NCBI RefSeq assembly: GCF_022819385.1
Contig: NZ_CP089290.1
Coordinates: 707,808-771,807 of the forward strand
Direction: 5' to 3'
Length of the DNA: 64,000 bases
Origin: Candidatus Nanosynbacter sp. HMT-352
GTDB taxonomy: Bacteria; Patescibacteriota; Saccharimonadia; Saccharimonadales; Saccharimonadaceae
Shown here: positions 1-64,000 of the stretch, one piece after another
Numbering within the stretch: the stretch's first letter is position 1
Layout: the number at the start of each line of letters is the position of its first letter
The notes under the pieces: generated by a model
What the model was told of the DNA's origin: nothing
What the model saw: the letters and a program-made list of their open reading frames with translations, nothing else
Databases searched by the model: none
Program-made: the position numbers and the translations under genes

Positions 1-197
1 ACAATATTGTTATTAAGCACTTCACTAATTCGGGCAATCATCTCAATACTAATATTCTGACCCCCGTTTTCAATGCGATTAATAGCGCTTTGCGACGTGC
101 CAATCGCCTCAGCTAATTGCGTCTGCGTCAGACCTTGTTTTTGACGATTTTCAGCGATTAAATTGCCGATTTTTTGAAGATACTTGTCTTTTATCAT
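1..197 (-). CDS. XRE-family helix-turn-helix protein, N-terminal part only
   Basis: The frame opens at an ATG at 197 and runs off the left edge of the window, so only the first 65 or so residues are visible. They form a classic XRE/Cro helix-turn-helix: the stretch LTQTQLAEAIGTSQSAINRI is followed by ENGGQNIS, as in the lambda-repressor fold. The rest of the protein could be a ligand-binding or enzymatic domain and cannot be judged here. A TATAAT box at 204-209 lies 6 nt before the ATG, so the message is predicted to be leaderless. The gene is divergent from glyA and may regulate it or itself through the palindrome at 206-223 (inference). Confidence 0.8.
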   Translation of the reverse strand, partial: MIKDKYLQKIGNLIAENRQKQGLTQTQLAEAIGTSQSAINRIENGGQNISIEMIARISEVLNNNI

Positions 198-203
198 GCG
201 TAA

Positions 204-245
204 ATTATATCACTAATGATATATATAAGCAATGATATAATAAGT
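204..245. promoter_or_regulatory. Divergent promoter region with palindromic operator candidate
   Basis: TATATCA (206-212), a CTAA spacer and TGATATA (217-223) form a perfect 7-bp dyad. It overlaps the leftward -10 box (minus strand, 204-209) and lies just upstream of a rightward GATATAAT box near 234-241 that could serve glyA. A dyad between a DNA-binding protein gene and its divergent neighbour is a common autoregulatory operator layout. Binding is inferred. Confidence 0.5.
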
Positions 246-263
246 ATTAACGGAGGTTTAGTC

Positions 264-1532
264 ATGAAAGACAAGCAAATTGAAGAACTTATAAAAGCAG
301 AAAAAAAGCGCCAAACGGACGGCCTGGAACTAATTCCTAGCGAGAATTACGTTTCGTCAGACGTGCTTCAGGCGCTCGGTAGTGTTTTCACTAATAAATA
401 TTCAGAAGGCTACCCTGGTCGACGTTATTACGGCGGACAAGAAAACACTGATCAAGTCGAGCAGTTGGCAATTGACCGTGCTAAAAAACTTTTCAAAGCA
501 GATCACGCTAACGTCCAGCCACATTCTGGCGCGCAGGCTAATGAGGCGGTGTATTACGCTTGGTGCGAGCCTGGCGATACTATTCTGGCTATGGATCTAG
601 CTCACGGCGGACATCTTACTCACGGCGCTCCGGTCACTCGTAGCGCCAGAGAATACAACTTCATTCGCTATGGTATAAAAAATATCGACACTGGCGAAAT
701 TGACTATGAAGAAATCCGTCAATTGGCCTTAAAACACAAACCAAAGATCATTTTGGCGGGATTTTCGGCATATCCACGAGAGTTAGATTACGAAAAATTT
801 GCTAAAATTGGTAATGAGGTCGGCGCTATGCTAATGGCAGACATGAGCCATATTGCGGGACTAATCGTTAGTGGCGTTGCTAAAAACCCGTTCGACTATG
901 GCTTTCATGTAATTACCACAACAACTCATAAAACTCTACGTGGACCACGAGGCGGGCTGATTCTTAGTCGAGGAATAGTTGGCAATCCATTGAAAAAACC
1001 AGAGAAAACTCTCGAAAATTTACCTACGTTGATTGATCGAGCAGTCTTCCCTGGCACGCAAGGTGGACCGCACATGCACACCATCGCTGCAAAAGCCGTA
1101 GCGTTCGGTGAAGCTTTACAGCCAGAATTCAAAGATTACGCCGAGCAAATTGTTAAAAATGCGAAAAGATTGGCGGAAGAGTTGCAAAAGCGTGGATTTA
1201 AGCTAGTAACTGGCGGCACCAGCAACCATTTGATTCTGGCAGATATTCACAGCAGCTTCGGTATTGACGGCAAGGAAGCGGAAATCGCCATGGATAAAAT
1301 CGGTCTGACACTGAATGCTAATGCGATTCCAGATGACCCACTACCAAGGTTCAGACCAAGCGGCATTCGCTTAGGCACTCCAGCCGTCACGACGCGAGGC
1401 GCCAAAGAAGACGACATGGAAAAAATCGCAGGATGGATGAGGCGGTCAATAGATAATCGCGACAATGACAAAATGTTGGCTGAACTACGTAAAGAAGTCG
1501 TAGAATTCTGCCATACTCTACGCGATATTTAA
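264..1532 (+). CDS. glyA: Serine hydroxymethyltransferase
   Basis: This PLP enzyme (fold type I, 422 aa) interconverts serine and glycine while loading one-carbon units on tetrahydrofolate in the cytoplasm. Signatures are IPSENYVS near the N-terminus, the YSEGYPGRRYYGG segment, and TTTTHKTLRGPRGG, where the lysine after TH binds PLP. Length is normal for bacterial SHMT. The ATG at 264 was chosen because GGAGG stands just upstream; the open frame continues back to 216 but has no support there. A bidirectional hairpin terminator follows the stop. Confidence 0.96.
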   Translation: MKDKQIEELIKAEKKRQTDGLELIPSENYVSSDVLQALGSVFTNKYSEGYPGRRYYGGQENTDQVEQLAIDRAKKLFKADHANVQPHSGAQANEAVYYAWCEPGDTILAMDLAHGGHLTHGAPVTRSAREYNFIRYGIKNIDTGEIDYEEIRQLALKHKPKIILAGFSAYPRELDYEKFAKIGNEVGAMLMADMSHIAGLIVSGVAKNPFDYGFHVITTTTHKTLRGPRGGLILSRGIVGNPLKKPEKTLENLPTLIDRAVFPGTQGGPHMHTIAAKAVAFGEALQPEFKDYAEQIVKNAKRLAEELQKRGFKLVTGGTSNHLILADIHSSFGIDGKEAEIAMDKIGLTLNANAIPDDPLPRFRPSGIRLGTPAVTTRGAKEDDMEKIAGWMRRSIDNRDNDKMLAELRKEVVEFCHTLRDI

Positions 1533-1552
1533 TGTAAACCCGCACATAAAAA

Positions 1553-1580
1553 AACTCCGACTAACGCCGGAGTTTCTTAT
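1553..1580. terminator. Bidirectional intrinsic terminator
   Basis: AACTCCG (1553-1559) pairs with CGGAGTT (1568-1574). A T-rich tail follows on the plus strand and an A-run precedes the stem, which becomes a T-run on the minus strand. It separates the convergent glyA and pilin genes. Confidence 0.8.
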
Positions 1581-1599
1581 TTATACGATTCTTAGCTAA

Positions 1600-2034
1600 T
1601 TAACAGCCAGTACCAACTACGCGGTTCTCGACAGTATTACTACTGTAGTTGTAGTATGAAATCTTTGCGCCTGTTGGGTCGCCAGTACCGGTAGTAGGAC
1701 ATTTTTCGTATTTAACTGTTGTAGTTGGAGTGCTTGAACCAAAAGTACCAGTACCTAATTCAGTAACATTGGCTGGAGCAATGTAGTAAGACTTCTTTGT
1801 GTCTGCGCCAGTTAATTTTGTGATATCCTCTGGATACTTACCCTCTTCAGTGTTGTATAGTTCAGCTTTCTTAGCAACTGCGTCAACTGTTGATTTAGCA
1901 GCAGATGTCTTTGCCTGGTTTTGCAAACCGTTGTATGCAACCAAAGAAACGACTGTCAAAATTGCAATGATCACGATAACGATCAAAAGCTCAACTAGTG
2001 TAAAACCTTGATTTTTGATATTCTTTGTAGTCAC
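1600..2034 (-). CDS. Type IV pilin, probable major subunit
   Basis: A 144-aa prepilin. The leader peptide MTTKNIKNQG is followed by FTLVELLIVIVIIAIL, so prepilin peptidase should cut after the glycine, leaving N-terminal Phe and Glu at position 5. The globular part has two cysteines (KCPTT and the C-terminal VGTGC), which could form the D-loop disulfide. The start is GTG at 2034 with GGGGG about 10 nt upstream. It has its own promoter behind the minor-pilin cluster, which fits high expression as the main subunit (inference). A second pilin is encoded at 29720. Confidence 0.88.
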   Translation of the reverse strand: MTTKNIKNQGFTLVELLIVIVIIAILTVVSLVAYNGLQNQAKTSAAKSTVDAVAKKAELYNTEEGKYPEDITKLTGADTKKSYYIAPANVTELGTGTFGSSTPTTTVKYEKCPTTGTGDPTGAKISYYNYSSNTVENRVVGTGC

Positions 2035-2075
2035 GATAATGTGCCCCCTAAATTGTTAGTTTGATTTGTAACTTG

Positions 2076-2104
2076 ATAATACTACAACGTTTTTAAAAGC
2101 GCAA
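2076..2104 (-). promoter_or_regulatory. Promoter of the pilin gene
   Basis: On the minus strand TTGCGC (2099-2104) and TATTAT (2076-2081) are separated by exactly 17 bp, a sigma-70-like arrangement. The 5' leader to the GTG start is about 35 nt and carries the GGGGG ribosome site. Confidence 0.55.
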
Positions 2105-2111
2105 GCGTTTT

Positions 2112-3875
2112 TTAATATATATATCGATTTTGCACTGGACGAAGGAATAATGATTCTGTTGGACTAAATCTATTCTCATTTGTACCGTCGCCGATTTGCC
2201 CTTCATCATTTAACCCCCAACAGTACGAACGCTTATTTGACATAATCACACAGCCACGATTCGCTCCAGCCGCAATATCCACCACCGACTCTGTTAATGG
2301 CAATCCATCATCACCAGAATGTACAAGCACCGGGTTGCTAGATTTTTGTATTGCCTTAGAAGCATTATCATTACCCTTACCCAGCTGACCAAGCTTATTA
2401 TCACCCCAGCAATACACTTCCTTATTTCCGCCATTATTCACTAAGGCGCAAGAGTGAGCAATCCCAACCTCAATTCGTAGCGGAACTCCCGGTAGACCAT
2501 CAACTTTTGCTGGCTGGAAATGCACACCAAAGGGACCGGTCCCCGGAGACCCGGACTGCCCACGACCAGCACCACCCCAGCAATACACATCAGTTGTAGT
2601 ACCAGTTGGAGTACGAGTTAAAGCAATAGCACAGGTGTGCGATACGTAGCTATGATCCGATGCCCAAGTATAACCATCTTGAGATATGTCAGTTACACCT
2701 TCTAAACCCTTAACTAGGGTAGCATGGCTGTAGTGATTACCAGATATTGGACCAATACCCATCTGCCCAAACCTAGCTAACCCCCAACAATAAGCCTTTT
2801 TTTCAGTAGTTATAGTACACATCGTTTGCGAGCGTGATCCACCGGTCGCCAACTTAGTCGCAAAATAATTGATAGGGAGTCTATTATAGCCGCCTGAGTT
2901 AATCTGCACTGGCGTGGCACGAAGTCCGGGGTTTTCAGGATTTCCGAAGCCCAATTGACCCATATTGTTCCGACCCCAGCAGTAAATTTTACCAGACGCA
3001 ACAGCACAGGAGACGTCACCAGTTCCGCCAATTGATGTAACGTCTTTACCTGCGAGATCGCCACCAACCTCAACCGGAACGCTAGAGTAATTACCAGCCC
3101 CAGACGACCCGTTGCCTAGCTGACCAAACCTATTATCGCCCCAACAATATACTTTTTTATTACTGCCCAGCTGGGTTAAAACACAGCTATGATGCTGTGC
3201 TGTAAAAATATCAATAATCTTACCATTCCTCATATCGCCAATAGAGCGAACTTTCACTGGGATATTGGAGCTGTGAGTAGTTCCATCTCCTAATTGACCC
3301 ATATCATTTTTTCCCCAGCACCATACATTATTTGATAAAATCGCACACGTACGATTAGTACCACTCACCGTACGTGTTGCATCAATGTCAGCCGGCCAAG
3401 TAACTGATTTTTTTACAACAGCGACATAAGTCTTTAGAACAACACCGCTACCATTTGTTATTTCAACTCGACCCACAGATGAAATCTGAGCAGTAGCAGC
3501 CGACAGGGCTGTGCTTCTAGTCGAAGCCTCCAAATCACCGACCTCAAAAGTCGTCCTAAATTTATTGCCTTCATCAAATACATATTTCTCATAACTCGGA
3601 TTTACAGCCCCCTTACAATTAGTTTCCGGACGAAGCGGTCCAATTCCACCAGGAACCGAACTCCATGATTGCTCAGCTCCATTGGCGTCCAAACAAGCAT
3701 TAGCGTAAGCTGTACCCGCCTCACCAGCCTCCTGGGCTAATTTATAATAGTACTCCTCCTGAGAGTAAATATACGATTGAGTCACGACCCTCATAGCACC
3801 AGCCAAAAGCGCCAATATAAAAGTGCTCATAAGGATAATCAGCACCAAGGAATAGCCGTTTTTTCGTTGAATCAT
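2112..3875 (-). CDS. Pilin-anchored RCC1 seven-bladed beta-propeller, putative pilus-tip adhesin
   Basis: 587 aa. The N-terminus (GYSLVLIILMSTFILALLAG) is a PilX-like hydrophobic helix that would insert into the pilus rod or membrane. From about residue 170 there are seven RCC1 repeats, each with a YCWG or WCWG strand followed by a G-Q-x-G turn. Every repeat has one cysteine about 10-20 residues before the C of the CWG motif, giving seven cysteine pairs. RCC1 repeats are known to build seven-bladed propellers. PilY1/PilC tip adhesins also carry propellers, so an adhesive tip role is plausible but inferred. It overlaps the upstream minor pilin gene by 4 bp (ATGA-type) and ends the cluster. Confidence 0.8.
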   Translation of the reverse strand: MIQRKNGYSLVLIILMSTFILALLAGAMRVVTQSYIYSQEEYYYKLAQEAGEAGTAYANACLDANGAEQSWSSVPGGIGPLRPETNCKGAVNPSYEKYVFDEGNKFRTTFEVGDLEASTRSTALSAATAQISSVGRVEITNGSGVVLKTYVAVVKKSVTWPADIDATRTVSGTNRTCAILSNNVWCWGKNDMGQLGDGTTHSSNIPVKVRSIGDMRNGKIIDIFTAQHHSCVLTQLGSNKKVYCWGDNRFGQLGNGSSGAGNYSSVPVEVGGDLAGKDVTSIGGTGDVSCAVASGKIYCWGRNNMGQLGFGNPENPGLRATPVQINSGGYNRLPINYFATKLATGGSRSQTMCTITTEKKAYCWGLARFGQMGIGPISGNHYSHATLVKGLEGVTDISQDGYTWASDHSYVSHTCAIALTRTPTGTTTDVYCWGGAGRGQSGSPGTGPFGVHFQPAKVDGLPGVPLRIEVGIAHSCALVNNGGNKEVYCWGDNKLGQLGKGNDNASKAIQKSSNPVLVHSGDDGLPLTESVVDIAAGANRGCVIMSNKRSYCWGLNDEGQIGDGTNENRFSPTESLFLRPVQNRYIY

Positions 3876-4726
3876 AGGTTATTTATCTTTCGTATTGTTA
3901 AGGTTTGCGAATCAGAAACTTGCTTGCTAGGTGATTGAATTGTCAGAGTAATTTCTACACTATCCGCGCCATCAAGAGCTTTCTTATCGCTATCTGGAGC
4001 GTCGCTATTTTTGCTTATTAGCGTTTTTCCATCATAGTAATTAATCTTAAATTCCGAAACTCCAGTTGCCAAAATCGAATCTTCACGAAGCTTCATGGCT
4101 CGATCCTTAAACTTATCAGCATCCAGGCTATTCATACAGAAATATCCCGCAGCAGAACCTGAATATGGCGCTGGAGGGTAACTGGAGAAATCAACTAAAT
4201 CATTATAGATAGTTCGTCGATGCAGCTCTCCATTCTTCAAAAAATATATGACTATTTTTTTATACTTCGGCTGCTGAGTCTTATTTGCATTACAGTCAAA
4301 CTTTGGAGTTCTTAGATATACAATCTCCCTAGAATCGGCGCCTCGTCCCATATTTGTAGCATATTGAAGCAATATAAGTGAGTTCTTTTCGGGATCAGTA
4401 ACGGCACTACTTGAATACGGATTACTTCTATATCTCCATTCTCTAGGCGTCGCACTAGGGAAATTTTTATCGGTAGCAAACGTATCCTCTCCATCATAAC
4501 TGCTCACCTTAAAGCGCGAAGCTTGGCGAACGTCAGTTTCAATTGCATCCATGGAATTATGCATATTTCGACTAATCTCAACCTTCGCCTTACTGATAGA
4601 CGCACTTTGGTTCGCCGAAATTAACATCTGACTAAACACGCCGACAACCATTGCGATGATGACCATCACCATTGCCAATTCGACCACAGTAAAACCGCCC
4701 TCATTAGAACGCCACATACGTCGCAT
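3872..4726 (-). CDS. Minor pilin, PilW/PulJ-like
   Basis: 284 aa with a prepilin signal: GGFTVVELAMVMVIIAMVVG, cleavage after glycine and Glu at +5. A long C-terminal domain follows with no motif I recognise. The position between a PilV-like and a PilX-like gene, all translationally overlapped, matches the minor pilin order of other type IV pili, where these proteins prime pilus assembly. The exact family assignment is inferred from size and order. Confidence 0.75.
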   Translation of the reverse strand: MRRMWRSNEGGFTVVELAMVMVIIAMVVGVFSQMLISANQSASISKAKVEISRNMHNSMDAIETDVRQASRFKVSSYDGEDTFATDKNFPSATPREWRYRSNPYSSSAVTDPEKNSLILLQYATNMGRGADSREIVYLRTPKFDCNANKTQQPKYKKIVIYFLKNGELHRRTIYNDLVDFSSYPPAPYSGSAAGYFCMNSLDADKFKDRAMKLREDSILATGVSEFKINYYDGKTLISKNSDAPDSDKKALDGADSVEITLTIQSPSKQVSDSQTLTIRKINNL

Positions 4727-5153
4727 GTACCACCTTCTTTCCGCTACCTATGCCAGAGCTTGGCAATCCATATTCTACGATAGATTCCACTTTAATCGGC
4801 ATCCCCAGGCTAACTGTTCCACTCTTACATCCGTATGGCGCTGATGCATATACTTGCTGCCTAACCATTCCAGGCAGCCCATCGACACTACCAATAGTTC
4901 TCGTAACTTCATACCTAGTATTCGACGACGCCGTGTTACACTTAAACCACGACGGAGCGGAGTCATTCGCGTAACGACGCATATTATTATACGCCAGAAG
5001 ACTTGCTTTATTATGCTGAGCGCTTAAAACCGATATCTGGCTGACCTGCGCTTGCATACTTAATATAACGACCATGAAAATACCAATAACAACCAGAGTA
5101 ACCGCAACTTCGACAATAGTAAATCCATCACTTTTCCCTGTTAATCGCGCCAT
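4704..5153 (-). CDS. Minor pilin, PilV/PulI-like
   Basis: 149 aa. The class III signal is DGFTIVEVAVTLVVIGIFMV with the usual G-F cleavage site and Glu at +5. Cysteines at CNTAS and YGCKSG may form a disulfide. It overlaps the next gene by 23 bp and the upstream one by 13 bp, so all four are probably one mRNA. Confidence 0.75.
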   Translation of the reverse strand: MARLTGKSDGFTIVEVAVTLVVIGIFMVVILSMQAQVSQISVLSAQHNKASLLAYNNMRRYANDSAPSWFKCNTASSNTRYEVTRTIGSVDGLPGMVRQQVYASAPYGCKSGTVSLGMPIKVESIVEYGLPSSGIGSGKKVVHATYVAF

Positions 5154-5626
5154 ATGCTATTCACCTTTTTTTCCGACCCCGTCGAAAATTCCTTATATAT
5201 AATGTTATATTTCACACAAGTTACCGCCGCCACGTCAGTTATAGGACCAGAAGTCGGCTTCGTACAATCTCCATCGTCTATGTTTGCCGCCTCGTACAAC
5301 AATTCGCCATTACTACCGCCAGACCAATCACTACGATTGCACTTGATCATCTCCTTTTTCAGAGAATCACTTCCTACAATTGACGAAAAACTCTTAATAA
5401 GGTCAGCGCAGGAAGGATACTCGTGCCCAATAGAGCTTACATTTTTATATTTGTAATATCGCTCCAACCTCAAGGACAGCTCAGATACATCAGCTTTTTG
5501 CTCCTGATCTCTAGTCAAGTTCAAAAATCTTCCGCCACCAACAAACGCAATACTAGCCAAAATCGACACAACCACAATAACTACTGCCACTTCAACTATC
5601 GTATAGCCACCCGTCCCACGATTCAT
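5141..5626 (-). CDS. Minor pilin, first gene of the pilin operon
   Basis: A 161-aa prepilin with GGYTIVEVAVVIVVVSILAS; Tyr replaces Phe at +1 and Glu is kept at +5. The start was set at ATG 5626 because a TACAAT box (5633-5638) stands exactly 6 nt before it, which predicts a leaderless operon mRNA; an upstream in-frame start at 5644 would lie inside the promoter. Four cysteines occur in the globular domain. It heads the order pilin, PilV-like, PilW-like, PilX/RCC1. Confidence 0.75.
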   Translation of the reverse strand: MNRGTGGYTIVEVAVVIVVVSILASIAFVGGGRFLNLTRDQEQKADVSELSLRLERYYKYKNVSSIGHEYPSCADLIKSFSSIVGSDSLKKEMIKCNRSDWSGGSNGELLYEAANIDDGDCTKPTSGPITDVAAVTCVKYNIIYKEFSTGSEKKVNSIWRD

Positions 5627-5664
5627 ATCAATATTGTAGCGCAAATCTACAAAAAAGCATATGC

Positions 5665-6693
5665 TTATTGTCGGGAAAGTTCTAGCGGCTCTTGCTCAAT
5701 TTTTATACCGAACTTGTCAAAGACAATTTGCACAATTTCCTCACGAATCGCCGCCAAATCATCATATCCCGTTGCCGAATCGTTCACGAGCACCAACGCA
5801 TTCTTTTCGTAAACTCGCATGCCGTGACTGCGATAACCCCTTAAGCCAGCCTTATCTATCAACCAACCTGTCGGGATTTTATATCTTCCGTCAGACATTG
5901 CATAATTTGGAATGTCGCTGTATTCTTTTTGCAATTCTTCCAATTTCCATTTTTCAACCAGCGCGTTTTTGAAGAAAGAACCTGCACTTGGCAATTCCGC
6001 TGGGTCTGGCAATTTTTCCGAACGAATATTAAGAACTGCCACGCGAATCACTGACAAATTAACCTCACGAATGTCATTCTTGTCAATATATCTCTGTAAA
6101 GAAGCGTAATACGGCGGTTTCGGCTCTGCTTTATTTAGGCGCAAAGTAATATTCAGAATGCAATATCGTCCTTTTTCCTTATCGCGAAAAATGCTATTTC
6201 GATAAGAAAAGTCACATTCATCGGCAGAAATAGTTACAATTGTGTCGGTTTTTGAATCGTAAGCTTCCAGACTAATCAACGTGTCGGCAATTTCTTGCCC
6301 GTACGCCCCAACATTCTGGACTGGCGCAGCTCCAGCCGTTCCAGGAATCCCCGACATAGCTTCAATTCCCTGAAGTCCAAGCTCAATAGCCTTCTCAACA
6401 ACCTCATCCCAGACTTCGCCCGCACCAATTTTCACATCAGTTGTTTCGTCAGTTTCAGAAATAACCTCAAAACCTTTAATCTTATTCAACAGTACGATTC
6501 CTTCAAAAACCTCGTCATGCGTAATCACATTGCTGCCGCCACCCAACACAAAAATCGGCAGATTTTCCTTTCGGGCATTACGATATAGCGACACAACATC
6601 ACTAGCAGAATCCGCTGTCGCCATATAGCGAGCCTCACCTCCCAATTTCATAGTCGTGTATTGTTTCAGTGATATATTAGTCATGACGTCCAT
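5665..6693 (-). CDS. murB: UDP-N-acetylenolpyruvoylglucosamine reductase
   Basis: 342 aa. This FAD enzyme reduces UDP-GlcNAc-enolpyruvate to UDP-MurNAc in peptidoglycan synthesis. Visible signatures are the FAD-binding VLGGGSNVI, GIPGTAGAAPVQNVGAYGQE, the YRNSIFRD segment, and the AGSFFKN loop with the catalytic serine. ATG 6693 was kept because TATACT (6700-6705) lies 6 nt upstream, again leaderless. A short AT-rich palindrome with a T-run just after the stop (about 5650-5664) may be a weak terminator before the pilin operon. Confidence 0.95.
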   Translation of the reverse strand: MDVMTNISLKQYTTMKLGGEARYMATADSASDVVSLYRNARKENLPIFVLGGGSNVITHDEVFEGIVLLNKIKGFEVISETDETTDVKIGAGEVWDEVVEKAIELGLQGIEAMSGIPGTAGAAPVQNVGAYGQEIADTLISLEAYDSKTDTIVTISADECDFSYRNSIFRDKEKGRYCILNITLRLNKAEPKPPYYASLQRYIDKNDIREVNLSVIRVAVLNIRSEKLPDPAELPSAGSFFKNALVEKWKLEELQKEYSDIPNYAMSDGRYKIPTGWLIDKAGLRGYRSHGMRVYEKNALVLVNDSATGYDDLAAIREEIVQIVFDKFGIKIEQEPLELSRQ

Positions 6694-6747
6694 GCATATA
6701 GTATATCATTTTACTCGACCGTCATCTATGATATAATAACTTCATAC

Positions 6748-6824
6748 GCACCCGTAGCTCAGCGGATTAGAGTACTTGGCTTCGAACCAAGGGGTCGCAA
6801 GTTCGAATCTTGCCGGGTGTACCA
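6748..6824 (+). tRNA. tRNA-Arg (anticodon TCG)
   Basis: The cloverleaf is complete: acceptor GCACCCG with CGGGTGT (a G-U pair at 1-72), D-arm GCTC, anticodon loop CTTCGAA with TCG, T-arm GCAAG-TTCGAAT-CTTGC, discriminator A and an encoded CCA. A GATATAAT box about 18 nt upstream is a likely promoter. It is 55 nt from the divergent murB start. Confidence 0.95.
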
Positions 6825-6832
6825 AAATAGCT

Positions 6833-6856
6833 CGTCATTATGACGGGTTTTTATTT
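6833..6856 (+). terminator. Terminator of tRNA-Arg
   Basis: CGTCAT pairs directly with ATGACG and is followed by GGTTTTTATTT. It sits 9 nt after the tRNA CCA end. Confidence 0.8.
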
Positions 6857-6894
6857 ATGATGACATCATAAAAAACGCTAGTCGAGCGGCTGAG

Positions 6895-9345
6895 CTAGCT
6901 ATTCAGTGGCGGATTCTGAATTCCTGACGGCATTTGCGCAGATTGCGAACCTAAAATCTGGCGAATCTGATCAGCGGTGATAATTGTGGTCGAACCGGGC
7001 GCGACAGTTCCCGCCAGCATTTGCTTGGCGACGGTATTCTCGACAGCTCGCTGGACGACGCGGCGCATCGGACGAGCTCCCAATCTTGGATCATAGCCAG
7101 CCTCGACCAGCAATTTCTTACCTTCTTCCTCGACCGCAACTTGAATTTTTTGCGGCGCCAAAGTCTTATTAACTCCTGCCAAAATCAAATTGACAACCTG
7201 CAGCAACTCATCTTTTCCTAGCGGACGGAACAAAACGATTTCATCAAAACGGTTCAAAAACTCTGGGCGGAATAAATTGGCGTTAATCAACTCGTTAATA
7301 AATGTCTGCTCGAATTGTTCCAATTGATAGCCCCGCTCAATATATTCACGAATTCTATCCGCGCCAGCATTTGACGTCGCAATCACAATCGTATCGCGAA
7401 AACTAATTTCTCGGTTATTTTCATCGCGAAGTATTCCCTCATCCAAAAGCTGCAAAAGCGTCGTCAGAACCTGCGGATGAGCCTTTTCAATTTCGTCCAA
7501 AAGCACGACAGAGAACGGGCGCTTCTGAACTTGAGCAGTCAAACTCCCTGGATCTCGCGCGCCATCCGCAATTAACCTAGCCACGTCATCCGGCCTGACA
7601 AATTCGTTCAAATCCAAGCGAATCATATTGCCCTCACCGCCAAAATAAACATCCGCCAAAGCTTTAGAAAGCTCCGTCTTACCAACACCAGTCGGACCGA
7701 GAAACAGGAATGCGCCAATCGGTCGATTCTGATTTCTAACACCTGTGCGCGCGCGGCGAATAGCATCAGAAACAACTGTCACGGCTCGCGTTTGATTGAT
7801 CATTCGCTGATGAATTAATGACTCCAAGTTTAACAATTTTTCCTTTTCGTCACTCAAAGATGCTACCGAAATTTTTATACCAAGAGTTTTTTCGATCGCA
7901 TCGTCCACAGATTGCGCAGTCACTAGCCCGCCGCTGGCGTAACTTGCCGCCGCTTCCAAAATTTTCAACGCCTTACCTGGCATCACCAAATCTTGAACAT
8001 AACGATCACCAACACGATATGCCTCCGCCAGCGCCTGATACATATATGTCACTTTGTGCTGTGCCTCAAATAAAACCAATTGATCGCGCATAATTTTCAT
8101 AGTTTCAGGTTCGTTTGACGGCTGAATTGCAATTGTGTTCAAAGCGTGAGCAAGCTGCGGCTTAGTCTGAGAAATTTGCAAAAATCGCTGATCGTCCATC
8201 GTTAAAATCGTCCTAAGTCTACCGGCCTCCAGAATTGGCAATAACACATTACTCAAGTCAACCGAACCAACGCCTTCTTCGAAGAATAATTGCGCATTGT
8301 CCAAGCATAAAATCACGTTTTTCGACAAGAAAGCTTCGTTCAAAATCATCGTGACTAGATTTTCCAATTCCCCGCGACCCGACGCCACACTAATCAACGA
8401 CGACGCGTCAAGCATAAAAACTTGCTGATACATCAGAGAACCAGGAACGCCTCGATGTCCGTCAATCAGCATTTCCGCAAACGCCGACACGACAGTACTT
8501 TTTCCTGCACCATCAGCTCCAACTAGCGTAATATTCTGCCGCCCGCCAGAACTAAACGTTTTAAGCATCTGTCCCAACGCTTCCTCGTGTGCAGCCAACT
8601 TAGTTGTAAACGCGCCGCCAGATACACTGACGCTAACATTCTGAGCAAATCGACTCAGCAGTGGCGTATAACCAAAAGACCAATCCCTAGCAATTCCGCC
8701 CGTATTTAGCGGCTTCTCTTTATATTGATCAATCAGCGCCTTTATTCGCTCGTACCATCGAATAGCCTCCTCGATATCATGAAAATCGATCTTCATATTC
8801 GCCAGCAAAGAATCGTGCTGTGGCAATTGCTTTACTATCGCCGCCGCCAAAACCGCGCTAGTAATCTTCGGACTTTCCGTGCTCTGCCAGATTTCAATCG
8901 CCGCCTTCCAAATCTGCTCCGTTCGGTTCGGATCGTCGACGGAAATATTACGCAAGAAATTCGGCGTCAAACCCAGCCGCACTGCCAAAAATTGCCCAGC
9001 TCGCGTGCCTGTAATCGCCTCAGCAATATCAATCGGCGTCGGTCTGCGCGGCAATTTACCCAAAACGTCCGCCGCCATCACATCGTCAATTGTCTTAGGA
9101 TTTTTACTAATTTCTGCCGTCTTAAGATCTTTTTCCCACCAAATCGACACCATAATCATTGGACCGCTCAGACCAAATAATAGCCAGCCAATTGCCCCGT
9201 GTTCGATCAACGACCACACGCCAAGCAAAACTAACATAATGCCGACAGCTATCGCCACGATATGCCAGGCATTGCCAAACCTTACAGAAAATCGCGCTTT
9301 CTGGGCTCGTAAACTGTCGTAATTAAATCTCGGCTCTATTTCCAT
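6895..9345 (-). CDS. Membrane-tethered ClpC-like AAA+ ATPase
   Basis: 816 aa from the ATG at 9345, chosen because GGGAG lies 7 nt upstream; the gene overlaps the previous one by 10 bp. Two hydrophobic helices near the N-terminus (around WHIVAIAVGIMLVLLGVW and AIGWLLFGLSGPMIMV) precede a Clp N-like domain and two AAA+ modules. D1 has Walker A GADGAGKST and a degenerate Walker B ending CLDNAQ, where Asn replaces the usual Glu. D2 has GPTGVGKTELS and VVLLDEIEKAHP, which look fully active, then a ClpB/C D2-small domain. It is probably a membrane unfoldase, not a soluble ClpC. Confidence 0.85.
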   Translation of the reverse strand: MEIEPRFNYDSLRAQKARFSVRFGNAWHIVAIAVGIMLVLLGVWSLIEHGAIGWLLFGLSGPMIMVSIWWEKDLKTAEISKNPKTIDDVMAADVLGKLPRRPTPIDIAEAITGTRAGQFLAVRLGLTPNFLRNISVDDPNRTEQIWKAAIEIWQSTESPKITSAVLAAAIVKQLPQHDSLLANMKIDFHDIEEAIRWYERIKALIDQYKEKPLNTGGIARDWSFGYTPLLSRFAQNVSVSVSGGAFTTKLAAHEEALGQMLKTFSSGGRQNITLVGADGAGKSTVVSAFAEMLIDGHRGVPGSLMYQQVFMLDASSLISVASGRGELENLVTMILNEAFLSKNVILCLDNAQLFFEEGVGSVDLSNVLLPILEAGRLRTILTMDDQRFLQISQTKPQLAHALNTIAIQPSNEPETMKIMRDQLVLFEAQHKVTYMYQALAEAYRVGDRYVQDLVMPGKALKILEAAASYASGGLVTAQSVDDAIEKTLGIKISVASLSDEKEKLLNLESLIHQRMINQTRAVTVVSDAIRRARTGVRNQNRPIGAFLFLGPTGVGKTELSKALADVYFGGEGNMIRLDLNEFVRPDDVARLIADGARDPGSLTAQVQKRPFSVVLLDEIEKAHPQVLTTLLQLLDEGILRDENNREISFRDTIVIATSNAGADRIREYIERGYQLEQFEQTFINELINANLFRPEFLNRFDEIVLFRPLGKDELLQVVNLILAGVNKTLAPQKIQVAVEEEGKKLLVEAGYDPRLGARPMRRVVQRAVENTVAKQMLAGTVAPGSTTIITADQIRQILGSQSAQMPSGIQNPPLNS

Positions 9346-9716
9346 ACAGAAACTCCCATTTGCCATAAAATAATTCCGATAAGCGGCATCAGCGGCAGCG
9401 CCAGCCACATAATAATTCCTAAAATCATCCACAAAAATCGTAGCAATATCATCAATATTCCAATAATTATCACCATAGAGCGCACCACCGCGCCAATTAC
9501 TCGCGAAAACATTTTGTCAAAAAACGCAGATAGTTGCACGGATAAATCGCCACCAACCGGAGCGGCTGAAATCTGGCGGAACGGATTGAATAAGGTTTTC
9601 AAAAGTAGCCCGACTGAGAAAAAATCCGCGGTTCGTAAAACTCCCAGAAAACTTTGTCGGATATATTGCAACAAGCCATTGCCATACCACCACTGAAAGA
9701 TACCCACCAAAAACAT
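9336..9716 (-). CDS. Small membrane protein paired with the Clp ATPase
   Basis: 126 aa, not a family I can name. It starts at ATG 9716, with TACAAT (9723-9728) 6 nt upstream, so leaderless. It has an amphipathic N-terminus (MFLVGIFQWWYGNG), a middle stretch with GLLLKTLFNPFRQI, and two or three strong transmembrane helices in the C-terminal half. The stop overlaps the Clp-like start, so the two are probably co-translated and may form one membrane complex (inference). Confidence 0.7.
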   Translation of the reverse strand: MFLVGIFQWWYGNGLLQYIRQSFLGVLRTADFFSVGLLLKTLFNPFRQISAAPVGGDLSVQLSAFFDKMFSRVIGAVVRSMVIIIGILMILLRFLWMILGIIMWLALPLMPLIGIILWQMGVSVWK

Positions 9717-9747
9717 ATTGATATTGTAGCACATCGACCCGGCAGAG

Positions 9748-9753
9748 TATAAT
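9748..9753 (+). promoter_or_regulatory. -10 box of murT-gatD, leaderless
   Basis: TATAAT ends 7 nt before the murT ATG at 9761, so transcription should start at or next to the start codon. The divergent -10 box for the Clp pair is at 9723-9728. Confidence 0.6.
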
Positions 9754-9760
9754 AGACAGT

Positions 9761-11023
9761 ATGGCAAGACAGATGATTAGTACTATTATTGGCAAAAGCG
9801 TCAAGAAAGTCGCTAAATTACGCGGTGGCGGTTCAGCCTTGCCGGGTTTGGTGATTGAAAAAATTGACCCAAAATTTATTCAGAGAACGTTGGCAGATTT
9901 ACCGCAAGGCGTGGTGATTATCAGCGGAACGAATGGGAAAACGACGACGACAAAAATCGTCGTAGAATTGTTGGAATCAGTCGGATTGAAAGTCTTCACG
10001 AATCGCACTGGTAGCAATTTTTCCCGAGGTGTGGCAGCGGCGCTGCTCGATGAGGTCAATATCCGCGGCAAGCTGGACGCCGACATTGCAGTTCTGGAAC
10101 TGGACGAGGCTTGGGCGGTTAAATTCGTGCAGATTGTTCGTCCGCGCTTTTCCCTGCTTCTGAATGTTATGCGCGATCAATTGGACAGATTTGGAGAAAT
10201 CGACAATACAGCCGCACTGCTCCAAAAAATAGCTGAAGCCACTAGCGACACTGTCGTTCTCAACCGCGACGATCCGCGAATTTTTAAGATTAGCGAACAT
10301 ATTCAGGCTAAAAAAGTTTTCTTCGGTACAACCAGCGAATTACTTCAATTGATGCCAACGGACGACACCCTAAAATACGGAAACGCAGTCGCAAATCAAA
10401 GCGTGACGGCCGATGTTTTATTGAAAAAGATTAACGCTCAACAGGCTACTTTTCAAATTGACAATAAAGAAATTGACGTAGATCTGCAACTCACTGGAGT
10501 TTACAATCTTCTCAATGCGGCGGCAGCGGTTGCCCTGGCTCGACAAATAGCGGGACCGGAAATTACCGATACGATTTTATCTGCGTTGAAAAACATAAAG
10601 CCGGCGTTTGGTCGTGGCGAAACGATCTACCTGAATGGCACGCCAATTGAGCTTATTTTAGTGAAAAATCCAAGTGGCTTTCGGTTGGCGCTTCTGTCGT
10701 TTGCCAAAAATAATAGTGCTACGATGATCGCTGTTAATGACAATTACGCCGACGGACGAGATGTAAGTTGGTTCTGGGACGTCGATTTTTCGCTATTAAA
10801 AAACGTAGCGATGATCAGCGGTGCGCGTGCTTACGATATGGCTTTGCGACTTCAATATGACGACATTTTAATTGGGAAAATTGACACCAATATTTCGAAA
10901 GCCCTGGAGGATTTCATTAATACTAATCCCGATGAGCCGAAACAGATTTTTTGTAGCTACACGGCCATGACAGCGATTCGTCGCCTGCTGAGCGAAAAAA
11001 CCGACGTGGAGGAAATATCATAA
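9761..11023 (+). CDS. murT: Lipid II isoglutaminyl synthase, MurT subunit
   Basis: 420 aa. MurT is a Mur-ligase homologue that, with GatD, amidates the alpha-carboxyl of D-Glu in lipid II using glutamine-derived ammonia. The ATP loop is SGTNGKTTTTK (about residues 55-65), the central Mur ligase domain carries LDEAW and VMRDQLDRFGE, and the C-terminal DUF1727 region includes AFGRGE and NPSGF. The stop overlaps gatD as TAATG. MurT/GatD is typical of Gram-positive-type walls and of Saccharibacteria. Confidence 0.93.
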   Translation: MARQMISTIIGKSVKKVAKLRGGGSALPGLVIEKIDPKFIQRTLADLPQGVVIISGTNGKTTTTKIVVELLESVGLKVFTNRTGSNFSRGVAAALLDEVNIRGKLDADIAVLELDEAWAVKFVQIVRPRFSLLLNVMRDQLDRFGEIDNTAALLQKIAEATSDTVVLNRDDPRIFKISEHIQAKKVFFGTTSELLQLMPTDDTLKYGNAVANQSVTADVLLKKINAQQATFQIDNKEIDVDLQLTGVYNLLNAAAAVALARQIAGPEITDTILSALKNIKPAFGRGETIYLNGTPIELILVKNPSGFRLALLSFAKNNSATMIAVNDNYADGRDVSWFWDVDFSLLKNVAMISGARAYDMALRLQYDDILIGKIDTNISKALEDFINTNPDEPKQIFCSYTAMTAIRRLLSEKTDVEEIS

Positions 11024-11745
11024 TGAAAATAACAATTGCGCAACTTTACCCGCGAGATATGAATCTTTATGGCGACTGGGGTAATACGCTAGTCCTGAGA
11101 AAACGACTAGAGCGACGCGGCTTCGATGTTGAGATTATCGATCACAATCCGGGCGATTCAACGGATTTTTCTAAAATTGATATTTTTGTTGGCGGCGGCG
11201 GACAAGATTCTGGGCAGACGATTATCCAAAACGATCTTCTGGCGCGAGCCGATGAACTGCGACAATTAGCAAAAGACGGCGTGCCGATGCTGATGATTTG
11301 CGGAATGTACCAATTATTTGGTCGGTTTTTCCGAACGCTCAAGGGCGAGGAAATTGTTGGCGCTAACATACTGCCAATTGAAACAATTGCTGGCGACGAG
11401 CGGATGATTGGTAACATTGTCATCAAAAGTCAGGAATTTAGAGATATCGTTGGCTATGAAAATCACAGCGGACAAACTTTCTTAGATAAGACCGCCAAAC
11501 CTCTTGGGCAAGTTATTAAAGGCGCCGGCAATAATATGACTGACGCAAATGAGGGTGTTCGCTATAACAACATCATTGCCACTTACCTCCACGGCCCGAT
11601 TCTACCCAAAAACCCGCAAATTGCAGACTTTCTTATCGGCGAAGCACTAGAGCGACGTGGTGTAAGCGCAGATTCGGGGCTGGAAAAAATTGACGATACT
11701 TTGGCGGATAAAGCGAGAGAGATAGCGTTAAAATTATCCAGATAA
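11023..11745 (+). CDS. gatD: Lipid II isoglutaminyl synthase, glutamine amidotransferase subunit GatD
   Basis: 240 aa, class I GATase of the CobB/CobQ type. The nucleophile is Cys93 in LMICGMYQLFG, and the histidine in TYLHGPIL (about residue 190) completes the dyad. GGGGQDSGQ is the family's glycine-rich loop. It releases ammonia from glutamine and channels it to MurT. It is translationally coupled to murT and is normal in length. Confidence 0.93.
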   Translation: MKITIAQLYPRDMNLYGDWGNTLVLRKRLERRGFDVEIIDHNPGDSTDFSKIDIFVGGGGQDSGQTIIQNDLLARADELRQLAKDGVPMLMICGMYQLFGRFFRTLKGEEIVGANILPIETIAGDERMIGNIVIKSQEFRDIVGYENHSGQTFLDKTAKPLGQVIKGAGNNMTDANEGVRYNNIIATYLHGPILPKNPQIADFLIGEALERRGVSADSGLEKIDDTLADKAREIALKLSR

Positions 11746-11748
11746 TTC

Positions 11749-13260
11749 ATGAAAAAAATCCGTGTATATCTTAAAAAGCTATATGCATTTCTTCATAAAA
11801 TGCCCGGTTGGATTTGGCTAATTCCAATCTTAATCTTAGCCATCAACGTTCGACTTACCTATTTAACAAAAGCCGACATTTGGCATGACGAAGGATATAC
11901 GGCGGCCATCATTCAGCAGCCAATCAGAGAAATTATCGCCATTACGACCACGGACGTCCACCCGCCGCTTTATTACGTTATTATGCACGTTTGGCAATTG
12001 ATTTTCGGCAATTCCGTAGCTTCGCTCAGAGGATTTAGCGTTACGTGTGGAGTTCTGACGATTGCTCTATTATTTCTATTACTCCAAAAACTTTTTTCTA
12101 AAAGAATCGCCGTATTTGGAAGTTTTTTAGCAGCGCTAGGACCGTTCTTAATTCGCTATAGCGACGAAGCCCGAATGTATGCACTGGCGGCACTTTTGGT
12201 CGTAGCAATGACATACGCATTTGTCGTGGCAGTCGAGCACAAAAATAAGAAGTTTTGGTGGGCGCTATATGGAATTTTAGTAGCGCTCGGTCTTTATACA
12301 CAATATTTTCTAGCATTAATACTACCCGCGCATTTCGTATATATTTGGCTAAAACTTGGCGGAAATCACACTGCCATAAAAAATATATTTAAGGATAAAA
12401 ACGTTTGGCTGGCCGCAGGAACATGCTTTTTACTATTCCTTCCCTGGTTACCAGTTATGATCTCCCAAACCAGCCGAGTAAGTGGCGGCTTCTGGATCCC
12501 CGAAGTCACCAAATTCACCATCCCGACAACACTATCGATGTTCTTAACTTATGACGACAGAATTGTCTGCTATTTTGGGTTGCTACTGCTGCCAATTATA
12601 ATCGCAATTTCATTCATCCTAGCCAAAAAATGCCCAAAATACCAAGCAGCAATTTGGATTTTAACAATTTGGCTGCTGCTGCCGATGATCATCGTTTACA
12701 TACTCAGCCAGGGTCGACCAGTTTACTTAGATCGATATTTCACTTATTCAGCGCCGGCGTTTTACGGCTTGATTGCGATATTCATCGGGCTTATTTTTTC
12801 TAATAAAAAATGGTGGCCTATTGGAATATCTATCGTCCTGACATTATTTATCGGTCATTACATGTGGCATATCGGCAGTAAAAACATTGCAGAATCGTCT
12901 TGGAATAACACCAACACAGCCATGAATCATATAAATGGAAATATCCGGAGTAGTGATGCTATTATCTCTGGCGAGATCTATACTTATTTTCACACTTCCT
13001 ATTACAACTGCACAAATAAAGAAATTATACTTCTGAAGCCGAAAGAAGAGCTGGGCTGGGTTGGCGAATGGGGATTAATTAAAAAATTGAATACTCCAGA
13101 AATTAGTTCTTTAGAGTCGGTAAAATCTCCAAGAATCTGGCTTATTCTTCGCGAAAAAACATATGACGAATATAAAAAACAAGTTCCACCCTATTGGCAA
13201 TTAAAGCAAGAATTCCATGACGGCGACTTGATTATCGGACTGTACGAAAATAAAAAATAA
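11749..13260 (+). CDS. GT-C family (GT39/PMT-like) membrane glycosyltransferase
   Basis: 503 aa with about 10-12 transmembrane helices. The first loop has the metal and lipid-sugar binding motif IWHDEGYTA and the downstream DVHPPLYYVIMH, typical of ArnT/PMT/GT39 enzymes that use polyprenyl-phosphate sugars on the outer membrane face. The C-terminal extracytoplasmic part is short. It starts 3 nt after gatD. The acceptor is unknown; glycosylation of pilins or cell-wall polymers is possible but not shown by the sequence. Confidence 0.8.
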   Translation: MKKIRVYLKKLYAFLHKMPGWIWLIPILILAINVRLTYLTKADIWHDEGYTAAIIQQPIREIIAITTTDVHPPLYYVIMHVWQLIFGNSVASLRGFSVTCGVLTIALLFLLLQKLFSKRIAVFGSFLAALGPFLIRYSDEARMYALAALLVVAMTYAFVVAVEHKNKKFWWALYGILVALGLYTQYFLALILPAHFVYIWLKLGGNHTAIKNIFKDKNVWLAAGTCFLLFLPWLPVMISQTSRVSGGFWIPEVTKFTIPTTLSMFLTYDDRIVCYFGLLLLPIIIAISFILAKKCPKYQAAIWILTIWLLLPMIIVYILSQGRPVYLDRYFTYSAPAFYGLIAIFIGLIFSNKKWWPIGISIVLTLFIGHYMWHIGSKNIAESSWNNTNTAMNHINGNIRSSDAIISGEIYTYFHTSYYNCTNKEIILLKPKEELGWVGEWGLIKKLNTPEISSLESVKSPRIWLILREKTYDEYKKQVPPYWQLKQEFHDGDLIIGLYENKK

Positions 13261-13283
13261 CTGGTCGAATGCCAGTTATTTTA
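13253..13283. terminator. Bidirectional terminator between glycosyltransferase gene and tRNA-Pro
   Basis: AAAATAACTGG pairs with CCAGTTATTTT around a 7-nt loop. The A-run and T-run give U-tracts on both strands. The stem includes the stop codon of the upstream gene. Confidence 0.8.
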
Positions 13284-13303
13284 ATACACTGAATGATTTC
13301 AAT

Positions 13304-13380
13304 TGGTCGGGGTGAAAGGACTCGAACCTTCGACCTCACGGTCCCAAACCGCGCGCGCTAGCCAACTGCGCCACACCCCG
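13304..13380 (-). tRNA. tRNA-Pro (anticodon TGG)
   Basis: On the minus strand the acceptor CGGGGTG pairs with CACCCCG, the anticodon loop is TTTGGGA with TGG, the T-arm is GAAGG-TTCGAGT-CCTTT, then discriminator A and an encoded CCA. All arms are intact. Confidence 0.95.
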
Positions 13381-13523
13381 AAAGATATCTCTATCATTCG
13401 CTCTGATCTATCTTAACATATATCACTAAATAAGTACAGAATAAATTTGCAAACAAATTTCTATACTTTGCGAATCATAAAAATAACTTGGCAAGTAGCC
13501 TACTTCAGGATAAGATATATTGT

Positions 13524-14198
13524 ATGAATTACACAAAACCGTATACACCTCCAACTCTAACTGTAGACGCAGTAATTTTTCAAGTAAACAACAATACCCT
13601 GGAAGTGTTATTATTAAAACGACCAAACGAACCTTTTAAAGGAGAATGGGCTCTTCCTGGAGGATATAATGCCGAAGGAGAGACGACTACAGATGCGCTC
13701 GAACGTGTAGTTTTCCAAAAGACAGGCGTAAAAATTAAAGACGACCTACGATATATTGAACAGCTTTACACTTTCGATACGATCAATCGTGATCCACGAG
13801 GACATGCAGTGTCTGTAACCTACATGGGTTGTGGACGCAATATTACATACAATGAAGATTTAGAAGTGGCATTTTTTGATGTAAATAAAATACCAAAGCT
13901 GGCATACGATCACACCAACATCATTAAATACGCCAAAGAACGCCTAATTGCAAAAATGACATACACCAATTCGGCATTTGCTTTTCTGGATCGAAGATTT
14001 ACCTTAACGCAACTGCAAACAGTTTACGAGATAGTTTTTGGTCGTGAATTTGACAAGCGTAATTTTCGAAAAAAATTCCTCAGCTTAAACTTAATTCATG
14101 AAACTAATGAGTTGTGGCGAGACGGCGCACATCGTCCAGCAAAATTATATGAGTTCAATTCAAGCAAGCTCGAGAATTTAGATCGTAGTTTAGACTAA
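13524..14198 (+). CDS. nrtR: NrtR-like NUDIX-winged-helix transcriptional regulator
   Basis: 224 aa. The N-terminal NUDIX domain (about residues 10-130, VLLLKRPNEPFKGEWALPGG) has a ruined catalytic box: the segment after GETTTDALERVV reads FQKTG where active enzymes have E-E-x-G, so it probably senses ADP-ribose instead of cleaving it. A C-terminal winged helix follows (FTLTQLQTVYEIVFGREFDKR). This is the NrtR architecture, a repressor of NAD genes, and the next genes are NAD salvage. ATG 13524 is preceded by TAAGAT at 7 nt, so leaderless. Confidence 0.82.
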   Translation: MNYTKPYTPPTLTVDAVIFQVNNNTLEVLLLKRPNEPFKGEWALPGGYNAEGETTTDALERVVFQKTGVKIKDDLRYIEQLYTFDTINRDPRGHAVSVTYMGCGRNITYNEDLEVAFFDVNKIPKLAYDHTNIIKYAKERLIAKMTYTNSAFAFLDRRFTLTQLQTVYEIVFGREFDKRNFRKKFLSLNLIHETNELWRDGAHRPAKLYEFNSSKLENLDRSLD

Positions 14199-14244
14199 CC
14201 TCCCTGTAAAAATCTAAAAAATTTATATTTTTCATAAATTAGTG

Positions 14245-14309
14245 TTGACAATACAATAACTGGCTATTAGACTAGATAGTAAGTGTAAGCTATACATTAA
14301 GTAAGGAGG
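14245..14309 (+). promoter_or_regulatory. Promoter and ribosome site of the NAD salvage operon
   Basis: TTGACA (14245-14250) and TAGACT (14268-14273) are 17 bp apart; AAGGAGG (14303-14309) precedes the pncA ATG at 14321. Unlike most host units here it has a true leader of about 40 nt. NrtR would be expected to bind near this promoter, but I could not pick a convincing palindrome. Confidence 0.6.
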
Positions 14310-14320
14310 ATCTTAACATT

Positions 14321-14935
14321 ATGGAAAAGTCTAACTATATATTTGTCGGGGTTGACCCACAAAATGATTTTATCGATGGGAGTCTTGCCGTTGCCGAAGC
14401 AGAGCAAATCATCAAACCTATCAACTCCATTGCCGACGAGATACGAAAACACGACGGCACGGTTGTATTCACCCGAGACTGGCACCCCGAAAAAACACCG
14501 CATTTTGACAAATGGCCAGTTCACTGCGTAGCCAACACTAGAGGAGCTAATTTTCACGAAGACCTAAATATTCAGCCTGATGACATCATCATCAATAAAG
14601 GCACCGGTCAGACAGACGGATACTCTGGGTGGGAAGGTAGAAGCGACAAGGGCGAAACACTAGAATCTATCATAGAGCCAAAAACACCCCATGAAAAAGT
14701 TAAAGTATTTCTCGGCGGATTAGCAACAGATTTTTGTGTAAAATCTACCGCCCGAGATATCGCCGAACATTTCAAAGATGACAGACGTGTTACTACATAC
14801 CTACTTATAGATGCCATCCGCGCTGTAGGATTAACTCCAACAGCCGAAGAAGAAGCATTGTCCGCAATGAAGGAGGCTGGAATATTAGCAATATCAACCG
14901 AAGAAGCAAAGAAGATGATTCAGGAGACAATTTAA
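14321..14935 (+). CDS. pncA: Nicotinamidase
   Basis: 204 aa, isochorismatase-like hydrolase that converts nicotinamide to nicotinate. The triad is Asp12 (VGVDPQNDF), Lys93 (INKGTG) and Cys139 (GLATDFCVKSTA); the metal ligands are Asp53, His55 and His61 in RDWHPEKTPHF. All key residues are present. Its stop abuts the pncB start directly, so the two are co-transcribed. Confidence 0.93.
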   Translation: MEKSNYIFVGVDPQNDFIDGSLAVAEAEQIIKPINSIADEIRKHDGTVVFTRDWHPEKTPHFDKWPVHCVANTRGANFHEDLNIQPDDIIINKGTGQTDGYSGWEGRSDKGETLESIIEPKTPHEKVKVFLGGLATDFCVKSTARDIAEHFKDDRRVTTYLLIDAIRAVGLTPTAEEEALSAMKEAGILAISTEEAKKMIQETI

Positions 14936-16177
14936 ATGGAGAAGGGCTCAAAAATATCACAAGGATTAGATTATTACAAAATAACTATGGGGATGAACGA
15001 GTTCTTAAAACATCCTGAAGTAGAAGTTACTTTCACATTGAAAAATCGCTCCCCTAATCTATTATCCGAATTTGTATCCCCAGTAGAATTACAGGATAGA
15101 CTAAATAAGCTAGCTGAAGGATGGCGGCCTGATGAAATAGCCTACTTAGCCGGACTGCAAAACCAAGATGGTAAAGCGACGTTTTCGCAAGAATACCTTG
15201 ATTTTCTAATGAGTAACCCCTTGCCTCCGGTCAAGATCGGACATGATAAGCGCGGTGATCTAGCGGTTGAGGCTACGGGAAAATGGCCCCTAGTTACATT
15301 CTGGGAAACCGTTATCATGAGCGAGATAAATGAAATATATTTTCGTAATAAACTCGCATGTGAAGGTCGCTCTTTGGAAGAAGTATATGCCGAAGGAGAT
15401 CGCCGATTAGACGAAAAGATCAAATTATTAAAAAGCCGCCCAGATATTAAATTTTCTGATTTCGGCACAAGGCGACGTTTTAGCTATGATTGGCATAGGC
15501 ACGTAATTGAACGAGTTGCAAATGAACTCCCCAATAATTTTGTCGGAACTTCAAATATATACTTGGCGCATAAACTAGGATTAAAACCAATTGGAACTTT
15601 TGCACACGAAATGCCAATGGTTTACGCTGCACTGGCAGATAAAGCCGGAAACAACCCACTAAGTGGTCACAATCAGACACTAAGAGACTGGCAAGACACA
15701 TACGGCGACGAGCTATCAATTGCCCTAACAGACACATTTACAACCGACTTCTTCTTTGCTGACTTTACGCCCGAACAAATGACTTCATGGAAAGGACTAC
15801 GACACGATTCTGGCGACCCAATAGAATTTGGAAATAAGGCTATTGAAATTTACAAAAAGAACGGAATTGATCCTTTGGAGAAAACTATCGTCTTTAGTGA
15901 CGGACTTGATGTGGGCGAAATTATTAGGATAGCTGATTACTTTAAGGGAAAGATAAATGTAACATTTGGCTGGGGTACAACTTTGACTAACGACCTTGGA
16001 ATTACACCAAATAACTTTGTTATGAAAGCTACAGAGGTTGATGGGGTATCTACGGTCAAATTGAGCGACACCCCTGGCAAACATACAGGTTCAGGTGATA
16101 AAATTAGAGAGTATAGTGAACGTGTAAAAGCAGCTTTGGCGGAAAATGCACTGAATAACACTCTAGTTGCTGTATGA
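14936..16177 (+). CDS. pncB: Nicotinate phosphoribosyltransferase
   Basis: 413 aa. It joins nicotinate to PRPP to give nicotinate mononucleotide, the step after PncA. Signatures are the N-terminal LDYYKITMGMNEF, FSDFGTRRRFSYDWH with the conserved F-x-x-F-G-x-R-R region, GTSNIYLAHKLG, and the PRPP-site GLRHDSGDP. The distal NAD genes nadD and nadE are not in this window. Confidence 0.93.
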   Translation: MEKGSKISQGLDYYKITMGMNEFLKHPEVEVTFTLKNRSPNLLSEFVSPVELQDRLNKLAEGWRPDEIAYLAGLQNQDGKATFSQEYLDFLMSNPLPPVKIGHDKRGDLAVEATGKWPLVTFWETVIMSEINEIYFRNKLACEGRSLEEVYAEGDRRLDEKIKLLKSRPDIKFSDFGTRRRFSYDWHRHVIERVANELPNNFVGTSNIYLAHKLGLKPIGTFAHEMPMVYAALADKAGNNPLSGHNQTLRDWQDTYGDELSIALTDTFTTDFFFADFTPEQMTSWKGLRHDSGDPIEFGNKAIEIYKKNGIDPLEKTIVFSDGLDVGEIIRIADYFKGKINVTFGWGTTLTNDLGITPNNFVMKATEVDGVSTVKLSDTPGKHTGSGDKIREYSERVKAALAENALNNTLVAV

Positions 16178-16184
16178 AAAAACA

Positions 16185-17516
16185 ATGCCAATATCTATAA
16201 ATCGTAAATTATGGTATAACGGTCCAAATTACACTGCAGACAGTGTAATAATCAACCCAATCGCACAAAAAATTCTTTTGATAAAACGATCCAGTGGTGA
16301 ATGGGCATTGCCTGGAGGGTTCATCAATTCCAAAGAAGATTCTTTTACCGCAGCAATTCGCGAAACAAAAGAAGAAACTGGAACAATAATTGGTGGCAAT
16401 CCAATATTAATATATAAAGGACTGGTTAACGATCCACGCAACAGTCAGGCGTCATGGATCGAAACCAGCGCGTATCTGTTCATAGTCAACGAACTATCAG
16501 AGGTGTCAGGACGAGACGATGCTATCGACGCAGCCTGGCTACCCCTCAATAATTTGCCTAAATTATACGCATCGCATGATGAAATAGTAACCAGGGCTAT
16601 TGATTATTTGTCTTGTCGGTCGCTAATTAAGATAGCAGAGTTTTCCGAAAATTATCGCAATATTAACGGCGGTCATATGCAATACGACAAAATTATCGCC
16701 ACAAAAAATGGTCATTCGGTATTTATTAAACAAACATCTACTAAATATGGCGACGTAAAACGAAATAGACTGCGCCAATATCTAAGAAAAGAAGCGTTCA
16801 CGATATCCTATCTGCGCTGTCATGGATATAGTGGAATCCCATCCAGATCAATACTGCGAGACGATGACACTTTCATCATGGAGGCAATGACGCCAGATGA
16901 AGGTTGGCTATGGCGAGCAAAGAAAGAAACGCTAGACGCTTATATCAAATCAGCGAAGGAAAAATTTAACGAGTTGGAAAATATACCATTGCCGCCTGAT
17001 ACTTTTGATATCGAATCGTCACGCGATAGCTTTATTAAGGAGGGGTGGGCTTCGTTAGACGAGCAGAAAATAGCTAAATTGAGAGAGTTGTCATTAGGAT
17101 TCTTGGATAGATTAACGCCCCATAGCCAAAATATAACTAAGAAATTATTGGCAGACTTACCCGCCTTACTAAATGCCGGAGGTCGACATAGCGATATAAA
17201 AAAATTAGTTTTTTGTCATCACGACATTCGACAATCAAATATGGCTTGGCATCCCAAACGCGGCACTAAGTTAATCGACTGGAGTTGGTCTGGACCTGGA
17301 GAATCTGGCAGTGATATCACTAGCCTATTAATTGACCTACATAAAAGCGGTTATAATATTTCAAACTATTACAAAGAAATAAATTTAGATCATTGCCTAA
17401 CCTTAATGGGTTTCTGGCTAAACCATGCGACGTGGCCATATCATGGCGACGACACTCTTAGATTTCAACAATTTTTATCGGCGTTAAGTGCATACGAAAT
17501 ATATACAACTGTTTAA
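16185..17516 (+). CDS. NUDIX hydrolase fused to an aminoglycoside-phosphotransferase-like kinase
   Basis: 443 aa. Residues about 15-140 are a NUDIX domain with an intact box (GGFINSKEDSFTAAIRETKEETG). Residues about 150-443 look like an APH/choline-kinase fold: the catalytic loop reads FCHHDIRQSNMAW and the metal-binding loop LIDWSWSG. The start was set at ATG 16185; the frame extends back to a TTG at 16167 that overlaps pncB. It closes the nrtR-pncA-pncB cluster, so a role in pyridine nucleotide metabolism, such as ADP-ribose or a nucleoside as substrate, is likely but unproven. It overlaps gpmA tail to tail by 4 bp. Confidence 0.75.
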   Translation: MPISINRKLWYNGPNYTADSVIINPIAQKILLIKRSSGEWALPGGFINSKEDSFTAAIRETKEETGTIIGGNPILIYKGLVNDPRNSQASWIETSAYLFIVNELSEVSGRDDAIDAAWLPLNNLPKLYASHDEIVTRAIDYLSCRSLIKIAEFSENYRNINGGHMQYDKIIATKNGHSVFIKQTSTKYGDVKRNRLRQYLRKEAFTISYLRCHGYSGIPSRSILRDDDTFIMEAMTPDEGWLWRAKKETLDAYIKSAKEKFNELENIPLPPDTFDIESSRDSFIKEGWASLDEQKIAKLRELSLGFLDRLTPHSQNITKKLLADLPALLNAGGRHSDIKKLVFCHHDIRQSNMAWHPKRGTKLIDWSWSGPGESGSDITSLLIDLHKSGYNISNYYKEINLDHCLTLMGFWLNHATWPYHGDDTLRFQQFLSALSAYEIYTTV

Positions 17517-18148
17517 GCATTCACGGCTTCAATCTCAACCGACAGCACTTCTTTTTTGATTGGCAAAGATTGACCAGGCTCGAACGTATAAACCAGTAAT
17601 TGACCAAATGGCATCTCTACATTCGCCATCTCGGCTTCTGGAACTTGGTCAAGATGTTTAATTAAAGCCCGAATAGAATTGCCGTGAGCCACCAATAGAA
17701 TATTCTCACCATTCTGCAATTTCGGCAAAATCTCTTGCTCAAAATATGGAACAACCCGTGCATAAACATCTTTCAAAGTTTCGCCGCCCGGCACTGGATA
17801 ATCCCAACCGCGTCGAATACCATTAAAAGCCTCTTCGCCAATCTCCGCTTTAACTTCCCATTTATTTTTTCCAGTCAAATCACCATAATCACGCTCGTTT
17901 AGTTCAGTTGCATGCGTTGTCGGTAGATTTTCAACACCGCACCCTTCGAGTAGCGCCGCCAAAGTTTGTTGTGTACGTTTTAATGACGAAGTGTAAGCCT
18001 CATTAAACGACAGACCTTTCAATAAAGCACCTAATCGCACGGTGTCATCGTGACCTTTTTCCGTCAAATTAACATCCGTCCAGCCAGTCCATTTACCAAG
18101 CAGATTCCACTCGCTCTCACCGTGCCGACTAATAACTAATATTCCCAT
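17513..18148 (-). CDS. gpmA: 2,3-bisphosphoglycerate-dependent phosphoglycerate mutase
   Basis: 211 aa. Interconverts 3- and 2-phosphoglycerate in lower glycolysis. SRHGESEWN holds the phosphohistidine (His9), GWTDVNLTEKG and the ELNERDYGDLTG segment are family-specific, and LLVAHGNSIRALI holds the second histidine. Slightly shorter than the E. coli enzyme because the C-terminal tail is short. It overlaps the preceding NUDIX gene by one base. Confidence 0.92.
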   Translation of the reverse strand: MGILVISRHGESEWNLLGKWTGWTDVNLTEKGHDDTVRLGALLKGLSFNEAYTSSLKRTQQTLAALLEGCGVENLPTTHATELNERDYGDLTGKNKWEVKAEIGEEAFNGIRRGWDYPVPGGETLKDVYARVVPYFEQEILPKLQNGENILLVAHGNSIRALIKHLDQVPEAEMANVEMPFGQLLVYTFEPGQSLPIKKEVLSVEIEAVNA

Positions 18149-18675
18149 TATTTACCTCCAATCATCGGCGCAAAAAAATCTACAACTTCTTTTTTCACGC
18201 CGTCATTATCAATAATTTTCGTATTTACGTAACCGAATTTATCAATTGCCCAAAATCTGATTGCCCAGAGCAGTGACATATCTTCAAAATCAACCTCATT
18301 TTTGGCAATAAACTTACTAGCCACAATTTCCGATTCCTGCAATTTTATCTCAGAAAAAGCATCGTTTTCTAGCTTCGTAAAAAACACAAATTGATGTGTC
18401 AAAAACTCATCAGAATGACGCGAAGCGACCATCGCAAGACTTAGATCCTTAGGATCGACTTGAATATCAACTTCTTCTTTTACCTCGCGCACTGCTGCTT
18501 CCAACGGAGATTCTCCAGCATCAACAATGCCACCAGGCAGCGACCAATGGTCTTTATAGCCAGCCTTGACGATCAATAGTTCGCCCTGCTCATTTTCAAT
18601 TAACACCGCCGCACTGGAAAAACGTCTGTCCAAACTTGCCAGCCAAGCCCGTCGCTCTTCATCTGTAAATTTCAT
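18148..18675 (-). CDS. NUDIX hydrolase
   Basis: 175 aa with an intact NUDIX box (GGIVDAGESPLEAAVREVKEE followed by VDI), so a Mg-dependent pyrophosphohydrolase. The N-terminus VLIENEQGELLIVKAGYKDHWSLPGG fits MutT/ADP-ribose-type enzymes. The substrate cannot be read from the sequence. It overlaps rny by one base upstream and gpmA downstream, so it is part of the rny-nudix-gpmA transcript. Confidence 0.85.
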   Translation of the reverse strand: MKFTDEERRAWLASLDRRFSSAAVLIENEQGELLIVKAGYKDHWSLPGGIVDAGESPLEAAVREVKEEVDIQVDPKDLSLAMVASRHSDEFLTHQFVFFTKLENDAFSEIKLQESEIVASKFIAKNEVDFEDMSLLWAIRFWAIDKFGYVNTKIIDNDGVKKEVVDFFAPMIGGK

Positions 18676-20165
18676 TATTTAGCAAACTCAATTGCTCGCG
18701 TTTCGCGAATCACGTTAACCTTAATTGTGCCAGGATATTGCATTGTCGACTCAATTTTCGTCGCAATATCTCGCGCCAATTTAATCGCCGACAAATCATC
18801 AATCGTCTGAGGCTTCACGATCACACGAACTTCACGACCAGCAGAAATTGCATAGGCTTTATCAATTCCCTCAAAGCTGGTAGCGACATTTTCCAAATCG
18901 CGCATTCTCTCTGCAAAATTCTCAGCAGAAACGTTACGCGCACCTGGACGCGCAGCCGAAGCCGCGTCACAAACTCGAACAATAATTGCCTCTGGAGTCG
19001 TCGCTTCGATATCATCGTGGTGCGCTTCGATTGCGTGGACAATTCTCTCATCCATGCCATATTTACGAGCCAATTCCGCCCCAATGTGATGATGCTTGCC
19101 CTCAATTTTATGCGACACCGCCTTACCGACATCATGAAGAAGTGTAGCAATTTTCGTAATGCGCACGTCCGCACCAATTTCCTCAGCAATCATTCCAGCA
19201 ATTTGCGCCATCTCAGTCGAATGCTTCAAAACGTTCTGACCGAAGCTAGTACGAAACTTCAATTCACCAAGCAATAGCAGCATTTCCTTCGGAATTCCAA
19301 CTACACCAGTTTCGCGCATAGCATCTTCACCGGCTTGTCGAACCTCTTTTTCAATCTGTTTTTTAGCTTTAGCAACCACCTCTTCAATGCGCGCAGGATG
19401 AATACGACCATCCTTCATCAACATCTCAAGACTCAAGCGAGCCACTTGTCGGCGAACAGGATCAAAACTCGACAAAATAATCATGCCAGGTGTATCGTCA
19501 ACTAAAATATCGACGCCAGTTTCGCGCTGCAGCGCCTGAATATTACGCCCTTCCTTACCAATAATTCGACCCTTCATCTCGTCATCAGTCAACTTGACCG
19601 CAGTCACCGTGCGCTCAGCAGTCACTTCACTACTCATTCGCTCCATTGCGGTCACGAGGATCATTTGCGCCCGTTCTTCAGCGTCATCCATTGCGTCATG
19701 TTGTAGTTTCGACACCAAACCGACCAAGTCTTGCTTAATGTCGCGCTCGGTCATCTGCATCAATTTATCTGCGGCATCCTTCTTTTTCAGGCCAGCGATT
19801 TTTTCAAGCTTTTCCTGCTGCCTGGAGCGGATGTCGCGAATTTCATTTTTAAGATTATCAACTTCATCCTCATGCGCGCGCAATTTTTCTGCTCGTCGAT
19901 CAAGCTCTTCCAGCTTATTGTCCAGAGTCTTCTCGCGATCCGCCAAACGATTTTCGGTCTTTTGCCACTCCTTGCGACGTTCATTTTCAATCTTAAGCGC
20001 CTCATCCTTAGCCTTAAGGACGATGTCGCTCGCCTTAGTTTTCGCATCTGCCAGATCTCGCTCAATCTGATTTTTACCGTTAATTTGGCGAGTTCTCTGG
20101 TATCCAACAAGACCAGCAGCACCCGCGCCAGCTCCAACAGCCGCGGCAATAATTACTTCTATCAT
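18675..20165 (-). CDS. rny: Ribonuclease Y
   Basis: 496 aa, membrane-anchored endoribonuclease that starts mRNA decay. A single N-terminal helix (IEVIIAAAVGAGAGAAGLVG), a coiled coil rich in K/E to about residue 160, a KH domain (GRIIGKEGRNIQALQRETGVDI) and an HD domain (HSTEMAQIAG, IATLLHDVGKA, IEAHHDD) are all present. ATG 20165 was chosen because AAGGA sits 6 nt upstream; the ATG at 20171 would be too close to it. Confidence 0.95.
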   Translation of the reverse strand: MIEVIIAAAVGAGAGAAGLVGYQRTRQINGKNQIERDLADAKTKASDIVLKAKDEALKIENERRKEWQKTENRLADREKTLDNKLEELDRRAEKLRAHEDEVDNLKNEIRDIRSRQQEKLEKIAGLKKKDAADKLMQMTERDIKQDLVGLVSKLQHDAMDDAEERAQMILVTAMERMSSEVTAERTVTAVKLTDDEMKGRIIGKEGRNIQALQRETGVDILVDDTPGMIILSSFDPVRRQVARLSLEMLMKDGRIHPARIEEVVAKAKKQIEKEVRQAGEDAMRETGVVGIPKEMLLLLGELKFRTSFGQNVLKHSTEMAQIAGMIAEEIGADVRITKIATLLHDVGKAVSHKIEGKHHHIGAELARKYGMDERIVHAIEAHHDDIEATTPEAIIVRVCDAASAARPGARNVSAENFAERMRDLENVATSFEGIDKAYAISAGREVRVIVKPQTIDDLSAIKLARDIATKIESTMQYPGTIKVNVIRETRAIEFAK

Positions 20166-20283
20166 TATCATTCCTTTCCGATCAGCCGCCCCTGAGTATT
20201 CGTCTCAAGGAAAAATATCAACAGCCAATCAACTTCAAACTATCTAATTCGGCGAATCAAAAATCACAAACCGCCGTAATTTA

Positions 20284-20289
20284 ATTATA
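20284..20289 (-). promoter_or_regulatory. -10 box and long leader of rny
   Basis: TATAAT on the minus strand, preceded by GTG. The leader to the rny start is about 110 nt, unusual beside the leaderless neighbours. It can fold locally (CGGCG near its 5' end with CGCCG about 20 nt later), which may matter because RNase Y is autoregulated in some bacteria (inference). Confidence 0.45.
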
Positions 20290-20318
20290 CACGGTTTTGA
20301 CGGTTTGGGCGATAAAAA

Positions 20319-20693
20319 TTATTTTCGCGGCGCAGTGATATTCGCAGCAGCACCGTACTCTGGCATAACAATTTTTTCATTCTCACCAGAACTCAATTTA
20401 TCCAAAGCCAAATCACGCCAATTGTCGCCCATCGCACTAACAATAGGAATATCCAAGCTGTCCGCCAAGGTATTCACAACCGTCAAACCAATTCTCAGCC
20501 CCGTAAAACTTCCTGGTCCTTTCATCACGCCAATGCCGCTTATCAGGTGCAAATCGCCAGTCTTTTCTTCCAAAAATTTCAACAAATTCCGCGCCAACGT
20601 TCGCCCAGCTTCCCATTCAAAATCCTGACGATTTTCTCCATTGACTATTGTCAAAAAACATGTTGATGTTGAAGTGTCCAATAAAATTATCAC
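20319..20693 (-). CDS. tsaB: tRNA threonylcarbamoyladenosine factor TsaB, short form
   Basis: 124 aa. The N-terminal ASKHA half is clear: ILLDTSTSTCFLTIV and GIGVMKGPGSFTGLRIGLTV. Canonical TsaB is about 230 aa, so the C-terminal half is missing. With TsaD and TsaE it takes part in t6A37 formation. The start is GTG overlapping the tsaE stop as GTGA. The stop looks natural, and the short form may suffice for TsaD dimerisation, as suggested by its conserved N-terminal domain. Confidence 0.82.
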   Translation of the reverse strand: MIILLDTSTSTCFLTIVNGENRQDFEWEAGRTLARNLLKFLEEKTGDLHLISGIGVMKGPGSFTGLRIGLTVVNTLADSLDIPIVSAMGDNWRDLALDKLSSGENEKIVMPEYGAAANITAPRK

Positions 20694-21148
20694 GCCATAT
20701 TCTCCTTTATTTTTCCAAAAAGTTCATCAGATTTTTTGCCGCCAGGATGAAATTCCACAAGCCGCCCTTCTTCGCTAGTCGCAGTAATTTTTATCACCAA
20801 CCGATCACTCGGTAATGCATCATCGACAGCGCCAGCCCATTCAACTACAACCACCGAATTAGAAGCCGCCACTTCGCGAATCTCCTCGCTCATAATTCCA
20901 GCATTTCCCAATCTATAAAAATCGTAATGCGCCAAACTCAAACCGCGAGGCGAATCGTACACACGCGAAATCGTGAAAGTTGGACTCTGAACTGGCTCGT
21001 TGATCTCTAAAGCTTGCGCAATTCCCTTCGTCAACGTGGTTTTCCCTGCGCCAATATCACCAACCAATTCCAAAACTTCTCCACCAGAAACAGCCCGACC
21101 AATTGCCGCGCCCAATTCTCGCATTTTCTCTTCACTAGAAATATTCAC
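20690..21148 (-). CDS. tsaE: tRNA threonylcarbamoyladenosine ATPase TsaE
   Basis: 152 aa, P-loop ATPase. Walker A is GDIGAGKTTLTKGIAQAL, followed by SPTFTISRVY and the switch-like HYDFYRLG. The start codon is GTG at 21148, supported by a TATAAT box (21155-21160) exactly 6 nt upstream, so leaderless. Co-transcribed with tsaB; divergent from pilB. Confidence 0.92.
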   Translation of the reverse strand: MNISSEEKMRELGAAIGRAVSGGEVLELVGDIGAGKTTLTKGIAQALEINEPVQSPTFTISRVYDSPRGLSLAHYDFYRLGNAGIMSEEIREVAASNSVVVVEWAGAVDDALPSDRLVIKITATSEEGRLVEFHPGGKKSDELFGKIKENMA

Positions 21149-21208
21149 TCTTTTATTATACTATGCTAGCTTTTTTTTGGCGATGATAGTACAATAACCA
21201 TAAGAGTT

Positions 21209-22987
21209 ATGCGTGTTTCAGACCAGACAATTGAGAGTATTCTGAAACAAGGTGGGGTTGTTGATGAGCCGCAGCTTGCTGATTTGAAATTGATCGCTGA
21301 ACGGTCGAAGCAAACATTGCAAGAGACCGCTATTGAACAAAAAGTCATTTCTGAGGAAGATTTGACAAAGTTGATCGGCGATTATATCGGTGTGCCTTTC
21401 GTGCGAATTGAGCCAAAGGATATTCCCGAAGATGTATTGAAACGAATTCCTGAACATATCGCGCGCCAGTATAATGTTGTGCTTTTTGAAAAAAACGAGG
21501 ACGATAGTTTGTCGCTTGCGATGGAAGACCCAGACGACGTACAGGCGCTTAACTTTATTCAGAAAGAAATTGTCTACAACACTAAGGTTTTCCTAGCGAC
21601 AAAAAGCAACATTTTGGACTGTTTGGAAAATTATCGCGGCAATATCAATGCCGAGCTCGACGAAGTTATTGCAGTGCAAAAAGACGCTTCCGCCGAAGAC
21701 CAAAACGTTAGCCAAGATGATTTTGCGGAAAATTCACCAATTGCCCAAACTGTTAATTTGTTGCTGGAATATGCCATAAAATCCAACGCTTCCGACATTC
21801 ACATTGAGCCGCGCGAAGATTATGTTCAGGTTCGTTATCGAATTGACGGTGTTTTGAAGGAAGTTAATAAATTGCCACGAAACGTTCACGGCGCTTTGGT
21901 GAGCCGCATTAAAATCCTCTCCAATCTGAAAATTGACGAACGCCGCGTGCCGCAGGACGGTCGATTTAAGATAAAAGTTTCAGGAAAACAATACGCGCTT
22001 CGCGTTTCGACATTGCCAATCGCTGACGGCGAAAAAGTGGTCATGCGTATCTTGGACGAATCGAACCAGGCTGTTAAACTGGATCAGCTTGGCTATTGGG
22101 GTCTGTCGCTCGCAACGGTAAAGGATGCAATGGCCCAGCCGAACGGAATGATCCTGGTGACTGGGCCGACTGGATCGGGAAAATCAACCAGCTTGTTTAG
22201 CGTCTTGTCTGAACTCAATACTCCAGATGTCAATATTTCCACAATTGAAGACCCAGTAGAATATAAAATTCCTGGCGTAAATCAAACCCAGACCAATGCC
22301 AAAGCCGGGATGACTTTCGCCTCAGGACTAAGGGCACTACTTCGCCAAGACCCAAATATCATTATGGTCGGAGAAATTCGCGATGGCGAAACCGCAAACC
22401 TTGGTGTTCAGGCGGCGCTGACTGGACACTTAGTGTTCTCCACTCTACACACAAATAACGCTGCAACATGTTTGCCACGTCTGCTGGATATGGGAATTGA
22501 ACCATTTTTGATCGCTTCAACCGTGAAGGCGGTGATTGGACAGCGACTAGTTAGGCGCCTGTGTATGAATTGCCGCCAAGAATATACTCCAAACGAAGAA
22601 GAAATAAAGTATATCACCGAGATGTTTAAGATAGACGACAAGTCAATTAAGAAAATCCACAATCTCGAAGAACAGGCTTTTGAGGATAAAATTGGTGGCG
22701 ACACGCCTATGGGGTCAACCGATTCAGGAATTGAACGATTATGGAGGCCGAACCCAGAAGGCTGCGATGAATGTGGACATAATGGATTCAAGGGGCGTGT
22801 TGGTATTTATGAGGTTCTGGGAATATCCATCCCTATCCAAAAAATGATTACCGCCAATGCCACCAGCAACGATATTCAAGACCAAGCGATTTCCGAAGGC
22901 ATGGTGACAATGCAGATGGACGGACTTATTAAATCACTGCGCGGGATCACCACCGTGGACGAAGTTTTGAGGGCAACAAGGGAGTAA
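21209..22987 (+). CDS. pilB: Type IV pilus extension ATPase PilB
   Basis: 592 aa, GspE/PilB family hexameric motor. An N-terminal MshEN domain (about 1-150) precedes the ATPase core: Walker A GPTGSGKSTS near residue 320, Asp box ISTIEDPVEY, Walker B IIMVGEIRDGETA, and the His box STLHTNNA. A zinc site has CMNC and CDEC (about residues 452 and 517), as in PilB. TACAAT lies 13 nt before the ATG, giving a leader of only a few nucleotides. It leads pilB-C-M-N-O. Confidence 0.94.
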   Translation: MRVSDQTIESILKQGGVVDEPQLADLKLIAERSKQTLQETAIEQKVISEEDLTKLIGDYIGVPFVRIEPKDIPEDVLKRIPEHIARQYNVVLFEKNEDDSLSLAMEDPDDVQALNFIQKEIVYNTKVFLATKSNILDCLENYRGNINAELDEVIAVQKDASAEDQNVSQDDFAENSPIAQTVNLLLEYAIKSNASDIHIEPREDYVQVRYRIDGVLKEVNKLPRNVHGALVSRIKILSNLKIDERRVPQDGRFKIKVSGKQYALRVSTLPIADGEKVVMRILDESNQAVKLDQLGYWGLSLATVKDAMAQPNGMILVTGPTGSGKSTSLFSVLSELNTPDVNISTIEDPVEYKIPGVNQTQTNAKAGMTFASGLRALLRQDPNIIMVGEIRDGETANLGVQAALTGHLVFSTLHTNNAATCLPRLLDMGIEPFLIASTVKAVIGQRLVRRLCMNCRQEYTPNEEEIKYITEMFKIDDKSIKKIHNLEEQAFEDKIGGDTPMGSTDSGIERLWRPNPEGCDECGHNGFKGRVGIYEVLGISIPIQKMITANATSNDIQDQAISEGMVTMQMDGLIKSLRGITTVDEVLRATRE

Positions 22988-22991
22988 CATT

Positions 22992-24218
22992 ATGCCAATT
23001 TTTGAATATTTGCTTGTCAATAAAAAGAAAGAGACCGTCTCTTCAACGATTGAAGCGGCCGACAAACTGTCTGCTATTAACAATTTGAGGTCACGCGGAC
23101 AATTGATAAAAATTGAAGAAAAAGGCGCAAAAAAAGAGCTTAGTTTTTCTTTCGGCAAGAAAAAGAAAGGCGCCAAGACCGAAGAATTGGTGATGTTTAC
23201 TCGCCAATTAAGCGCCATGGTTTCAGCTGGCGTTCCTATTCTTCGTTCCCTTAACTCTATGGCAAAACACGCCGAAAGCGCCAATTTCCGAGACACGATC
23301 AACGCCGTGATTAAAGACATTGAAGGTGGTATGTCTTTTGCGGATGCCCTGAGCAAACACCCAGAAACCTTCAATGATATTTACGTGAACATGGTTGCTG
23401 CGGGTGAAACTGGAGGTATTTTGGATGACATCTTAAAGCGCCTGGCCCTACAACAAGAAAAAAACTCATCCATGAAGAAAAAAATTAAAGGCGCCATGAC
23501 GTACCCGATCGTACTTTTAATCATTACGATTATTGCCTTCTTTATCCTGATGATCTTCATTATTCCAGTCATCGGTAAAACCATTAAAGACATGGGCGGA
23601 CCTGACGCCAAATTGCCACTTCTTACTGAGATTATGCTCGGAATTAGCGATTTTGTAGTGTCGTTTTGGTATATAATCATTCCAATATTTGCCGGAAGCA
23701 TTTGGCTATTGATTCGCTATATTAAAACTCCAAAAGGTCGCGTAAAATTTCACAATATTATCATCAAAGTTCCAGCTGTCGGTCCAATTGTTAAGAAGGT
23801 GGCAATCGCCCGCTTTACTCGAACCTTCTCCGCTCTTATTGGTGCGGGTGTGGCTGTACTTGAAGCGCTGGATGTAACTTCGCGCGCTGTCGGAAATGTC
23901 GCCTACGAAAAGTCCCTAAAAGAAGCCACCAGGCGAGTCCAAAACGGTGAAGTTTTATCAAAAATTATCGCAGAGCAGGACGATTTATATCCGCCAATCG
24001 TAGCACAGATGTTGTCTGTCGGTGAAGAAACTGGACAAACAGACAAGGTTCTGGTTAAAGTCGCTGACTTTTACGAGGAAGAGGTCGATACCGCGATTGA
24101 CGGCGTTAGCTCTATTATTGAGCCGGTGATGATCGTTGCTATGGGTATTGTTATTGCCCTGGTGGCGGTTAGTGTTATGGGTCCAATTACAAGTATGGCG
24201 GGTCAAGTTAAGGAATAA
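22992..24218 (+). CDS. pilC: Type IV pilus inner-membrane platform protein PilC
   Basis: 408 aa, GspF/PilC family. Two repeated T2SSF domains, with FTRQLSAMVSAGVPILRSL and ARFTRTFSALIGAGVAVLEAL as the repeat starts, and three transmembrane regions (IVLLIITIIAFFILMIFIIPV, the segment before IRYIKTPKG, and the C-terminal VMIVAMGIVIALVAVSVMG). It sits 4 nt after pilB behind GGGAG and forms the platform on which PilB acts. Confidence 0.93.
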   Translation: MPIFEYLLVNKKKETVSSTIEAADKLSAINNLRSRGQLIKIEEKGAKKELSFSFGKKKKGAKTEELVMFTRQLSAMVSAGVPILRSLNSMAKHAESANFRDTINAVIKDIEGGMSFADALSKHPETFNDIYVNMVAAGETGGILDDILKRLALQQEKNSSMKKKIKGAMTYPIVLLIITIIAFFILMIFIIPVIGKTIKDMGGPDAKLPLLTEIMLGISDFVVSFWYIIIPIFAGSIWLLIRYIKTPKGRVKFHNIIIKVPAVGPIVKKVAIARFTRTFSALIGAGVAVLEALDVTSRAVGNVAYEKSLKEATRRVQNGEVLSKIIAEQDDLYPPIVAQMLSVGEETGQTDKVLVKVADFYEEEVDTAIDGVSSIIEPVMIVAMGIVIALVAVSVMGPITSMAGQVKE

Positions 24219-24275
24219 TAGTTTTTCAAAAAAGCTTATGCTATAATACCGATATATAGGTGGGAAAATAATAAC

Positions 24276-25328
24276 GTGTCGAGCATATTTTATAGAAAAA
24301 AACCAATCATCGGCCTAGATATCAGCCGAACAAGCATAAAAGTAATGTCGATTGATAGAAATCGGATGCTGGTTCATGGATATGGATCGATCAACCTCGA
24401 TTCTCAAAAAAGCGACGGAAATTCTGCAGACAACACTGAATATTTGGCGCAGAATATCAAAACATTATTGAAGAAAAACGTCGTAGGACAAATTAACAGC
24501 AATCGCGTAGCGCTGGGTATACCAACTAACCGAACATTTTCGCGGACATTTAGCCTGCCTGTGAAAGAAGAAAGTAATATTCGCAGTGCGGTAAATTTGG
24601 AAGCCGAACAATACATTCCAGCTCCATTAGACTCTCTTTATTTGGACTATCGAATCATCAATCGCACGAAAGATGAACTTAGTGTGCTAATGTGTGCCGC
24701 ACCGAAGAAAATGATCGACAGTATGCTGGATGCCACAAAACAATGCGGCCTGGAAGTTGCAATAATTGAGCCAAACATCAGTGCGATCGCTAGGCTTCTG
24801 AAGCGCACGGAAGAGGGAATGCTCCCCACTATTATCGTCGACATAGGCACATCAACTACAGATATCGCGATTCTAGATTCTGACATACGAGTGACTGGCG
24901 GCCTAAATGTTGGCGGCTATTCGCTCACCTTAAATTTAGCTAAAAAAATGAATGTACCAATTGAGACAGCTCATCAATTTAAGGTATTAAACGGATTAAA
25001 TCCCGGCCCAAGGCAAGCCAGAATCGCAGGAGCCTTGCGCCCAAGTTTGGAAAAAATGACCAATGAAGTTAAGCGCGTTATGCGATATTACACAGACCGC
25101 TTCCCTGATGAGAAAAAAATTGAACAAGTTCTCATCGTTGGCGGTGGCGGCAACTTACCAGGAATCGGTGATTTTTTCACAAACGAATTATTAATGCCAG
25201 CACGCGTGGCAAGTCCGTGGCAAATGCTGAATTTCGATGGACTAGAGCAGCCGGCAAAACAGCTCCGTTCTCAGCTATCACCAGTCGCAGGACTAGCCTT
25301 AATCAAGCAGGAGGATATTTATGATTAA
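24276..25328 (+). CDS. pilM: Pilus assembly protein PilM
   Basis: 350 aa, actin-like ATPase fold of the SHS2/FtsA class that recruits PilN at the cytoplasmic face. The phosphate loops are IGLDISRTSIKVM near the N-terminus and IVDIGTSTTDIAIL around residue 190; GGGGNLPGI is the adenosine loop. The start is GTG, with GGTGGG upstream and TGCTATAAT about 30 nt further up, so a separate promoter inside the pilus cluster is likely. Confidence 0.9.
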   Translation: MSSIFYRKKPIIGLDISRTSIKVMSIDRNRMLVHGYGSINLDSQKSDGNSADNTEYLAQNIKTLLKKNVVGQINSNRVALGIPTNRTFSRTFSLPVKEESNIRSAVNLEAEQYIPAPLDSLYLDYRIINRTKDELSVLMCAAPKKMIDSMLDATKQCGLEVAIIEPNISAIARLLKRTEEGMLPTIIVDIGTSTTDIAILDSDIRVTGGLNVGGYSLTLNLAKKMNVPIETAHQFKVLNGLNPGPRQARIAGALRPSLEKMTNEVKRVMRYYTDRFPDEKKIEQVLIVGGGGNLPGIGDFFTNELLMPARVASPWQMLNFDGLEQPAKQLRSQLSPVAGLALIKQEDIYD

Positions 25329-25896
25329 CCTTCTCCCTCCTCAAGAAAAAAAGCAAATCAGCGCCGGACGAGTAAATGTCATCTTAAGACGGTACTGCAT
25401 CATATCATTGATATTTGCGGGCTTGCTATTCTTAACTATTGGCGGATTTTATCTGTTCTTAGAAAATAGTCGCACCTCAGCTCAAGCTAACATCGACGAA
25501 GGAAACGCTAAGCTTGCTCAATACCAATCGACACAAAAAGAAGTTAGCGAGTTTAAGAAAGACCTCGACTCAGCTAAGGCGATCATTAGCAGCGAGGCCC
25601 ATTACTCTACAATTATTCCAAAAATTGCACAATATATACCATCAGGCATGGTTTTGGATTCTCTAACACTAGACACTTCAGCGTTAGATAAACCATTGTC
25701 ATTAACAGCTCTTGGAAAAAATAAGGATGATGCTATTCGAATAAAAACTAGTTTAGAAAAATCAGAGATATTTAGCGACGTTCACCTGGAGACCGTTGTT
25801 TACAGCGGCGGCAACCAATCGTCAGACAAACCTGCGGATTATCCAATCACTATAACAATTAGCGTTACACCAAAGCCAGAGGTCTTAAAACAATGA
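25321..25896 (+). CDS. pilN: Pilus assembly protein PilN
   Basis: 191 aa, one transmembrane helix (IISLIFAGLLFLTIGGFYLFL). The N-terminus MINLLPPQEKK is the conserved PilM-binding INLLP motif. The rest is a coiled coil and a ferredoxin-like periplasmic fold. It overlaps pilM by 8 bp and pilO by 4 bp. Confidence 0.88.
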   Translation: MINLLPPQEKKQISAGRVNVILRRYCIISLIFAGLLFLTIGGFYLFLENSRTSAQANIDEGNAKLAQYQSTQKEVSEFKKDLDSAKAIISSEAHYSTIIPKIAQYIPSGMVLDSLTLDTSALDKPLSLTALGKNKDDAIRIKTSLEKSEIFSDVHLETVVYSGGNQSSDKPADYPITITISVTPKPEVLKQ

Positions 25897-26486
25897 AAAA
25901 AGTTCTAAATGCCAGTATCGCGCGAATTGTCCTGTCGTTATTATTGCTCATAATATTGTCAGCAATGGTAGGACTAGTTATTTTCGCCTACTCATTCCTA
26001 AGCAAAACATCAGAAGAAGTTGGGAAAATGCAAACAGAAGCAACTGCAGTTGATGCAAAAATACAAAGTTTGCTAGCGTCGAAATCTCAGCTCAATCGCA
26101 ATTCCGACACGGTTAAAAAAGCAAAGAATATCGTCTCAGAATCGAAACTTTATCAATATCAAAATCAGATCATCCAAGATCTAAATACCTACGCCGACCG
26201 CGCCGGCATTCCGATTAAAGCTTTCTCTTTCCAAAACGAACCAACAACTTCTGCTAAGACAGCGAAATCTAGCAAGCGGACACCCGCCAGCCCTGCTGGG
26301 GTGAAAAGCACCTTCGTATCAATTCAATTGGGAGATCATATAGATTACACGAAATTCCTACATTTCCTTAGTCTTATTGAAAAAAATGTCACCCGAATGC
26401 AGCTTTTAGGCGTGTCAATTTCCAGAGGTGCAAATAATCATGAAATATCAATCCAATCACTTGAAGTAAAGGTTTATACACGATGA
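25893..26486 (+). CDS. pilO: Pilus assembly protein PilO
   Basis: 197 aa, one N-terminal membrane helix (IVLSLLLLIILSAMVGLVIF), a coiled coil and a ferredoxin-like C-terminal domain ending VSISRGANNHEISIQSLEVK. PilO pairs with PilN to align the machine. The overlaps on both sides (ATGA) show tight coupling. Confidence 0.85.
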   Translation: MKKVLNASIARIVLSLLLLIILSAMVGLVIFAYSFLSKTSEEVGKMQTEATAVDAKIQSLLASKSQLNRNSDTVKKAKNIVSESKLYQYQNQIIQDLNTYADRAGIPIKAFSFQNEPTTSAKTAKSSKRTPASPAGVKSTFVSIQLGDHIDYTKFLHFLSLIEKNVTRMQLLGVSISRGANNHEISIQSLEVKVYTR

Positions 26487-26767
26487 GTCCATCAATATCA
26501 GAACAGCTCGAACCAATCGTAAAATCACTATCTAAATTCCTGTGGCGATTTCATGTGATAATATATAGCGTTGTCGTAATCGGAGGCGTAGCAATCGCGA
26601 TATTTCTTTTAAGCGGACTTTTAGCGGTTCCTACCGAAGAACCACAAACCGCATCAATAAGCTTCGATAAAAAAACCATGCAAATTATTAAAGACTTCCG
26701 ACCGTCAACTTCAGCAAACGACTCATTTAGTCTGCCAGCTGGTCGCTCCAATCCATTTGCCGAATAG
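26483..26767 (+). CDS. Short single-pass membrane protein, PilP-position
   Basis: 94 aa. One transmembrane helix (IIYSVVVIGGVAIAIFLLSGLL) and a short outer tail ending GRSNPFAE. The NPF-type ending resembles the conserved NPF of PilP-like proteins, but there is no lipobox and no room for the PilP beta domain, as expected without an outer-membrane secretin. The gene order after pilO supports a pilus accessory role (inference). Confidence 0.6.
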   Translation: MSPSISEQLEPIVKSLSKFLWRFHVIIYSVVVIGGVAIAIFLLSGLLAVPTEEPQTASISFDKKTMQIIKDFRPSTSANDSFSLPAGRSNPFAE

Positions 26768-26791
26768 AACGTAACCGTTTATAATATAGTT

Positions 26792-27379
26792 ATGCTTATA
26801 TCCGCAGATCGCTTCCTTGATATTCCCGTCATGAGTCTTCAGACGGGCTCCGAACTGGCGCGAACATCGCGGGAAATTATCAATCCGAAGAATTTGTCCA
26901 TAATCGCATATGAGCTCGAGGGGCGACTTTTGGACCAACATCCTAGCCTGCTTCGTATTGACGACGTCAGAGAAATTGGGCCGCTCGGTATGATTATCGA
27001 TTCAACCGATGAGATCATTGGCATTGATGACGTGATTGCTATAAAAGAAATTTATGACATCAATTTTACATTAAAAGACAAGTTGGTTATTGATGAAAAA
27101 AATAAGAAAATCGGAAAAGTTATCGGATATACGTTGGCGGCTGGGAATTTTATTATACAACAACTCCGAGTTCGGCGACCGTTCTTGAAAAGTTTTGGCG
27201 ACACAGAATTGCTTATTCATCATTCTCAGATTGTAAAAGTAACCGACGATAAAATTGTTGTAAAATCAGCAACCATCTCGCACATAGCCGAAAAAACACC
27301 TATTCCGCAGATAAATTCATACGAAAATCCATTTCGCAAGCAGCCTCGTCCGCAACCAGAATCTACAAAAGTCGATTAA
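26792..27379 (+). CDS. PRC-barrel domain protein
   Basis: 195 aa with two PRC-barrel-like modules, the first around DRFLDIPVMSLQTG and the second around DKLVIDEKNKKIGKVIGYTL, then a proline-rich, basic tail with NPFRKQPRPQPE. PRC barrels often tether RNA or cell-division factors. TATAAT (26780-26785) lies 6 nt before the ATG, so leaderless and separate from the pilus genes. The tail overlaps recX by 4 bp, convergent. The NPF in the tail echoes the preceding small pilus protein. Confidence 0.75.
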   Translation: MLISADRFLDIPVMSLQTGSELARTSREIINPKNLSIIAYELEGRLLDQHPSLLRIDDVREIGPLGMIIDSTDEIIGIDDVIAIKEIYDINFTLKDKLVIDEKNKKIGKVIGYTLAAGNFIIQQLRVRRPFLKSFGDTELLIHHSQIVKVTDDKIVVKSATISHIAEKTPIPQINSYENPFRKQPRPQPESTKVD

Positions 27380-28029
27380 TCATTTGGGTTTTCAAGAGCC
27401 TTCTTAATGTCGTCGTAAGAAAAACCCTGCCTAGCCAAATATTGCATAAACTTCTGTTGGTTGCTATATCGATAACGTTTTTTAGTAATAATCTTCCGCA
27501 ATTCCTCGTCATCAGAGCGAATATTCTCTTTAACTAACGACTCAATCGTTGTATTATCAATTCCCTTTTGCGCCAGTTCCAATTTCAAACGGCGAATACT
27601 GGCGCCTTTTTTCATGAACCGCTGCTCAAACCAAAATCGAGCAAATTTTTCATCGTCCAAATATTTTTTCTCAATAAGACGATCCAAGACGCGCTCAGTA
27701 ATCTCCGGCTTCACTCCGGGGCGTTCAATAATTTTTCCAGTTTTCGCTGAACGTCGACGAGTGGTTAGTGTCTTCTTGCGCAGATAATCGCGCACTTCTT
27801 TGATGGCTCGCGGACGCATTAAGCAGTATTCTATAGACCTAGCATACAACTTGCCAAACTGGCTATCGTCTTCTAGTTTCGAAATTTCCTCTTCCGTATA
27901 TTCGCGACCAATCTTAATACCCAGCTCGCCGACCTGAAATACGTCCAAGCTAAAACGATATTTCCCGTCAACGCTTACATTGACACGATTTTTATCACGA
28001 GCCTGAAGAGAAATATCGGTGATTTTCAT
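27376..28029 (-). CDS. recX: RecX regulator of RecA
   Basis: 217 aa of tandem three-helix repeats: YCLMRPRAIKEVRDYLRKK, VLDRLIEKKYLDDEKFARFW and AQKGIDNTTIESL are RecX hallmarks. RecX caps and disassembles RecA filaments. The N-terminal extension starting MKITDISLQARDKNRVNVSV is the usual extra domain in Gram-positive-type RecX. TATAAT stands 6 nt before ATG 28029 (leaderless). Confidence 0.9.
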   Translation of the reverse strand: MKITDISLQARDKNRVNVSVDGKYRFSLDVFQVGELGIKIGREYTEEEISKLEDDSQFGKLYARSIEYCLMRPRAIKEVRDYLRKKTLTTRRRSAKTGKIIERPGVKPEITERVLDRLIEKKYLDDEKFARFWFEQRFMKKGASIRRLKLELAQKGIDNTTIESLVKENIRSDDEELRKIITKKRYRYSNQQKFMQYLARQGFSYDDIKKALENPND

Positions 28030-28072
28030 AAAACTATTATAACGCTAAAATTATACGCTAGCTACTGGTGGA

Positions 28073-28597
28073 CTATTCGATCACCTCAACCACTTTGCCA
28101 TGTACGCCGTTATAACAAGCAGCGGCACGCGGCTTAGTAATAGCCGGCAGTTGGCGCGGAATAGCGCTCATATCGACATCGCCAAGCGTACCAGCCTCAA
28201 CAATGCCAAGCGTAATGTGTGGGCGAAATCCATCGATATCCAGCCCCGGATGAATATCATCCAGCATTTCAAGCAACTTCCGACGTACTTCAATCATCCA
28301 GGAGGTTTTCTGTACGCGCAGTTCAACCCAAACACAGTTACCAGCTTCATCTGGCAAGAAGTTGACACCGTCAAGTACCAGTTTGTCTAGAGACGGCAGC
28401 GCGGCGGCAGCTAACTTGAGACGCGGTATATCCTGCTCAGTTACATTAATCAGTGTCACGTGTGGGATAAACTCACCAAAGTCAAGGTTCATTGTTTCTG
28501 ACAACTCGCGAAGATACGCATTTTGCTCATCATCAAAGACGAGACTGACTGACGCCATATGTTTTTCGACTGGATATGCAGTATCTGCTGCGCGCAT
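28073..28597 (-). CDS. 2'-5' RNA ligase-like 2H phosphoesterase
   Basis: 174 aa with two H-x-T motifs, PHVTLIN and PHITLGI, about 80 residues apart, the catalytic pairs of the 2H superfamily (LigT, AKAP18-like). These act on 2',3'-cyclic phosphate RNA ends or related nucleotides; the true substrate is unknown. The ATG overlaps the recA stop as TAATG, so it is expressed with recA. Confidence 0.8.
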   Translation of the reverse strand: MRAADTAYPVEKHMASVSLVFDDEQNAYLRELSETMNLDFGEFIPHVTLINVTEQDIPRLKLAAAALPSLDKLVLDGVNFLPDEAGNCVWVELRVQKTSWMIEVRRKLLEMLDDIHPGLDIDGFRPHITLGIVEAGTLGDVDMSAIPRQLPAITKPRAAACYNGVHGKVVEVIE

Positions 28598-29652
28598 TAG
28601 TTTTCTACTTCTTTTACCTTATCACGTACCTTCTGGTCAATTTCTGCCAGGACTTCAGGATTTTCTTTCAAATAAGTCTTCGTTTTATCGCGCCCCTGAC
28701 CAATCGTTTCGCCGTTATATTTATAAAACGCACCCGACTTTTCAACTATACCGTGCGTTGCCGCCAAATCCAGGATATCGCCAGTTTTACTAATTCCCTC
28801 GTTGTACATAATATCAAATTCAGCCACACGGAACGGCGGCGCAATCTTATTTTTCACGACCTTAATTTTCGTGCGGTTACCAATAATATCATCGCCAACT
28901 TTAATCTGACCAATTCGACGAATATCAATTCGCTGCGACGCGTAAAATTTCAACGCATTACCGCCAGTTGTCGTTTCAGGATTACCAAACATCACGCCAA
29001 TTTTCATACGGATCTGATTGATAAAGATAACCGTAGCTTTTGATTTATTGATAATTCCTGTCAATTTACGTAGAGCCTGGCTCATCAATCGAGCCTGAAG
29101 ACCCATATGAGAATCACCCATATCGCCATCAATTTCAGCCTGTGGCGTCAAGGCAGCCACCGAGTCAACTATCACCAAATCCACCGCGTTAGAACGGACC
29201 AACGTCTCCGTAATTTCCAATGCTTGCTCGCCGTTATCTGGCTGAGAAACCAACAAATTTTCCGTGTCCACACCCAGACGCTTAGCGTATGCTGGATCAA
29301 GCGCGTGCTCGGCATCAATAAACGCTGCCGTTCCACCCTGCTTCTGAATTTCTGCAATAGCGTGAAGCGTCAATGTTGTCTTACCCGAGCTTTCTGGCCC
29401 ATAAATTTCTATGATACGACCTTTTGGATATCCGCCACCGAGCGCCAAATCCAAGCTCAAAGCACCAGAAGGAATTACTTCAACATCGACTTTATGAGCC
29501 TCGCCCAATTTCATAATTGATCCGTCACCAAATTGCTTGGTGATTTGATCCATCGCTAGACCAAGCGCCTTAAGTTTGCCTTCATCAACTTTTTTATCCG
29601 ATGCCTGACTTGACTTTTCTGGATTTACTGTTTTACTGTCTGATTTTGCCAT
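28597..29652 (-). CDS. recA: Recombinase A
   Basis: 351 aa. Walker A is [10 protein letters not shown] (residues 85-94), Walker [11 protein letters not shown], then loop L1/L2 segments and the C-terminal domain. It forms DNA filaments for homologous recombination. AAGGAGGGAG lies just upstream, with a TATAAT about 30 nt from the ATG, so it has a proper leader. No obvious LexA box was seen. recX is nearby but in a separate unit, and the prophage has its own Sak4-like ATPase and SSB. Confidence 0.97.
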
Positions 29653-29719
29653 AGCACTCCCTCCTTAGTTACTTCCTTTATTATACCGATTTGTCGCAAG
29701 ATTTGCTATAATTACATTC

Positions 29720-30112
29720 ATGAATAAGCGAAACGGTTTCACTATTATTGAACTTTTGGTTGTAGCAACTTTCTTGATTATCATTGCAATCTTAGGTTTC
29801 TCACAATATACAAAATTGACCAACGAATCAAACAACGCCAAAAAACGCACCGCGATTAACGCTATGCATTATAGCCTGGAAGAAGGTTTTTACGTTAAAA
29901 ATGGCTATTACCCAGAAAAGTTAGAAGAAGGTACGCTTTCGACTATGGATCCCGCATTATTAAAAGATCCACAAGGTAAGAAAATTGGCGAAAAAGACAG
30001 CAGTTATCGTTATGAATCTTCAAATTGTAATGACGGAAAATGTAAGTCATACAAACTTGTCGCGACGCTTGTCGATGAAGATGACTACATAAAAGAAAGT
30101 CGCCATAAATAA
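29720..30112 (+). CDS. Type IV pilin-like protein
   Basis: 130 aa. The leader MNKRNG is followed by FTIIELLVVATFLIIIAILG, so a prepilin with Glu at +5. The globular domain is short, has one cysteine pair (CNDGKC) and a YYPEKL motif seen in pseudopilins. TATAAT is 7 nt before the ATG (leaderless). Divergent from recA. It could be a competence-type pilin, given recA next door, or a second pilus subunit. Confidence 0.82.
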   Translation: MNKRNGFTIIELLVVATFLIIIAILGFSQYTKLTNESNNAKKRTAINAMHYSLEEGFYVKNGYYPEKLEEGTLSTMDPALLKDPQGKKIGEKDSSYRYESSNCNDGKCKSYKLVATLVDEDDYIKESRHK

Positions 30113-30116
30113 TTAG

Positions 30117-30953
30117 CTAATCATCACAAACAGGGCGGCCATTCTTGAAGTCTTCAATGGCATTATTGATTATCGCAATCTGCTTGCGTGGATTTGCCAC
30201 AAAATGGAATATATATGTCGTTTCTTCACCCTCAGTGCTGAGGCGAATCGTGCCATAATTGAAAAGAGTCTGAATAATTCCAGATTGGAGGAAGCTTGCA
30301 TCTTCAATACTGCCTAAGCTCACCGTTTGCTCGTGCCTATAAAATAAGCTACCCTGGATTTCCTGAATTACACTTTCGTTGGTCATGTAAAAATGATTTT
30401 GCAAATATATCCACAAAGACACCGCACCACCAAGCGCAACCAGCCCGATAAGCAACATCGCCACGCCAAATACATCGGTCAGCGAAGGCATCGGCGAGAT
30501 AATTGCGTCACGAGCAATTGACGGATAAAACATCACAAACACCATGATCATCACCACCAAGAAAACCGAGATTCCCGTCGGAATTAGCATACCAATTGGA
30601 TGGCGTTTAATATCCAAAATGATATATTCGCCTTCGCTCAAATTGAGATTCGGGTATTGTTGAACTGATTTTTCATGCTTTTGCCTCAGGTCATCGCTAA
30701 TAGTAAACGGCTTCGGGTCAATATCTCGCGCAACATGTACGACTTGCGGTTCATTAGCATATTGACTACGCAATCGCGGATCAAAATTCTCCCCATCAAT
30801 AATTTCCGGTTTTGCCGTCACATAAGAATTCGTCTGCGCCACAACCGGAGCTGGACGACCAGTCTGCGGTGGATGATGATATAGTGGTCGACCATCAGCA
30901 TCGTACGCAACAGGCTGCGTTAAATCTTCTGACGAGGATGTTTGCGGATTCAT
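30117..30953 (-). CDS. PH-domain (bPH2/YdbT-like) membrane protein
   Basis: 278 aa from ATG 30953. A proline/glutamine-rich N-terminal arm, two transmembrane helices (IGMLIPTGISVFLVVMIMVF and VFGVAMLLIGLVALGGAVSL), then a bacterial PH domain with the typical FYMTNESVIQ and GSIEDASF segments. Function unknown. The start was set at 30953, not 30977, because TATAAT (30960-30965) is 6 nt upstream. That promoter lies inside the prophage attachment repeat, so the gene's transcription depends on the junction sequence. Confidence 0.85.
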   Translation of the reverse strand: MNPQTSSSEDLTQPVAYDADGRPLYHHPPQTGRPAPVVAQTNSYVTAKPEIIDGENFDPRLRSQYANEPQVVHVARDIDPKPFTISDDLRQKHEKSVQQYPNLNLSEGEYIILDIKRHPIGMLIPTGISVFLVVMIMVFVMFYPSIARDAIISPMPSLTDVFGVAMLLIGLVALGGAVSLWIYLQNHFYMTNESVIQEIQGSLFYRHEQTVSLGSIEDASFLQSGIIQTLFNYGTIRLSTEGEETTYIFHFVANPRKQIAIINNAIEDFKNGRPVCDD

Positions 30954-30957
30954 GCCT

Positions 30958-31012
30958 ATATTATACCATAGAAACAATCTGTTAATTACTTCATAAATCG
31001 TAATTTCCAGAT
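30958..31012. repeat. Left attachment site (attL)
   Basis: 55 bp identical to 63946-64000. It starts at ATATTATACCATAGAAAC. Inside, AATTAC (30984-30989) and GTAATT (31000-31005) form inverted arms around 10 bp, a plausible core for tyrosine recombinase binding. Its left end carries the minus-strand TGGTATAAT that drives the PH-domain gene. The true repeat may be longer, since the right copy is cut off by the window. Confidence 0.92.
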
Positions 31013-31105
31013 TGTTAAAGTGAAAGGTTCATGGCGGCAATCCTTGCTGTCCTTACCTTGATGTTTTCATTGTAGCAAACCTAAAGCGTTTTGTCAATAT
31101 GTCGG

Positions 31106-32041
31106 CTAAACATTCACAATCTCGCCTCTTATACAAGCCGTCCCAGCATGCGCATTTGCCGCCAACTTATAATTCTTGATTTCGTCCCAAATCTCACACA
31201 TATCGCCGTCCAAATTATGTAAATACCGCTGCGTTACTTGTAGGCTCGAATGCCGCAATAATCTCCGCACTACATCGACGTCAGCACCACGCTTGCGCAC
31301 GTCAGTGGCGAAACTATGGCGCAGTTCGTGTAGCTGAAACCCCTCCAGCCCCGCCTCGCGAAATTGCCGCTGTATTTTCTTGCGGATACCGTCAACCGTT
31401 AGCGGCTCAAAGTAGTTGCGCCTTGTCGTCTTAATCCACATGTAGTCGATCACGCCAGCCGCCCTGATCCATGTGTCTAGCCGCTCGCGGGTCGTGTCAG
31501 AAATGTACACCCAGCCGTCCTTTCGTCCTTTGCCCACTGTATAGATCGTTCGTCCATTCAAGTCGTTCAGGCGTAAGTTCGCAAACTCCTGTGCGCGCAT
31601 CCCCGTATCAAACAGTACACGAATCATCACCTCAGTAAGCAAATCATCGCAACCACTCAGCACCATTGCAATCTGCTCCGATGTATACCATTTTCGGCGG
31701 CATGGTGCAGGCTTTGGCTTTACTACCATCCGGGTTTTGATTTTCATCGGATAGTTCATGTCTCGCAGCCAAGCTATCCACGATATCACCGTAGCAACAT
31801 TAGTGCGTATCGTTGTAGAATTACACCTCGAACCGAGCTGTCCCAATGCCTTTTTCTCAATCCATCGATCAAGCTTTTTATTAGTTAATTGCGACATATC
31901 TTCAATATTTGTCTGGGCAATAAATCTACTTAAGACACTACGTTTTGTTGCCATAGTTGAAGGGGTTAGTTGCTTCACATTCATACACCACTTCAAGTAA
32001 ACTCGCAACTGATTCTCTGCTGGCGTTCGCTTTATCTTCAT
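31106..32041 (-). CDS. int: Tyrosine recombinase, prophage integrase
   Basis: 311 aa. N-terminal SAM-like core-binding domain (about 10-95), then the catalytic domain with Arg149 (DTGMRAQEF), His238 and Arg241 (LHELRHSF), His264 (LLRHSSLQ) and nucleophile Tyr273 (TQRYLHN). It is XerD-like in size and lacks the N-terminal arm-binding domain of lambda Int, so it may act on simple core sites. Transcribed toward attL behind a palindrome-rich promoter. SD GGAG is 7 nt from the ATG. Confidence 0.94.
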   Translation of the reverse strand: MKIKRTPAENQLRVYLKWCMNVKQLTPSTMATKRSVLSRFIAQTNIEDMSQLTNKKLDRWIEKKALGQLGSRCNSTTIRTNVATVISWIAWLRDMNYPMKIKTRMVVKPKPAPCRRKWYTSEQIAMVLSGCDDLLTEVMIRVLFDTGMRAQEFANLRLNDLNGRTIYTVGKGRKDGWVYISDTTRERLDTWIRAAGVIDYMWIKTTRRNYFEPLTVDGIRKKIQRQFREAGLEGFQLHELRHSFATDVRKRGADVDVVRRLLRHSSLQVTQRYLHNLDGDMCEIWDEIKNYKLAANAHAGTACIRGEIVNV

Positions 32042-32070
32042 CGTAAAACTCCTAAATCTCCCACCTCGTG

Positions 32071-32122
32071 TCTATATAGATCGTTATAATCATTGGAATA
32101 TTTATTCCAAGTCTATATAGAC
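32071..32122 (-). promoter_or_regulatory. Integrase promoter with three palindromic operators
   Basis: Two TCTATATAGA palindromes (32071-32080 and 32112-32121) are 41 bp apart, about four helical turns. Between them is TTGGAATA-TT-TATTCCAA (32093-32110), a perfect dyad. The minus-strand -35 TTGGAA (32105-32110) and -10 TATAAC (32083-32088), spaced 16 bp, overlap the central dyad. This looks like an operator array that controls int. Confidence 0.6.
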
Positions 32123-32158
32123 CGTTTCTGGTTAATTATTATGAAAAATCACCCACTA

Positions 32159-32348
32159 TACCCTCCATTTTTCAAGCCAAGCTAGCTTTTTAGGCAAAAT
32201 TATTCACCTAATTCGTGCCAGCTGATGTTATTTGCTTTACAAATAGTGTTATTGGTTATCTAATATCTAGCAGTAGACACGCAAAAATCACGCCGCTAGA
32301 TTTCTCCGGGCGCTACCCTCCATTTTTCAAGCCAAGCTAGCTTTTTAG
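32159..32348. repeat. 35-bp direct repeat pair
   Basis: The same 35 bp, starting TACCCTCCATTTTTCAAGCC, occurs at 32159-32193 and 32314-32348. Each contains AAGCTAGCTT. The right copy includes the stop codon of the 128-aa gene. The 120 bp between the copies holds no gene. It may be a remnant of a duplicated gene end, a deletion scar, or a paired protein-binding site; the sequence does not decide. Confidence 0.7.
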
Positions 32349-32723
32349 ACAAATACCCATATCGCCATACATCTGCGATATCTTCGCTCTACCGCTATAA
32401 TTCATATCTCGTCTGGCTCTTTCCTCCATTTTCCGTTGTTTCTTCTCTTGCCGCTGCCGCGCCAGTTCATTGATCGCTCTGGCAATTCGACCGCGCATCC
32501 ACAATAGCGACTTCTCCAGATTTTTTAGCGACCAAATTGACGCGAGGTACCTCTCAGGGTCGCGTTTAGTTTTTGCTACTTCAACTGATTCGTCGAACTC
32601 TTGTTTATATTTCTTTTGCCGATTACGAAACATTGGCAAATATGCGTCGTCTTTGATTAGTTCTGACGCTTTGCCGAGGTGTTTGCGCATCGTGGCGATT
32701 CGTTTATTGTCTACAACGAACAT
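32337..32723 (-). CDS. Small basic helical phage protein, unknown
   Basis: 128 aa, predicted to be mostly alpha-helical and very basic in the C-terminal half (RQRQEKKQRKMEERARRD), with a possible coiled coil. No motif recognised. GAGGG precedes the ATG. It lies between the late operon terminator and the integrase, so it could be expressed in lysogeny, and a nucleic-acid-binding role is possible from its charge alone. Confidence 0.55.
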   Translation of the reverse strand: MFVVDNKRIATMRKHLGKASELIKDDAYLPMFRNRQKKYKQEFDESVEVAKTKRDPERYLASIWSLKNLEKSLLWMRGRIARAINELARQRQEKKQRKMEERARRDMNYSGRAKISQMYGDMGICLKS

Positions 32724-32762
32724 ATTACCCTCACTTATTTTTGATATAAGTTTGAGGTCAAA

Positions 32763-32804
32763 AAAGAGAAAACCCCAGCAAAAAACATTACTATTTTACT
32801 GAGG
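32763..32804 (-). terminator. Late operon terminator
   Basis: On the minus strand CCTCAG pairs with CTGGGG (with G-U pairs) around a 20-nt AT-rich loop, followed by TTTTCTCTTTTTT. It ends the long leftward transcript after the zinc-ribbon gene. Confidence 0.65.
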
Positions 32805-32858
32805 TCTCCCTTGCTCGATTGTTGTTCTCTATTAATATAGCAAATTATGATAGCGAAA

Positions 32859-33152
32859 TCAAGAAAGATGATTACCGCAACGAATACACTCATGATCATA
32901 TCCGCCGCCCTGATACTGTCCGCAATATTGACAATTATGACAGTGCCTGCAAATAATCGTCGGTGTTTCACTTGTGATGCCGCACCACACACATTGATAC
33001 GTCGCACACACCTTTGGGCTGTGCTCGATCTGCCTGTCAGTCATGATAACTTCACCCATCTCCGCCATGGCATTCTTTTTCAATCGCTTCTGGCTCGGAC
33101 GTGGCGGCTCTACCGTATTCCTTGCGTAGTATAAACCATGTCCACTTTCCAT
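32859..33152 (-). CDS. Zinc-ribbon phage protein
   Basis: 97 aa. Cysteines come in CxxC pairs: CVWC, CRHC, CQYC and CIRC, enough for two zinc ribbons, after a basic arm (PRPSQKRLKKN). GGAAAGG is a good ribosome site before ATG 33152. It overlaps the preceding gene by 43 bp. A regulatory or nucleic-acid role is likely in general for such ribbons, but nothing specific can be said. A second minus-strand frame over 32735-33007 lacks these features. Confidence 0.65.
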   Translation of the reverse strand: MESGHGLYYARNTVEPPRPSQKRLKKNAMAEMGEVIMTDRQIEHSPKVCATYQCVWCGITSETPTIICRHCHNCQYCGQYQGGGYDHECIRCGNHLS

Positions 33153-33586
33153 AATCTTACCTTTCCATACAACATTCCATTGCTACTTGAATTACCGCAG
33201 CCAAACTCCAATCTAAGTGTTTTTGTGCCGTTAACTTCTGTTGGCTTGCCCTTTACTAGTCCAAATAGTTCCAGTTCATTTGAGAAATCATATTTTACAC
33301 TAGCGGCATCACCCTCCAATCCAGTATTAAATATCTTACGTCCGCCGCTACCGCCTATCCAGCCAATTTTACGCAGCTCTGGCGGCGTAGTGTTCTCTAT
33401 CATTTGTCCCAGCTGTTCAATTTTGTCAAAACCAATTGCCAGATAAACAAACAGGTTTTTTATCTCTATCAAATCCCTTGGTAAAAATACCACCAGCGTA
33501 TGTGCCTCCAGCCATCTGCACTGCGCATCCGCCAGCGACACGGTCTTGCACTGGTAAGGATATTCCTGATTTCTGCTACCAATCAT
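33110..33586 (-). CDS. Late phage protein of unknown function
   Basis: 158 aa, last of three overlapping genes after the endolysin. It begins MIGSRNQ, like MIGDRQ of the gene before it. The C-terminal half is beta-rich and polar (KTLRLEFGCGNSSSNGMLYGKV). No signal peptide or motif recognised. The ATGA overlap shows coupled translation. It could be a virion decoration or a lysogenic conversion protein. Confidence 0.6.
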   Translation of the reverse strand: MIGSRNQEYPYQCKTVSLADAQCRWLEAHTLVVFLPRDLIEIKNLFVYLAIGFDKIEQLGQMIENTTPPELRKIGWIGGSGGRKIFNTGLEGDAASVKYDFSNELELFGLVKGKPTEVNGTKTLRLEFGCGNSSSNGMLYGKVRLWKVDMVYTTQGIR

Positions 33587-34128
33587 AGACGCGCCTCGTA
33601 ATCATACACTTTAGTTCGCATAGCTTCATATTCAGGGCTATTGTTTAGCAGTTTATCTCCTAATGGCGCCTTACCAGTGCTAATCATATCGATAATTACA
33701 TAGATTTTGCCGTTGTATCCAACATCTGTTGGTTGCGGTAGCATAGTCTCGTCAGCTACCAGCATCTTGCCAATGCCGGATCCAGCTACTACATCGGTAT
33801 TACTTTTAACCGCCGAATAATCCACCACGTCGCCAACGGGCGCTTTCGTTGACAATAATATTCGGTAGGCTTGAGCAGTATTTGTGGTGATTCCGGCATT
33901 TGGATCGATGTAGTGGTCAAATAGTTCAAAGTTATCATTGACGATCTCCAGTTTGGTGTTTAATACTGCCAACTTGTGAGCTTCTACCGCCCACCATAAA
34001 TATCTAAAAGGTGCGCCGCCTTTATTGCCGGCGCTACCGCCCATACCAGGCGTGCCAGTTATATAAATATAATCATTGCCTTTTATTTGCCCAGTTCGAT
34101 AACCCTTCTCTTGCCTATCGCCAATCAT
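33583..34128 (-). CDS. Late phage protein of unknown function
   Basis: 181 aa. Glycine-rich start (TGTPGMGGSAGNKGGAPF), then mixed alpha/beta sequence with PVGDVVDYS and IYVIIDMIS. No family recognised. It overlaps both neighbours by 4 bp. Its ribosome site and ATGATTGG start match those of the next gene, which may reflect duplication of the junction or of the gene. Confidence 0.6.
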   Translation of the reverse strand: MIGDRQEKGYRTGQIKGNDYIYITGTPGMGGSAGNKGGAPFRYLWWAVEAHKLAVLNTKLEIVNDNFELFDHYIDPNAGITTNTAQAYRILLSTKAPVGDVVDYSAVKSNTDVVAGSGIGKMLVADETMLPQPTDVGYNGKIYVIIDMISTGKAPLGDKLLNNSPEYEAMRTKVYDYEARL

Positions 34129-34649
34129 ACCAATATCTCCGTTCCCAGTAGCAAATTTAATCGCTCCAACTTAAAGCTATGCGGCGGTGTGTCAAACGCT
34201 AACACCAACGCCATTAGCTCGCTCTCGCGCGTTCTCTCAGGAATGACTGGCTTCATATTAAGTCCAGCAATTCGAATCCTGCCGTTCTCTGCTTTTATTG
34301 AATCGCTCTTACCATACAGTCTACGCCACATCTCGTCAATCTGATCACTTAATAATGCTACTGGCGTTAAACCATCAACTGGCGCAAAAACCGCACGTAC
34401 ACCATTGTTACCAGCCACTACGCACCACAAATCCAAATAAGCCTCAACTATCTGCGCATAGTGAGGCATAAGCATGCGGATATACAGCACTGCCGACGAT
34501 TGATTGCCTAGTGATATATACTTGGCAACGTCGCCAGCTCGAGACCCTTCCGCCTTATCTTCTGCTCCGACAGACAGGTCGCGCTCAGTTGCATCGTAAT
34601 AGCAGTGTCCGACGATTGAACCGCGAACTGGCACGACCTGTCTCAGCAT
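34125..34649 (-). CDS. Late phage protein of unknown function
   Basis: 174 aa from ATG 34649, chosen for the strong GGAGGAATAAG just upstream; the longer frame back to 34727 runs through the neighbouring gene. Soluble, with a helical middle (HYAQIVEAYLDLWCVVAG) and a C-terminal RIAGLNMKP segment. Unknown function. It is the first of the three coupled genes that follow the lysis genes. Confidence 0.6.
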   Translation of the reverse strand: MLRQVVPVRGSIVGHCYYDATERDLSVGAEDKAEGSRAGDVAKYISLGNQSSAVLYIRMLMPHYAQIVEAYLDLWCVVAGNNGVRAVFAPVDGLTPVALLSDQIDEMWRRLYGKSDSIKAENGRIRIAGLNMKPVIPERTRESELMALVLAFDTPPHSFKLERLNLLLGTEILV

Positions 34650-34650
34650 C

Positions 34651-34833
34651 TTATTCCTCCGTCTTAAACAACTGTATAGCGGTAACCAGCAACACGTTAA
34701 TAATCGGGCCATAAATGCCGAACGCATCAGGGTTACCCTGCACGAACGCCGCTAGCGCGCCCAGCGCGTTTGAAACTCCCACATACAGCGCAACTTTTAA
34801 TATTTTGAGTAATTGTTCTTTAGTCAATTTCAT
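34651..34833 (-). CDS. Small membrane protein, candidate holin
   Basis: 60 aa with two hydrophobic helices (VALYVGVSNALGALAAFVQG and IYGPIINVLLVTAIQLF) joined by a short polar turn, and a charged N-terminus, in keeping with a class II holin. AGGAGG precedes the ATG, and it follows the endolysin gene by 16 bp. It may work with the two other small membrane proteins upstream. Confidence 0.6.
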   Translation of the reverse strand: MKLTKEQLLKILKVALYVGVSNALGALAAFVQGNPDAFGIYGPIINVLLVTAIQLFKTEE

Positions 34834-34849
34834 ATCATTGTCCTCCTTA

Positions 34850-36100
34850 TTATTTATTAAAATTTTTGAATAAATTGGTTAAAAATTCGATGATCTTATT
34901 GACGAGCACCTCCAGCGCCGAAACTCGCTTTTCTAGGCTATCGATTGGCTTATCGCTTAGATACAGCTTATCGATTGCTAGCGTACCGCCCTCTAACACC
35001 ATCAAGTCATCATCAACCAGTCTCGTAACATGAGTGACGCGAACCTTTGTTCCCATTGGTAATTTCTTTGCTAATTTTCCAGTAGTTAGGTCAGTAACCT
35101 CACACTCTGAACGCGTCCAGAAGTCTTGGTCGGCAATATCCTTCAGATTCTTTTGCCATGCCGGCTTATCTTTATTTGGATCAGCTGGCGCAACTAGCTC
35201 TGTCGCCGCGATGCCGAACGGCTTGCTATTCTTAACGGCGTACTGCGATAGGTAGTATTTCTTGCCCTGCACTATCGTCTCCTTGGCGATATCGATAACC
35301 GTCCCTCTAGGAATCACGTTACCAAACGCTTCCATGGTTACCATATTGACGGCACGTAGTCCTGCGACTGGTGCGACGACCAGTTTTATATCTTCAATAT
35401 CGTTCAGGTTACGCACCCACTCGCTTTGTTTCAATTCTTCCGCTTGGCGAGCCAGCTCTGCACGTCGTTGGTGCGCCTCCTGAGAGTTATTTACATCAGC
35501 ACGAATTTGGTCGATTGACCATCCCTTAGCAGCTTGCCCCAAGTAGTGTTGTAAACCCTCTGGGTCAACTTCACGCCCTAAAATTGAGCGGAACACTTCG
35601 CGAATCTGCGTCTCGTTGACTGTCGGACGCGAACCGCCGCCAGCGTGATAGCGATCAGCGATTGCACGGATACGGTTCTTGTCGATTGGTGAGCAACTAG
35701 TGTTGAACCATTCTTTATGCACGTAAATATTTAGGCGGCGGCCGTAAGCTTTCTCCATATCGTAGTGGAACTCGCCCATCGTCTCATAATCACCATCGCT
35801 AAGGCGTGTATTACATTCATAACCGACCGTTGTAGCGTTACCTCTAGCATTACCAGCGTGCCAAGCGGCGTTTACAGCATCTATAATCCATGCCACTCTG
35901 CCCGCCTCGCCGACAGTGTGCGCTGAGGTATTACCATTAGCGCGGCATAGATAATTCACTATCGACATAAAGTCTGAATTACTGCCCCACCAGTGATACG
36001 TTACACCCTCTACGACTCGTGCCATGCCATACACCGCTGATACTTGGCTTTCGGGCGTATAGTTCGGCGAGTTAAATTGTGTTAGTTCTTGGTATGACAT
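34850..36100 (-). CDS. Endolysin: N-acetylmuramoyl-L-alanine amidase
   Basis: 416 aa. Residues about 20-150 are an Amidase_2/PGRP-type domain: the zinc histidines are in TYHWWG, AWHAGN region and IYVHKEWFNTSCS. Residues about 155-210 contain a DUF4214-like or wall-binding segment (REVFRSILGREVDPEGLQHY). The rest has two SH3-like repeats (each with PxGTxVxV or similar) and ends in a coiled coil. It would cut host peptidoglycan at lysis. No signal peptide, so a holin is needed. Confidence 0.88.
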   Translation of the reverse strand: MSYQELTQFNSPNYTPESQVSAVYGMARVVEGVTYHWWGSNSDFMSIVNYLCRANGNTSAHTVGEAGRVAWIIDAVNAAWHAGNARGNATTVGYECNTRLSDGDYETMGEFHYDMEKAYGRRLNIYVHKEWFNTSCSPIDKNRIRAIADRYHAGGGSRPTVNETQIREVFRSILGREVDPEGLQHYLGQAAKGWSIDQIRADVNNSQEAHQRRAELARQAEELKQSEWVRNLNDIEDIKLVVAPVAGLRAVNMVTMEAFGNVIPRGTVIDIAKETIVQGKKYYLSQYAVKNSKPFGIAATELVAPADPNKDKPAWQKNLKDIADQDFWTRSECEVTDLTTGKLAKKLPMGTKVRVTHVTRLVDDDLMVLEGGTLAIDKLYLSDKPIDSLEKRVSALEVLVNKIIEFLTNLFKNFNK

Positions 36101-36103
36101 TTC

Positions 36104-36238
36104 CTACTCCTCCTTTAACACTTTCTTAATGAACCGATAAACAAATTTGAAAGTTGCCGCAAGCAGTAAACCAACTACTGCACCACTAAACGCGCCTGCA
36201 AATATCGCCATAAAAAATAACTGCTCCAACATACTCAT
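36104..36238 (-). CDS. Very small membrane protein, lysis cassette
   Basis: 44 aa. One long hydrophobic stretch (MAIFAGAFSGAVVGLLLAA), then a basic end (KFVYRFIKKVLKEE). Its ATG overlaps the previous stop as ATGA and its stop is just before the endolysin ATG, with AAAGGAGGAG inside its 3' end as the endolysin's ribosome site. It is likely a holin or holin-like partner. Confidence 0.65.
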   Translation of the reverse strand: MSMLEQLFFMAIFAGAFSGAVVGLLLAATFKFVYRFIKKVLKEE

Positions 36239-36525
36239 TTCGCTATCCTATCGATAATTACCATTTTCAGTATTGCTCCAGCCACGGCGGCGATGATGAA
36301 CCAAACTATCCTTGCTTGGTTGTCTTCCAGCTTATCCAACCTATCTTCATGATTTCCTACGTCTTTTTCCAGCTTCACTAGCCGCTCTACTACCACCGTC
36401 AGATCCAGTCTGTCAATCTTTGCGCTGATTGACTCTATCTGATTCCTGATGTTTTGTATATCGGCGTCCATCTTTCCTAATTTTTGCCATAGCTCCGCTT
36501 CGTTAGTATTATTTGCTGCTGCCAT
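36235..36525 (-). CDS. XhlA-like lysis accessory membrane protein
   Basis: 96 aa. A long heptad coiled coil (about residues 15-70, with KMDADIQNIRNQIESISAKI) followed by one C-terminal transmembrane helix (IVWFIIAAVAGAILKMVIID). This is the layout of haemolysin XhlA, which helps holin and endolysin in some phages. First gene of the lysis unit, downstream of its own promoter-hairpin module. Confidence 0.7.
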   Translation of the reverse strand: MAAANNTNEAELWQKLGKMDADIQNIRNQIESISAKIDRLDLTVVVERLVKLEKDVGNHEDRLDKLEDNQARIVWFIIAAVAGAILKMVIIDRIAK

Positions 36526-36569
36526 GCTTTGTCAGTCTCCTTTCTCTCACCCCAGGCCGCAACCAAATA

Positions 36570-36610
36570 AAAATATGCGTCCTGAAACGCATATACTTAC
36601 CTACATTATA
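36570..36610 (-). promoter_or_regulatory. Late promoter-hairpin module 7 (lysis genes)
   Basis: Minus strand: TGGTATAAT (-10 at 36605-36610), 11 nt including AGTATA, then TATGCGT/ACGCATA stem (36574-36593) with a 6-nt loop, then TTTTTATTT. The ribosome site and start of the XhlA-like gene come after it. Confidence 0.75.
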
Positions 36611-36643
36611 CCACGATTTTACCGTAAACATAATGCATTTTTC

Positions 36644-36660
36644 ATGGTTCTATACAACCA
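36644..36660 (+). repeat. Left inverted repeat of the tail-fibre switch
   Basis: ATGGTTCTATACAACCA. Its perfect reverse complement lies at 37399-37415. Inside, TGGTT and AACCA are inverted arms around an asymmetric CTATAC, as in a simple recombinase core. Confidence 0.9.
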
Positions 36661-37029
36661 CAACATATTGGCTGGAAAGATTTTATTCAATCGAAACAAG
36701 ACAATGCCACTCTGCCAGTTGTACCTGCTATCATCCAGTATGGTCGAGCAAGAGTAAGAGTGCCGACTGATACCGTAGAAGCTACGACATCAGTCACGTT
36801 TCCAAAGGAATTTGAGAACGGAATGATACCAACTATCATTTGCACGTACAACGGCTACGGCAACGCTAGCGACCCGTGGTCAGATACACCAAATCCGTCT
36901 TGGGCTGGGGCAACATTTGGAGCTGTTGGCGTTACTAATTCAGGGTTTACGGCACGTTGCCGGCGTTTTGACGGCGCTATGCTTAGAGGCGTGTATTACT
37001 TTAGTTGGGTTGCGATTGGTGCAGCTTAA
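36661..37029 (+). CDS. Silent alternative tail-fibre tip (tip B), no start codon
   Basis: 122 codons, open in the frame set by the left inverted repeat. It has no usable start of its own (a GTG at 36760 has no ribosome site), and the frame upstream closes at a TAA at 36631. The C-terminal part (SVTFPKEFENGMIPTIICTY ... GVYYFSWVAIGAA) resembles the beta-rich lectin-like or knob end of phage tail fibres, with the typical WVAIG ending. If the segment inverts, the repeat joins it in frame to the fibre start as GSIQP-QHIGW. Its stop touches the stop of tip A. Confidence 0.8.
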   Translation, partial: QHIGWKDFIQSKQDNATLPVVPAIIQYGRARVRVPTDTVEATTSVTFPKEFENGMIPTIICTYNGYGNASDPWSDTPNPSWAGATFGAVGVTNSGFTARCRRFDGAMLRGVYYFSWVAIGAA

Positions 37030-37398
37030 TTATTTAACATACTCCATAGTAACACTCACTTCCGAACTGCCCCAAGCATAACTGCCAGAAATAGTAATAT
37101 TCGTTTTATCAATGGAGGTAATACCAGCTTGGTGCGTCCCCTCAATATATGGCAGTGCCTGTTTTATGGGATTGTTTGACAATACGCCGGACAATCTCAT
37201 ATTGCCAGACCACGAAATCAGCTCCCAGGCGTTAGTCAAGCCGGTAATGCCATGAGGCAGGATTGAGGTGTTGTTCCCACCAATCATATTGACCGCACCA
37301 CGCGCAACCTTACGATAAATCGGTCGACCATCGATCCATTTTCTGCCAGTATCCATCTCAGTAGATTTATAGGCTTTAAGGCTATCTGCTAATTTATC
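36661..37398. other. Invertible segment with two tail-fibre tips
   Basis: 738 bp between the inverted repeats, exactly symmetric: tip B occupies 369 bp on the plus strand and tip A 369 bp on the minus strand, and the stops abut at 37029/37030. Promoter modules 6 and 7 lie outside, so inversion would change only the fibre tip. The design is like the Mu G segment. No serine invertase gene was found in the prophage. Confidence 0.82.
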
Positions 37399-37524
37399 TG
37401 GTTGTATAGAACCATCGCCTATCCCCGTTCCATCATGAAAACTAGCGTCATTTGCTGCCAAAAGATTCATTTTTGCCGCTGTTAAAATTTCGCCCGGCAC
37501 AAAATTTAAGTTAACATACGCCAT
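37030..37524 (-). CDS. Tail fibre / receptor-binding protein, expressed form with tip A
   Basis: 164 aa. The first 42 residues (ending GIGDGSIQP) are the constant part. Tip A follows, with KWIDGRPIYRKV, a motif frequent in minor tail proteins, and a beta-rich end (ITISGSYAWGSSEVSVTMEY). It is coupled to the upstream 179-aa gene with one base between stop and ATG. Role: adsorption to the host surface. Replacement by tip B through inversion would give another 164-aa protein. Confidence 0.8.
   Translation of the reverse strand: MAYVNLNFVPGEILTAAKMNLLAANDASFHDGTGIGDGSIQPDKLADSLKAYKSTEMDTGRKWIDGRPIYRKVARGAVNMIGGNNTSILPHGITGLTNAWELISWSGNMRLSGVLSNNPIKQALPYIEGTHQAGITSIDKTNITISGSYAWGSSEVSVTMEYVK
37399..37415 (-). 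repeat. Right inverted repeat of the tail-fibre switch
   Basis: Reverse complement of 36644-36660, located within the constant part of the fibre gene and coding for GSIQP in the same frame as the left copy. Identity stops exactly at both ends. Confidence 0.9.
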
Positions 37525-37525
37525 A

Positions 37526-38065
37526 CTATCTCACCCTTTCTATTTGAAATGTCTCAAATCGCTCAATAATCATACCTTTATCGCTATACTTCAGCTCGTA
37601 ATCTGCCTGCTCTTTATGGACACTTTGCTTTAGTGCCACTTCACTCTCTAGCTGCGCTCGCTCGAACGGGCTCATAGCAAATGAGTTCACCAGCTCTACT
37701 GGACTAGCCTCGCCTGGTTGCACTGGATTTATTGTTCCTCTCTCAAATTTAGATAACCGCGTGTCGTTGCCGGTTAATGCTTCATAACCAATCATCGGAA
37801 ATCCTTCAGGCGTTTTATCTAGCCTCTCACGGGTCGTCAGAAATAGCCCCTGATAATCATAAATATCACGGTTGCCCCCACGCCTAGGTGCGTTAATTGC
37901 TGAAAAGCCTTGAATTGTCTTTGCCGGAAAACACTCAACTGCGACTACCAGATTAGTTTTCAGACATCTCACAAAGTACACCTGGCTGTAATGTTGAGCA
38001 TAAAAATCTGCCATTTTCTCCAGTTCGGCTTGATCTTGCGTTTGCTTGGCTGTCTCGCTATCCAT
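37526..38065 (-). CDS. Tail-associated protein of unknown function
   Basis: 179 aa from ATG 38065, chosen because GGAGG sits 6 nt upstream; an in-frame TTG at 38077 overlaps that site. Soluble, with a helical N-terminus and a C-terminal coiled region (RAQLESEVALKQSVHKEQ). It lies between the tail hub and the fibre gene, so it may connect or chaperone the fibre. First gene after promoter module 6. Confidence 0.6.
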   Translation of the reverse strand: MDSETAKQTQDQAELEKMADFYAQHYSQVYFVRCLKTNLVVAVECFPAKTIQGFSAINAPRRGGNRDIYDYQGLFLTTRERLDKTPEGFPMIGYEALTGNDTRLSKFERGTINPVQPGEASPVELVNSFAMSPFERAQLESEVALKQSVHKEQADYELKYSDKGMIIERFETFQIERVR

Positions 38066-38079
38066 TATTTCCTCCAATA

Positions 38080-38127
38080 AAAATACGACCGCCGCTCTGG
38101 CTGGTCGTATATACTGCTTACATTATA
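38080..38127 (-). promoter_or_regulatory. Late promoter-hairpin module 6 (fibre genes)
   Basis: TGGTATAAT (-10 at 38122-38127), 12 nt with CAGTATA, stem TACGACC/GGTCGTA (38084-38109) closed further by GCC/GGC, then TTTTTATT and GGAGG. Confidence 0.75.
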
Positions 38128-38133
38128 CCACAT

Positions 38134-39735
38134 TTAGTTTGCTAGCACATCTCCGCCATCCAGTGTTGACTTGTCCAGCTCAAACGCACTAATTTTCGGA
38201 CGCTCCTCCACTTCCAGGCTCTGTCGAAAATTAGCATTCACGCCGCCTGCCAGCTCGTAGCTGGTAATAAAGCAGCTGAAACTATCAGCCAGCTCATCAA
38301 TCTGCAAGTCCACCGTATCGCCAATCTGTAAATACGGCACAAAAAAGTTATCCAACTTGAACTGTCTGTTTGGTTTTGAGTACAACGTTACGATGTTATT
38401 AGCGATCGCCCTCGCACCGCCAACATCCTGCACCAGGTTATTTTCAATCTTCAATACCTCTGCACCAAAACCGGTTGACGTGTCAGGATTGACTCCGTAC
38501 TGTTCAATGCTTGGCTCACTCACGGCATTTTCGGTAATTACTTGCGTTACCTTTGCCGGTACGCCCCATAACTGGATACGATTAACATATCCGTCCACAC
38601 TTGAGTTGTTACGGAAGGTCATTTTGTAAGTGCTGCCAAAGTTGTACACCGACACCAGCTGTACATTGATTGCGCCGCCTCCACCGTCAGAATTTTTCGT
38701 GCCAGAATACATCGACGTACCAGAGTTACTGCTTGCGTGAACTGGTCTATCTACACTTACAGCATAAAAGTCCCCAACACTATCCTGAAACTCAGCGAAA
38801 ATGTCGATAGTCTTACCAGCTCTTATTTTCGTCTGTTCACTACCCTGTTCCAGCTCCCACAACTTCTGAAATGCCTGTACTTTGAACGGCTTTGCTACCA
38901 CCTGCGCCGAGTTTATCACTGGCGTTGACTTAATCTGCAAGTTAGTCAAATTAGAATAACTGAATGTATGAGCTGTCGGCTGCGTCTTTGCCAGGTGTGT
39001 CCTATTCCAAAAGCGAATTATGCCCTGCTCGTCAACAAACACCAGCGCTGCTTCCGCCTCTGCTAGCTCTTTCAATAAATCAGTCACGCTCTTGTCTTTT
39101 GGCGATAAATAACCAATCGCCACCTGTTGCGACCGGTCGATCTCAAACTGGTTGGTACTGAGCCCCTGCTCAATCAGTAAATCTCGCACAATTTCGTGCG
39201 CAAACTTGCCCACAAACGCCGGCAAATTGGAATATTTTGTGTCCAGGTAGGTGATTGCGTCAAATGCCGTCAGCTCCACTGTCTGCTCTACAATATTTAT
39301 TGCCGGTGTACCCACGAACCCAACAAAGTTCGTAATCATTTCGCCATCATATCCAGTCAATATTTTTATCGGTCGCCCCGCCTTGATGAACTTTCCAATC
39401 ACGGGATCTTTTTCTGGCAGGAACCGCCCCGTCGTGTTATTCAGTGTGATTGTCGCCTGAGCTGTGACGACGCCCCATGAGTAACTACTCACTTTTTTAC
39501 TAATTTTGAAGTTCTTGACGTAACGACTCTCGTCCGTGTACGCATATTTGTCGAAAAACGTTACCACGTCGCCCGACCCTTTCAGAAAATCTCCGTCGTC
39601 CAGTGCTGAGGAATCCAAATTAAAGAACCGCGTAGTCGGATTTATTTGCTTACTCCACCCCAGCATAACCGCAAAATCAGTCTGCTTGCGCGGTGCGTCA
39701 ACCTTGCTGATGAAATTAGACGAAACCGCCTGCAT
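38134..39735 (-). CDS. Tail hub / baseplate protein
   Basis: 533 aa, beta-rich. It begins like phage tail hub proteins (VSSNFISKVDAPRKQTDFAV ... WGVVTAQATITLNNTTGRF) and contains the segment LVFVDEQGIIRFWNR seen in gp27/gpD-like hub folds. A short motif occurs twice, near the N-terminus as LDSSALDDGDFLKG and at the very end as LDKSTLDGGDVLAN, an internal duplication of unknown meaning. SD GGAGG is close to the ATG. It probably forms the tail tip with the preceding 113-aa protein. Confidence 0.7.
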   Translation of the reverse strand: MQAVSSNFISKVDAPRKQTDFAVMLGWSKQINPTTRFFNLDSSALDDGDFLKGSGDVVTFFDKYAYTDESRYVKNFKISKKVSSYSWGVVTAQATITLNNTTGRFLPEKDPVIGKFIKAGRPIKILTGYDGEMITNFVGFVGTPAINIVEQTVELTAFDAITYLDTKYSNLPAFVGKFAHEIVRDLLIEQGLSTNQFEIDRSQQVAIGYLSPKDKSVTDLLKELAEAEAALVFVDEQGIIRFWNRTHLAKTQPTAHTFSYSNLTNLQIKSTPVINSAQVVAKPFKVQAFQKLWELEQGSEQTKIRAGKTIDIFAEFQDSVGDFYAVSVDRPVHASSNSGTSMYSGTKNSDGGGGAINVQLVSVYNFGSTYKMTFRNNSSVDGYVNRIQLWGVPAKVTQVITENAVSEPSIEQYGVNPDTSTGFGAEVLKIENNLVQDVGGARAIANNIVTLYSKPNRQFKLDNFFVPYLQIGDTVDLQIDELADSFSCFITSYELAGGVNANFRQSLEVEERPKISAFELDKSTLDGGDVLAN

Positions 39736-40077
39736 TTACACCTCCCGAATTGTTACGGTTAGGCTCGTCATCAAGCTGCCGCCGCGAATATACTCGTCGG
39801 TGTCACAGTCTGTCATAATCCCGTCAAACTGAAGCACGCCGTATTTTGATTGGTCGTTATAAAACCTCACCGTGCCAGCGGCATTAAAGATATCCTCAAA
39901 GAATCGAAATTGTACTGGCGTTACCGCTGTAAATGTCATTTTGGCACGCTTTTTGGATGGAAAGCTATGCCTTTCAATACTGCCATTAATTGAGAGATTG
40001 TCAGTCTTTACCACCACCGGCGAATCGTCGTAGCCGCTTGGATATACTGGTATTTCTTGTCCGTTTAATCGTATCAT
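39736..40077 (-). CDS. Distal tail protein-like
   Basis: 113 aa, beta-rich, with MIRLNGQEIPVYPSGY at the start. The size and the place between tape measure and hub fit a small distal tail (Dit-like) or tail completion protein. ATGA overlap with the tape measure gene. Confidence 0.6.
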   Translation of the reverse strand: MIRLNGQEIPVYPSGYDDSPVVVKTDNLSINGSIERHSFPSKKRAKMTFTAVTPVQFRFFEDIFNAAGTVRFYNDQSKYGVLQFDGIMTDCDTDEYIRGGSLMTSLTVTIREV

Positions 40078-42248
40078 CGGAGTGCTCCTAGTTGATCAAG
40101 TCGCAATCCTTGTGCTTTTAGTGCTCGATTGATTTGCTTTGCGATATTCACTGCATCCTCCTCGTTAAATTTCTCATCTCTAGTAGTAACATTTACGGTA
40201 ATGTTGACATCTCGTGCACCAACTCCGTCGCTGCGCTTGTTAATTTGCGTCACCAGGCTTGCCATCTTACTTTCTGGAACGACCCATTCGTTCTGCCCGC
40301 CGTCACCAGCATAAATAATCGAACCGCCGCCCTGCGGAGTAACGATGCCACCGGTCGCCATTCGCGGAATATGTAAGCTTGGAATATTACCAATATGTAC
40401 GCCTGGAATCTTGTTGATAATTCCAATCGCACCGTTAATCATGCCAATGAACCCGTTTGCCATCTTCTCGACCATGCTTAGTGCACCATTAACTGCACCT
40501 CTGACCGCACCGCCAATAGCGTTGCCAACGAAGCTACCCAGTCTTCCGAACATTCCAGTGATAGTGTTCCACACGCCGCCGAAGAATCCTGCTAGCCCGC
40601 TAAATATGCCAGTTATAGCGTTCCATGCTCCACGGAAAATACCACCAAACCAGCCTGCCACGCCAGCGAATACACCGACGATGCCATTCCACACGCCGCC
40701 GAACCAGCCAATAACTGTATTCCACACGCTCACGATAATATTCCATGCGCCACTGAACACACCGCCAAAGAACTGTACTATTGGCGTAAATACTGCCACG
40801 ATAAAATTCCAAACTGCCTGAAATACGGCAAATATCTGATCCTTGAACATGAAAAATAATCCAATGACAAGAGATATCGGTGCGAAGATTACCGCTAAAA
40901 TAGAAAGCCCCCATTCTTGCACGAACGACACTATGCTATTGAATACGCCAACTATCCCATTCCAAATATCACCAAAAAACCCAAGCACGCCGCCAACAAA
41001 GTCACTTACAACTTGTCCGATAGCGTTAAAGATACCGCCAAACCAACTAGCAGCAGCACTCCAAGCGGATTTTATAGCCTCCCACGCTTTGCCGAATATA
41101 TTGAACTTTACCTGTAAAAACACCAATGCTCCAACCACCGCTGCTATAGCAGCAACAATCAAAAGCATCGGATTTTTACCAGTTACTAAATTAAATGCTT
41201 CCATGGCCGTTTTCCCGCCACGAATAGCATTCGCAAATTGAATCATACTAGCAGCGAACGATCCCACTTTCATAGCCACTAGGGCAACGCCAGCAGCGGT
41301 TACTGCTGGTACGAAATTATTTATTACTATATCCGCAATCTTCTGAATCTTATCCTTATTCTTTTCCAGCCAATTTGTCGCATCCTCAACGGCTTTGCTG
41401 ATTTTGTCGAACACACCGCCAGCTTTGACTTGTCCAGTCTCTGCATCCACGCCAACAATTTTCATGCCTACGTTGGTAATTGTTTCCAGCAAGTTGCTCA
41501 TGCGTCCGTTGAATGTTTGGGATTGCTTAATCGCACCCTGAAAAGCCATACCACCCTCATCACTCGCCATCTGGAGTGCCTTACGTAGTACATCAGCCGT
41601 AACTTTGCCCTTCGATAGGTCGTCGCCGAACGTCTGAATGGAATGACCCGCCCCCATCGCTGCAATGATATATTTTTTGAATCCACCAGCACCTTGGTTG
41701 ATGATCTGATACCAGTCTTGTGTCATCATCTTGCCATTACCGATTGCCTGCGTAATTGGCAGTGCCAAGCCCTGTAAATCTGCACCAGTTGCACCCGCCA
41801 AGTCGCCCAAATTTCTCATCCAGCCCATCAAATCCTGAACCGCCACGCCGTTTGCTAGGAACATTTTGGCAGTCGCCTGGATGGATTTATTGTCAAAGGC
41901 TGTTTCTTTGCCGTATTGATACAGTGTTTTCATGACGACATTCGTCGCCTCTACTGTTCCAGTTAGCGATTCAAAAGACGATCGCAGTGACTGCAATTCA
42001 GATGCGCTTTTTACGAACGACATCAACCCAAAACTACCACCCACCGCCACCGCAGCGACGCGCTTCAGCGTCGATTCAATGAATCCGCCCGCTTGACTAA
42101 AGGCGTCCTTCAAATTAGCAGCGTTGCCGACTAGTTTATTACCTACATTGCTGCTAAAACTTTTAACGCTCGCCTGAGCAGTCTTTAAGGCAGCCTGCAA
42201 GGCTGATACGTTTGCTCGAATTGTCAGAGTGAGTGTGCTGTTATTCAT
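40074..42248 (-). CDS. Tail tape measure protein
   Basis: 724 aa. The N-terminus is helical and carries the TP901-type core (SFESLTGTVEATNVVMKTL ... AKMFLANGVAVQDLMGWM), the middle has transmembrane helices, and residues about 400-600 contain a run of hydrophobic repeats of the W-N-x-I/V-x-G-x-F type (GVWNGIVGVFAG, GAWNAITGIFSG, GVWNTITGMFGR). The length would suit a tail of roughly 100 nm at the usual 1.5 Å per residue. It is separated from its chaperone genes by the plus-strand moron, so it needs its own promoter, module 5. Confidence 0.9.
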   Translation of the reverse strand: MNNSTLTLTIRANVSALQAALKTAQASVKSFSSNVGNKLVGNAANLKDAFSQAGGFIESTLKRVAAVAVGGSFGLMSFVKSASELQSLRSSFESLTGTVEATNVVMKTLYQYGKETAFDNKSIQATAKMFLANGVAVQDLMGWMRNLGDLAGATGADLQGLALPITQAIGNGKMMTQDWYQIINQGAGGFKKYIIAAMGAGHSIQTFGDDLSKGKVTADVLRKALQMASDEGGMAFQGAIKQSQTFNGRMSNLLETITNVGMKIVGVDAETGQVKAGGVFDKISKAVEDATNWLEKNKDKIQKIADIVINNFVPAVTAAGVALVAMKVGSFAASMIQFANAIRGGKTAMEAFNLVTGKNPMLLIVAAIAAVVGALVFLQVKFNIFGKAWEAIKSAWSAAASWFGGIFNAIGQVVSDFVGGVLGFFGDIWNGIVGVFNSIVSFVQEWGLSILAVIFAPISLVIGLFFMFKDQIFAVFQAVWNFIVAVFTPIVQFFGGVFSGAWNIIVSVWNTVIGWFGGVWNGIVGVFAGVAGWFGGIFRGAWNAITGIFSGLAGFFGGVWNTITGMFGRLGSFVGNAIGGAVRGAVNGALSMVEKMANGFIGMINGAIGIINKIPGVHIGNIPSLHIPRMATGGIVTPQGGGSIIYAGDGGQNEWVVPESKMASLVTQINKRSDGVGARDVNITVNVTTRDEKFNEEDAVNIAKQINRALKAQGLRLDQLGALR

Positions 42249-42284
42249 CTTCCGCCTTCTTTTTTCTAGCGGACGAAAAACAAC

Positions 42285-42327
42285 AAAAAAATGCGGCTCA
42301 AAGTCCGCATATATTACTCATATTATA
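42285..42327 (-). promoter_or_regulatory. Late promoter-hairpin module 5 (tape measure)
   Basis: TGATATAAT (-10 at 42322-42327), 12 nt, stem TGCGG/CCGCA (42292-42309), then TTTTTTTG. Back to back with the moron promoter. Confidence 0.75.
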
Positions 42328-42338
42328 TCACATCGTGG

Positions 42339-42376
42339 TATAATCCCTCCATAAGGAAAGGAAATAAACTACCACC
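42339..42376 (+). promoter_or_regulatory. Promoter of the plus-strand moron
   Basis: TGGTATAAT with the -10 at 42339-42344, 11 bp from the divergent -10 of module 5. The leader has AAGGAAAGGA and no hairpin, unlike the seven late modules. Confidence 0.7.
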
Positions 42377-42874
42377 ATGTTTAGTCTATTTAAGAAAGAT
42401 AAAACACCAAAACCAATTACAATTATCGGGAAATACGAAGGGTCTCATCCAGAGCTTCCAGACTCAGTACTAAACGCTAGTCTCAGGTGTGATGAACACG
42501 GAGTGGACTTGTCCTTCAATAAAGGACAATGGGCTCTCGCTAGACACTTTGACTGGTCAGAGATCGAAGGCTTTGATTTCGATTTTGGCAACGAACGGCG
42601 CGTTAGCGGTAAAGAGACTTCAGCCGCCAGGGTTGTTGCTTTTGGTCTTGCTGGGGCGACCGTAAAGAAGAAAAAGTACGACAGTGGCTTTTATGTGCAG
42701 AATGTCTTATATACAAAAAGCGGTAACGTAGAGCTTATCCTTGAAAAACACTATACGAACACAGGTGATATGGCTACAACTGCGACAAACCTTGAAAGCA
42801 TGTCTCACACTTCAAAATCAACTAAGTTTAAGAAATATGTTCTTTCTAAATTAAACCTGGAGTCCTCCAAATGA
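42377..42874 (+). CDS. Moron gene 1: PH-like domain protein, unknown
   Basis: 165 aa, cytoplasmic. The middle (HFDWSEIEGFDFDFG) and the strand pattern after it resemble small bacterial PH/SHOCT-associated domains that start with a W-x-E-I strand. The run TVKKKKYDSGFYVQNVLY may be a surface loop. It is on the opposite strand to all tail genes and has its own promoter. Role unknown; superinfection exclusion or host modification would be typical for morons. Confidence 0.65.
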   Translation: MFSLFKKDKTPKPITIIGKYEGSHPELPDSVLNASLRCDEHGVDLSFNKGQWALARHFDWSEIEGFDFDFGNERRVSGKETSAARVVAFGLAGATVKKKKYDSGFYVQNVLYTKSGNVELILEKHYTNTGDMATTATNLESMSHTSKSTKFKKYVLSKLNLESSK

Positions 42875-43839
42875 ATCTATCTCTCCGTCGCAAAAAATCT
42901 GCTGAATCTAATAAAATTGACAAAGCTAAACCATCTATCAAAAGCTTCAAGCAAATCTACCAAGAAAATAAGAATAGACCGCTTACCAAAAACGAAAAGC
43001 GAGGCTGGGCTATTTTGGGCGGTATCATCATAGCTATTCTCGTCATTGCTCATGTCAGCAATGTGATGGAGCAGTCTCGCCTCGAAAAGGACAATGTTCC
43101 AATCGTTATCTCTGACATAGAGGACAATATCAAGCTTGATTACTACACCGACAGGCTTGAGCTATCCGCCAAAATATCGGGTGTTAGCTCATTTGCCGAG
43201 GTAAAAGTCTCAGGCGACAAAACCGACATCCACGACCGCAAAAACGCAGCTGGTAATATCAAATACGAAGTTAAAAATATTAAAGAGGGAGACAGCGATA
43301 TCTCTATATCTATTGCTGACGGCAAACGCCACAGTGATAAAACGATTAAGCTTCACCGCCAAACAAAAGCCGACTACGACAAACAAGAGCTCGAAAAAGC
43401 TCTCAAGTATACCGAGGAGCTAGTAAAAAAGGCTGAGGAACAACCCACCAACGAAAACATCTCTCGTGCCAAATCAGACATCAATAGACTACCAGAAGAC
43501 AAGCGCGCTCCATTCTCTGAACGTATCGCCAAACTAGAAAAAGCCAAGCAGGAAGAAAAAGAACGTGCTGACAAAGCCAAGAAAGAGGCCGAGGAAAAGA
43601 AAAAGCAAGAGGAAGCCGCCGCTGCTAGCGCTCGCCAACAACAGCAGTCGCGCTCACAACCAGTAGCTACACCTCGCCAGACTGCGCCCTCACCACAGCC
43701 TGCTCCATCGGGCCCGAACTTTAGCAGCTGCAAAGAGGCACGCGCCGCTGGCTATAGTCATATGCGTCGAGGTGAACCTGGGTACGCATCACACCTTGAT
43801 AGAGACGGTGACGGCATCGCCTGTGACAAGCACAGATAA
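42871..43839 (+). CDS. Moron gene 2: membrane-anchored surface protein with excalibur domain
   Basis: 322 aa. A basic cytoplasmic arm, one transmembrane helix (GWAILGGIIIAILVIAHVS, about residues 45-65), an outer beta domain, a highly charged coiled coil (about 190-255), a Q/P/S-rich linker, and a C-terminal excalibur calcium-binding domain whose key motif is DRDGDGIACD. Excalibur domains occur on secreted or cell-surface bacterial proteins. Overlaps the first moron gene by 4 bp. Probably displayed by the lysogen on its surface (inference). Confidence 0.78.
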   Translation: MNLSLRRKKSAESNKIDKAKPSIKSFKQIYQENKNRPLTKNEKRGWAILGGIIIAILVIAHVSNVMEQSRLEKDNVPIVISDIEDNIKLDYYTDRLELSAKISGVSSFAEVKVSGDKTDIHDRKNAAGNIKYEVKNIKEGDSDISISIADGKRHSDKTIKLHRQTKADYDKQELEKALKYTEELVKKAEEQPTNENISRAKSDINRLPEDKRAPFSERIAKLEKAKQEEKERADKAKKEAEEKKKQEEAAAASARQQQQSRSQPVATPRQTAPSPQPAPSGPNFSSCKEARAAGYSHMRRGEPGYASHLDRDGDGIACDKHR

Positions 43840-43844
43840 AAGCA

Positions 43845-43870
43845 GAGGCAGCTTACTGCTGCCTCGCCTT
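43845..43870. terminator. Terminator between the moron and the tail chaperone extension
   Basis: GAGGCAGC (43845-43852) pairs with GCTGCCTC (43858-43865). On the minus strand TGCTTTTATC follows, so it probably ends the transcript after the frameshifted chaperone; the plus-strand tail is weaker. Confidence 0.65.
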
Positions 43871-44409
43871 ATCGATTTGCTCCTTTTCGACTACCGCCTC
43901 GACTTGACGCCGTGCTAGGATGGCCGCGGTAAATTCCTCTGGCTGATCCATGTATTCATCGTACGTCCATCCATATTCCTTACAGATAAGCGCAATTTGG
44001 ATCATCTGCGGCACTTCGCCAGAACCATTGCGTAGGGCGCGGTCATACTTAATCGACCACGCCTCTATTCTTTTGGGAGCTCCCTCTCTCTACCGAATAC
44101 TTCCATAACCTTATTGCTGATAGTCTCGTAGTCGTCGCCAAATTCGCTGTCCATCAGTGCTTCAAATGGCTGTTCACGGCTGCCACAATACTCCAGCAAT
44201 AACTTCTCAATTAGTTTATCGCTCGCTCCCATAACTCTACTCAAGTCGACATCTACCTCGCCATCACTGGCTTCCATTTCCTTAGTAGACATAGTTTGCC
44301 CCTCGAGCATTAGCCGTCGGTACATACTTCTGTCGCGATTGCGAATAAATCCGCGGATAACAGCACTACGTCCATCATTTAGTTCAATTGTCACTTCTCG
44401 ATTACTCAT
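43853..44409 (-). CDS. Tail assembly chaperone GT-type fusion by -1 frameshift
   Basis: 185 aa if ribosomes slip at CCCAAAA (44071-44077). Residues 1-113 are shared with the shorter product; 72 more follow in the -1 frame (RIEAWSIKYDRAL to the end KARQQ) with no stop until 43853. After the slippery site come 7 nt and a 9-bp stem, GGCGTGGTC with GACCGCGCC, around a 10-nt loop. The position between tail tube and tape measure is that of lambda G/GT, where the same trick makes two chaperones in a fixed ratio. Confidence 0.85.
44065..44409 (-). CDS. Tail assembly chaperone, G-type
   Basis: 114 aa, acidic, soluble. It ends ELPKE with an in-frame TAG just after the slippery site. SD GGAG is upstream of ATG 44409. 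As in other siphophages it would coat the tape measure protein before tail tube assembly. Not in the virion. Confidence 0.8.
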   Translation of the reverse strand: MSNREVTIELNDGRSAVIRGFIRNRDRSMYRRLMLEGQTMSTKEMEASDGEVDVDLSRVMGASDKLIEKLLLEYCGSREQPFEALMDSEFGDDYETISNKVMEVFGRERELPKE

Positions 44410-44419
44410 TTATCTACTC

Positions 44420-45421
44420 CTAGTATTCATATTTATTAACCAATTCAGCTTCGATAGTCTTGCCGTCTGTAATATTTAGCAAGCCCTCAAAGTTGATAGT
44501 CTCAGTTGAAATATCACTCAGTCCGTAGCTTGGCTCTCGGCTGGAAATTGCTACCTTACTTATAGTAAACAGCAGACTGGTTGGCGTGGTGTTACCGGCT
44601 TTGTGGTTTTTGTCGATAAAGCCAAATTGCATTGCCTGAGTTGTACCGTTTAGCATCATTCCTTTGTAGGTGTCGTCGGTGTACAGTTTCTCAATTGAGC
44701 CGCTAACCTCAAAGTCTTTGTTAAAGATTTCCTGAATGTCATCCTTAGAACTTGACGTCTGAACTGCTTCCAAATTTTTCTTAATTTCCAGACTGAAACT
44801 CTTAACATCCTGGAGTTCTGGCGCTGCCGCCAATCCAGCTGCGTCGGCTGCCATTTTCAGTAGCACGTCCTTTGGAATAAACTCTGTCTCGGTTGAGTCG
44901 TACGCAATAGTAACAGTTGACGGCGTTACATCCTTGGATTTTTTCGACATCAAGCTTACTTCAATCTTCGGATAATCATCGGGTGTCCATGAAATCTTAA
45001 AACTCTCAATCATGGCGTACGGAAACTGCCCGCAAAACACCGATTCCTTGATGGTGATAGTCGAGCTAATATGAGTATTCTCATTATTCAGCGAGAACAA
45101 ATGCTTTTTAGCTCCCGTATCGCCAGCAACAGGCGTCGTTGCGGCTTTTTGACCAAACACCAGTGCTAGCCAGTAATAAAGTCCCTTTGCCCACGTCTTG
45201 CCGCCGATTGAACCCTCGCCCTTAACGCTCATCACATCAACAGCGTTGTTCTTTGTGATGTTATTGTACGCCGATTCGTTAGTTTTCGTCTCTGGTGTGT
45301 CCTTAAAGCTAAAATCCAACTGCGGATAAAAATACGTCGGCATTTTAGCAGTGCCTCTGGTGTCTTCCAGCGCCAACCCTACGGCGGTCTTTCGACCTGT
45401 TACAATCTTTTTCTCTGCCAT
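44420..45421 (-). CDS. Major tail tube protein
   Basis: 333 aa. The sequence has the tail tube plan: a beta-rich fold starting with GLALEDTRGTA and FKDTPETKTNESAYNN, a central region with SFKISWTPDDYPKIEVSLMS, and the C-terminal INFEGLLNITDGKTIEAELV. It forms the tube between head and tip. TAATG coupling to the small gene upstream. Confidence 0.8.
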   Translation of the reverse strand: MAEKKIVTGRKTAVGLALEDTRGTAKMPTYFYPQLDFSFKDTPETKTNESAYNNITKNNAVDVMSVKGEGSIGGKTWAKGLYYWLALVFGQKAATTPVAGDTGAKKHLFSLNNENTHISSTITIKESVFCGQFPYAMIESFKISWTPDDYPKIEVSLMSKKSKDVTPSTVTIAYDSTETEFIPKDVLLKMAADAAGLAAAPELQDVKSFSLEIKKNLEAVQTSSSKDDIQEIFNKDFEVSGSIEKLYTDDTYKGMMLNGTTQAMQFGFIDKNHKAGNTTPTSLLFTISKVAISSREPSYGLSDISTETINFEGLLNITDGKTIEAELVNKYEY

Positions 45422-45561
45422 TATTCCTCTCCCTCCTTATTTTCGGCTTTGGCTTTTTTAACTGCTTCTTCAAAGCTTTCTGCTTCGACAGACACGCCGA
45501 ACTCTGGCAGATAAAATGACTGCTTCGGTGCGGGTGCTGCTGGCTGATTGTCTTTCTTCAC
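45421..45561 (-). CDS. Very small phage protein before the tail tube gene
   Basis: 46 aa from a GTG at 45561: a proline/alanine-rich start (QPAAPAPKQ), YLPEFGVSVEAESFEEA, and a lysine/glutamate tail. The stop overlaps the tail tube start as TAATG. It is the first gene behind promoter module 4. Function unknown; too short for the usual gene callers. Confidence 0.65.
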   Translation of the reverse strand: MKKDNQPAAPAPKQSFYLPEFGVSVEAESFEEAVKKAKAENKEGEE

Positions 45562-45601
45562 GGTTAATCCCTTTCTTACGCGAAATCAGTCAGTAGCAAA
45601 A

Positions 45602-45644
45602 GAAAATGCGACCAAGGCTGATCGCATATACTACCCGTATTATA
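45602..45644 (-). promoter_or_regulatory. Late promoter-hairpin module 4 (tail tube unit)
   Basis: TGGTATAAT (-10 at 45639-45644) with TTGGAT 17 bp upstream as -35, 12 nt with TAGTATA, stem TGCGATC/GGTCGCA (45607-45626, one G-U), then TTTTCTTTTG. Confidence 0.75.
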
Positions 45645-45659
45645 CCATGGCGCTTACAT

Positions 45660-46151
45660 TTATCCAACCATGTCGCGAGTGCGCACCGTGAATCGTATTA
45701 AAGCTTCGTTAGTAAATACGCTGCCGCCCCGCTCGCTGACTACATACTCTATTTCCGTTTGGCTGCCCAGGTCGATTATTAGCTCGTCAGATTGCTCATC
45801 TTGGAATTGCCTCAGCACAGATAAAATCGTCTCAGGTAGTAATTTATTCTTACTATCTCGCCCGCAAATCATTTTCACCAGCGCCATATGGCTGCCACTA
45901 CGTTTTGCCGTGCTATTAAAATCCCTAGTTAGGTCATATGCCACGTTGATTAACACTGTCGAGTGCGTTTCGATTGAATACGAAGCATCGTCAATGACGC
46001 TCTGTCTCTCGTAACTAATAAAGCACATCGGCAAGCTTGACTTGTCCACCACCATTGGATCGCCCAGATAGTATTTATTTCTCAAGTCTTTCGGGCCGTG
46101 CTCATTTAACAGGTTGCGCAGCTTTGCTAAAATTGGGTCTTCGTATTGCAT
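45660..46151 (-). CDS. Tail terminator / head-tail joining protein
   Basis: 163 aa. Beta strands typical of the gpU/tail terminator fold are suggested by LPMCFISYERQSVIDDASYS and the ending EALIRFTVRTRD. The place after the virion morphogenesis gene and before the tail tube supports this. TAATG overlap with the upstream gene. Confidence 0.6.
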   Translation of the reverse strand: MQYEDPILAKLRNLLNEHGPKDLRNKYYLGDPMVVDKSSLPMCFISYERQSVIDDASYSIETHSTVLINVAYDLTRDFNSTAKRSGSHMALVKMICGRDSKNKLLPETILSVLRQFQDEQSDELIIDLGSQTEIEYVVSERGGSVFTNEALIRFTVRTRDMVG

Positions 46152-46588
46152 TATCTCTCTCCTTCAGCTTCTAAATAGATTTGTAATCGCTGGCGAATGT
46201 ACCGCGCTTGCGGCTCGGTCATGCCCCACATCTTGCGAGCTGGCATGTTTTTCGTGCCCATCTGATGATATTTGAAATAACGCGTTGGGTTTTTAATCAC
46301 CGCTTTATCGCTGTATACTTCCGCCTTAAAACCATCCTTCATCTTGCCCGTTTTATTCAGTAGCGGCCACGGATAGTTTCGCTTACGTTTACGCCACTGC
46401 GCACCAAAAACTGTACCACGCTTGCCGCTAAAGTTCTTGGCAATCTCATCTAGCATAAAATTAGCCGCCTCTTGCAATGGTATACGCAGACTACTAGCAC
46501 GCTTCCATCGATTTAATAGTATCTGATTGAATTGCTTCAGTTCCTCGCCATCAACCGTGACAGAAATTGGTACTTTTTGCCCGTCCAT
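46151..46588 (-). CDS. Phage virion morphogenesis protein (gpG/HK97 gp10-like)
   Basis: 145 aa. The segment HQMGTKNMPARKMWGMTEPQ is the hallmark of Mu gpG-type virion morphogenesis/tail completion proteins, following the basic WRKRKRNYPWPLLNKTGKM. It helps join head and tail. One base separates its ATG from the preceding stop. Confidence 0.8.
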   Translation of the reverse strand: MDGQKVPISVTVDGEELKQFNQILLNRWKRASSLRIPLQEAANFMLDEIAKNFSGKRGTVFGAQWRKRKRNYPWPLLNKTGKMKDGFKAEVYSDKAVIKNPTRYFKYHQMGTKNMPARKMWGMTEPQARYIRQRLQIYLEAEGER

Positions 46589-47224
46589 CTACCAATCCTC
46601 GCTACTGATATGCGGTCTCTTTGAAAAAAGATCTCCATCATCCCGTGTCGCAAATCCTTGAGCACTTCTTGAACAGGCTTCGCCGCAAACCGTGGCAATT
46701 AGCGTGTTCAGTTTTTCGCTTGCCAGCTCCAATTTCTTATAGCCATCCTTGCTGGTATTTTCAATGTCTTCATTAAATCCATAATCCCGCACCAATAGCA
46801 TACCGGCAGCCATTAGCCGCTGAATGTAGCGTAATGTTGGATTATACTCCTCAGCCCAGGCAGCCTCACATGGAATCTTTGATATGATTTCGCTCAGTGC
46901 TTCAGTTCGCACTTTCTCGACATATTCAGGCTCTACACTAGAACTAGCAAAGCGTACTGACACTTCCTGCCCAGAAACAACCGGCTTTTCCAGTGTAATC
47001 AATGCATTGGTGGTGTCTACTTCGGTTACTTTGACTAGCTTATTGTCCACCAGCACTCGCACATCTTTTACGTCAATTGTATCGTCGCCGTTGACGTCAG
47101 CCAAGATGTAGTCTCCTAGCGAAATCACCGAGCTGTTAACGTCGTTAAATTCCAACAACTGGCGGTGATACAATCCCGCTTCCTGTAATATATCTTTGAT
47201 AGGTTGATTTATTTCGTGCTTCAT
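46589..47224 (-). CDS. Head-tail connector with a dockerin-like EF-hand insert
   Basis: 211 aa from ATG 47224 (SD AGGAG at 8 nt). The core (EEYNPTLRYIQRLMAAGMLLVRDYGF) suits a gp6/gp36-type connector. Unusually it has ADVNGDDTIDVKDVRVLVDN near residue 45, which matches the calcium loop and F-helix of a type I dockerin repeat, followed by beta strands. One copy only. Binding of calcium is possible from the D-x-N-x-D-x-x-x-D spacing. Confidence 0.6.
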   Translation of the reverse strand: MKHEINQPIKDILQEAGLYHRQLLEFNDVNSSVISLGDYILADVNGDDTIDVKDVRVLVDNKLVKVTEVDTTNALITLEKPVVSGQEVSVRFASSSVEPEYVEKVRTEALSEIISKIPCEAAWAEEYNPTLRYIQRLMAAGMLLVRDYGFNEDIENTSKDGYKKLELASEKLNTLIATVCGEACSRSAQGFATRDDGDLFSKRPHISSEDW

Positions 47225-47285
47225 ATTATTTCTCCTAATCCTCAAACAAAGGCGGGCGAATCATCTCCCGCCTCAAGTCTGCCGA

Positions 47286-48146
47286 CTAAGAACCTTTCAC
47301 AGTCACGATAAACTGCATTGCCTGGTAAGCTGCGTCGTAACGACCACGTAAGCCCCAGCTAAACACATCAGTTTCGAATGCCCTGTCGCTGTTTATGTCG
47401 GTCTTCGCAACAGGTGCACCAACCTTCACGCGCTCAGCAATTGTCAATGGGCACATACCCTCTTTAGCCGCCACCAAGAATGCTGCTTTGCCAGCAATAC
47501 GTGGGTCAACGATAAGCTCAACACGTTTGTAATTGGTGTTGCTCTGTCCATTGTCCAACTTCTCGCGGAGCAAGATTTTCTCAGCTTCCTCGCGGTTTTC
47601 CTGACCAACGATCAAGTGGGTTGGGATTGGGTTGATAAAGTCGCCATCAGCATCTTTCATGCCTACTAATGCGTCAAAAGCCTTACTAAACGTTCCAGCA
47701 CTGAATGCTCCGGGGATCAAGTTACCACGATCTGCGTGGAAGAATGGCTTACCGTCGCTCAAGTTAGCAGTAAAGCCAACAGGAAGTGCAGCTACAGCTA
47801 ACGCACCGTAGTGACGACCACTCTTAGTAGTCATAACACGGGTTTGGTTTGGAATCTGACCTAGATCATCATCTTCAATCTTTTCGCGTTCAACGTCCAG
47901 GGTTGACTCCCACTTTCGTGGTGCAATCGTGTGGACGGTGTTGTCAGCCACGCCATGTTTGCGCTCTGATTTGAACTCACGCATGCCAGGCACGCTGTTA
48001 AGTGTTACGATGTTATTAACCGCACCCGTTACTGGTGTGATGTCGTACAAAATGCCCTGCAGAGGGTCTTTGTATTCTTTTTTAGTAGTCTTGTATACCG
48101 TCTTGATGGCGGTATCAAGCTTTTGTAGCATTGCTCTTAAATCCAT
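47286..48146 (-). CDS. Major capsid protein, Mu gpT-like
   Basis: 286 aa. It has the gpT-type head subunit pattern: VYKTTKKEYKDPL near the start, ERKHGVADNTVHTIAPRKWE, a central domain with FFHADRGNLIPG and LIVGQENREEAEKIL, and the P-domain-like C-terminus VFSWGLRGRYDAAYQAMQF. About 290 aa is right for this family. It follows the protease/scaffold and cement genes, as in Mu. Confidence 0.82.
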   Translation of the reverse strand: MDLRAMLQKLDTAIKTVYKTTKKEYKDPLQGILYDITPVTGAVNNIVTLNSVPGMREFKSERKHGVADNTVHTIAPRKWESTLDVEREKIEDDDLGQIPNQTRVMTTKSGRHYGALAVAALPVGFTANLSDGKPFFHADRGNLIPGAFSAGTFSKAFDALVGMKDADGDFINPIPTHLIVGQENREEAEKILLREKLDNGQSNTNYKRVELIVDPRIAGKAAFLVAAKEGMCPLTIAERVKVGAPVAKTDINSDRAFETDVFSWGLRGRYDAAYQAMQFIVTVKGS

Positions 48147-48160
48147 CTCATATTCCTTTC

Positions 48161-48523
48161 TTAGCTCAGGCGAACGCCTACAGTTTTGTTATCAATTATT
48201 TCAACAATCTGTCCGATTGCCGGCGCGGTGCCGCTAACAGTCGTTGTTACCTTATCTGATGTCGCAATAGCAACAGCCTTGCCTAAATCAGCAGCCGCTA
48301 CTGCGTCGATTGCCAGCTGGAACACGCCAGTTCGATAAACTCGCACTTCATTCTTGATTAGTCCGCCGGTATTTTCCATTGCGACACCCAAGAATGGTTT
48401 TACTCCAGCTTCTGCTGCCCTAGCGTTACCGCTAGCGTCAACAGTAACTAGTTGTCCGCGATTGATTACATTGCTACCGAATGGAGCTGAAATCAAATCG
48501 CCGTCTTGTCGTAGAAATGTCAT
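48161..48523 (-). CDS. Capsid cement protein, DUF2190-like
   Basis: 120 aa, almost all beta. The pattern GSNVINRGQLVTVDASGNAR, PFLGVAMENTG and YRTGVFQLAI is that of DUF2190 head decoration proteins, which stabilise the shell. TAATG overlap with the upstream gene. Confidence 0.78.
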   Translation of the reverse strand: MTFLRQDGDLISAPFGSNVINRGQLVTVDASGNARAAEAGVKPFLGVAMENTGGLIKNEVRVYRTGVFQLAIDAVAAADLGKAVAIATSDKVTTTVSGTAPAIGQIVEIIDNKTVGVRLS

Positions 48524-49716
48524 TATTGATTCTCCTTCTCACGCTTTACTTCTTTATAATCTTCTTCATTCAGTCCGAACCGCTCGATGTCTGCTTTATC
48601 GGAGTCGTCCAGCTGAACTTCATCACCATTTCCATTGCCGCCTTCACCGCCATCTTCGCTCAATAGCCGCATTGCCGGCATTGCCGCAAAGAGTTCCGAT
48701 AATAGCACATCAACAGATTTGGTTTTCGTATCAGATAACTGCACCTTGGTGTCTTTGGCGGCGCAGAGTGCCAAATAGCTCTCTTTCTGAGCCGGGACAA
48801 GCTTGCCTTCAGAAAGCAGCTTCTCATATTCAGCCTCAGCCTGCTTTTCCGATAGCTCTTGCTTCTGCTTTGCCAGTTCGGCTTTTTCCCGAGCCAACTC
48901 AGCTTTCTCAGCTTCAAGCGCTTTCTGCTCGTCAGACAAATCTTTCTTGTCGGACAAATTGTCCTCTCCAGACTTATCCTCGTCTTTATCTTCTGGCTCT
49001 TTAGCGTCGGCGATTTGCTGCTTTACTGCTTCCTCCTGATCTTCAGGAACTTCAACGTCTGCACCAGCGGCGACGGTTGCGGTCTTCTCTTCACCGTCTT
49101 CCTGCCACTTCACCTCGACGTCAAAATCACGGTCGTTAGTTACTTTTACCTTATTCATCCCATTCTCCTCTCTCTTGTTATTAGATGAATCACTAAGCAC
49201 AATGGCTACCTGCGACATGTCAGACAGCGCCGGCTCAAAGGCGTGCATACCTTTGAGATATGGGTCGGTCACTAGCCCTACATGTTGCAGTACCGCACCC
49301 TTAAGCGAACCATCTTTCTTGTCCTTATATTGCAAATCCATACCCATTGATACGTTTGGAATCAGGTTTTTGTCGATTTTATCGGCAACTGCATCGTCGC
49401 GAATTTCTATCAAACCGTACAAGCCGTCTTCTCGTGCCTCCAACTCCAGCAACTCGCCGGTATTAAGACTTGCTAAGCTCGAGCTGTCATACGGGTGTCC
49501 TAACGGCACCGGCACGTAGTCCAAAACCCCGTCATTGAAGTTTTTTACCAGTTGATCAACCAGGTTTTTGTCAATAACCAACTTTGAATTATCCCAATCA
49601 TTTGGATCTATCCATTCGCCAAACGGGCATAATTGCTTCCAATACCGTCTGTACTCGCTTTTACCCTCGTCGCTTAGTCGGATGTTATCTTTCGTCTTTG
49701 TTGAAACTGTAAACAT
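48523..49716 (-). CDS. Head maturation protease fused to scaffold, Mu gpI-like
   Basis: 397 aa from ATG 49716, which has GGGAG upstream; the longer frame to 49785 covers the promoter hairpin. Residues about 1-160 resemble the Mu I protease (FGEWIDPNDWDNSKL, VPVPLGHPYDSSSL, LIPNVSMGMDLQYKDKKDG, HVGLVTDPYLKGM). The rest is a charged coiled coil (EKAELAREKAELAKQ) typical of scaffold, ending in a short C-terminal delivery helix. The order after portal and before capsid fits. Confidence 0.82.
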   Translation of the reverse strand: MFTVSTKTKDNIRLSDEGKSEYRRYWKQLCPFGEWIDPNDWDNSKLVIDKNLVDQLVKNFNDGVLDYVPVPLGHPYDSSSLASLNTGELLELEAREDGLYGLIEIRDDAVADKIDKNLIPNVSMGMDLQYKDKKDGSLKGAVLQHVGLVTDPYLKGMHAFEPALSDMSQVAIVLSDSSNNKREENGMNKVKVTNDRDFDVEVKWQEDGEEKTATVAAGADVEVPEDQEEAVKQQIADAKEPEDKDEDKSGEDNLSDKKDLSDEQKALEAEKAELAREKAELAKQKQELSEKQAEAEYEKLLSEGKLVPAQKESYLALCAAKDTKVQLSDTKTKSVDVLLSELFAAMPAMRLLSEDGGEGGNGNGDEVQLDDSDKADIERFGLNEEDYKEVKREKENQ

Positions 49717-49754
49717 ATTATTCTCCCGATATACTCCAAGAGAAATTTGCCCCA

Positions 49755-49802
49755 AAAGAAAATGCGACAAACTCGCTTGTCGCATATACTGGTCGTATTA
49801 TA
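49755..49802 (-). promoter_or_regulatory. Late promoter-hairpin module 3 (protease/capsid unit)
   Basis: TGATATAAT (-10 at 49797-49802), 12 nt with CAGTATA, perfect 8-bp stem TGCGACAA/TTGTCGCA (49763-49784), then TTTTCTTTTGG. Confidence 0.78.
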
Positions 49803-49825
49803 TCATACTTGTGGTTAAAGCAAAA

Positions 49826-52633
49826 CTATTTGTTTTTATGCTGCTTTTTCAACTGTTCGTCTAGGTATTCAGAATCCATCTGCCAAATAGCATGCATCCG
49901 TTGAACTGCTCGGCTCGGTTTGTAATTTGGATCGGCGAGACGCTTCTCAACTTCCTCGGCCGTCTTATTCAAACTAGCCATCATTTCATCAGTCAGCAAG
50001 TCCTCTGATTCATCAGCGAGGTATTTAGTGTCCTTCGTCATTTCCATATCAGCCATGATAATCTCATTATCTAACTTCTTAAGCCTTTTTACAACGAACT
50101 TCTTGCCCCTAGACAGCAGATATTCGTCCTCATCTGTTATTGAGGTAACACCATTATCTGCTAGCACTTTCTCCATATCCAAATACGGCATATCCTTTGG
50201 AGCCTTAAAGATAAATACATATTTGTTCCCGTCAGCTTGCCGTGCAAACTCTATTGACACGTCCTGACTGGTAGATGTAGAAAGAAAATTAGGATTATCG
50301 ACAATATCATTAACCGACAACTTTGACTCTAGCCCAATACCACGATACAGCACCACGTCCTTCTCTAGCTTCGTCTTCTTAATCGCCTTATCCAGTTGCT
50401 TAATATCAGCCTCAGCATACTCATTCATTGGTCGGCGACCCAATAGCGTCTGATTGATATTTATAAACCCATTGCCCTTATATGTCTCGATACTCAGTAA
50501 CTCTGCCTTGGTGTACTGTGCCATGTATGGATTCTCTTCAATCAGCTGCGGCTTCGGCGTTCTCTGAATCTTCTCAATGTTGTGCATCTGCATGTTGTTC
50601 GGCGGGTTTATCTCATCCTCTGGATTATCGCCGAGAAGTCTCGTAAACGTCGAGCGGCAGTTAAAATGTCGCGGCGGAATATACTCAGGATATGCCTGCC
50701 ACTCCTTCCATGTCATCACCCTGCCGTCCAGTGCGCTACAGCCAGGCGACGTTCGTGCATCCAGAATTGCCGAAAACTCCAATACATCGTCATCGTCCCA
50801 TACCGAATTACGCCCGGAATTGATCGCTTGTGCGATTGCGTACGACGCCGTATCCGTCAACTTCGTCGCAAACCATGCCAGAATCAGCTTCAGAATCTCA
50901 GCGTCGTAATCAATCGGCTCATCATCCAGCACTACTCTGTTCATTACCAGGCTTTTAGCGTAATTGGTTAGGTCATCCTGCTGTTTCTCGATAATCCAGT
51001 TTATGTATTCAACGGCTGCTTTAGTTAAATCATTGCCGTTCTTCGCAGCCGGCTTACCCATTTCATCGCTAGCACTGATTTTTCCAATCTGATACCCCTG
51101 CTTAAAGAATGATACCAACGTTCGGCGGTACTCCACCGGAAACACCACCGCATCAATGTCGCTCACCAGCTTTGATTTTGCGACCTCCTGGCTGACCTCC
51201 TCCGCCACAGTCTTATAAACTGGGCGGATTTGGTCTAAAAAACGTTTTTCTAGCTCCTGCCACCTGGCGTCAAGCTTCTTCAGGCTCTCGCTCGGTTCAT
51301 GATTGTGATTATCGCTCATCGTTCGTTGACCGGTCGGCGTGCCACCAGTCTGTTTCTCCTTGCTGGCGTTGCTTTCAGTATTTTCAGCCTGCTCAGTACG
51401 CTGCTGCTTAATCTTCTCCACGTCAAAGCCTAGCCGTGTCGCTGTTGCGTCTTCAATCTCGCTCGCCATTGCGTCAGACATGCGGTCTTTCTGAATCATT
51501 GTCGTAAAGGCGTTGAATATCGCACCAACCACTTCATTATCCAGCTTCTCGAATGCGAAAACCGGATAGCGTGGTTCGCTAAAGTTAATATCAATCAAAT
51601 CAGCGATGATGTATTGGTTAATGTGAGCCGCCAGCTTATTCATGACGGATTCTAGGCTCATACGGAACATCTTTGCTTGCGTATCGCTCAGCGCAAAGCT
51701 ACCAGTCGAACTTGTCCCCTGCGAACCCAGCAGCATAAAGTTAGCCAGGAATACTCTTGCCATCTCAGAGTTCTGGCGCTCAATCGATTGGTGCGGATCG
51801 CGTCCCTCAGAGTTCAGTACCTCAAGTTCGTAATTTGGCGGCAAAGTCGCCGTTGAATTGACCTTGCCTAAACGGCTTAATACGTTCAATACTTTCGACG
51901 TTACTTTGTCATCAACATTTGCAAGTGTGCTGCCGGTATTTTTCAGTACCTTTGGCTTGATAGCGTCATTTTGCAAAGCAATGCTATCTAGGTATTCCAA
52001 CTTCCACTTCTTGTCATAGTTTCGCCAAAGTGCCGTAAATATTGAACGTCCATAATACTGATCGTATCGTTTGCCTGGTGTAAATAGGAACGTTTTGTAA
52101 GCTGGAATAACCACCGTCGAACCGTCTTCTTGCGTTTGCTTAATCCCTTGATAGCCGTCCTTCAAATCGCTTAGAATCTCTACACTCCTCGAATCCCGCA
52201 GCGCCAGCTTCTTCAACTCGTAGCGGTTATTATTTAGTCGATACACCTTCTCCCACACTTGAAAGCCGTCAACCAATGCCATCATTGATTGATCAAGGAA
52301 TAGATTAAACGGTGTTTCAATACCGCCTTTATAACTCTCGCTCAGTAAGTTGTTTCGTACGAAATCTGCTTGCGTTTTCGCTTCAGTGCTTTCGTCGGCA
52401 GGCTTAATGTCATATTCGCTTGCCAAAATCGGCATGGTCAGGATATTGAATAATGCCTCGACAGTGCCATCACGCAGCATATCTCGGTAATCAGTGATTT
52501 TCCTCGGGCGGTTTAGCTTTATTTTCTCTGCTTCATAGTCCGTAAATACGCCAGTGCCAGCACTACCAATCTCACGTAGTCGGCGTCCTGCCTTTTTATC
52601 GTTATTCTTACCGCTCAAGTTTACCAGCTTCAT
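49826..52633 (-). CDS. Portal-MuF-ADP-ribosyltransferase fusion protein
   Basis: 935 aa. Residues about 1-450 are a DUF935-type (Mu gp29-like) portal with LMALVDGFQVWEKVYR and RYDQYYGRSIFTALWRNYDK. Residues about 530-670 are a MuF head morphogenesis domain ending PRHFNCRSTFTRLLGD. Residues about 715-860 are an ADP-ribosyltransferase of the VIP2/exoenzyme class: catalytic Arg764 (VVLYRGIG), the S-T-S at 785-787 (FLSTSTS), and Glu835-x-Glu837 (DEDEYLLSRG). All three R-S-E motifs are intact. It would be part of the virion, so the enzyme could enter the host with DNA (inference). Confidence 0.88.
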   Translation of the reverse strand: MKLVNLSGKNNDKKAGRRLREIGSAGTGVFTDYEAEKIKLNRPRKITDYRDMLRDGTVEALFNILTMPILASEYDIKPADESTEAKTQADFVRNNLLSESYKGGIETPFNLFLDQSMMALVDGFQVWEKVYRLNNNRYELKKLALRDSRSVEILSDLKDGYQGIKQTQEDGSTVVIPAYKTFLFTPGKRYDQYYGRSIFTALWRNYDKKWKLEYLDSIALQNDAIKPKVLKNTGSTLANVDDKVTSKVLNVLSRLGKVNSTATLPPNYELEVLNSEGRDPHQSIERQNSEMARVFLANFMLLGSQGTSSTGSFALSDTQAKMFRMSLESVMNKLAAHINQYIIADLIDINFSEPRYPVFAFEKLDNEVVGAIFNAFTTMIQKDRMSDAMASEIEDATATRLGFDVEKIKQQRTEQAENTESNASKEKQTGGTPTGQRTMSDNHNHEPSESLKKLDARWQELEKRFLDQIRPVYKTVAEEVSQEVAKSKLVSDIDAVVFPVEYRRTLVSFFKQGYQIGKISASDEMGKPAAKNGNDLTKAAVEYINWIIEKQQDDLTNYAKSLVMNRVVLDDEPIDYDAEILKLILAWFATKLTDTASYAIAQAINSGRNSVWDDDDVLEFSAILDARTSPGCSALDGRVMTWKEWQAYPEYIPPRHFNCRSTFTRLLGDNPEDEINPPNNMQMHNIEKIQRTPKPQLIEENPYMAQYTKAELLSIETYKGNGFININQTLLGRRPMNEYAEADIKQLDKAIKKTKLEKDVVLYRGIGLESKLSVNDIVDNPNFLSTSTSQDVSIEFARQADGNKYVFIFKAPKDMPYLDMEKVLADNGVTSITDEDEYLLSRGKKFVVKRLKKLDNEIIMADMEMTKDTKYLADESEDLLTDEMMASLNKTAEEVEKRLADPNYKPSRAVQRMHAIWQMDSEYLDEQLKKQHKNK

Positions 52634-52644
52634 AATTTCTCCAA

Positions 52645-52692
52645 ATAAAATACGACGCCTTTCGCACGTCGTATATACTTACTCTGATTATA
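52645..52692 (-). promoter_or_regulatory. Late promoter-hairpin module 2 (portal)
   Basis: TGATATAAT (-10 at 52687-52692), 13 nt with AAGTATA, stem TACGACG/CGTCGTA (52651-52673), then TTTTATTTGGAG, which merges with the ribosome site. Confidence 0.75.
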
Positions 52693-52704
52693 TCATACTT
52701 ATAC

Positions 52705-54237
52705 TTAATCCAACCACTCATCGTCATCTAGCTCGTCGTAATAATCACCAGCGGTCTGGAAATCTTTACTCGACACCTGATTCATACCCTCCACCAACAA
52801 TAGCCGTACTGCATAAACCACCATGTCCACCATGTCATCATGCGTCCCCTTCGGAAATTCAATCAGCTGCTCGCGTAATGCCTGTCCATTCTGAATATCT
52901 TTCACAATATATATCCTGCCTGCCTCAAAGAATCGGCTCACGGCTAAGAGTCGCCGCACTTTGTCTTTGTCGGGCTTCAAGCCAATGACAGGTAGTCCTG
53001 CCAGTAAATCCCGAAACACCAGCCCTAGCGCGCCCTCCTCTATACCGATAACTTGCGGTTTGTATATTTCATCAAGCTCTCTGACCGTATCAGCAGTAAC
53101 ACTCGGCGAGGTTCGTTGGTTGCGTATCGCACGTATGTAAACATTACCATCAGTATACAGATCGGCAACGCCCATAGCCGTCGGGTCAGCCGTCTGGCGT
53201 TCGCTGGCGGCAGGGTCGATTGTCAGCACTCGTGCTAGCCGTGCATGCTTATCTGGCACCTGGCTCGGATCACACTCTTTAATCCAATCAGGCTTGATAA
53301 TAGCGTCCTCTTCGCTAAATGGCTTGTGCTGATATTCCTGTGCAAAAGCAATACTTCCAACGAACTCTTGATCACTCGGATCATCTCGCATAGCCCTCAG
53401 CTTTTCGAGGCTGCGGTGCTCTGGCCACAAAGCCCGCTCTGTGCCGTCCTCCTCGGTGGTGATTGCATAAAACACCCGCGTTTGCCAGCTCTTAAATACG
53501 TCTTGCTGCTTCATAACCTTATTCACGAGGCTGTCAAAGTGAAGAATTGTGCCGATGACGACAGCCCGCCCACCTCTAGCCAATGCTGGAATAGCCGCTT
53601 TAGTGAACCAGTGATAAAGCTTCTGACGCTGCTCGGCGCTCTTGATATTTTCGTCGTTCTCGATGTCGTCAAATATCATCAGCGTCGGTCGGGTGTGCCG
53701 GTGGCGAATACCACGAATTTTCATGCCAGAGCCTTTAGCTGCATACTTTATGCCGTTGCTCAAAACAAATTCGCCGTCTTGCCAGTCATCGCCCTTCATA
53801 TTCCCGAATAACCATTTAATTTTCGGATTATTCTCGAATTCATCTTTAAGCGCATTGATGAACTCTGCTGCCTGTGTGTATGTGTCGCTGATTATCACCA
53901 CGAATTCTTCCTGCTCAAAACAGCCAGCCCACAGCGGATACGTCATGTCTACCGTTGTCGATTTAGCGTGACCGCGTGGCGCGATGACGCCAACTCGCCG
54001 ATTGTCCTTGTTGCTGATCAGGTCTAATATCTCTTTATGGAATGGCGGCGTTTCCAGTGGAAAATATGGTCGGGCGATAAACCAACCGAACAAATGTATG
54101 TTTTCGCGCCTCTTAAATATCGCTAATAAGTATTGTCGGAGCTTATTTCTATCCGTTTCCCAGTATTTTTCGCATAGTCGTACAATATCTTCCCTGGCGA
54201 GATTATTCAAAGATGGCTGCTCGGAGTTCTTCGTCAT
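52705..54237 (-). CDS. terL: Terminase large subunit
   Basis: 510 aa from ATG 54237, chosen for GGAGGG at 8 nt. ATPase: Walker A APRGHAKST (residues 86-94), Walker B LMIFDDIEND. Nuclease: TIDPAA and IGIEEGA as acidic motifs, and HDDMVDMVVYAV near the C-terminus, typical of the RNase H-like domain. It packages DNA into the prohead. Overlaps TerS by 35 bp. Confidence 0.92.
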   Translation of the reverse strand: MTKNSEQPSLNNLAREDIVRLCEKYWETDRNKLRQYLLAIFKRRENIHLFGWFIARPYFPLETPPFHKEILDLISNKDNRRVGVIAPRGHAKSTTVDMTYPLWAGCFEQEEFVVIISDTYTQAAEFINALKDEFENNPKIKWLFGNMKGDDWQDGEFVLSNGIKYAAKGSGMKIRGIRHRHTRPTLMIFDDIENDENIKSAEQRQKLYHWFTKAAIPALARGGRAVVIGTILHFDSLVNKVMKQQDVFKSWQTRVFYAITTEEDGTERALWPEHRSLEKLRAMRDDPSDQEFVGSIAFAQEYQHKPFSEEDAIIKPDWIKECDPSQVPDKHARLARVLTIDPAASERQTADPTAMGVADLYTDGNVYIRAIRNQRTSPSVTADTVRELDEIYKPQVIGIEEGALGLVFRDLLAGLPVIGLKPDKDKVRRLLAVSRFFEAGRIYIVKDIQNGQALREQLIEFPKGTHDDMVDMVVYAVRLLLVEGMNQVSSKDFQTAGDYYDELDDDEWLD

Positions 54238-54781
54238 CAATATTACCCTCCTCCTTCGCTTTTTTCAGTTTTAAGTCGCGCTCATCTCGCCAACCACAAA
54301 CATTCTTCATAGTAAAGATAGCAAAGCTCGCCGACGCGGCGCCGCTCAAGCCAATGTCCACAAGGAACTCTCGCTGCAAATCCTTGGCGGTATCGTAGGC
54401 CTCGGCAAATTCTGGATGTTCAGCACACCAGTTTTTCAGTGTATTGCGGTGAACGCCGATTTTACGCGCAAAGCCTTCAAAACACGGAAAACGCTGTGGC
54501 AGACGCCTCGAGATTCGCTTGCTGCCGTCAGGATCCTTTATCTCAGTGTCCTGAACAATATCTAACGGCTCAATTGAGAAATAGTCAATGAGCTGCTGGC
54601 AATATTCTGGTTTGTATTTCGTTGGCTGACCTGGCTCTGGTTGCTCAAGCTGTTTTGGCGGCTCAACAGGTGGTGTTTTCGGCACGTCCTTAACAATCCC
54701 GCGCAGCTGCTGCTTCGAGTTTTTGCGATTAGCCTGCTTGCTGCTTCGCCTGTTCCTGCGCATCATTTTTCTGGTTGCCAT
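54203..54781 (-). CDS. terS: Terminase small subunit
   Basis: 192 aa from ATG 54781 (SD GGAG). A basic N-terminal arm (MMRRNRRSSKQANRKNSKQQ), a proline-rich linker, then a helix-turn-helix region (FARKIGVHRNTLKNWCAEHP) and a helical oligomerisation part (AKDLQREFLVDIGLSGAAS). It recognises the packaging site. The longer frame upstream runs into module 1. Confidence 0.82.
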   Translation of the reverse strand: MATRKMMRRNRRSSKQANRKNSKQQLRGIVKDVPKTPPVEPPKQLEQPEPGQPTKYKPEYCQQLIDYFSIEPLDIVQDTEIKDPDGSKRISRRLPQRFPCFEGFARKIGVHRNTLKNWCAEHPEFAEAYDTAKDLQREFLVDIGLSGAASASFAIFTMKNVCGWRDERDLKLKKAKEEGNIDDEELRAAIFE

Positions 54782-54794
54782 GATATTTTCTCCA

Positions 54795-54840
54795 AATAAA
54801 AAAGCGGCTCTTTCGATCCGCAATTCCTAAGGCTATTATA
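54795..54840 (-). promoter_or_regulatory. Late promoter-hairpin module 1 (terminase)
   Basis: TGTTATAAT (-10 at 54835-54840), 13 nt, stem GCGG...CCGC (54804-54821) with an extra TC/GA, then TTTTTTATTTGGAG. It is the most diverged of the seven. The early operon terminator is immediately upstream. Confidence 0.68.
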
Positions 54841-54875
54841 ACATAAAAGAGGCGGCGCATAATTCGCCACCGCCC
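54841..54875 (-). terminator. Early operon terminator
   Basis: On the minus strand GGCGG (54870-54874 side) pairs with CCGCC (54851-54855) with inner GC pairs, followed by TCTTTTATG. It separates the HNH gene from the terminase unit. The 68 bp between it and the HNH stop contain TGACGT-TT-ACGTCA (54906-54919), a short dyad of unknown role. Confidence 0.6.
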
Positions 54876-54942
54876 CTTCAAGCTTTTTAGGCGCACACAT
54901 ATTATTGACGTTTACGTCAGTTATGTTTTAACTAGCTTGATT

Positions 54943-55212
54943 TCAAGCCTTCCCGTTACCTCTGTTTAGGTTGCAATCTCTGTGTGCTAACCGGCAGTTC
55001 TCAATCGTCGTCAAGCCGCCCTTACTGATTGGGACAATATGATCAATAGTGCAATCCTTCATCGTTTCAATCGGCTTGTTGCAGAGTGAACATATTGCTC
55101 CATTATTATTTATTAGTTGTTTACGGATAAATTGCTTTGAGCGAGTTTCTTTTATGCTGTAAGCTCTAGGTGTTGGCGTTTTATGGTTTCGTCCTTTGAT
55201 TTTACGTTTCAT
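54943..55212 (-). CDS. HNH endonuclease
   Basis: 89 aa. Zinc pairs CSLC and C-x-x-x-H-x-x-C near the end flank the active site CTIDHIVPISKGG, with the D-H of the HNH motif and an N-C-R-L-A-H-R-D-C-N ending. A small HNH protein next to the terminase is known to help packaging or cos cleavage in HK97-like phages. Basic N-terminus. Confidence 0.88.
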   Translation of the reverse strand: MKRKIKGRNHKTPTPRAYSIKETRSKQFIRKQLINNNGAICSLCNKPIETMKDCTIDHIVPISKGGLTTIENCRLAHRDCNLNRGNGKA

Positions 55213-55219
55213 AAACCTC

Positions 55220-55489
55220 TTAATCGTTCGATTGCTCTTGTGTTCTCGACGAAATGACGATCAGTTCATCAAACGGCAGAATGAACATTTGACGAAAAAT
55301 TGACGTACCTATATTAATTACCGCCTTGCCATCTTTAACCGCAATCACCGTACCGTACGACGCCTCTGAACCCTTACCTCGCTTAAACGCCACTATGTTG
55401 CCGACTCTAAGCTCAGGCTCAGCTTTTGGTATTATCTGCTCCTGCTTGTCTACACCGAATATCGTTTTGGTTCTTTTAATTAGCTTCAT
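55220..55489 (-). CDS. Small beta-barrel protein, unknown
   Basis: 89 aa. The centre (LRVGNIVAFKRGKGSEASYG ... VIAVKDGKAVINIG) looks like a KOW/SH3-type barrel of the kind found in nucleic acid binding proteins. No closer assignment. Between two nuclease genes in the early operon. Confidence 0.55.
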   Translation of the reverse strand: MKLIKRTKTIFGVDKQEQIIPKAEPELRVGNIVAFKRGKGSEASYGTVIAVKDGKAVINIGTSIFRQMFILPFDELIVISSRTQEQSND

Positions 55490-55499
55490 CTTAAAATCC

Positions 55500-55937
55500 T
55501 TATTTAGTTATTGATTCGATAAACTCAATCGCCGCATCACACCCCTTACAAACAACAGTCTGAATGCCAGCTTCATTGAGTGTTTTAATCCACTTCTTTT
55601 GGTTCTCTGATGTCACGCCTCCTTTCCTGCGTTTCATTTCGATAGCAACAAGACGATGGTTTTTACCATAAACACCGTCGCCACTAACAACAGGATTGTC
55701 TCCATAATGTATGAACTCCATCGTTGCGTCGCTATAGTCTGCTGGGACTACCACGAATAAATCTGGCACGCCAGAACTCACACCGAGCTTCTTATTCTTG
55801 TTTCGCTGTTTGTGGCTTTTGGTGTATGTTTCGTTAGGCACTCTGAAACGTGGATAGCCGTTATCATCTAGCCATTTGACAAACGCTTCTTGCTCTTGAT
55901 CCTCGTATGGATTATCTATGTTTGCGAGATTAGGCAT
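55500..55937 (-). CDS. VRR-NUC domain nuclease
   Basis: 145 aa from ATG 55937, which overlaps the preceding stop as TAATG. The PD-(D/E)xK core is visible: an N-terminal E near EDQEQEAFVKWL, SGVPDLFVVVP, then VAIEMKRRKGGVTSENQKKW with the E-x-K pair. VRR-NUC phage proteins are usually Holliday junction or flap nucleases. It likely resolves replication or packaging intermediates. Confidence 0.86.
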   Translation of the reverse strand: MPNLANIDNPYEDQEQEAFVKWLDDNGYPRFRVPNETYTKSHKQRNKNKKLGVSSGVPDLFVVVPADYSDATMEFIHYGDNPVVSGDGVYGKNHRLVAIEMKRRKGGVTSENQKKWIKTLNEAGIQTVVCKGCDAAIEFIESITK

Positions 55938-56509
55938 TATTCCCACTCCTTAATTCCAAAATAAGCTAACCAATCTGCTCGATTTTCTTTAATAGACCTT
56001 TCAGCGTCTTCTTTGGTTGCGTAGTGAACGGGTTCGCCTCTGTCGCAACTGAACACTTTTGTACAATCCAGCATTCTGTTCTCGTGGTCAAAATAAACAA
56101 TCCAGCCGCCATATTCACTCTCAAAGATTGGCTCAAAGTCCGACGTTTTTCGCAGTCTGACTTCAGCTAGTTTGCGTTCATGAGCTTCTTTACATTCTTC
56201 TTCGGCGTGATAAGTATTACCATTGTCAATATTCAATCTGTCAATGACAGCGTCCGTGTAATTGCGGCAGCTAACCTTACCCCAATAGTCAATGTACCAA
56301 TATGTATCATTCCATTTAAGATTCCAGTTAATACTGTCTGTTGGTTCAAACCACTCGTCAAAATTATCGATTTCTCTAACAAGAATTGAATGTCTATGGC
56401 CTGATTCACACGCTTTCAAAACCCTTGTGCCATCGATTTTAATTTTCTCTTTGAAGATTGCCCCAGCTTTAACTGTTGGTAAATCTTTTAGTAGTTTATA
56501 TAATCTCAT
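55937..56509 (-). CDS. Phage protein of unknown function
   Basis: 190 aa. Aromatic-rich segments (NLKWNDTYWYIDYWG), GNTYHAEEECKEAHERK, and a C-terminal ATKEDAERSI ... YFGIKEWE. This pattern of a wide-spread but unnamed early phage family is familiar to me, yet no function is known. Overlaps YopX by 4 bp. Confidence 0.6.
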   Translation of the reverse strand: MRLYKLLKDLPTVKAGAIFKEKIKIDGTRVLKACESGHRHSILVREIDNFDEWFEPTDSINWNLKWNDTYWYIDYWGKVSCRNYTDAVIDRLNIDNGNTYHAEEECKEAHERKLAEVRLRKTSDFEPIFESEYGGWIVYFDHENRMLDCTKVFSCDRGEPVHYATKEDAERSIKENRADWLAYFGIKEWE

Positions 56510-56904
56510 TTTTCCTCCACTAATTCAGAGTTTTCGTGAATATTACCAGCGACTTCTAGTTGTGTTAATTCAAAGAGAGCCTCAGTTACGCCTGCGCATT
56601 CTCCTACAAAGGCGCCCTCTGAAAGCTTGACAGTCCAGTATTCAATAGGCTCGCCTGCGTCATCTACGAGAACGTCGCCTTCGTTGATTTTCGTACCGTT
56701 TCTGTCTTTTAATCCTGTATCTTGCTCGATAATATACCGCTTGTTGTCTGAGTCTGGTAGCAGCCGTGTATACCACAAGTCAGAGTCATTCTTGTCGTAT
56801 ATCTCGAAGATAAATACATTACCTCGACTGTCTATAGCTACATCTTCTTCGTTAAGATAAGCCTTTTCTAGGTTGTCCCAAATCCTGAACTTAATTTCGC
56901 GCAT
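56506..56904 (-). CDS. YopX family protein
   Basis: 132 aa. MREIKFRIWDNLEKAY at the start, QDTGLKDRNGTKINEGDVL in the middle and GNIHENSEL at the end are the YopX signature. YopX proteins are common in siphophages of Firmicutes and form a beta-barrel; their role is not known. Confidence 0.88.
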   Translation of the reverse strand: MREIKFRIWDNLEKAYLNEEDVAIDSRGNVFIFEIYDKNDSDLWYTRLLPDSDNKRYIIEQDTGLKDRNGTKINEGDVLVDDAGEPIEYWTVKLSEGAFVGECAGVTEALFELTQLEVAGNIHENSELVEEK

Positions 56905-57193
56905 TAGACTTCCTTTCTGCTATAATTTCCTTCATCAAATCCATTGTTTCCTCTGTGTCGTCAATTAAGTCATAATACCAATCCTCAATGGTTTTTAACT
57001 TAAGCTCTTTCATGGCTTCAAAAATATCATTTGCTGCTTTTGCGTCGAGTACGGATTGATAACATTCAAGCCCGTCATACGAAGTATGACCCCTGGCAAT
57101 ATTAAGTTGAGCAGCTTGAGTAAGAACTCTATATTCATACAACATTTGATATATTTTATCTTTTGTCTTTTTATCGAGATTACCCAAGTTCAC
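56891..57193 (-). CDS. Small helical phage protein
   Basis: 100 aa, predicted to be all helical and soluble, with an acidic C-terminal half (DLIDDTEETMDLMKEI). The start is GTG overlapping the previous stop as GTGA. No family recognised. Confidence 0.55.
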   Translation of the reverse strand: MNLGNLDKKTKDKIYQMLYEYRVLTQAAQLNIARGHTSYDGLECYQSVLDAKAANDIFEAMKELKLKTIEDWYYDLIDDTEETMDLMKEIIAERKSNARN

Positions 57194-57417
57194 AACACGT
57201 CCTCCGCCTTGATAACCTCTGCATCACCAGCGGAATCTGACTCTGACACATCTCTAACGTCATAGTCCCAAATCTCGTCAAAATCGACATCTACGAGGTT
57301 TTGTGCCTCTTGCACGCATCGCTCGGCGACTTGTTTTGCTTGCTCAAGATTGTCGGCTTCAATAAAGAGCTTTCCCATTACAGTTTGTTCAATTTCTGCT
57401 TCGTAAATCATTATCAT
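57190..57417 (-). CDS. Small acidic phage protein
   Basis: 75 aa. Begins MIMIYEAEIEQTVMGKLFIE, then an alpha helix (EQAKQVAERCVQEAQ) and a strongly acidic tail. The pattern of a strand pair plus helix recalls dsDNA-mimic-like or DpnD-PcfM type small proteins, but this is weak. Confidence 0.5.
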   Translation of the reverse strand: MIMIYEAEIEQTVMGKLFIEADNLEQAKQVAERCVQEAQNLVDVDFDEIWDYDVRDVSESDSAGDAEVIKAEDVL

Positions 57418-57461
57418 TTTCTTTCTCTATGTCCATAAATTAGTGGTTTAGTTGACATCTG

Positions 57462-57749
57462 CTATTTTGTCTTTTTTTCTTCAATTGTGTAGCCCTCATC
57501 GCTACTAATTACATCTTTACTGAAATAGTTAGCTATATTTCCAAAAATCAATACATAACATGCTTTAATGTCGCTCATAAATAATGGACGATACTCTGCA
57601 CGAAGACAAAACTTTTTTGCAATTCTCTCAATATCTTCTTTGGGTAGTATTCTCTCGATATCATGCTTATTAAAACTAAGATTATGTTCTATTGCAAATT
57701 CTAACTCTTCAACTGTCTCTTTGTATGTCATTGTATTATGTTTACTCAT
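57462..57749 (-). CDS. Small phage protein behind the structured leader
   Basis: 95 aa, helical (YKETVEELEFAIEHNLSFNK, DIERILPKEDIERIAKKFC). No family recognised. AAGGAGGAG is a strong ribosome site before the ATG, and the 313-bp region upstream is rich in hairpins, so its expression may be RNA-controlled. Confidence 0.55.
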   Translation of the reverse strand: MSKHNTMTYKETVEELEFAIEHNLSFNKHDIERILPKEDIERIAKKFCLRAEYRPLFMSDIKACYVLIFGNIANYFSKDVISSDEGYTIEEKKTK

Positions 57750-58062
57750 AAATACTCCTCCTTATCTACACGAAATCATGTGGTTTTATTCAACCACAGA
57801 ACTGGGGCAAGGCGACACCAAGTGTATATCATTGATTAATTACTTTAAGGTTGATGTCGCCTATTAGACAGACGACTTGGGTGGGCAAAAATAGTCATCT
57901 GTCCAGTTGACAGCACAATCACAGAGCAAAGGATTTCTCACCTTTCGGCTTACTCCCGTTCGGGAACCCAGCTTTATTCCTCAGATTATGCTGCCAGTTC
58001 TACGGTTGATGTTAATGTTCATCCAGTTTTTCGACGTGTGGTAGGTCATTGGTTAATAGCTT
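57750..58062 (-). promoter_or_regulatory. Structured intergenic leader or small RNA
   Basis: No gene. On the minus strand, a possible -10 (CATAAT near 57990) is followed by several stems: CCCGAACGGG; GACAGATGACT with AGTCGTCTGTC (11 bp, one G-U) around a 15-nt loop; GGCGACA with TGTCGCC, written on the plus strand near 57810 and 57858; and TGTGGTT with AACCACA near 57778-57797. The last is just before the ribosome site of the 95-aa gene. A riboswitch, leader or separate small RNA would all fit. Confidence 0.5.
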
Positions 58063-59037
58063 TTATATATTCATATTCATCTGCGAATCGCTATCAATCC
58101 GCTTCTTGCCAGTCACGAGGTAGCGTGAATCAGTCAGATTGCTATCGACGTAATTGTCGGCCAGAATATTGACGAACATCATTGCGTCACGGTTATCCAT
58201 GATAATAATGCCGTCGTGATTGTCTGACATAAGCGCCAAATCCATTTCCTCGGCGTAATCGACAACTCTTTCCTTACAAGGCAAATGCTCAACATCCAAC
58301 TTCATCAACATAGTAGTCAGTGATTTGTTGCGGTCAGCCAACTCTGCGAATGACAACCCCTCAGGCAAGTTCAGTGCAAACTTTTTCATCAAAAGATCAA
58401 TGACTTGCTTTGTTGCAGCGTCGCTTGATGGATCTTGTTTGAACAAATTGACAAACTTCTTTGGATTAAACGCAAACACTTTCCCGCCAGCGATTAGCAC
58501 TTGGTTATCGGCTGGTATCTTGAACGCTGCGTCGGCATCAAGCTCGCCAAAGTCGCTACCGCTGACCTGCCATGTGAGGCTTCCGCTCAACATCTGCGAT
58601 CGCTGTAGCTGCTTGGCGATGTAAAAGGTCTTGTCTGGATCTTTCGGATCGCTGAACCGCGCCACAATACCATGCATACGCTTCAGCTCGTGTTCTTGTT
58701 CATTGAACTCAGTGATCCTATCGTCGCCGAGAAGATAGATGAGCGTGTCGGCACGCTGAATACTCTCAAGCTCGCTGTATAGCAAAACATTTTCCATTTG
58801 ATCGTTTGTCGCGTAGTCCCTGACAGACAATCCAACTGCTGCTCCAGTCTCCACAAAATTGATCATGTCGTAAAGAAATAGCGATCGCATTTGATCTTCT
58901 ATGGTCGATGTTTTCAGTGGTAACACGTATGGCGTAAAGTTTTTATTGAAAATGAACAGGTCGATGAGCAGATCTTTCTTATTAGCATCAGCCCAGTTTG
59001 CCCACTGGAATATGTCGAATTGATTGTCGTCAATCAC
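58063..59037 (-). CDS. DUF4868/KwaB-like protein
   Basis: 324 aa from a GTG at 59037 that overlaps the preceding stop as GTGA, with GGTGGGAG upstream. Its layout resembles DUF4868, the family of the Kiwa defence protein KwaB: an N-terminal region ending in LIYLLGD, then HGIVARFSDPKDPDKTFYIA, then FKIPADNQVLIAGGKVFAFN and PKKFVNLFK, where KwaB-like proteins have the D-x-x-I/V-hydrophobic strand and an F-E-x-x-F segment. No KwaA-like membrane gene is next to it. A role in host takeover, counter-defence or superinfection immunity is inferred. Confidence 0.55.
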   Translation of the reverse strand: MIDDNQFDIFQWANWADANKKDLLIDLFIFNKNFTPYVLPLKTSTIEDQMRSLFLYDMINFVETGAAVGLSVRDYATNDQMENVLLYSELESIQRADTLIYLLGDDRITEFNEQEHELKRMHGIVARFSDPKDPDKTFYIAKQLQRSQMLSGSLTWQVSGSDFGELDADAAFKIPADNQVLIAGGKVFAFNPKKFVNLFKQDPSSDAATKQVIDLLMKKFALNLPEGLSFAELADRNKSLTTMLMKLDVEHLPCKERVVDYAEEMDLALMSDNHDGIIIMDNRDAMMFVNILADNYVDSNLTDSRYLVTGKKRIDSDSQMNMNI

Positions 59038-59270
59038 TTCTCCCACCAAAATCCTTTCTGTTCAGCCTCAGTCTCAGACTGTTTGTCGTCTTTCAGACTG
59101 CCGGCTGGCTTATTATTTATCTTGACAGCGATGTCTACGCTCCGAGCGCCGTGCTCCAGCAGCCATTTTTTAGCTCTCTTAGCATCATCTTCGGTATCGT
59201 AGGTTTTCGCGTGCGCCTTGTTTTTGTCGTCGCTCCAGCGAACGGTGAATGTGCAATTCATCAGAGACAT
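59034..59270 (-). CDS. Small phage protein, unknown
   Basis: 78 aa. FTVRWSDDKNKAHAKTYDTE followed by DAKRAKKWLLEHGA suggests a strand-helix module like that of small phage ORFs that bind nucleic acid or proteins, but there is no named family. TAATG overlap with the 20-codon gene upstream. Confidence 0.55.
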   Translation of the reverse strand: MSLMNCTFTVRWSDDKNKAHAKTYDTEDDAKRAKKWLLEHGARSVDIAVKINNKPAGSLKDDKQSETEAEQKGFWWEK

Positions 59271-59332
59271 TACGTAGCCTCCAGTTTCTTGCGCTTGCGG
59301 CGCTGCTTCTTGCGAAGTGCTTTTTTAGTCAT
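59270..59332 (-). CDS. Tiny basic peptide
   Basis: 20 aa, MTKKALRKKQRRKRKKLEAT, with twelve lysine or arginine residues. A purine-rich ribosome site (GTAGGATCCGA) and TAATG coupling to the next gene support translation. It may be an RNA-binding arginine-rich peptide similar in size to the N-type arginine motif, or simply a coupling peptide. Confidence 0.45.
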   Translation of the reverse strand: MTKKALRKKQRRKRKKLEAT

Positions 59333-59339
59333 TCGGATC

Positions 59340-59468
59340 CTACAACCCCAAAATCCACAATATCAATCTGCCAAAGATAACTATGACAGCGATTCCAGCT
59401 AGCGAAACTAAAATCCCGCCGATCAAATAGCCTATGATATTTGCCACTTTTTGCATTTTGTTATCCAT
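59340..59468 (-). CDS. Tiny membrane protein
   Basis: 42 aa. Two short hydrophobic runs (IIGYLIGGILVSLAGIAVIV and FGRLILWILGL) form one long or two short helices. AGGAG precedes ATG 59468. Role unknown; small inner membrane proteins in early operons are often superinfection-exclusion or host-inhibition factors. Confidence 0.55.
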   Translation of the reverse strand: MDNKMQKVANIIGYLIGGILVSLAGIAVIVIFGRLILWILGL

Positions 59469-59495
59469 TGATTACTCCTCTTCAAATTAGTATTT

Positions 59496-59780
59496 TTATG
59501 CGCCCTGTTGCTGTAATTCCCGGCGCAGCAGCTGGCTTTCCGTTAGCTGCTCGCTCTCAGCCTTGCGATGTTCATCGGCGATAGCCGAGACTTCATCAAC
59601 AATGTCGATGTCCGCTAGCGTCATCTGATCATAAAACCAATTGCCCAGTTCGAATCTATCGCAAAACTCTGCTAATGGCTCGTCCTTCAAATGCAAGTCC
59701 AGCGCGATAGCATCAAGCTCGTCGGATGGATACTCAAATAGTAATTCTATTAGTATCCTAATGATTAATTTTTGGCTCAC
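59496..59780 (-). CDS. Small acidic phage protein, unknown
   Basis: 94 aa, helical and acidic (PSDELDAIALDLHLKDEPLA). GTG start with GGAG at a proper distance. No family recognised. Confidence 0.55.
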   Translation of the reverse strand: MSQKLIIRILIELLFEYPSDELDAIALDLHLKDEPLAEFCDRFELGNWFYDQMTLADIDIVDEVSAIADEHRKAESEQLTESQLLRRELQQQGA

Positions 59781-59962
59781 TATTTCTCCTTTGTTATTAC
59801 TTCAATCGCACCCTCATCGGGTAGCCACAAATTGCAACCAAAGCTGTAATTATACTGCCTTGGGGGTGGCTCAAATGTGCGAGGAGCTCCTGCGGTTGAC
59901 GCCCCACCCTATATATACGAATCTGGCCACCCAAAGAGAGTGCGATGTTGGTTGTTAATGTT
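59781..59962 (-). promoter_or_regulatory. Intergenic region with promoter before the 94-aa gene
   Basis: No gene. On the minus strand CAGTATAATTAC near 59848-59856 is a good -10 box, giving a leader of about 65 nt. Upstream of it GGGTGGCC and GAGCCACCCCC can pair and may end the SSB transcript. Confidence 0.5.
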
Positions 59963-60421
59963 CTAAAATGGTATTTCGCTCAAATCAATTGGCGCGTCGA
60001 GGTCGACATCCTCGGTAGCTTTCGCCGCTTGATTAGTCGTTGTGTTTGCCGATTTAACATCATCTTCGGCGTATCGCTCAGTCGCTGGCGCGGCGTTATT
60101 GCCGCTACCCTTAGCGTCGCTCAAAAACTGGAACTGATCGATGATGACTTCAGTCGCTTTACGCTTGATATCATCTTTCTCCCAGATTCGTGTTTGCAAT
60201 CTGCCGGTTATGCCAATTTGCTTGCCTTTCGGTGCGTACTCTGCCAGTAGTTCGGCTGCTTTATTCCAGGCAACGCAATCGATAAAACTGGCGTCAGCAT
60301 CTTTGCCGTAGCCGTCAACCGCTAGTGCGAATGAGGCTACGGACTTGCCGCTATTCGTCGTTTTGACTTCGATGTCTCGGACGACGCGACCGATTAGAGT
60401 TACGTTATTGATTGCTGCCAT
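59963..60421 (-). CDS. ssb: Single-stranded DNA-binding protein
   Basis: 152 aa. OB fold with the start NNVTLIGRVVRDIEVKTTNS and ASFIDCVAWNKAAELLAEY, ITGRLQTRIWEKD; a flexible linker; and the acidic tip ending SEIPF, which recruits partner proteins. Part of the phage recombination set with RecE-like nuclease and Sak4-like ATPase. Confidence 0.95.
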   Translation of the reverse strand: MAAINNVTLIGRVVRDIEVKTTNSGKSVASFALAVDGYGKDADASFIDCVAWNKAAELLAEYAPKGKQIGITGRLQTRIWEKDDIKRKATEVIIDQFQFLSDAKGSGNNAAPATERYAEDDVKSANTTTNQAAKATEDVDLDAPIDLSEIPF

Positions 60422-60423
60422 AT

Positions 60424-61230
60424 TTAGAAACTCTTTTCCTCGCGTATTTCAACGCCTGGGATTTCACGCAGCCCATTGGCGATAGCTTCGCGGATTAGTT
60501 TGTCGCTTGGCTCGCAGAGATAGCGCGGCACTAACTCAGGATTAATAACCGTGAACACTGTCTTGGTCTTAATGCCAGATTTAACAGTTGACTGCTGTGT
60601 TTTAGCAGCTTTGGCTGCTTCAGCCTCGGCGATTTCCTGTTCACGTTTACGTTGTGCGGCTAATTTAGCGGCTTCAGCTTCGTCGCGCTCGGCGGTTGTC
60701 AGTTCGTCTTTACGCGTCAACAGTTCGTTGATGGCTTTAGTGAATACCAGCTTGATTTCAGCGTGATTCTGATCAGTTTCAGGTAACTCAGCGAATATCT
60801 GCTTCAACTCAGCGCCTCGCTCGTCGCAGGCTTTCTGGCTGCGTAGTGATTTGGCGTTGGTAGCGAACTTGGCGCAGATAGCGTCAACGCGTGCCGTTTC
60901 CTCTTTTGCTAGTCGCTCCTGCTCCTCTTGATAAGCCAGAATCTTTTGGCTGATGTTCTCCAGCGCCTCTTCAGCTGGCGCGAGTACATCTTTTTCAGCG
61001 TCGATAAATTGCGATTTGACGCTGTCAAAGTTGCGAGTGATCGCTAACCGTGCGTTTTTGACTTCAGTGCGGTGTAAGGTGATCAGCTTGCGGATTGCGA
61101 CTGCCTCTTTAGCCGTAGCGTCGTCGGTTACTTCTTTAGCTTTGGCTTGCTCCAAAAGCTCTTGCGATTTGATTTTGAACGGCGATATCGTAGCAATTTG
61201 CGAATCGACGTATTCTTGTAGTTGTGACAT
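60424..61230 (-). CDS. Coiled-coil phage recombination-associated protein (DUF1351-like)
   Basis: 268 aa from ATG 61230 (GGAGG 4 nt upstream). Long charged helices with an E/K/A-rich coiled coil (about 85-225), then a folded end PELVPRYLCEPSDKLIREAI ... IPGVEIREE, typical of DUF1351-type proteins that accompany ssb and annealing genes in phages. The biochemical role is unknown. Confidence 0.65.
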   Translation of the reverse strand: MSQLQEYVDSQIATISPFKIKSQELLEQAKAKEVTDDATAKEAVAIRKLITLHRTEVKNARLAITRNFDSVKSQFIDAEKDVLAPAEEALENISQKILAYQEEQERLAKEETARVDAICAKFATNAKSLRSQKACDERGAELKQIFAELPETDQNHAEIKLVFTKAINELLTRKDELTTAERDEAEAAKLAAQRKREQEIAEAEAAKAAKTQQSTVKSGIKTKTVFTVINPELVPRYLCEPSDKLIREAIANGLREIPGVEIREEKSF

Positions 61231-61240
61231 GTGTCCTCCT

Positions 61241-62068
61241 TTACTTCCTGTCTGCTTCAGATTTGCCAAGCCGAGCGCCGGTCATTTCGACGCGTGAGCT
61301 TGGAATGGTTGGTTTGGCAGCCGCTTCGATTTGCTCTCGGCTTGCCAGTGTCGGCGCTGGTGCAATCCACGCGTACTCAGCGTCACCTCTTACGCCATCG
61401 ACGATTTTCGTGAAGTCTGGCTCAATGTAGCGGCCTAGCCGGCCAGTGCGGTCTTTGGCGACGTACTTGTCGCTGGCTGGGTCAACGATAATCAATCGCT
61501 TAGTGTCGCCAGTTTCGGTATCATTGATCGTCGTCATGTAGCCGACGATATCCACCAGATTGACCAGTTCCTCAGATAGTCTTGTGGCGACCATTGGACG
61601 TTTAATGACGCGGCCGTCGTCGTCTTTCTCCTGAACATGCGCCACGATAACAATGTGCTTACCGCTATCTCGCATGGTTTTCAAAAACGTCCGCATGGTT
61701 GATTTCAGCCAGCCCCAGCCTGCCATTGTCGGATTGCCATCACGCTGTACTAATTTGCTATCGGCTTTATTTCGCATATAGGCGATTAGCTTCTCCATCA
61801 ACTCACCGATTGGATCGATGATCACTGTATCGTAGTTGTCAGTGAGTGCGATCTGCATAAACTCCTGCATGTCGTCCCACTTTTCGATGATCGCTACATC
61901 AGTCTCAATACCGCGAAGCCCGAAGTATTTACTGCCATTCTCGCAGTCAGCGATAATCGGTCGTGGTGCGGTGGCTGCAAACGTTGTTTTACCAACGCCG
62001 CCCTCGCCGTACACAACCATCAGAATTGATGGTTTTTCGGTCGGGTCTAAACTATTAAAGACTTTCAT
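61241..62068 (-). CDS. Sak4-like RecA-fold ATPase (AAA_24)
   Basis: 275 aa. Walker A is GEGGVGKTTFA (residues 21-31), PIIADCENGS follows, Walker B is NYDTVIIDPIGEL, and HIVIVAHVQEK is the sensor strand. This is the Sak4/AAA_24 family of phage recombinases that act with SSB to promote annealing. Neighbours (RecE-like nuclease, SSB) support this job. Confidence 0.87.
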   Translation of the reverse strand: MKVFNSLDPTEKPSILMVVYGEGGVGKTTFAATAPRPIIADCENGSKYFGLRGIETDVAIIEKWDDMQEFMQIALTDNYDTVIIDPIGELMEKLIAYMRNKADSKLVQRDGNPTMAGWGWLKSTMRTFLKTMRDSGKHIVIVAHVQEKDDDGRVIKRPMVATRLSEELVNLVDIVGYMTTINDTETGDTKRLIIVDPASDKYVAKDRTGRLGRYIEPDFTKIVDGVRGDAEYAWIAPAPTLASREQIEAAAKPTIPSSRVEMTGARLGKSEADRK

Positions 62069-62081
62069 ATTCTCCTTTCTT

Positions 62082-62849
62082 TTACAGGCTCCAGTCGCCC
62101 AGCTCCCTCACTTCTTCAATGAGGAAATTCGGCTCGCTGTCGCCAAACTTTATGATCTCGTCGACACACGTACGCAGCTTGCGTTCGCCAGCTTCAACGA
62201 AGTCGATGCCCGCAATCATGAACTGCACGCGGTATGGTGCGACGGCTTCAACCACGCAATAGGCAAACTTGACTAACGCCGGATCTAGTTCTAGGCTTGA
62301 CGCCGTCACCAGCGTGTAAACTGCTGACTGCAAATCGTAGTGCATTGACTGCGCAGTTTTGAAAAACTTGTCGAACTTTGCGGTAGTTTTCAGGTCGGTT
62401 ATCATGGCAGCTTCATTAGTGCGAATCAGTACATCAGCCTTACCTTTCATATCTACGCCGTCAGCGGTGCGAGCGTACATTTCGTGCTCGAATGTTGCAC
62501 CTTTAGCAAAAATATATTGCTTCGCCAGCGGGTGATTCTCGATATTTTTCAAAATCTGATCAGCGGCTTTGAACATATCCAGAGTGATAATGTGTTTGCC
62601 AGCGGCTTTTTGTTCGTCGCGCCACGCTCGAGCAGCACTTGACCGAAAATCAGGAAAGGTGCTGATGGCGAATTGATCCTCGCCGCCAAGCACTAGCATA
62701 TGCACTAGCTGTCCCAAATCGATAGCTTTGCTGTCTAGGTCTGGTAAGTCTCCGCGTTTAGCTGCGACCGCGTAATCGATACCGTGATCGAGAATCAGCT
62801 TCATTGATGAGTATGACCACTCTGGTCGGCTATAGTAAGCGTCTGCCAC
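62082..62849 (-). CDS. RecE/Cas4-type PD-(D/E)xK exonuclease
   Basis: 255 aa, GTG start. The nuclease motifs are HMLVLGGE (H), MKGKADVLI (D of motif II) and AAMITDLKTTAKF (D-x-K), followed by QSMHYDLQSAVYT (QxxxY). This matches exodeoxyribonuclease VIII C-terminal domains (PDDEXK_1). It would resect DNA ends for Sak4-SSB annealing. Confidence 0.88.
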   Translation of the reverse strand: MADAYYSRPEWSYSSMKLILDHGIDYAVAAKRGDLPDLDSKAIDLGQLVHMLVLGGEDQFAISTFPDFRSSAARAWRDEQKAAGKHIITLDMFKAADQILKNIENHPLAKQYIFAKGATFEHEMYARTADGVDMKGKADVLIRTNEAAMITDLKTTAKFDKFFKTAQSMHYDLQSAVYTLVTASSLELDPALVKFAYCVVEAVAPYRVQFMIAGIDFVEAGERKLRTCVDEIIKFGDSEPNFLIEEVRELGDWSL

Positions 62850-62933
62850 CTACACCTCCCCCGCCAAAACACGATCGAGAAATGTCGGATCGATTAGGTT
62901 TTCCAATTTCTCCAAAATCTCACTTTCACTCAT
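62850..62933 (-). CDS. Tiny acidic peptide before the nuclease gene
   Basis: 27 aa (MSESEILEKLENLIDPTFLD plus RVLAGEV), amphipathic. AAGGAG is 8 nt before the ATG and the stop abuts the GTG start of the nuclease, so it likely serves translational coupling, though it could also be a small protein inhibitor. Confidence 0.5.
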   Translation of the reverse strand: MSESEILEKLENLIDPTFLDRVLAGEV

Positions 62934-62953
62934 TTCACTTTCTCCTTAAAAAT

Positions 62954-63271
62954 TTAGTAACATTTCACCTTACCGTTCAGACATACGCTCCACGCCTTCC
63001 ACCCGCTCGAATCCCACTTACTGCGTGTCGCATAAATCTTATAAGCGAGCGCCACATTATATTCTGGATGGTACCGCCTGTCTGTCATGTCGTGGATTGA
63101 ATTGACCTGGAATAAACCAGCGTCATTCGTTCCATTCGTGTTGTATCCCAGAGCGTTTGTTCGGCATCCACTCTCAGCCTTCATCACTGCCATAGCGATA
63201 TCCACGTTCCAGTCGTATTTAGCGACCAGCGGTCGAAACCCCTCGCAGACACCTGCGCCAGCTGCCTCCAC
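62954..63271 (-). CDS. Lysozyme-like/SLT transglycosylase domain, start uncertain
   Basis: 105 aa if it starts at GTG 63271, which has no ribosome site. The fold is clear: IAMAVMKAESGCRTNALG with the catalytic Glu, GLFQVNSIHDM, NVALAYKIYATRSKWDSSGW, and cysteines that could pair. The same frame stays open upstream to about 63390 as an alanine/proline-rich linker (ALLKPKVAAVEAHASAPPKA). That linker is in the -1 frame relative to the small membrane-anchor gene at 63349-63522, so the natural product may be a membrane-anchored enzyme made by frameshift. Confidence 0.7.
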   Translation of the reverse strand: MEAAGAGVCEGFRPLVAKYDWNVDIAMAVMKAESGCRTNALGYNTNGTNDAGLFQVNSIHDMTDRRYHPEYNVALAYKIYATRSKWDSSGWKAWSVCLNGKVKCY

Positions 63272-63348
63272 AGCAGCTTTTGGCGGCGCAGATGCATGAG
63301 CTTCGACCGCTGCGACCTTAGGCTTTAGTAGCGCCGGTCGCTCGCTCG

Positions 63349-63522
63349 CTACTTTACGGCTTTTAACTGTTGAATCTGCTCAGAGATTCTTGTTTCCAGC
63401 TGGCTATTCTTCGATTCCTGGTACTTTACTCCCAGTCCGAATCCAACCACGCTAGCGATTAGCGCCACGATGGTGATGGTTTTAATGCTTTCAATAACGT
63501 TTTTCCAATTGATTTTTTTCAT
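63349..63522 (-). CDS. Small membrane anchor, possibly first half of the transglycosylase
   Basis: 57 aa. Starts MKKINWKNVIES, then one transmembrane helix (TITIVALIASVVGFGLGVKY) and a polar helix; N-in topology. AAGGA is 10 nt before ATG 63522. The frame is open further up to an ATT at 63645 that has AGGAGG at 5 nt spacing, adding 41 polar residues if AUU were used. TTAAAAG (63360-63366) near the stop could allow a -1 slip into the lysozyme frame. Confidence 0.6.
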   Translation of the reverse strand: MKKINWKNVIESIKTITIVALIASVVGFGLGVKYQESKNSQLETRISEQIQQLKAVK

Positions 63523-63704
63523 AGTCTTTTCTTCCTTTTTATGTTTAGATTTTTTAGTAACTCCAAGCTGCTCAGGTGTCGGTGGCTTGCTTGGTTTCTG
63601 ATGCTGAATTTTCGTCAGCTCATATTCTAAAGAGCCCTCATTAATAGCTGCCTCCTTTCTTAGTTAAATATCCCCTCGAGAAGCCAGCTGTCTATGTCGC
63701 CACT

Positions 63705-63712
63705 ATTATAAT
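63705..63712. promoter_or_regulatory. Overlapping divergent -10 boxes of early operon and plus-strand RNA
   Basis: ATTATAAT reads as TATAAT on both strands (minus 63705-63710, plus 63707-63712), so the two promoters share bases and cannot both be occupied. This is the lysis-lysogeny style layout. The minus-strand leader to AGGAGG is about 45 nt. Confidence 0.6.
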
Positions 63713-63714
63713 TT

Positions 63715-63945
63715 CTTTGGCCGATCCGCTTAAGTTTCGCAAAGTTCAATCATTGATAACTCTTAGAAGCCGCTACAAACAACAATCGAGCGACCTCATT
63801 CAAGCCATCAAAAGAGGGGCGAGCCTTTGCGATGCTCGCCCCTCTGAAATTGGGTCTAATCTAAAAAATCACCGCAAAGGTGATTTACGAAGTGCCAAAT
63901 TGTCCAAAAAAAGAACTCTCTGATTAACAGAGAGTTTCTATAGTA
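63715..63945 (+). ncRNA. Candidate structured phage RNA beside attR
   Basis: About 230 nt from a TATAAT box to a terminator. Three perfect hairpins: GAGGGGCGAGC/GCTCGCCCCTC (63814-63844, 11 bp), AAATCACC/GGTGATTT (63866-63886, 8 bp) and AACTCTCTG/CAGAGAGTT (63914-63936, 9 bp) with a short T-run as terminator. A 68-codon frame from a TTG at 63717 spans all three hairpins, has no ribosome site and no recognisable fold, so I treat the region as RNA. It ends 9 bp before attR. Confidence 0.55.
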
Positions 63946-64000
63946 ATATTATACCATAGAAACAATCTGTTAATTACTTCATAAATCGTAATTTCCAGAT
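63946..64000. repeat. Right attachment site (attR), cut by window end
   Basis: Identical to 30958-31012 over all 55 visible bases. The base before it differs (A here, T at the left copy), which fixes the left limit. It carries the same minus-strand TGGTATAAT, which here points into the prophage, antisense to the candidate RNA. Confidence 0.92.

Follow-up and report, generated by a model that had tools for sequence, protein, structure and literature searches.

In phages Mu and P1, the fiber has a constant N-terminal part that is continued by either of two alternative C-terminal parts, and the invertible segments also contain tip-specific assembly genes. Inversion of the Mu G/P1 C type uses 26-bp crossover sites and a Fis-bound enhancer. 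Phase-variation switches that are operated by tyrosine recombinases use short inverted sites, and a tyrosine-recombinase site is made up of short inverted arms around an asymmetric spacer of 6 to 8 bp. As described in the passages of PMC12529663 that deal with them, the Mu G, P1 C and e14 P segments have inverted repeats at the fiber genes, and 1.8 to 4.2 kb are flipped by the serine invertases Gin, Cin and PinE; for Mu and P1, the flip changes adsorption (relevant passages of PMC12529663 and PMC8987985). The inversions of the phase-variation switches of Bacteroides and Mycoplasma penetrans are credited to a tyrosine recombinase in the corresponding part of PMC8042965. A study of the phages of Saccharibacteria, Gracilibacteria and Absconditabacteria counted 147 prophages, and no word beginning with “invert” is found in its main text (PMC10746230). 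In the literature covered (titles and the starts of abstracts, with few subscription papers), no fiber switch is described for phages of CPR or Saccharibacteria.

The window (the whole 64,000-nucleotide stretch of DNA analyzed) contains at least part of an apparent prophage, and we put at about 0.87 the probability that its segment 36644–37415 is a site-specific DNA inversion switch in the tail-fiber gene. A recombinase would cross over between two 17-bp repeats and flip the segment, after which the 42-residue head would be translated into either tip A, as here, or tip B, giving a 164-residue fiber either way. The unused tip would stay silent on the opposite strand, without a start codon. With tips that are different receptor-binding domains, the flip should change the surface structure recognized by the phage, and possibly its choice of host. 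The likeliest recombinase would be the prophage’s own Xer-like protein (31106–32041), acting also as the integrase, the alternative being an enzyme encoded elsewhere.

Layout of the segment and its surroundings

The fiber gene (37030–37524, minus strand) codes for 164 residues, with the right repeat arm at the end of the first 42 codons (Table 1). The segment measures 772 bp, and the 738 bp between the arms are completely filled by the 369 bp of tip A and the 369 bp of tip B, with no tip-specific assembly genes in it. The TAA codons of the two tips stand back to back at 37027–37032. The original prediction had claimed perfect 17-bp inverted repeats with their coordinates, a 738-bp interior made of two halves of 122 codons each, stops that abut, and GSIQP read at either arm in one and the same frame; on rechecking the sequence, all of this was found as claimed. 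Reversing the segment in silico with a script gave again a 164-residue protein, now head plus tip B, in agreement with the expectation that inversion would preserve the fiber length. The equal length of the tips was likewise correct for this locus (122 codons each) but seems incidental, since the tips of relatives vary in length. The fiber gene has a choice of two C-terminal tips, both in frame and both enclosed by the inverted repeats, which is a feature of inversion of the Mu G/P1 C type.

Table 1. Positions of the proposed switch and of neighboring prophage genes in the window
Feature	Position	Strand	Remarks
Xer-like tyrosine recombinase	31106..32041	-	311 aa; PF00589; probable phage integrase and candidate invertase
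Amidase endolysin, downstream of switch	34850..36100	-	
Small coiled-coil protein	36235..36525	-	weak XhlA/hemolysin-type matches; probably lysis module
Left inverted repeat	36644..36660	+	ATGGTTCTATACAACCA; 5-bp arms TGGTT/AACCA around CTATAC; reads GSIQP into tip B
Silent tip B	36661..37029	+	122 codons and TAA, no start of its own; Gp53-like_C, H-lectin-like fold
Expressed tip A	37030..37398	-	122 codons and TAA
Right inverted repeat	37399..37415	-	same 17 bp; encodes the GSIQP that ends the constant head
Constant fiber head	37399..37524	-	42 residues; ATG at 37524
Gene directly upstream of fiber gene	37526..38077	-	183 aa; no Pfam or PHROG match
Tail protein	38134..39735	-	PHROG 1887; YQBQ-like
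Tape measure	40074-42248	-	
Terminase	52705-54823	-	

A repeat of this kind is hardly expected by chance. In 60 order-2 Markov resamples of the window, the mean number of 17-mers with an inverted copy within 3 kb was only 0.033 per sequence (maximum, 1), and a chance repeat was dropped as an explanation. The real window has three such 17-mers, which overlap and correspond to two repeats, that of the switch and an 18-bp pair in the host part. The switch repeat thus exceeds chance, yet it is not unique in the window, and the meaning of the segment rests on its anatomy and its relatives and not on the repeat alone. This second inverted repeat (CCAATTGATCGCGCATAA; 8076–8093 and 10167–10184) is perfect, has its two copies 2.1 kb apart in two protein genes and also exceeds what the resamples give by chance. 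At 57780–57796, away from any tip, the 17-mer recurs with 3 mismatches (GTGGTTTTATTCAACCA).

The identified structural and lysis genes of the phage on the minus strand follow the order terminase, portal, Mu-like major head protein, tail tube, tape measure, tail protein, fiber, XhlA-like protein, amidase and integrase. Host-type genes, including RecA at 28597–29652, lie to the left of the phage, and phage-type genes extend to at least 63271, the right phage end not being in view within the window. Among these minus-strand genes, two small genes on the plus strand (42377–43839) are found between the tape measure and the tail-tube region, the second ending in an Excalibur domain, and this pair is a possible moron. 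One 935-aa frame (49826–52633) combines Mu-like portal, Mu F-like and ADP-ribosyltransferase-like (PF03496) domains, and a 328-aa protein at 58063–59049 has a subthreshold match to KwaB of the Kiwa defense system (21.2 bits versus a cutoff of 26.3).

The candidate recombinase

Only one recombinase was present among the 40 phage proteins scanned against Pfam, the Xer-like one of Table 1, located 4.6 kb from the switch (89.1 bits to PF00589; integrase PHROG 1). Its similarity to XerA, XerC and XerD extends through most of the protein, with all scores below the respective cutoffs, and its PDB relatives include XerA and XerD. No serine invertase or resolvase family appeared in the same 40 proteins, which comprise the tip B reading and the nine genes at 34125–42248, in a scan confined to the larger frames of the phage part up to position 64000. 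The site at both arms, TGGTT-CTATAC-AACCA, would suit the core of a tyrosine recombinase in its layout, the arms of 5 bp being short, which makes this a weak criterion. We give about an even chance to the phage recombinase being the invertase.

If the switch is real, the chance that the inverting enzyme comes from elsewhere (a Xer or invertase of the host, or the product of a phage gene outside the scan), with the phage enzyme acting only in integration, seems to be somewhat under one in two. The segment has no adjoining invertase, phage genes reach to at least 63271 with the right end beyond view, and even with up to 3 mismatches allowed the 17-mer does not recur beside the integrase, all of which speak for such an enzyme. 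Against it, the one recombinase detected in the Pfam scan of the phage part is this tyrosine recombinase, most of which is Xer-related. The integrase gene is preceded on its upstream side by an exact 35-bp direct repeat (32159–32193 and 32314–32348), the second copy of which overlaps the 3′ end of an ORF (32337–32723); it is possibly a trace of an attachment site or of a duplication. Two copies of GTCTATATAGA(T/C)CG, at 32070 and 32111, also precede the integrase start and are possible operators or recombinase-binding sites.

Heads and tips in related proteins

Protein searches gave 259 matches for the whole fiber (the best 120 were listed), 30 for tip B and 59 for the first 46 residues, these numbers being clusters at 90% identity and not orientation frequencies (P0121 alone has 294 members). 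Among the 59 proteins found with the head, 39 share at least 40 of its 42 residues. Most of these run on into tip A (31 proteins, with 49 to 96% identity to the tip A of the window), three into tip B (P0121, 96%; P0122, 91%; P0154, 50%) and five into other tips. P0121 has all 42 head residues of the fiber in the window and P0122 has 40, and these relatives thus have the same head fused to tip B, the arrangement expected from the opposite orientation that the original prediction proposed to look for. Judging by sequence, a protein nearly identical to the predicted inversion product of this phage is thus already in the database (P0121). The head-A and head-B fusions are separate entries, never from one strain or read set. 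Fusions to A and to B diverge right after GSIQP, where the repeat ends. Other tips may diverge elsewhere, as in P0151, which keeps to tip A for some 20 residues more and then departs.

A second head (DILTAAEQNQ ... DDIVLPR) is also found with both tips, A in P0031 and B in P0124, joined at IVLPR. The same IVLPR precedes the tip, with different residues further upstream, in P0037 and P0040 (tip A) and in P0123 (tip B). Such proteins could result from gene prediction on a silent copy, the reading frame entering the tip from the outside DNA through a repeat, or they may be frame-shifted heads. Four 108-residue proteins start inside tip A, and among the 176 proteins listed there are 28 head-less ones starting with MP, 10 with tip A and 18 with tip B; both sets would fit silent cassettes. 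P0137, alone among those 176, has D(F/L)TTMP joined to tip B, and the residues before it, compared by eye, are unlike any head seen, which is only suggestive of a third junction type. Further junctions or head-less cases may be hidden by the length limits of the searches and by the use of the best 120 of 259 fiber matches. A wider scenario, tentative and on the whole rather unlikely, would be a phage lineage of tiny epibiotic bacteria in which one Xer-like tyrosine recombinase both integrates the phage and flips the tips, with the same A/B pair behind at least three heads, whose respective crossover sequences read GSIQP, IVLPR or ID(F/L)TTMP. The same or a similar head was also seen on other tips in 18 proteins (P0151–P0169), suggesting broad tip exchange at or near the fiber junction.

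Tip exchange leads to a second alternative, in which there is no active inversion, tip B was gained by module exchange and the tip B fibers of the relatives arose by homologous or illegitimate recombination. Exchange of tips does take place, given that close relatives have the head on five other tips, and the evidence for inversion consists of anatomy and relatives instead of direct observation. Even so, we consider this improbable: a tip B that has no start, lies end to end with tip A on the opposite strand and is read in frame through a perfect repeat would hardly have stayed intact for no reason, and there are also two heads each with both tips, common junction residues and head-less copies.

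The other question is what the tips are. The search of tip B against tail-fiber families that had been suggested gave a match to Gp53-like_C (PF21882) with 28.2 bits, over the curated cutoff of 24.9, and the model of tip B has a lectin-like fold. By family and predicted fold it resembles the Gp53-like_C/H-type lectin tips of AP22 gp53, R-pyocin fibers and discoidin, and it differs from an H-type lectin in its score to H_lectin (PF09458; 20.1 bits, under the cutoff of 24), although the predicted fold is similar. It is, on these comparisons, a putative receptor-binding domain of the gp53-like/H-lectin fold. Tip A is only weakly fiber-like. Sequence searches of the PDB gave no match with the tip B alignment and one meaningless match with that of tip A (E = 0.91). 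The codon use of tip B, compared with seven phage genes, scored 0.095 in its own frame, versus −0.080 to 0.025 in other frames or antisense, and that of tip A 0.043, small differences that have no null distribution. A reading of tip B as a decayed remnant or as a frame open by chance, for which the lack of a start codon in the present orientation could be invoked, is very unlikely and already contradicted: the frame is intact, shares 96% identity with the tip of P0121 (164 residues, same head), scores over the cutoff of a tail-fiber tip family and has codon use leaning to that of phage genes.

No further copy of the head or of the tips was detected in the window by tblastn (best other E value, 0.39), and a shufflon-like array in the window was discarded as an explanation. 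As to a diversity-generating retroelement, no reverse transcriptase family was found in the 40 Pfam-scanned phage proteins (larger frames), and the window has no other tip copies. Viral contigs were searched with the fiber, tip B, the tip A, tip B and head alignments, the terminase and the integrase; four of these queries gave nothing and three only distant loci, and the 17-mer gave two single matches, both in unrelated genes (L017 and L018). Genome contigs provided only three distant loci, from Clostridia, Treponema and Bacilli. There was no match by blastn of 36000–38200 against phages and plasmids, nor by tblastn of the fiber against phages and plasmids or of tip B against phages. Terminase relatives reached only ca. 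28% identity among the best 20 of 1,042 phage records. Within 3 kb of the match in 16 loci (L001–L015 and L019), perfect inverted repeats of at least 14 bp and no more than 2.5 kb apart were present in three, in none of them around the matched tip. In L011, the repeats are repetitive sequence away from fiber genes.

Comparison with described inversion systems

Inversion of fiber tips is already known from Mu and P1, with serine invertases. New here are the compact design, the natural fusion of one head to either tip, the occurrence of both tips on a second head as well, and a probable enzyme of the tyrosine type. A compact switch with no recognized serine invertase, in a phage whose host may be an ultra-small epibiotic bacterium, would be a sign that phages of this kind meet variable surfaces. 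It would also help in finding out what they bind, and would open to testing the idea of an integrase-type tyrosine recombinase doubling as a fiber switch.

The proposed switch shares with the Mu G, P1 C and e14 P segments the inverted repeats at the fiber gene and, provided that it flips, a mechanism that swaps fiber tips. In mechanism, the original view that it works like Mu G and P1 C is supported by the in-frame two-tip anatomy and by the head with both tips in relatives. The two sites here have a shared length of 17 bp. The differences are in size (0.77 kb versus the 1.8 to 4.2 kb stated for the three segments in those passages of PMC12529663), in content, with only the tips and no tip-specific assembly genes, unlike Mu G and P1 C, and in the enzyme, a nonadjacent tyrosine recombinase being the candidate and no serine recombinase having been found. 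Because of its size, its tips-only content and the absence of a serine invertase where one was looked for, we have not placed the switch in the Gin/Cin group. With the switches of Bacteroides and Mycoplasma penetrans it has in common a tyrosine recombinase, here a candidate invertase in the same element. However, those switches act on promoters or bacterial surface genes, whereas here it is the coding tips of a phage fiber that would be exchanged.
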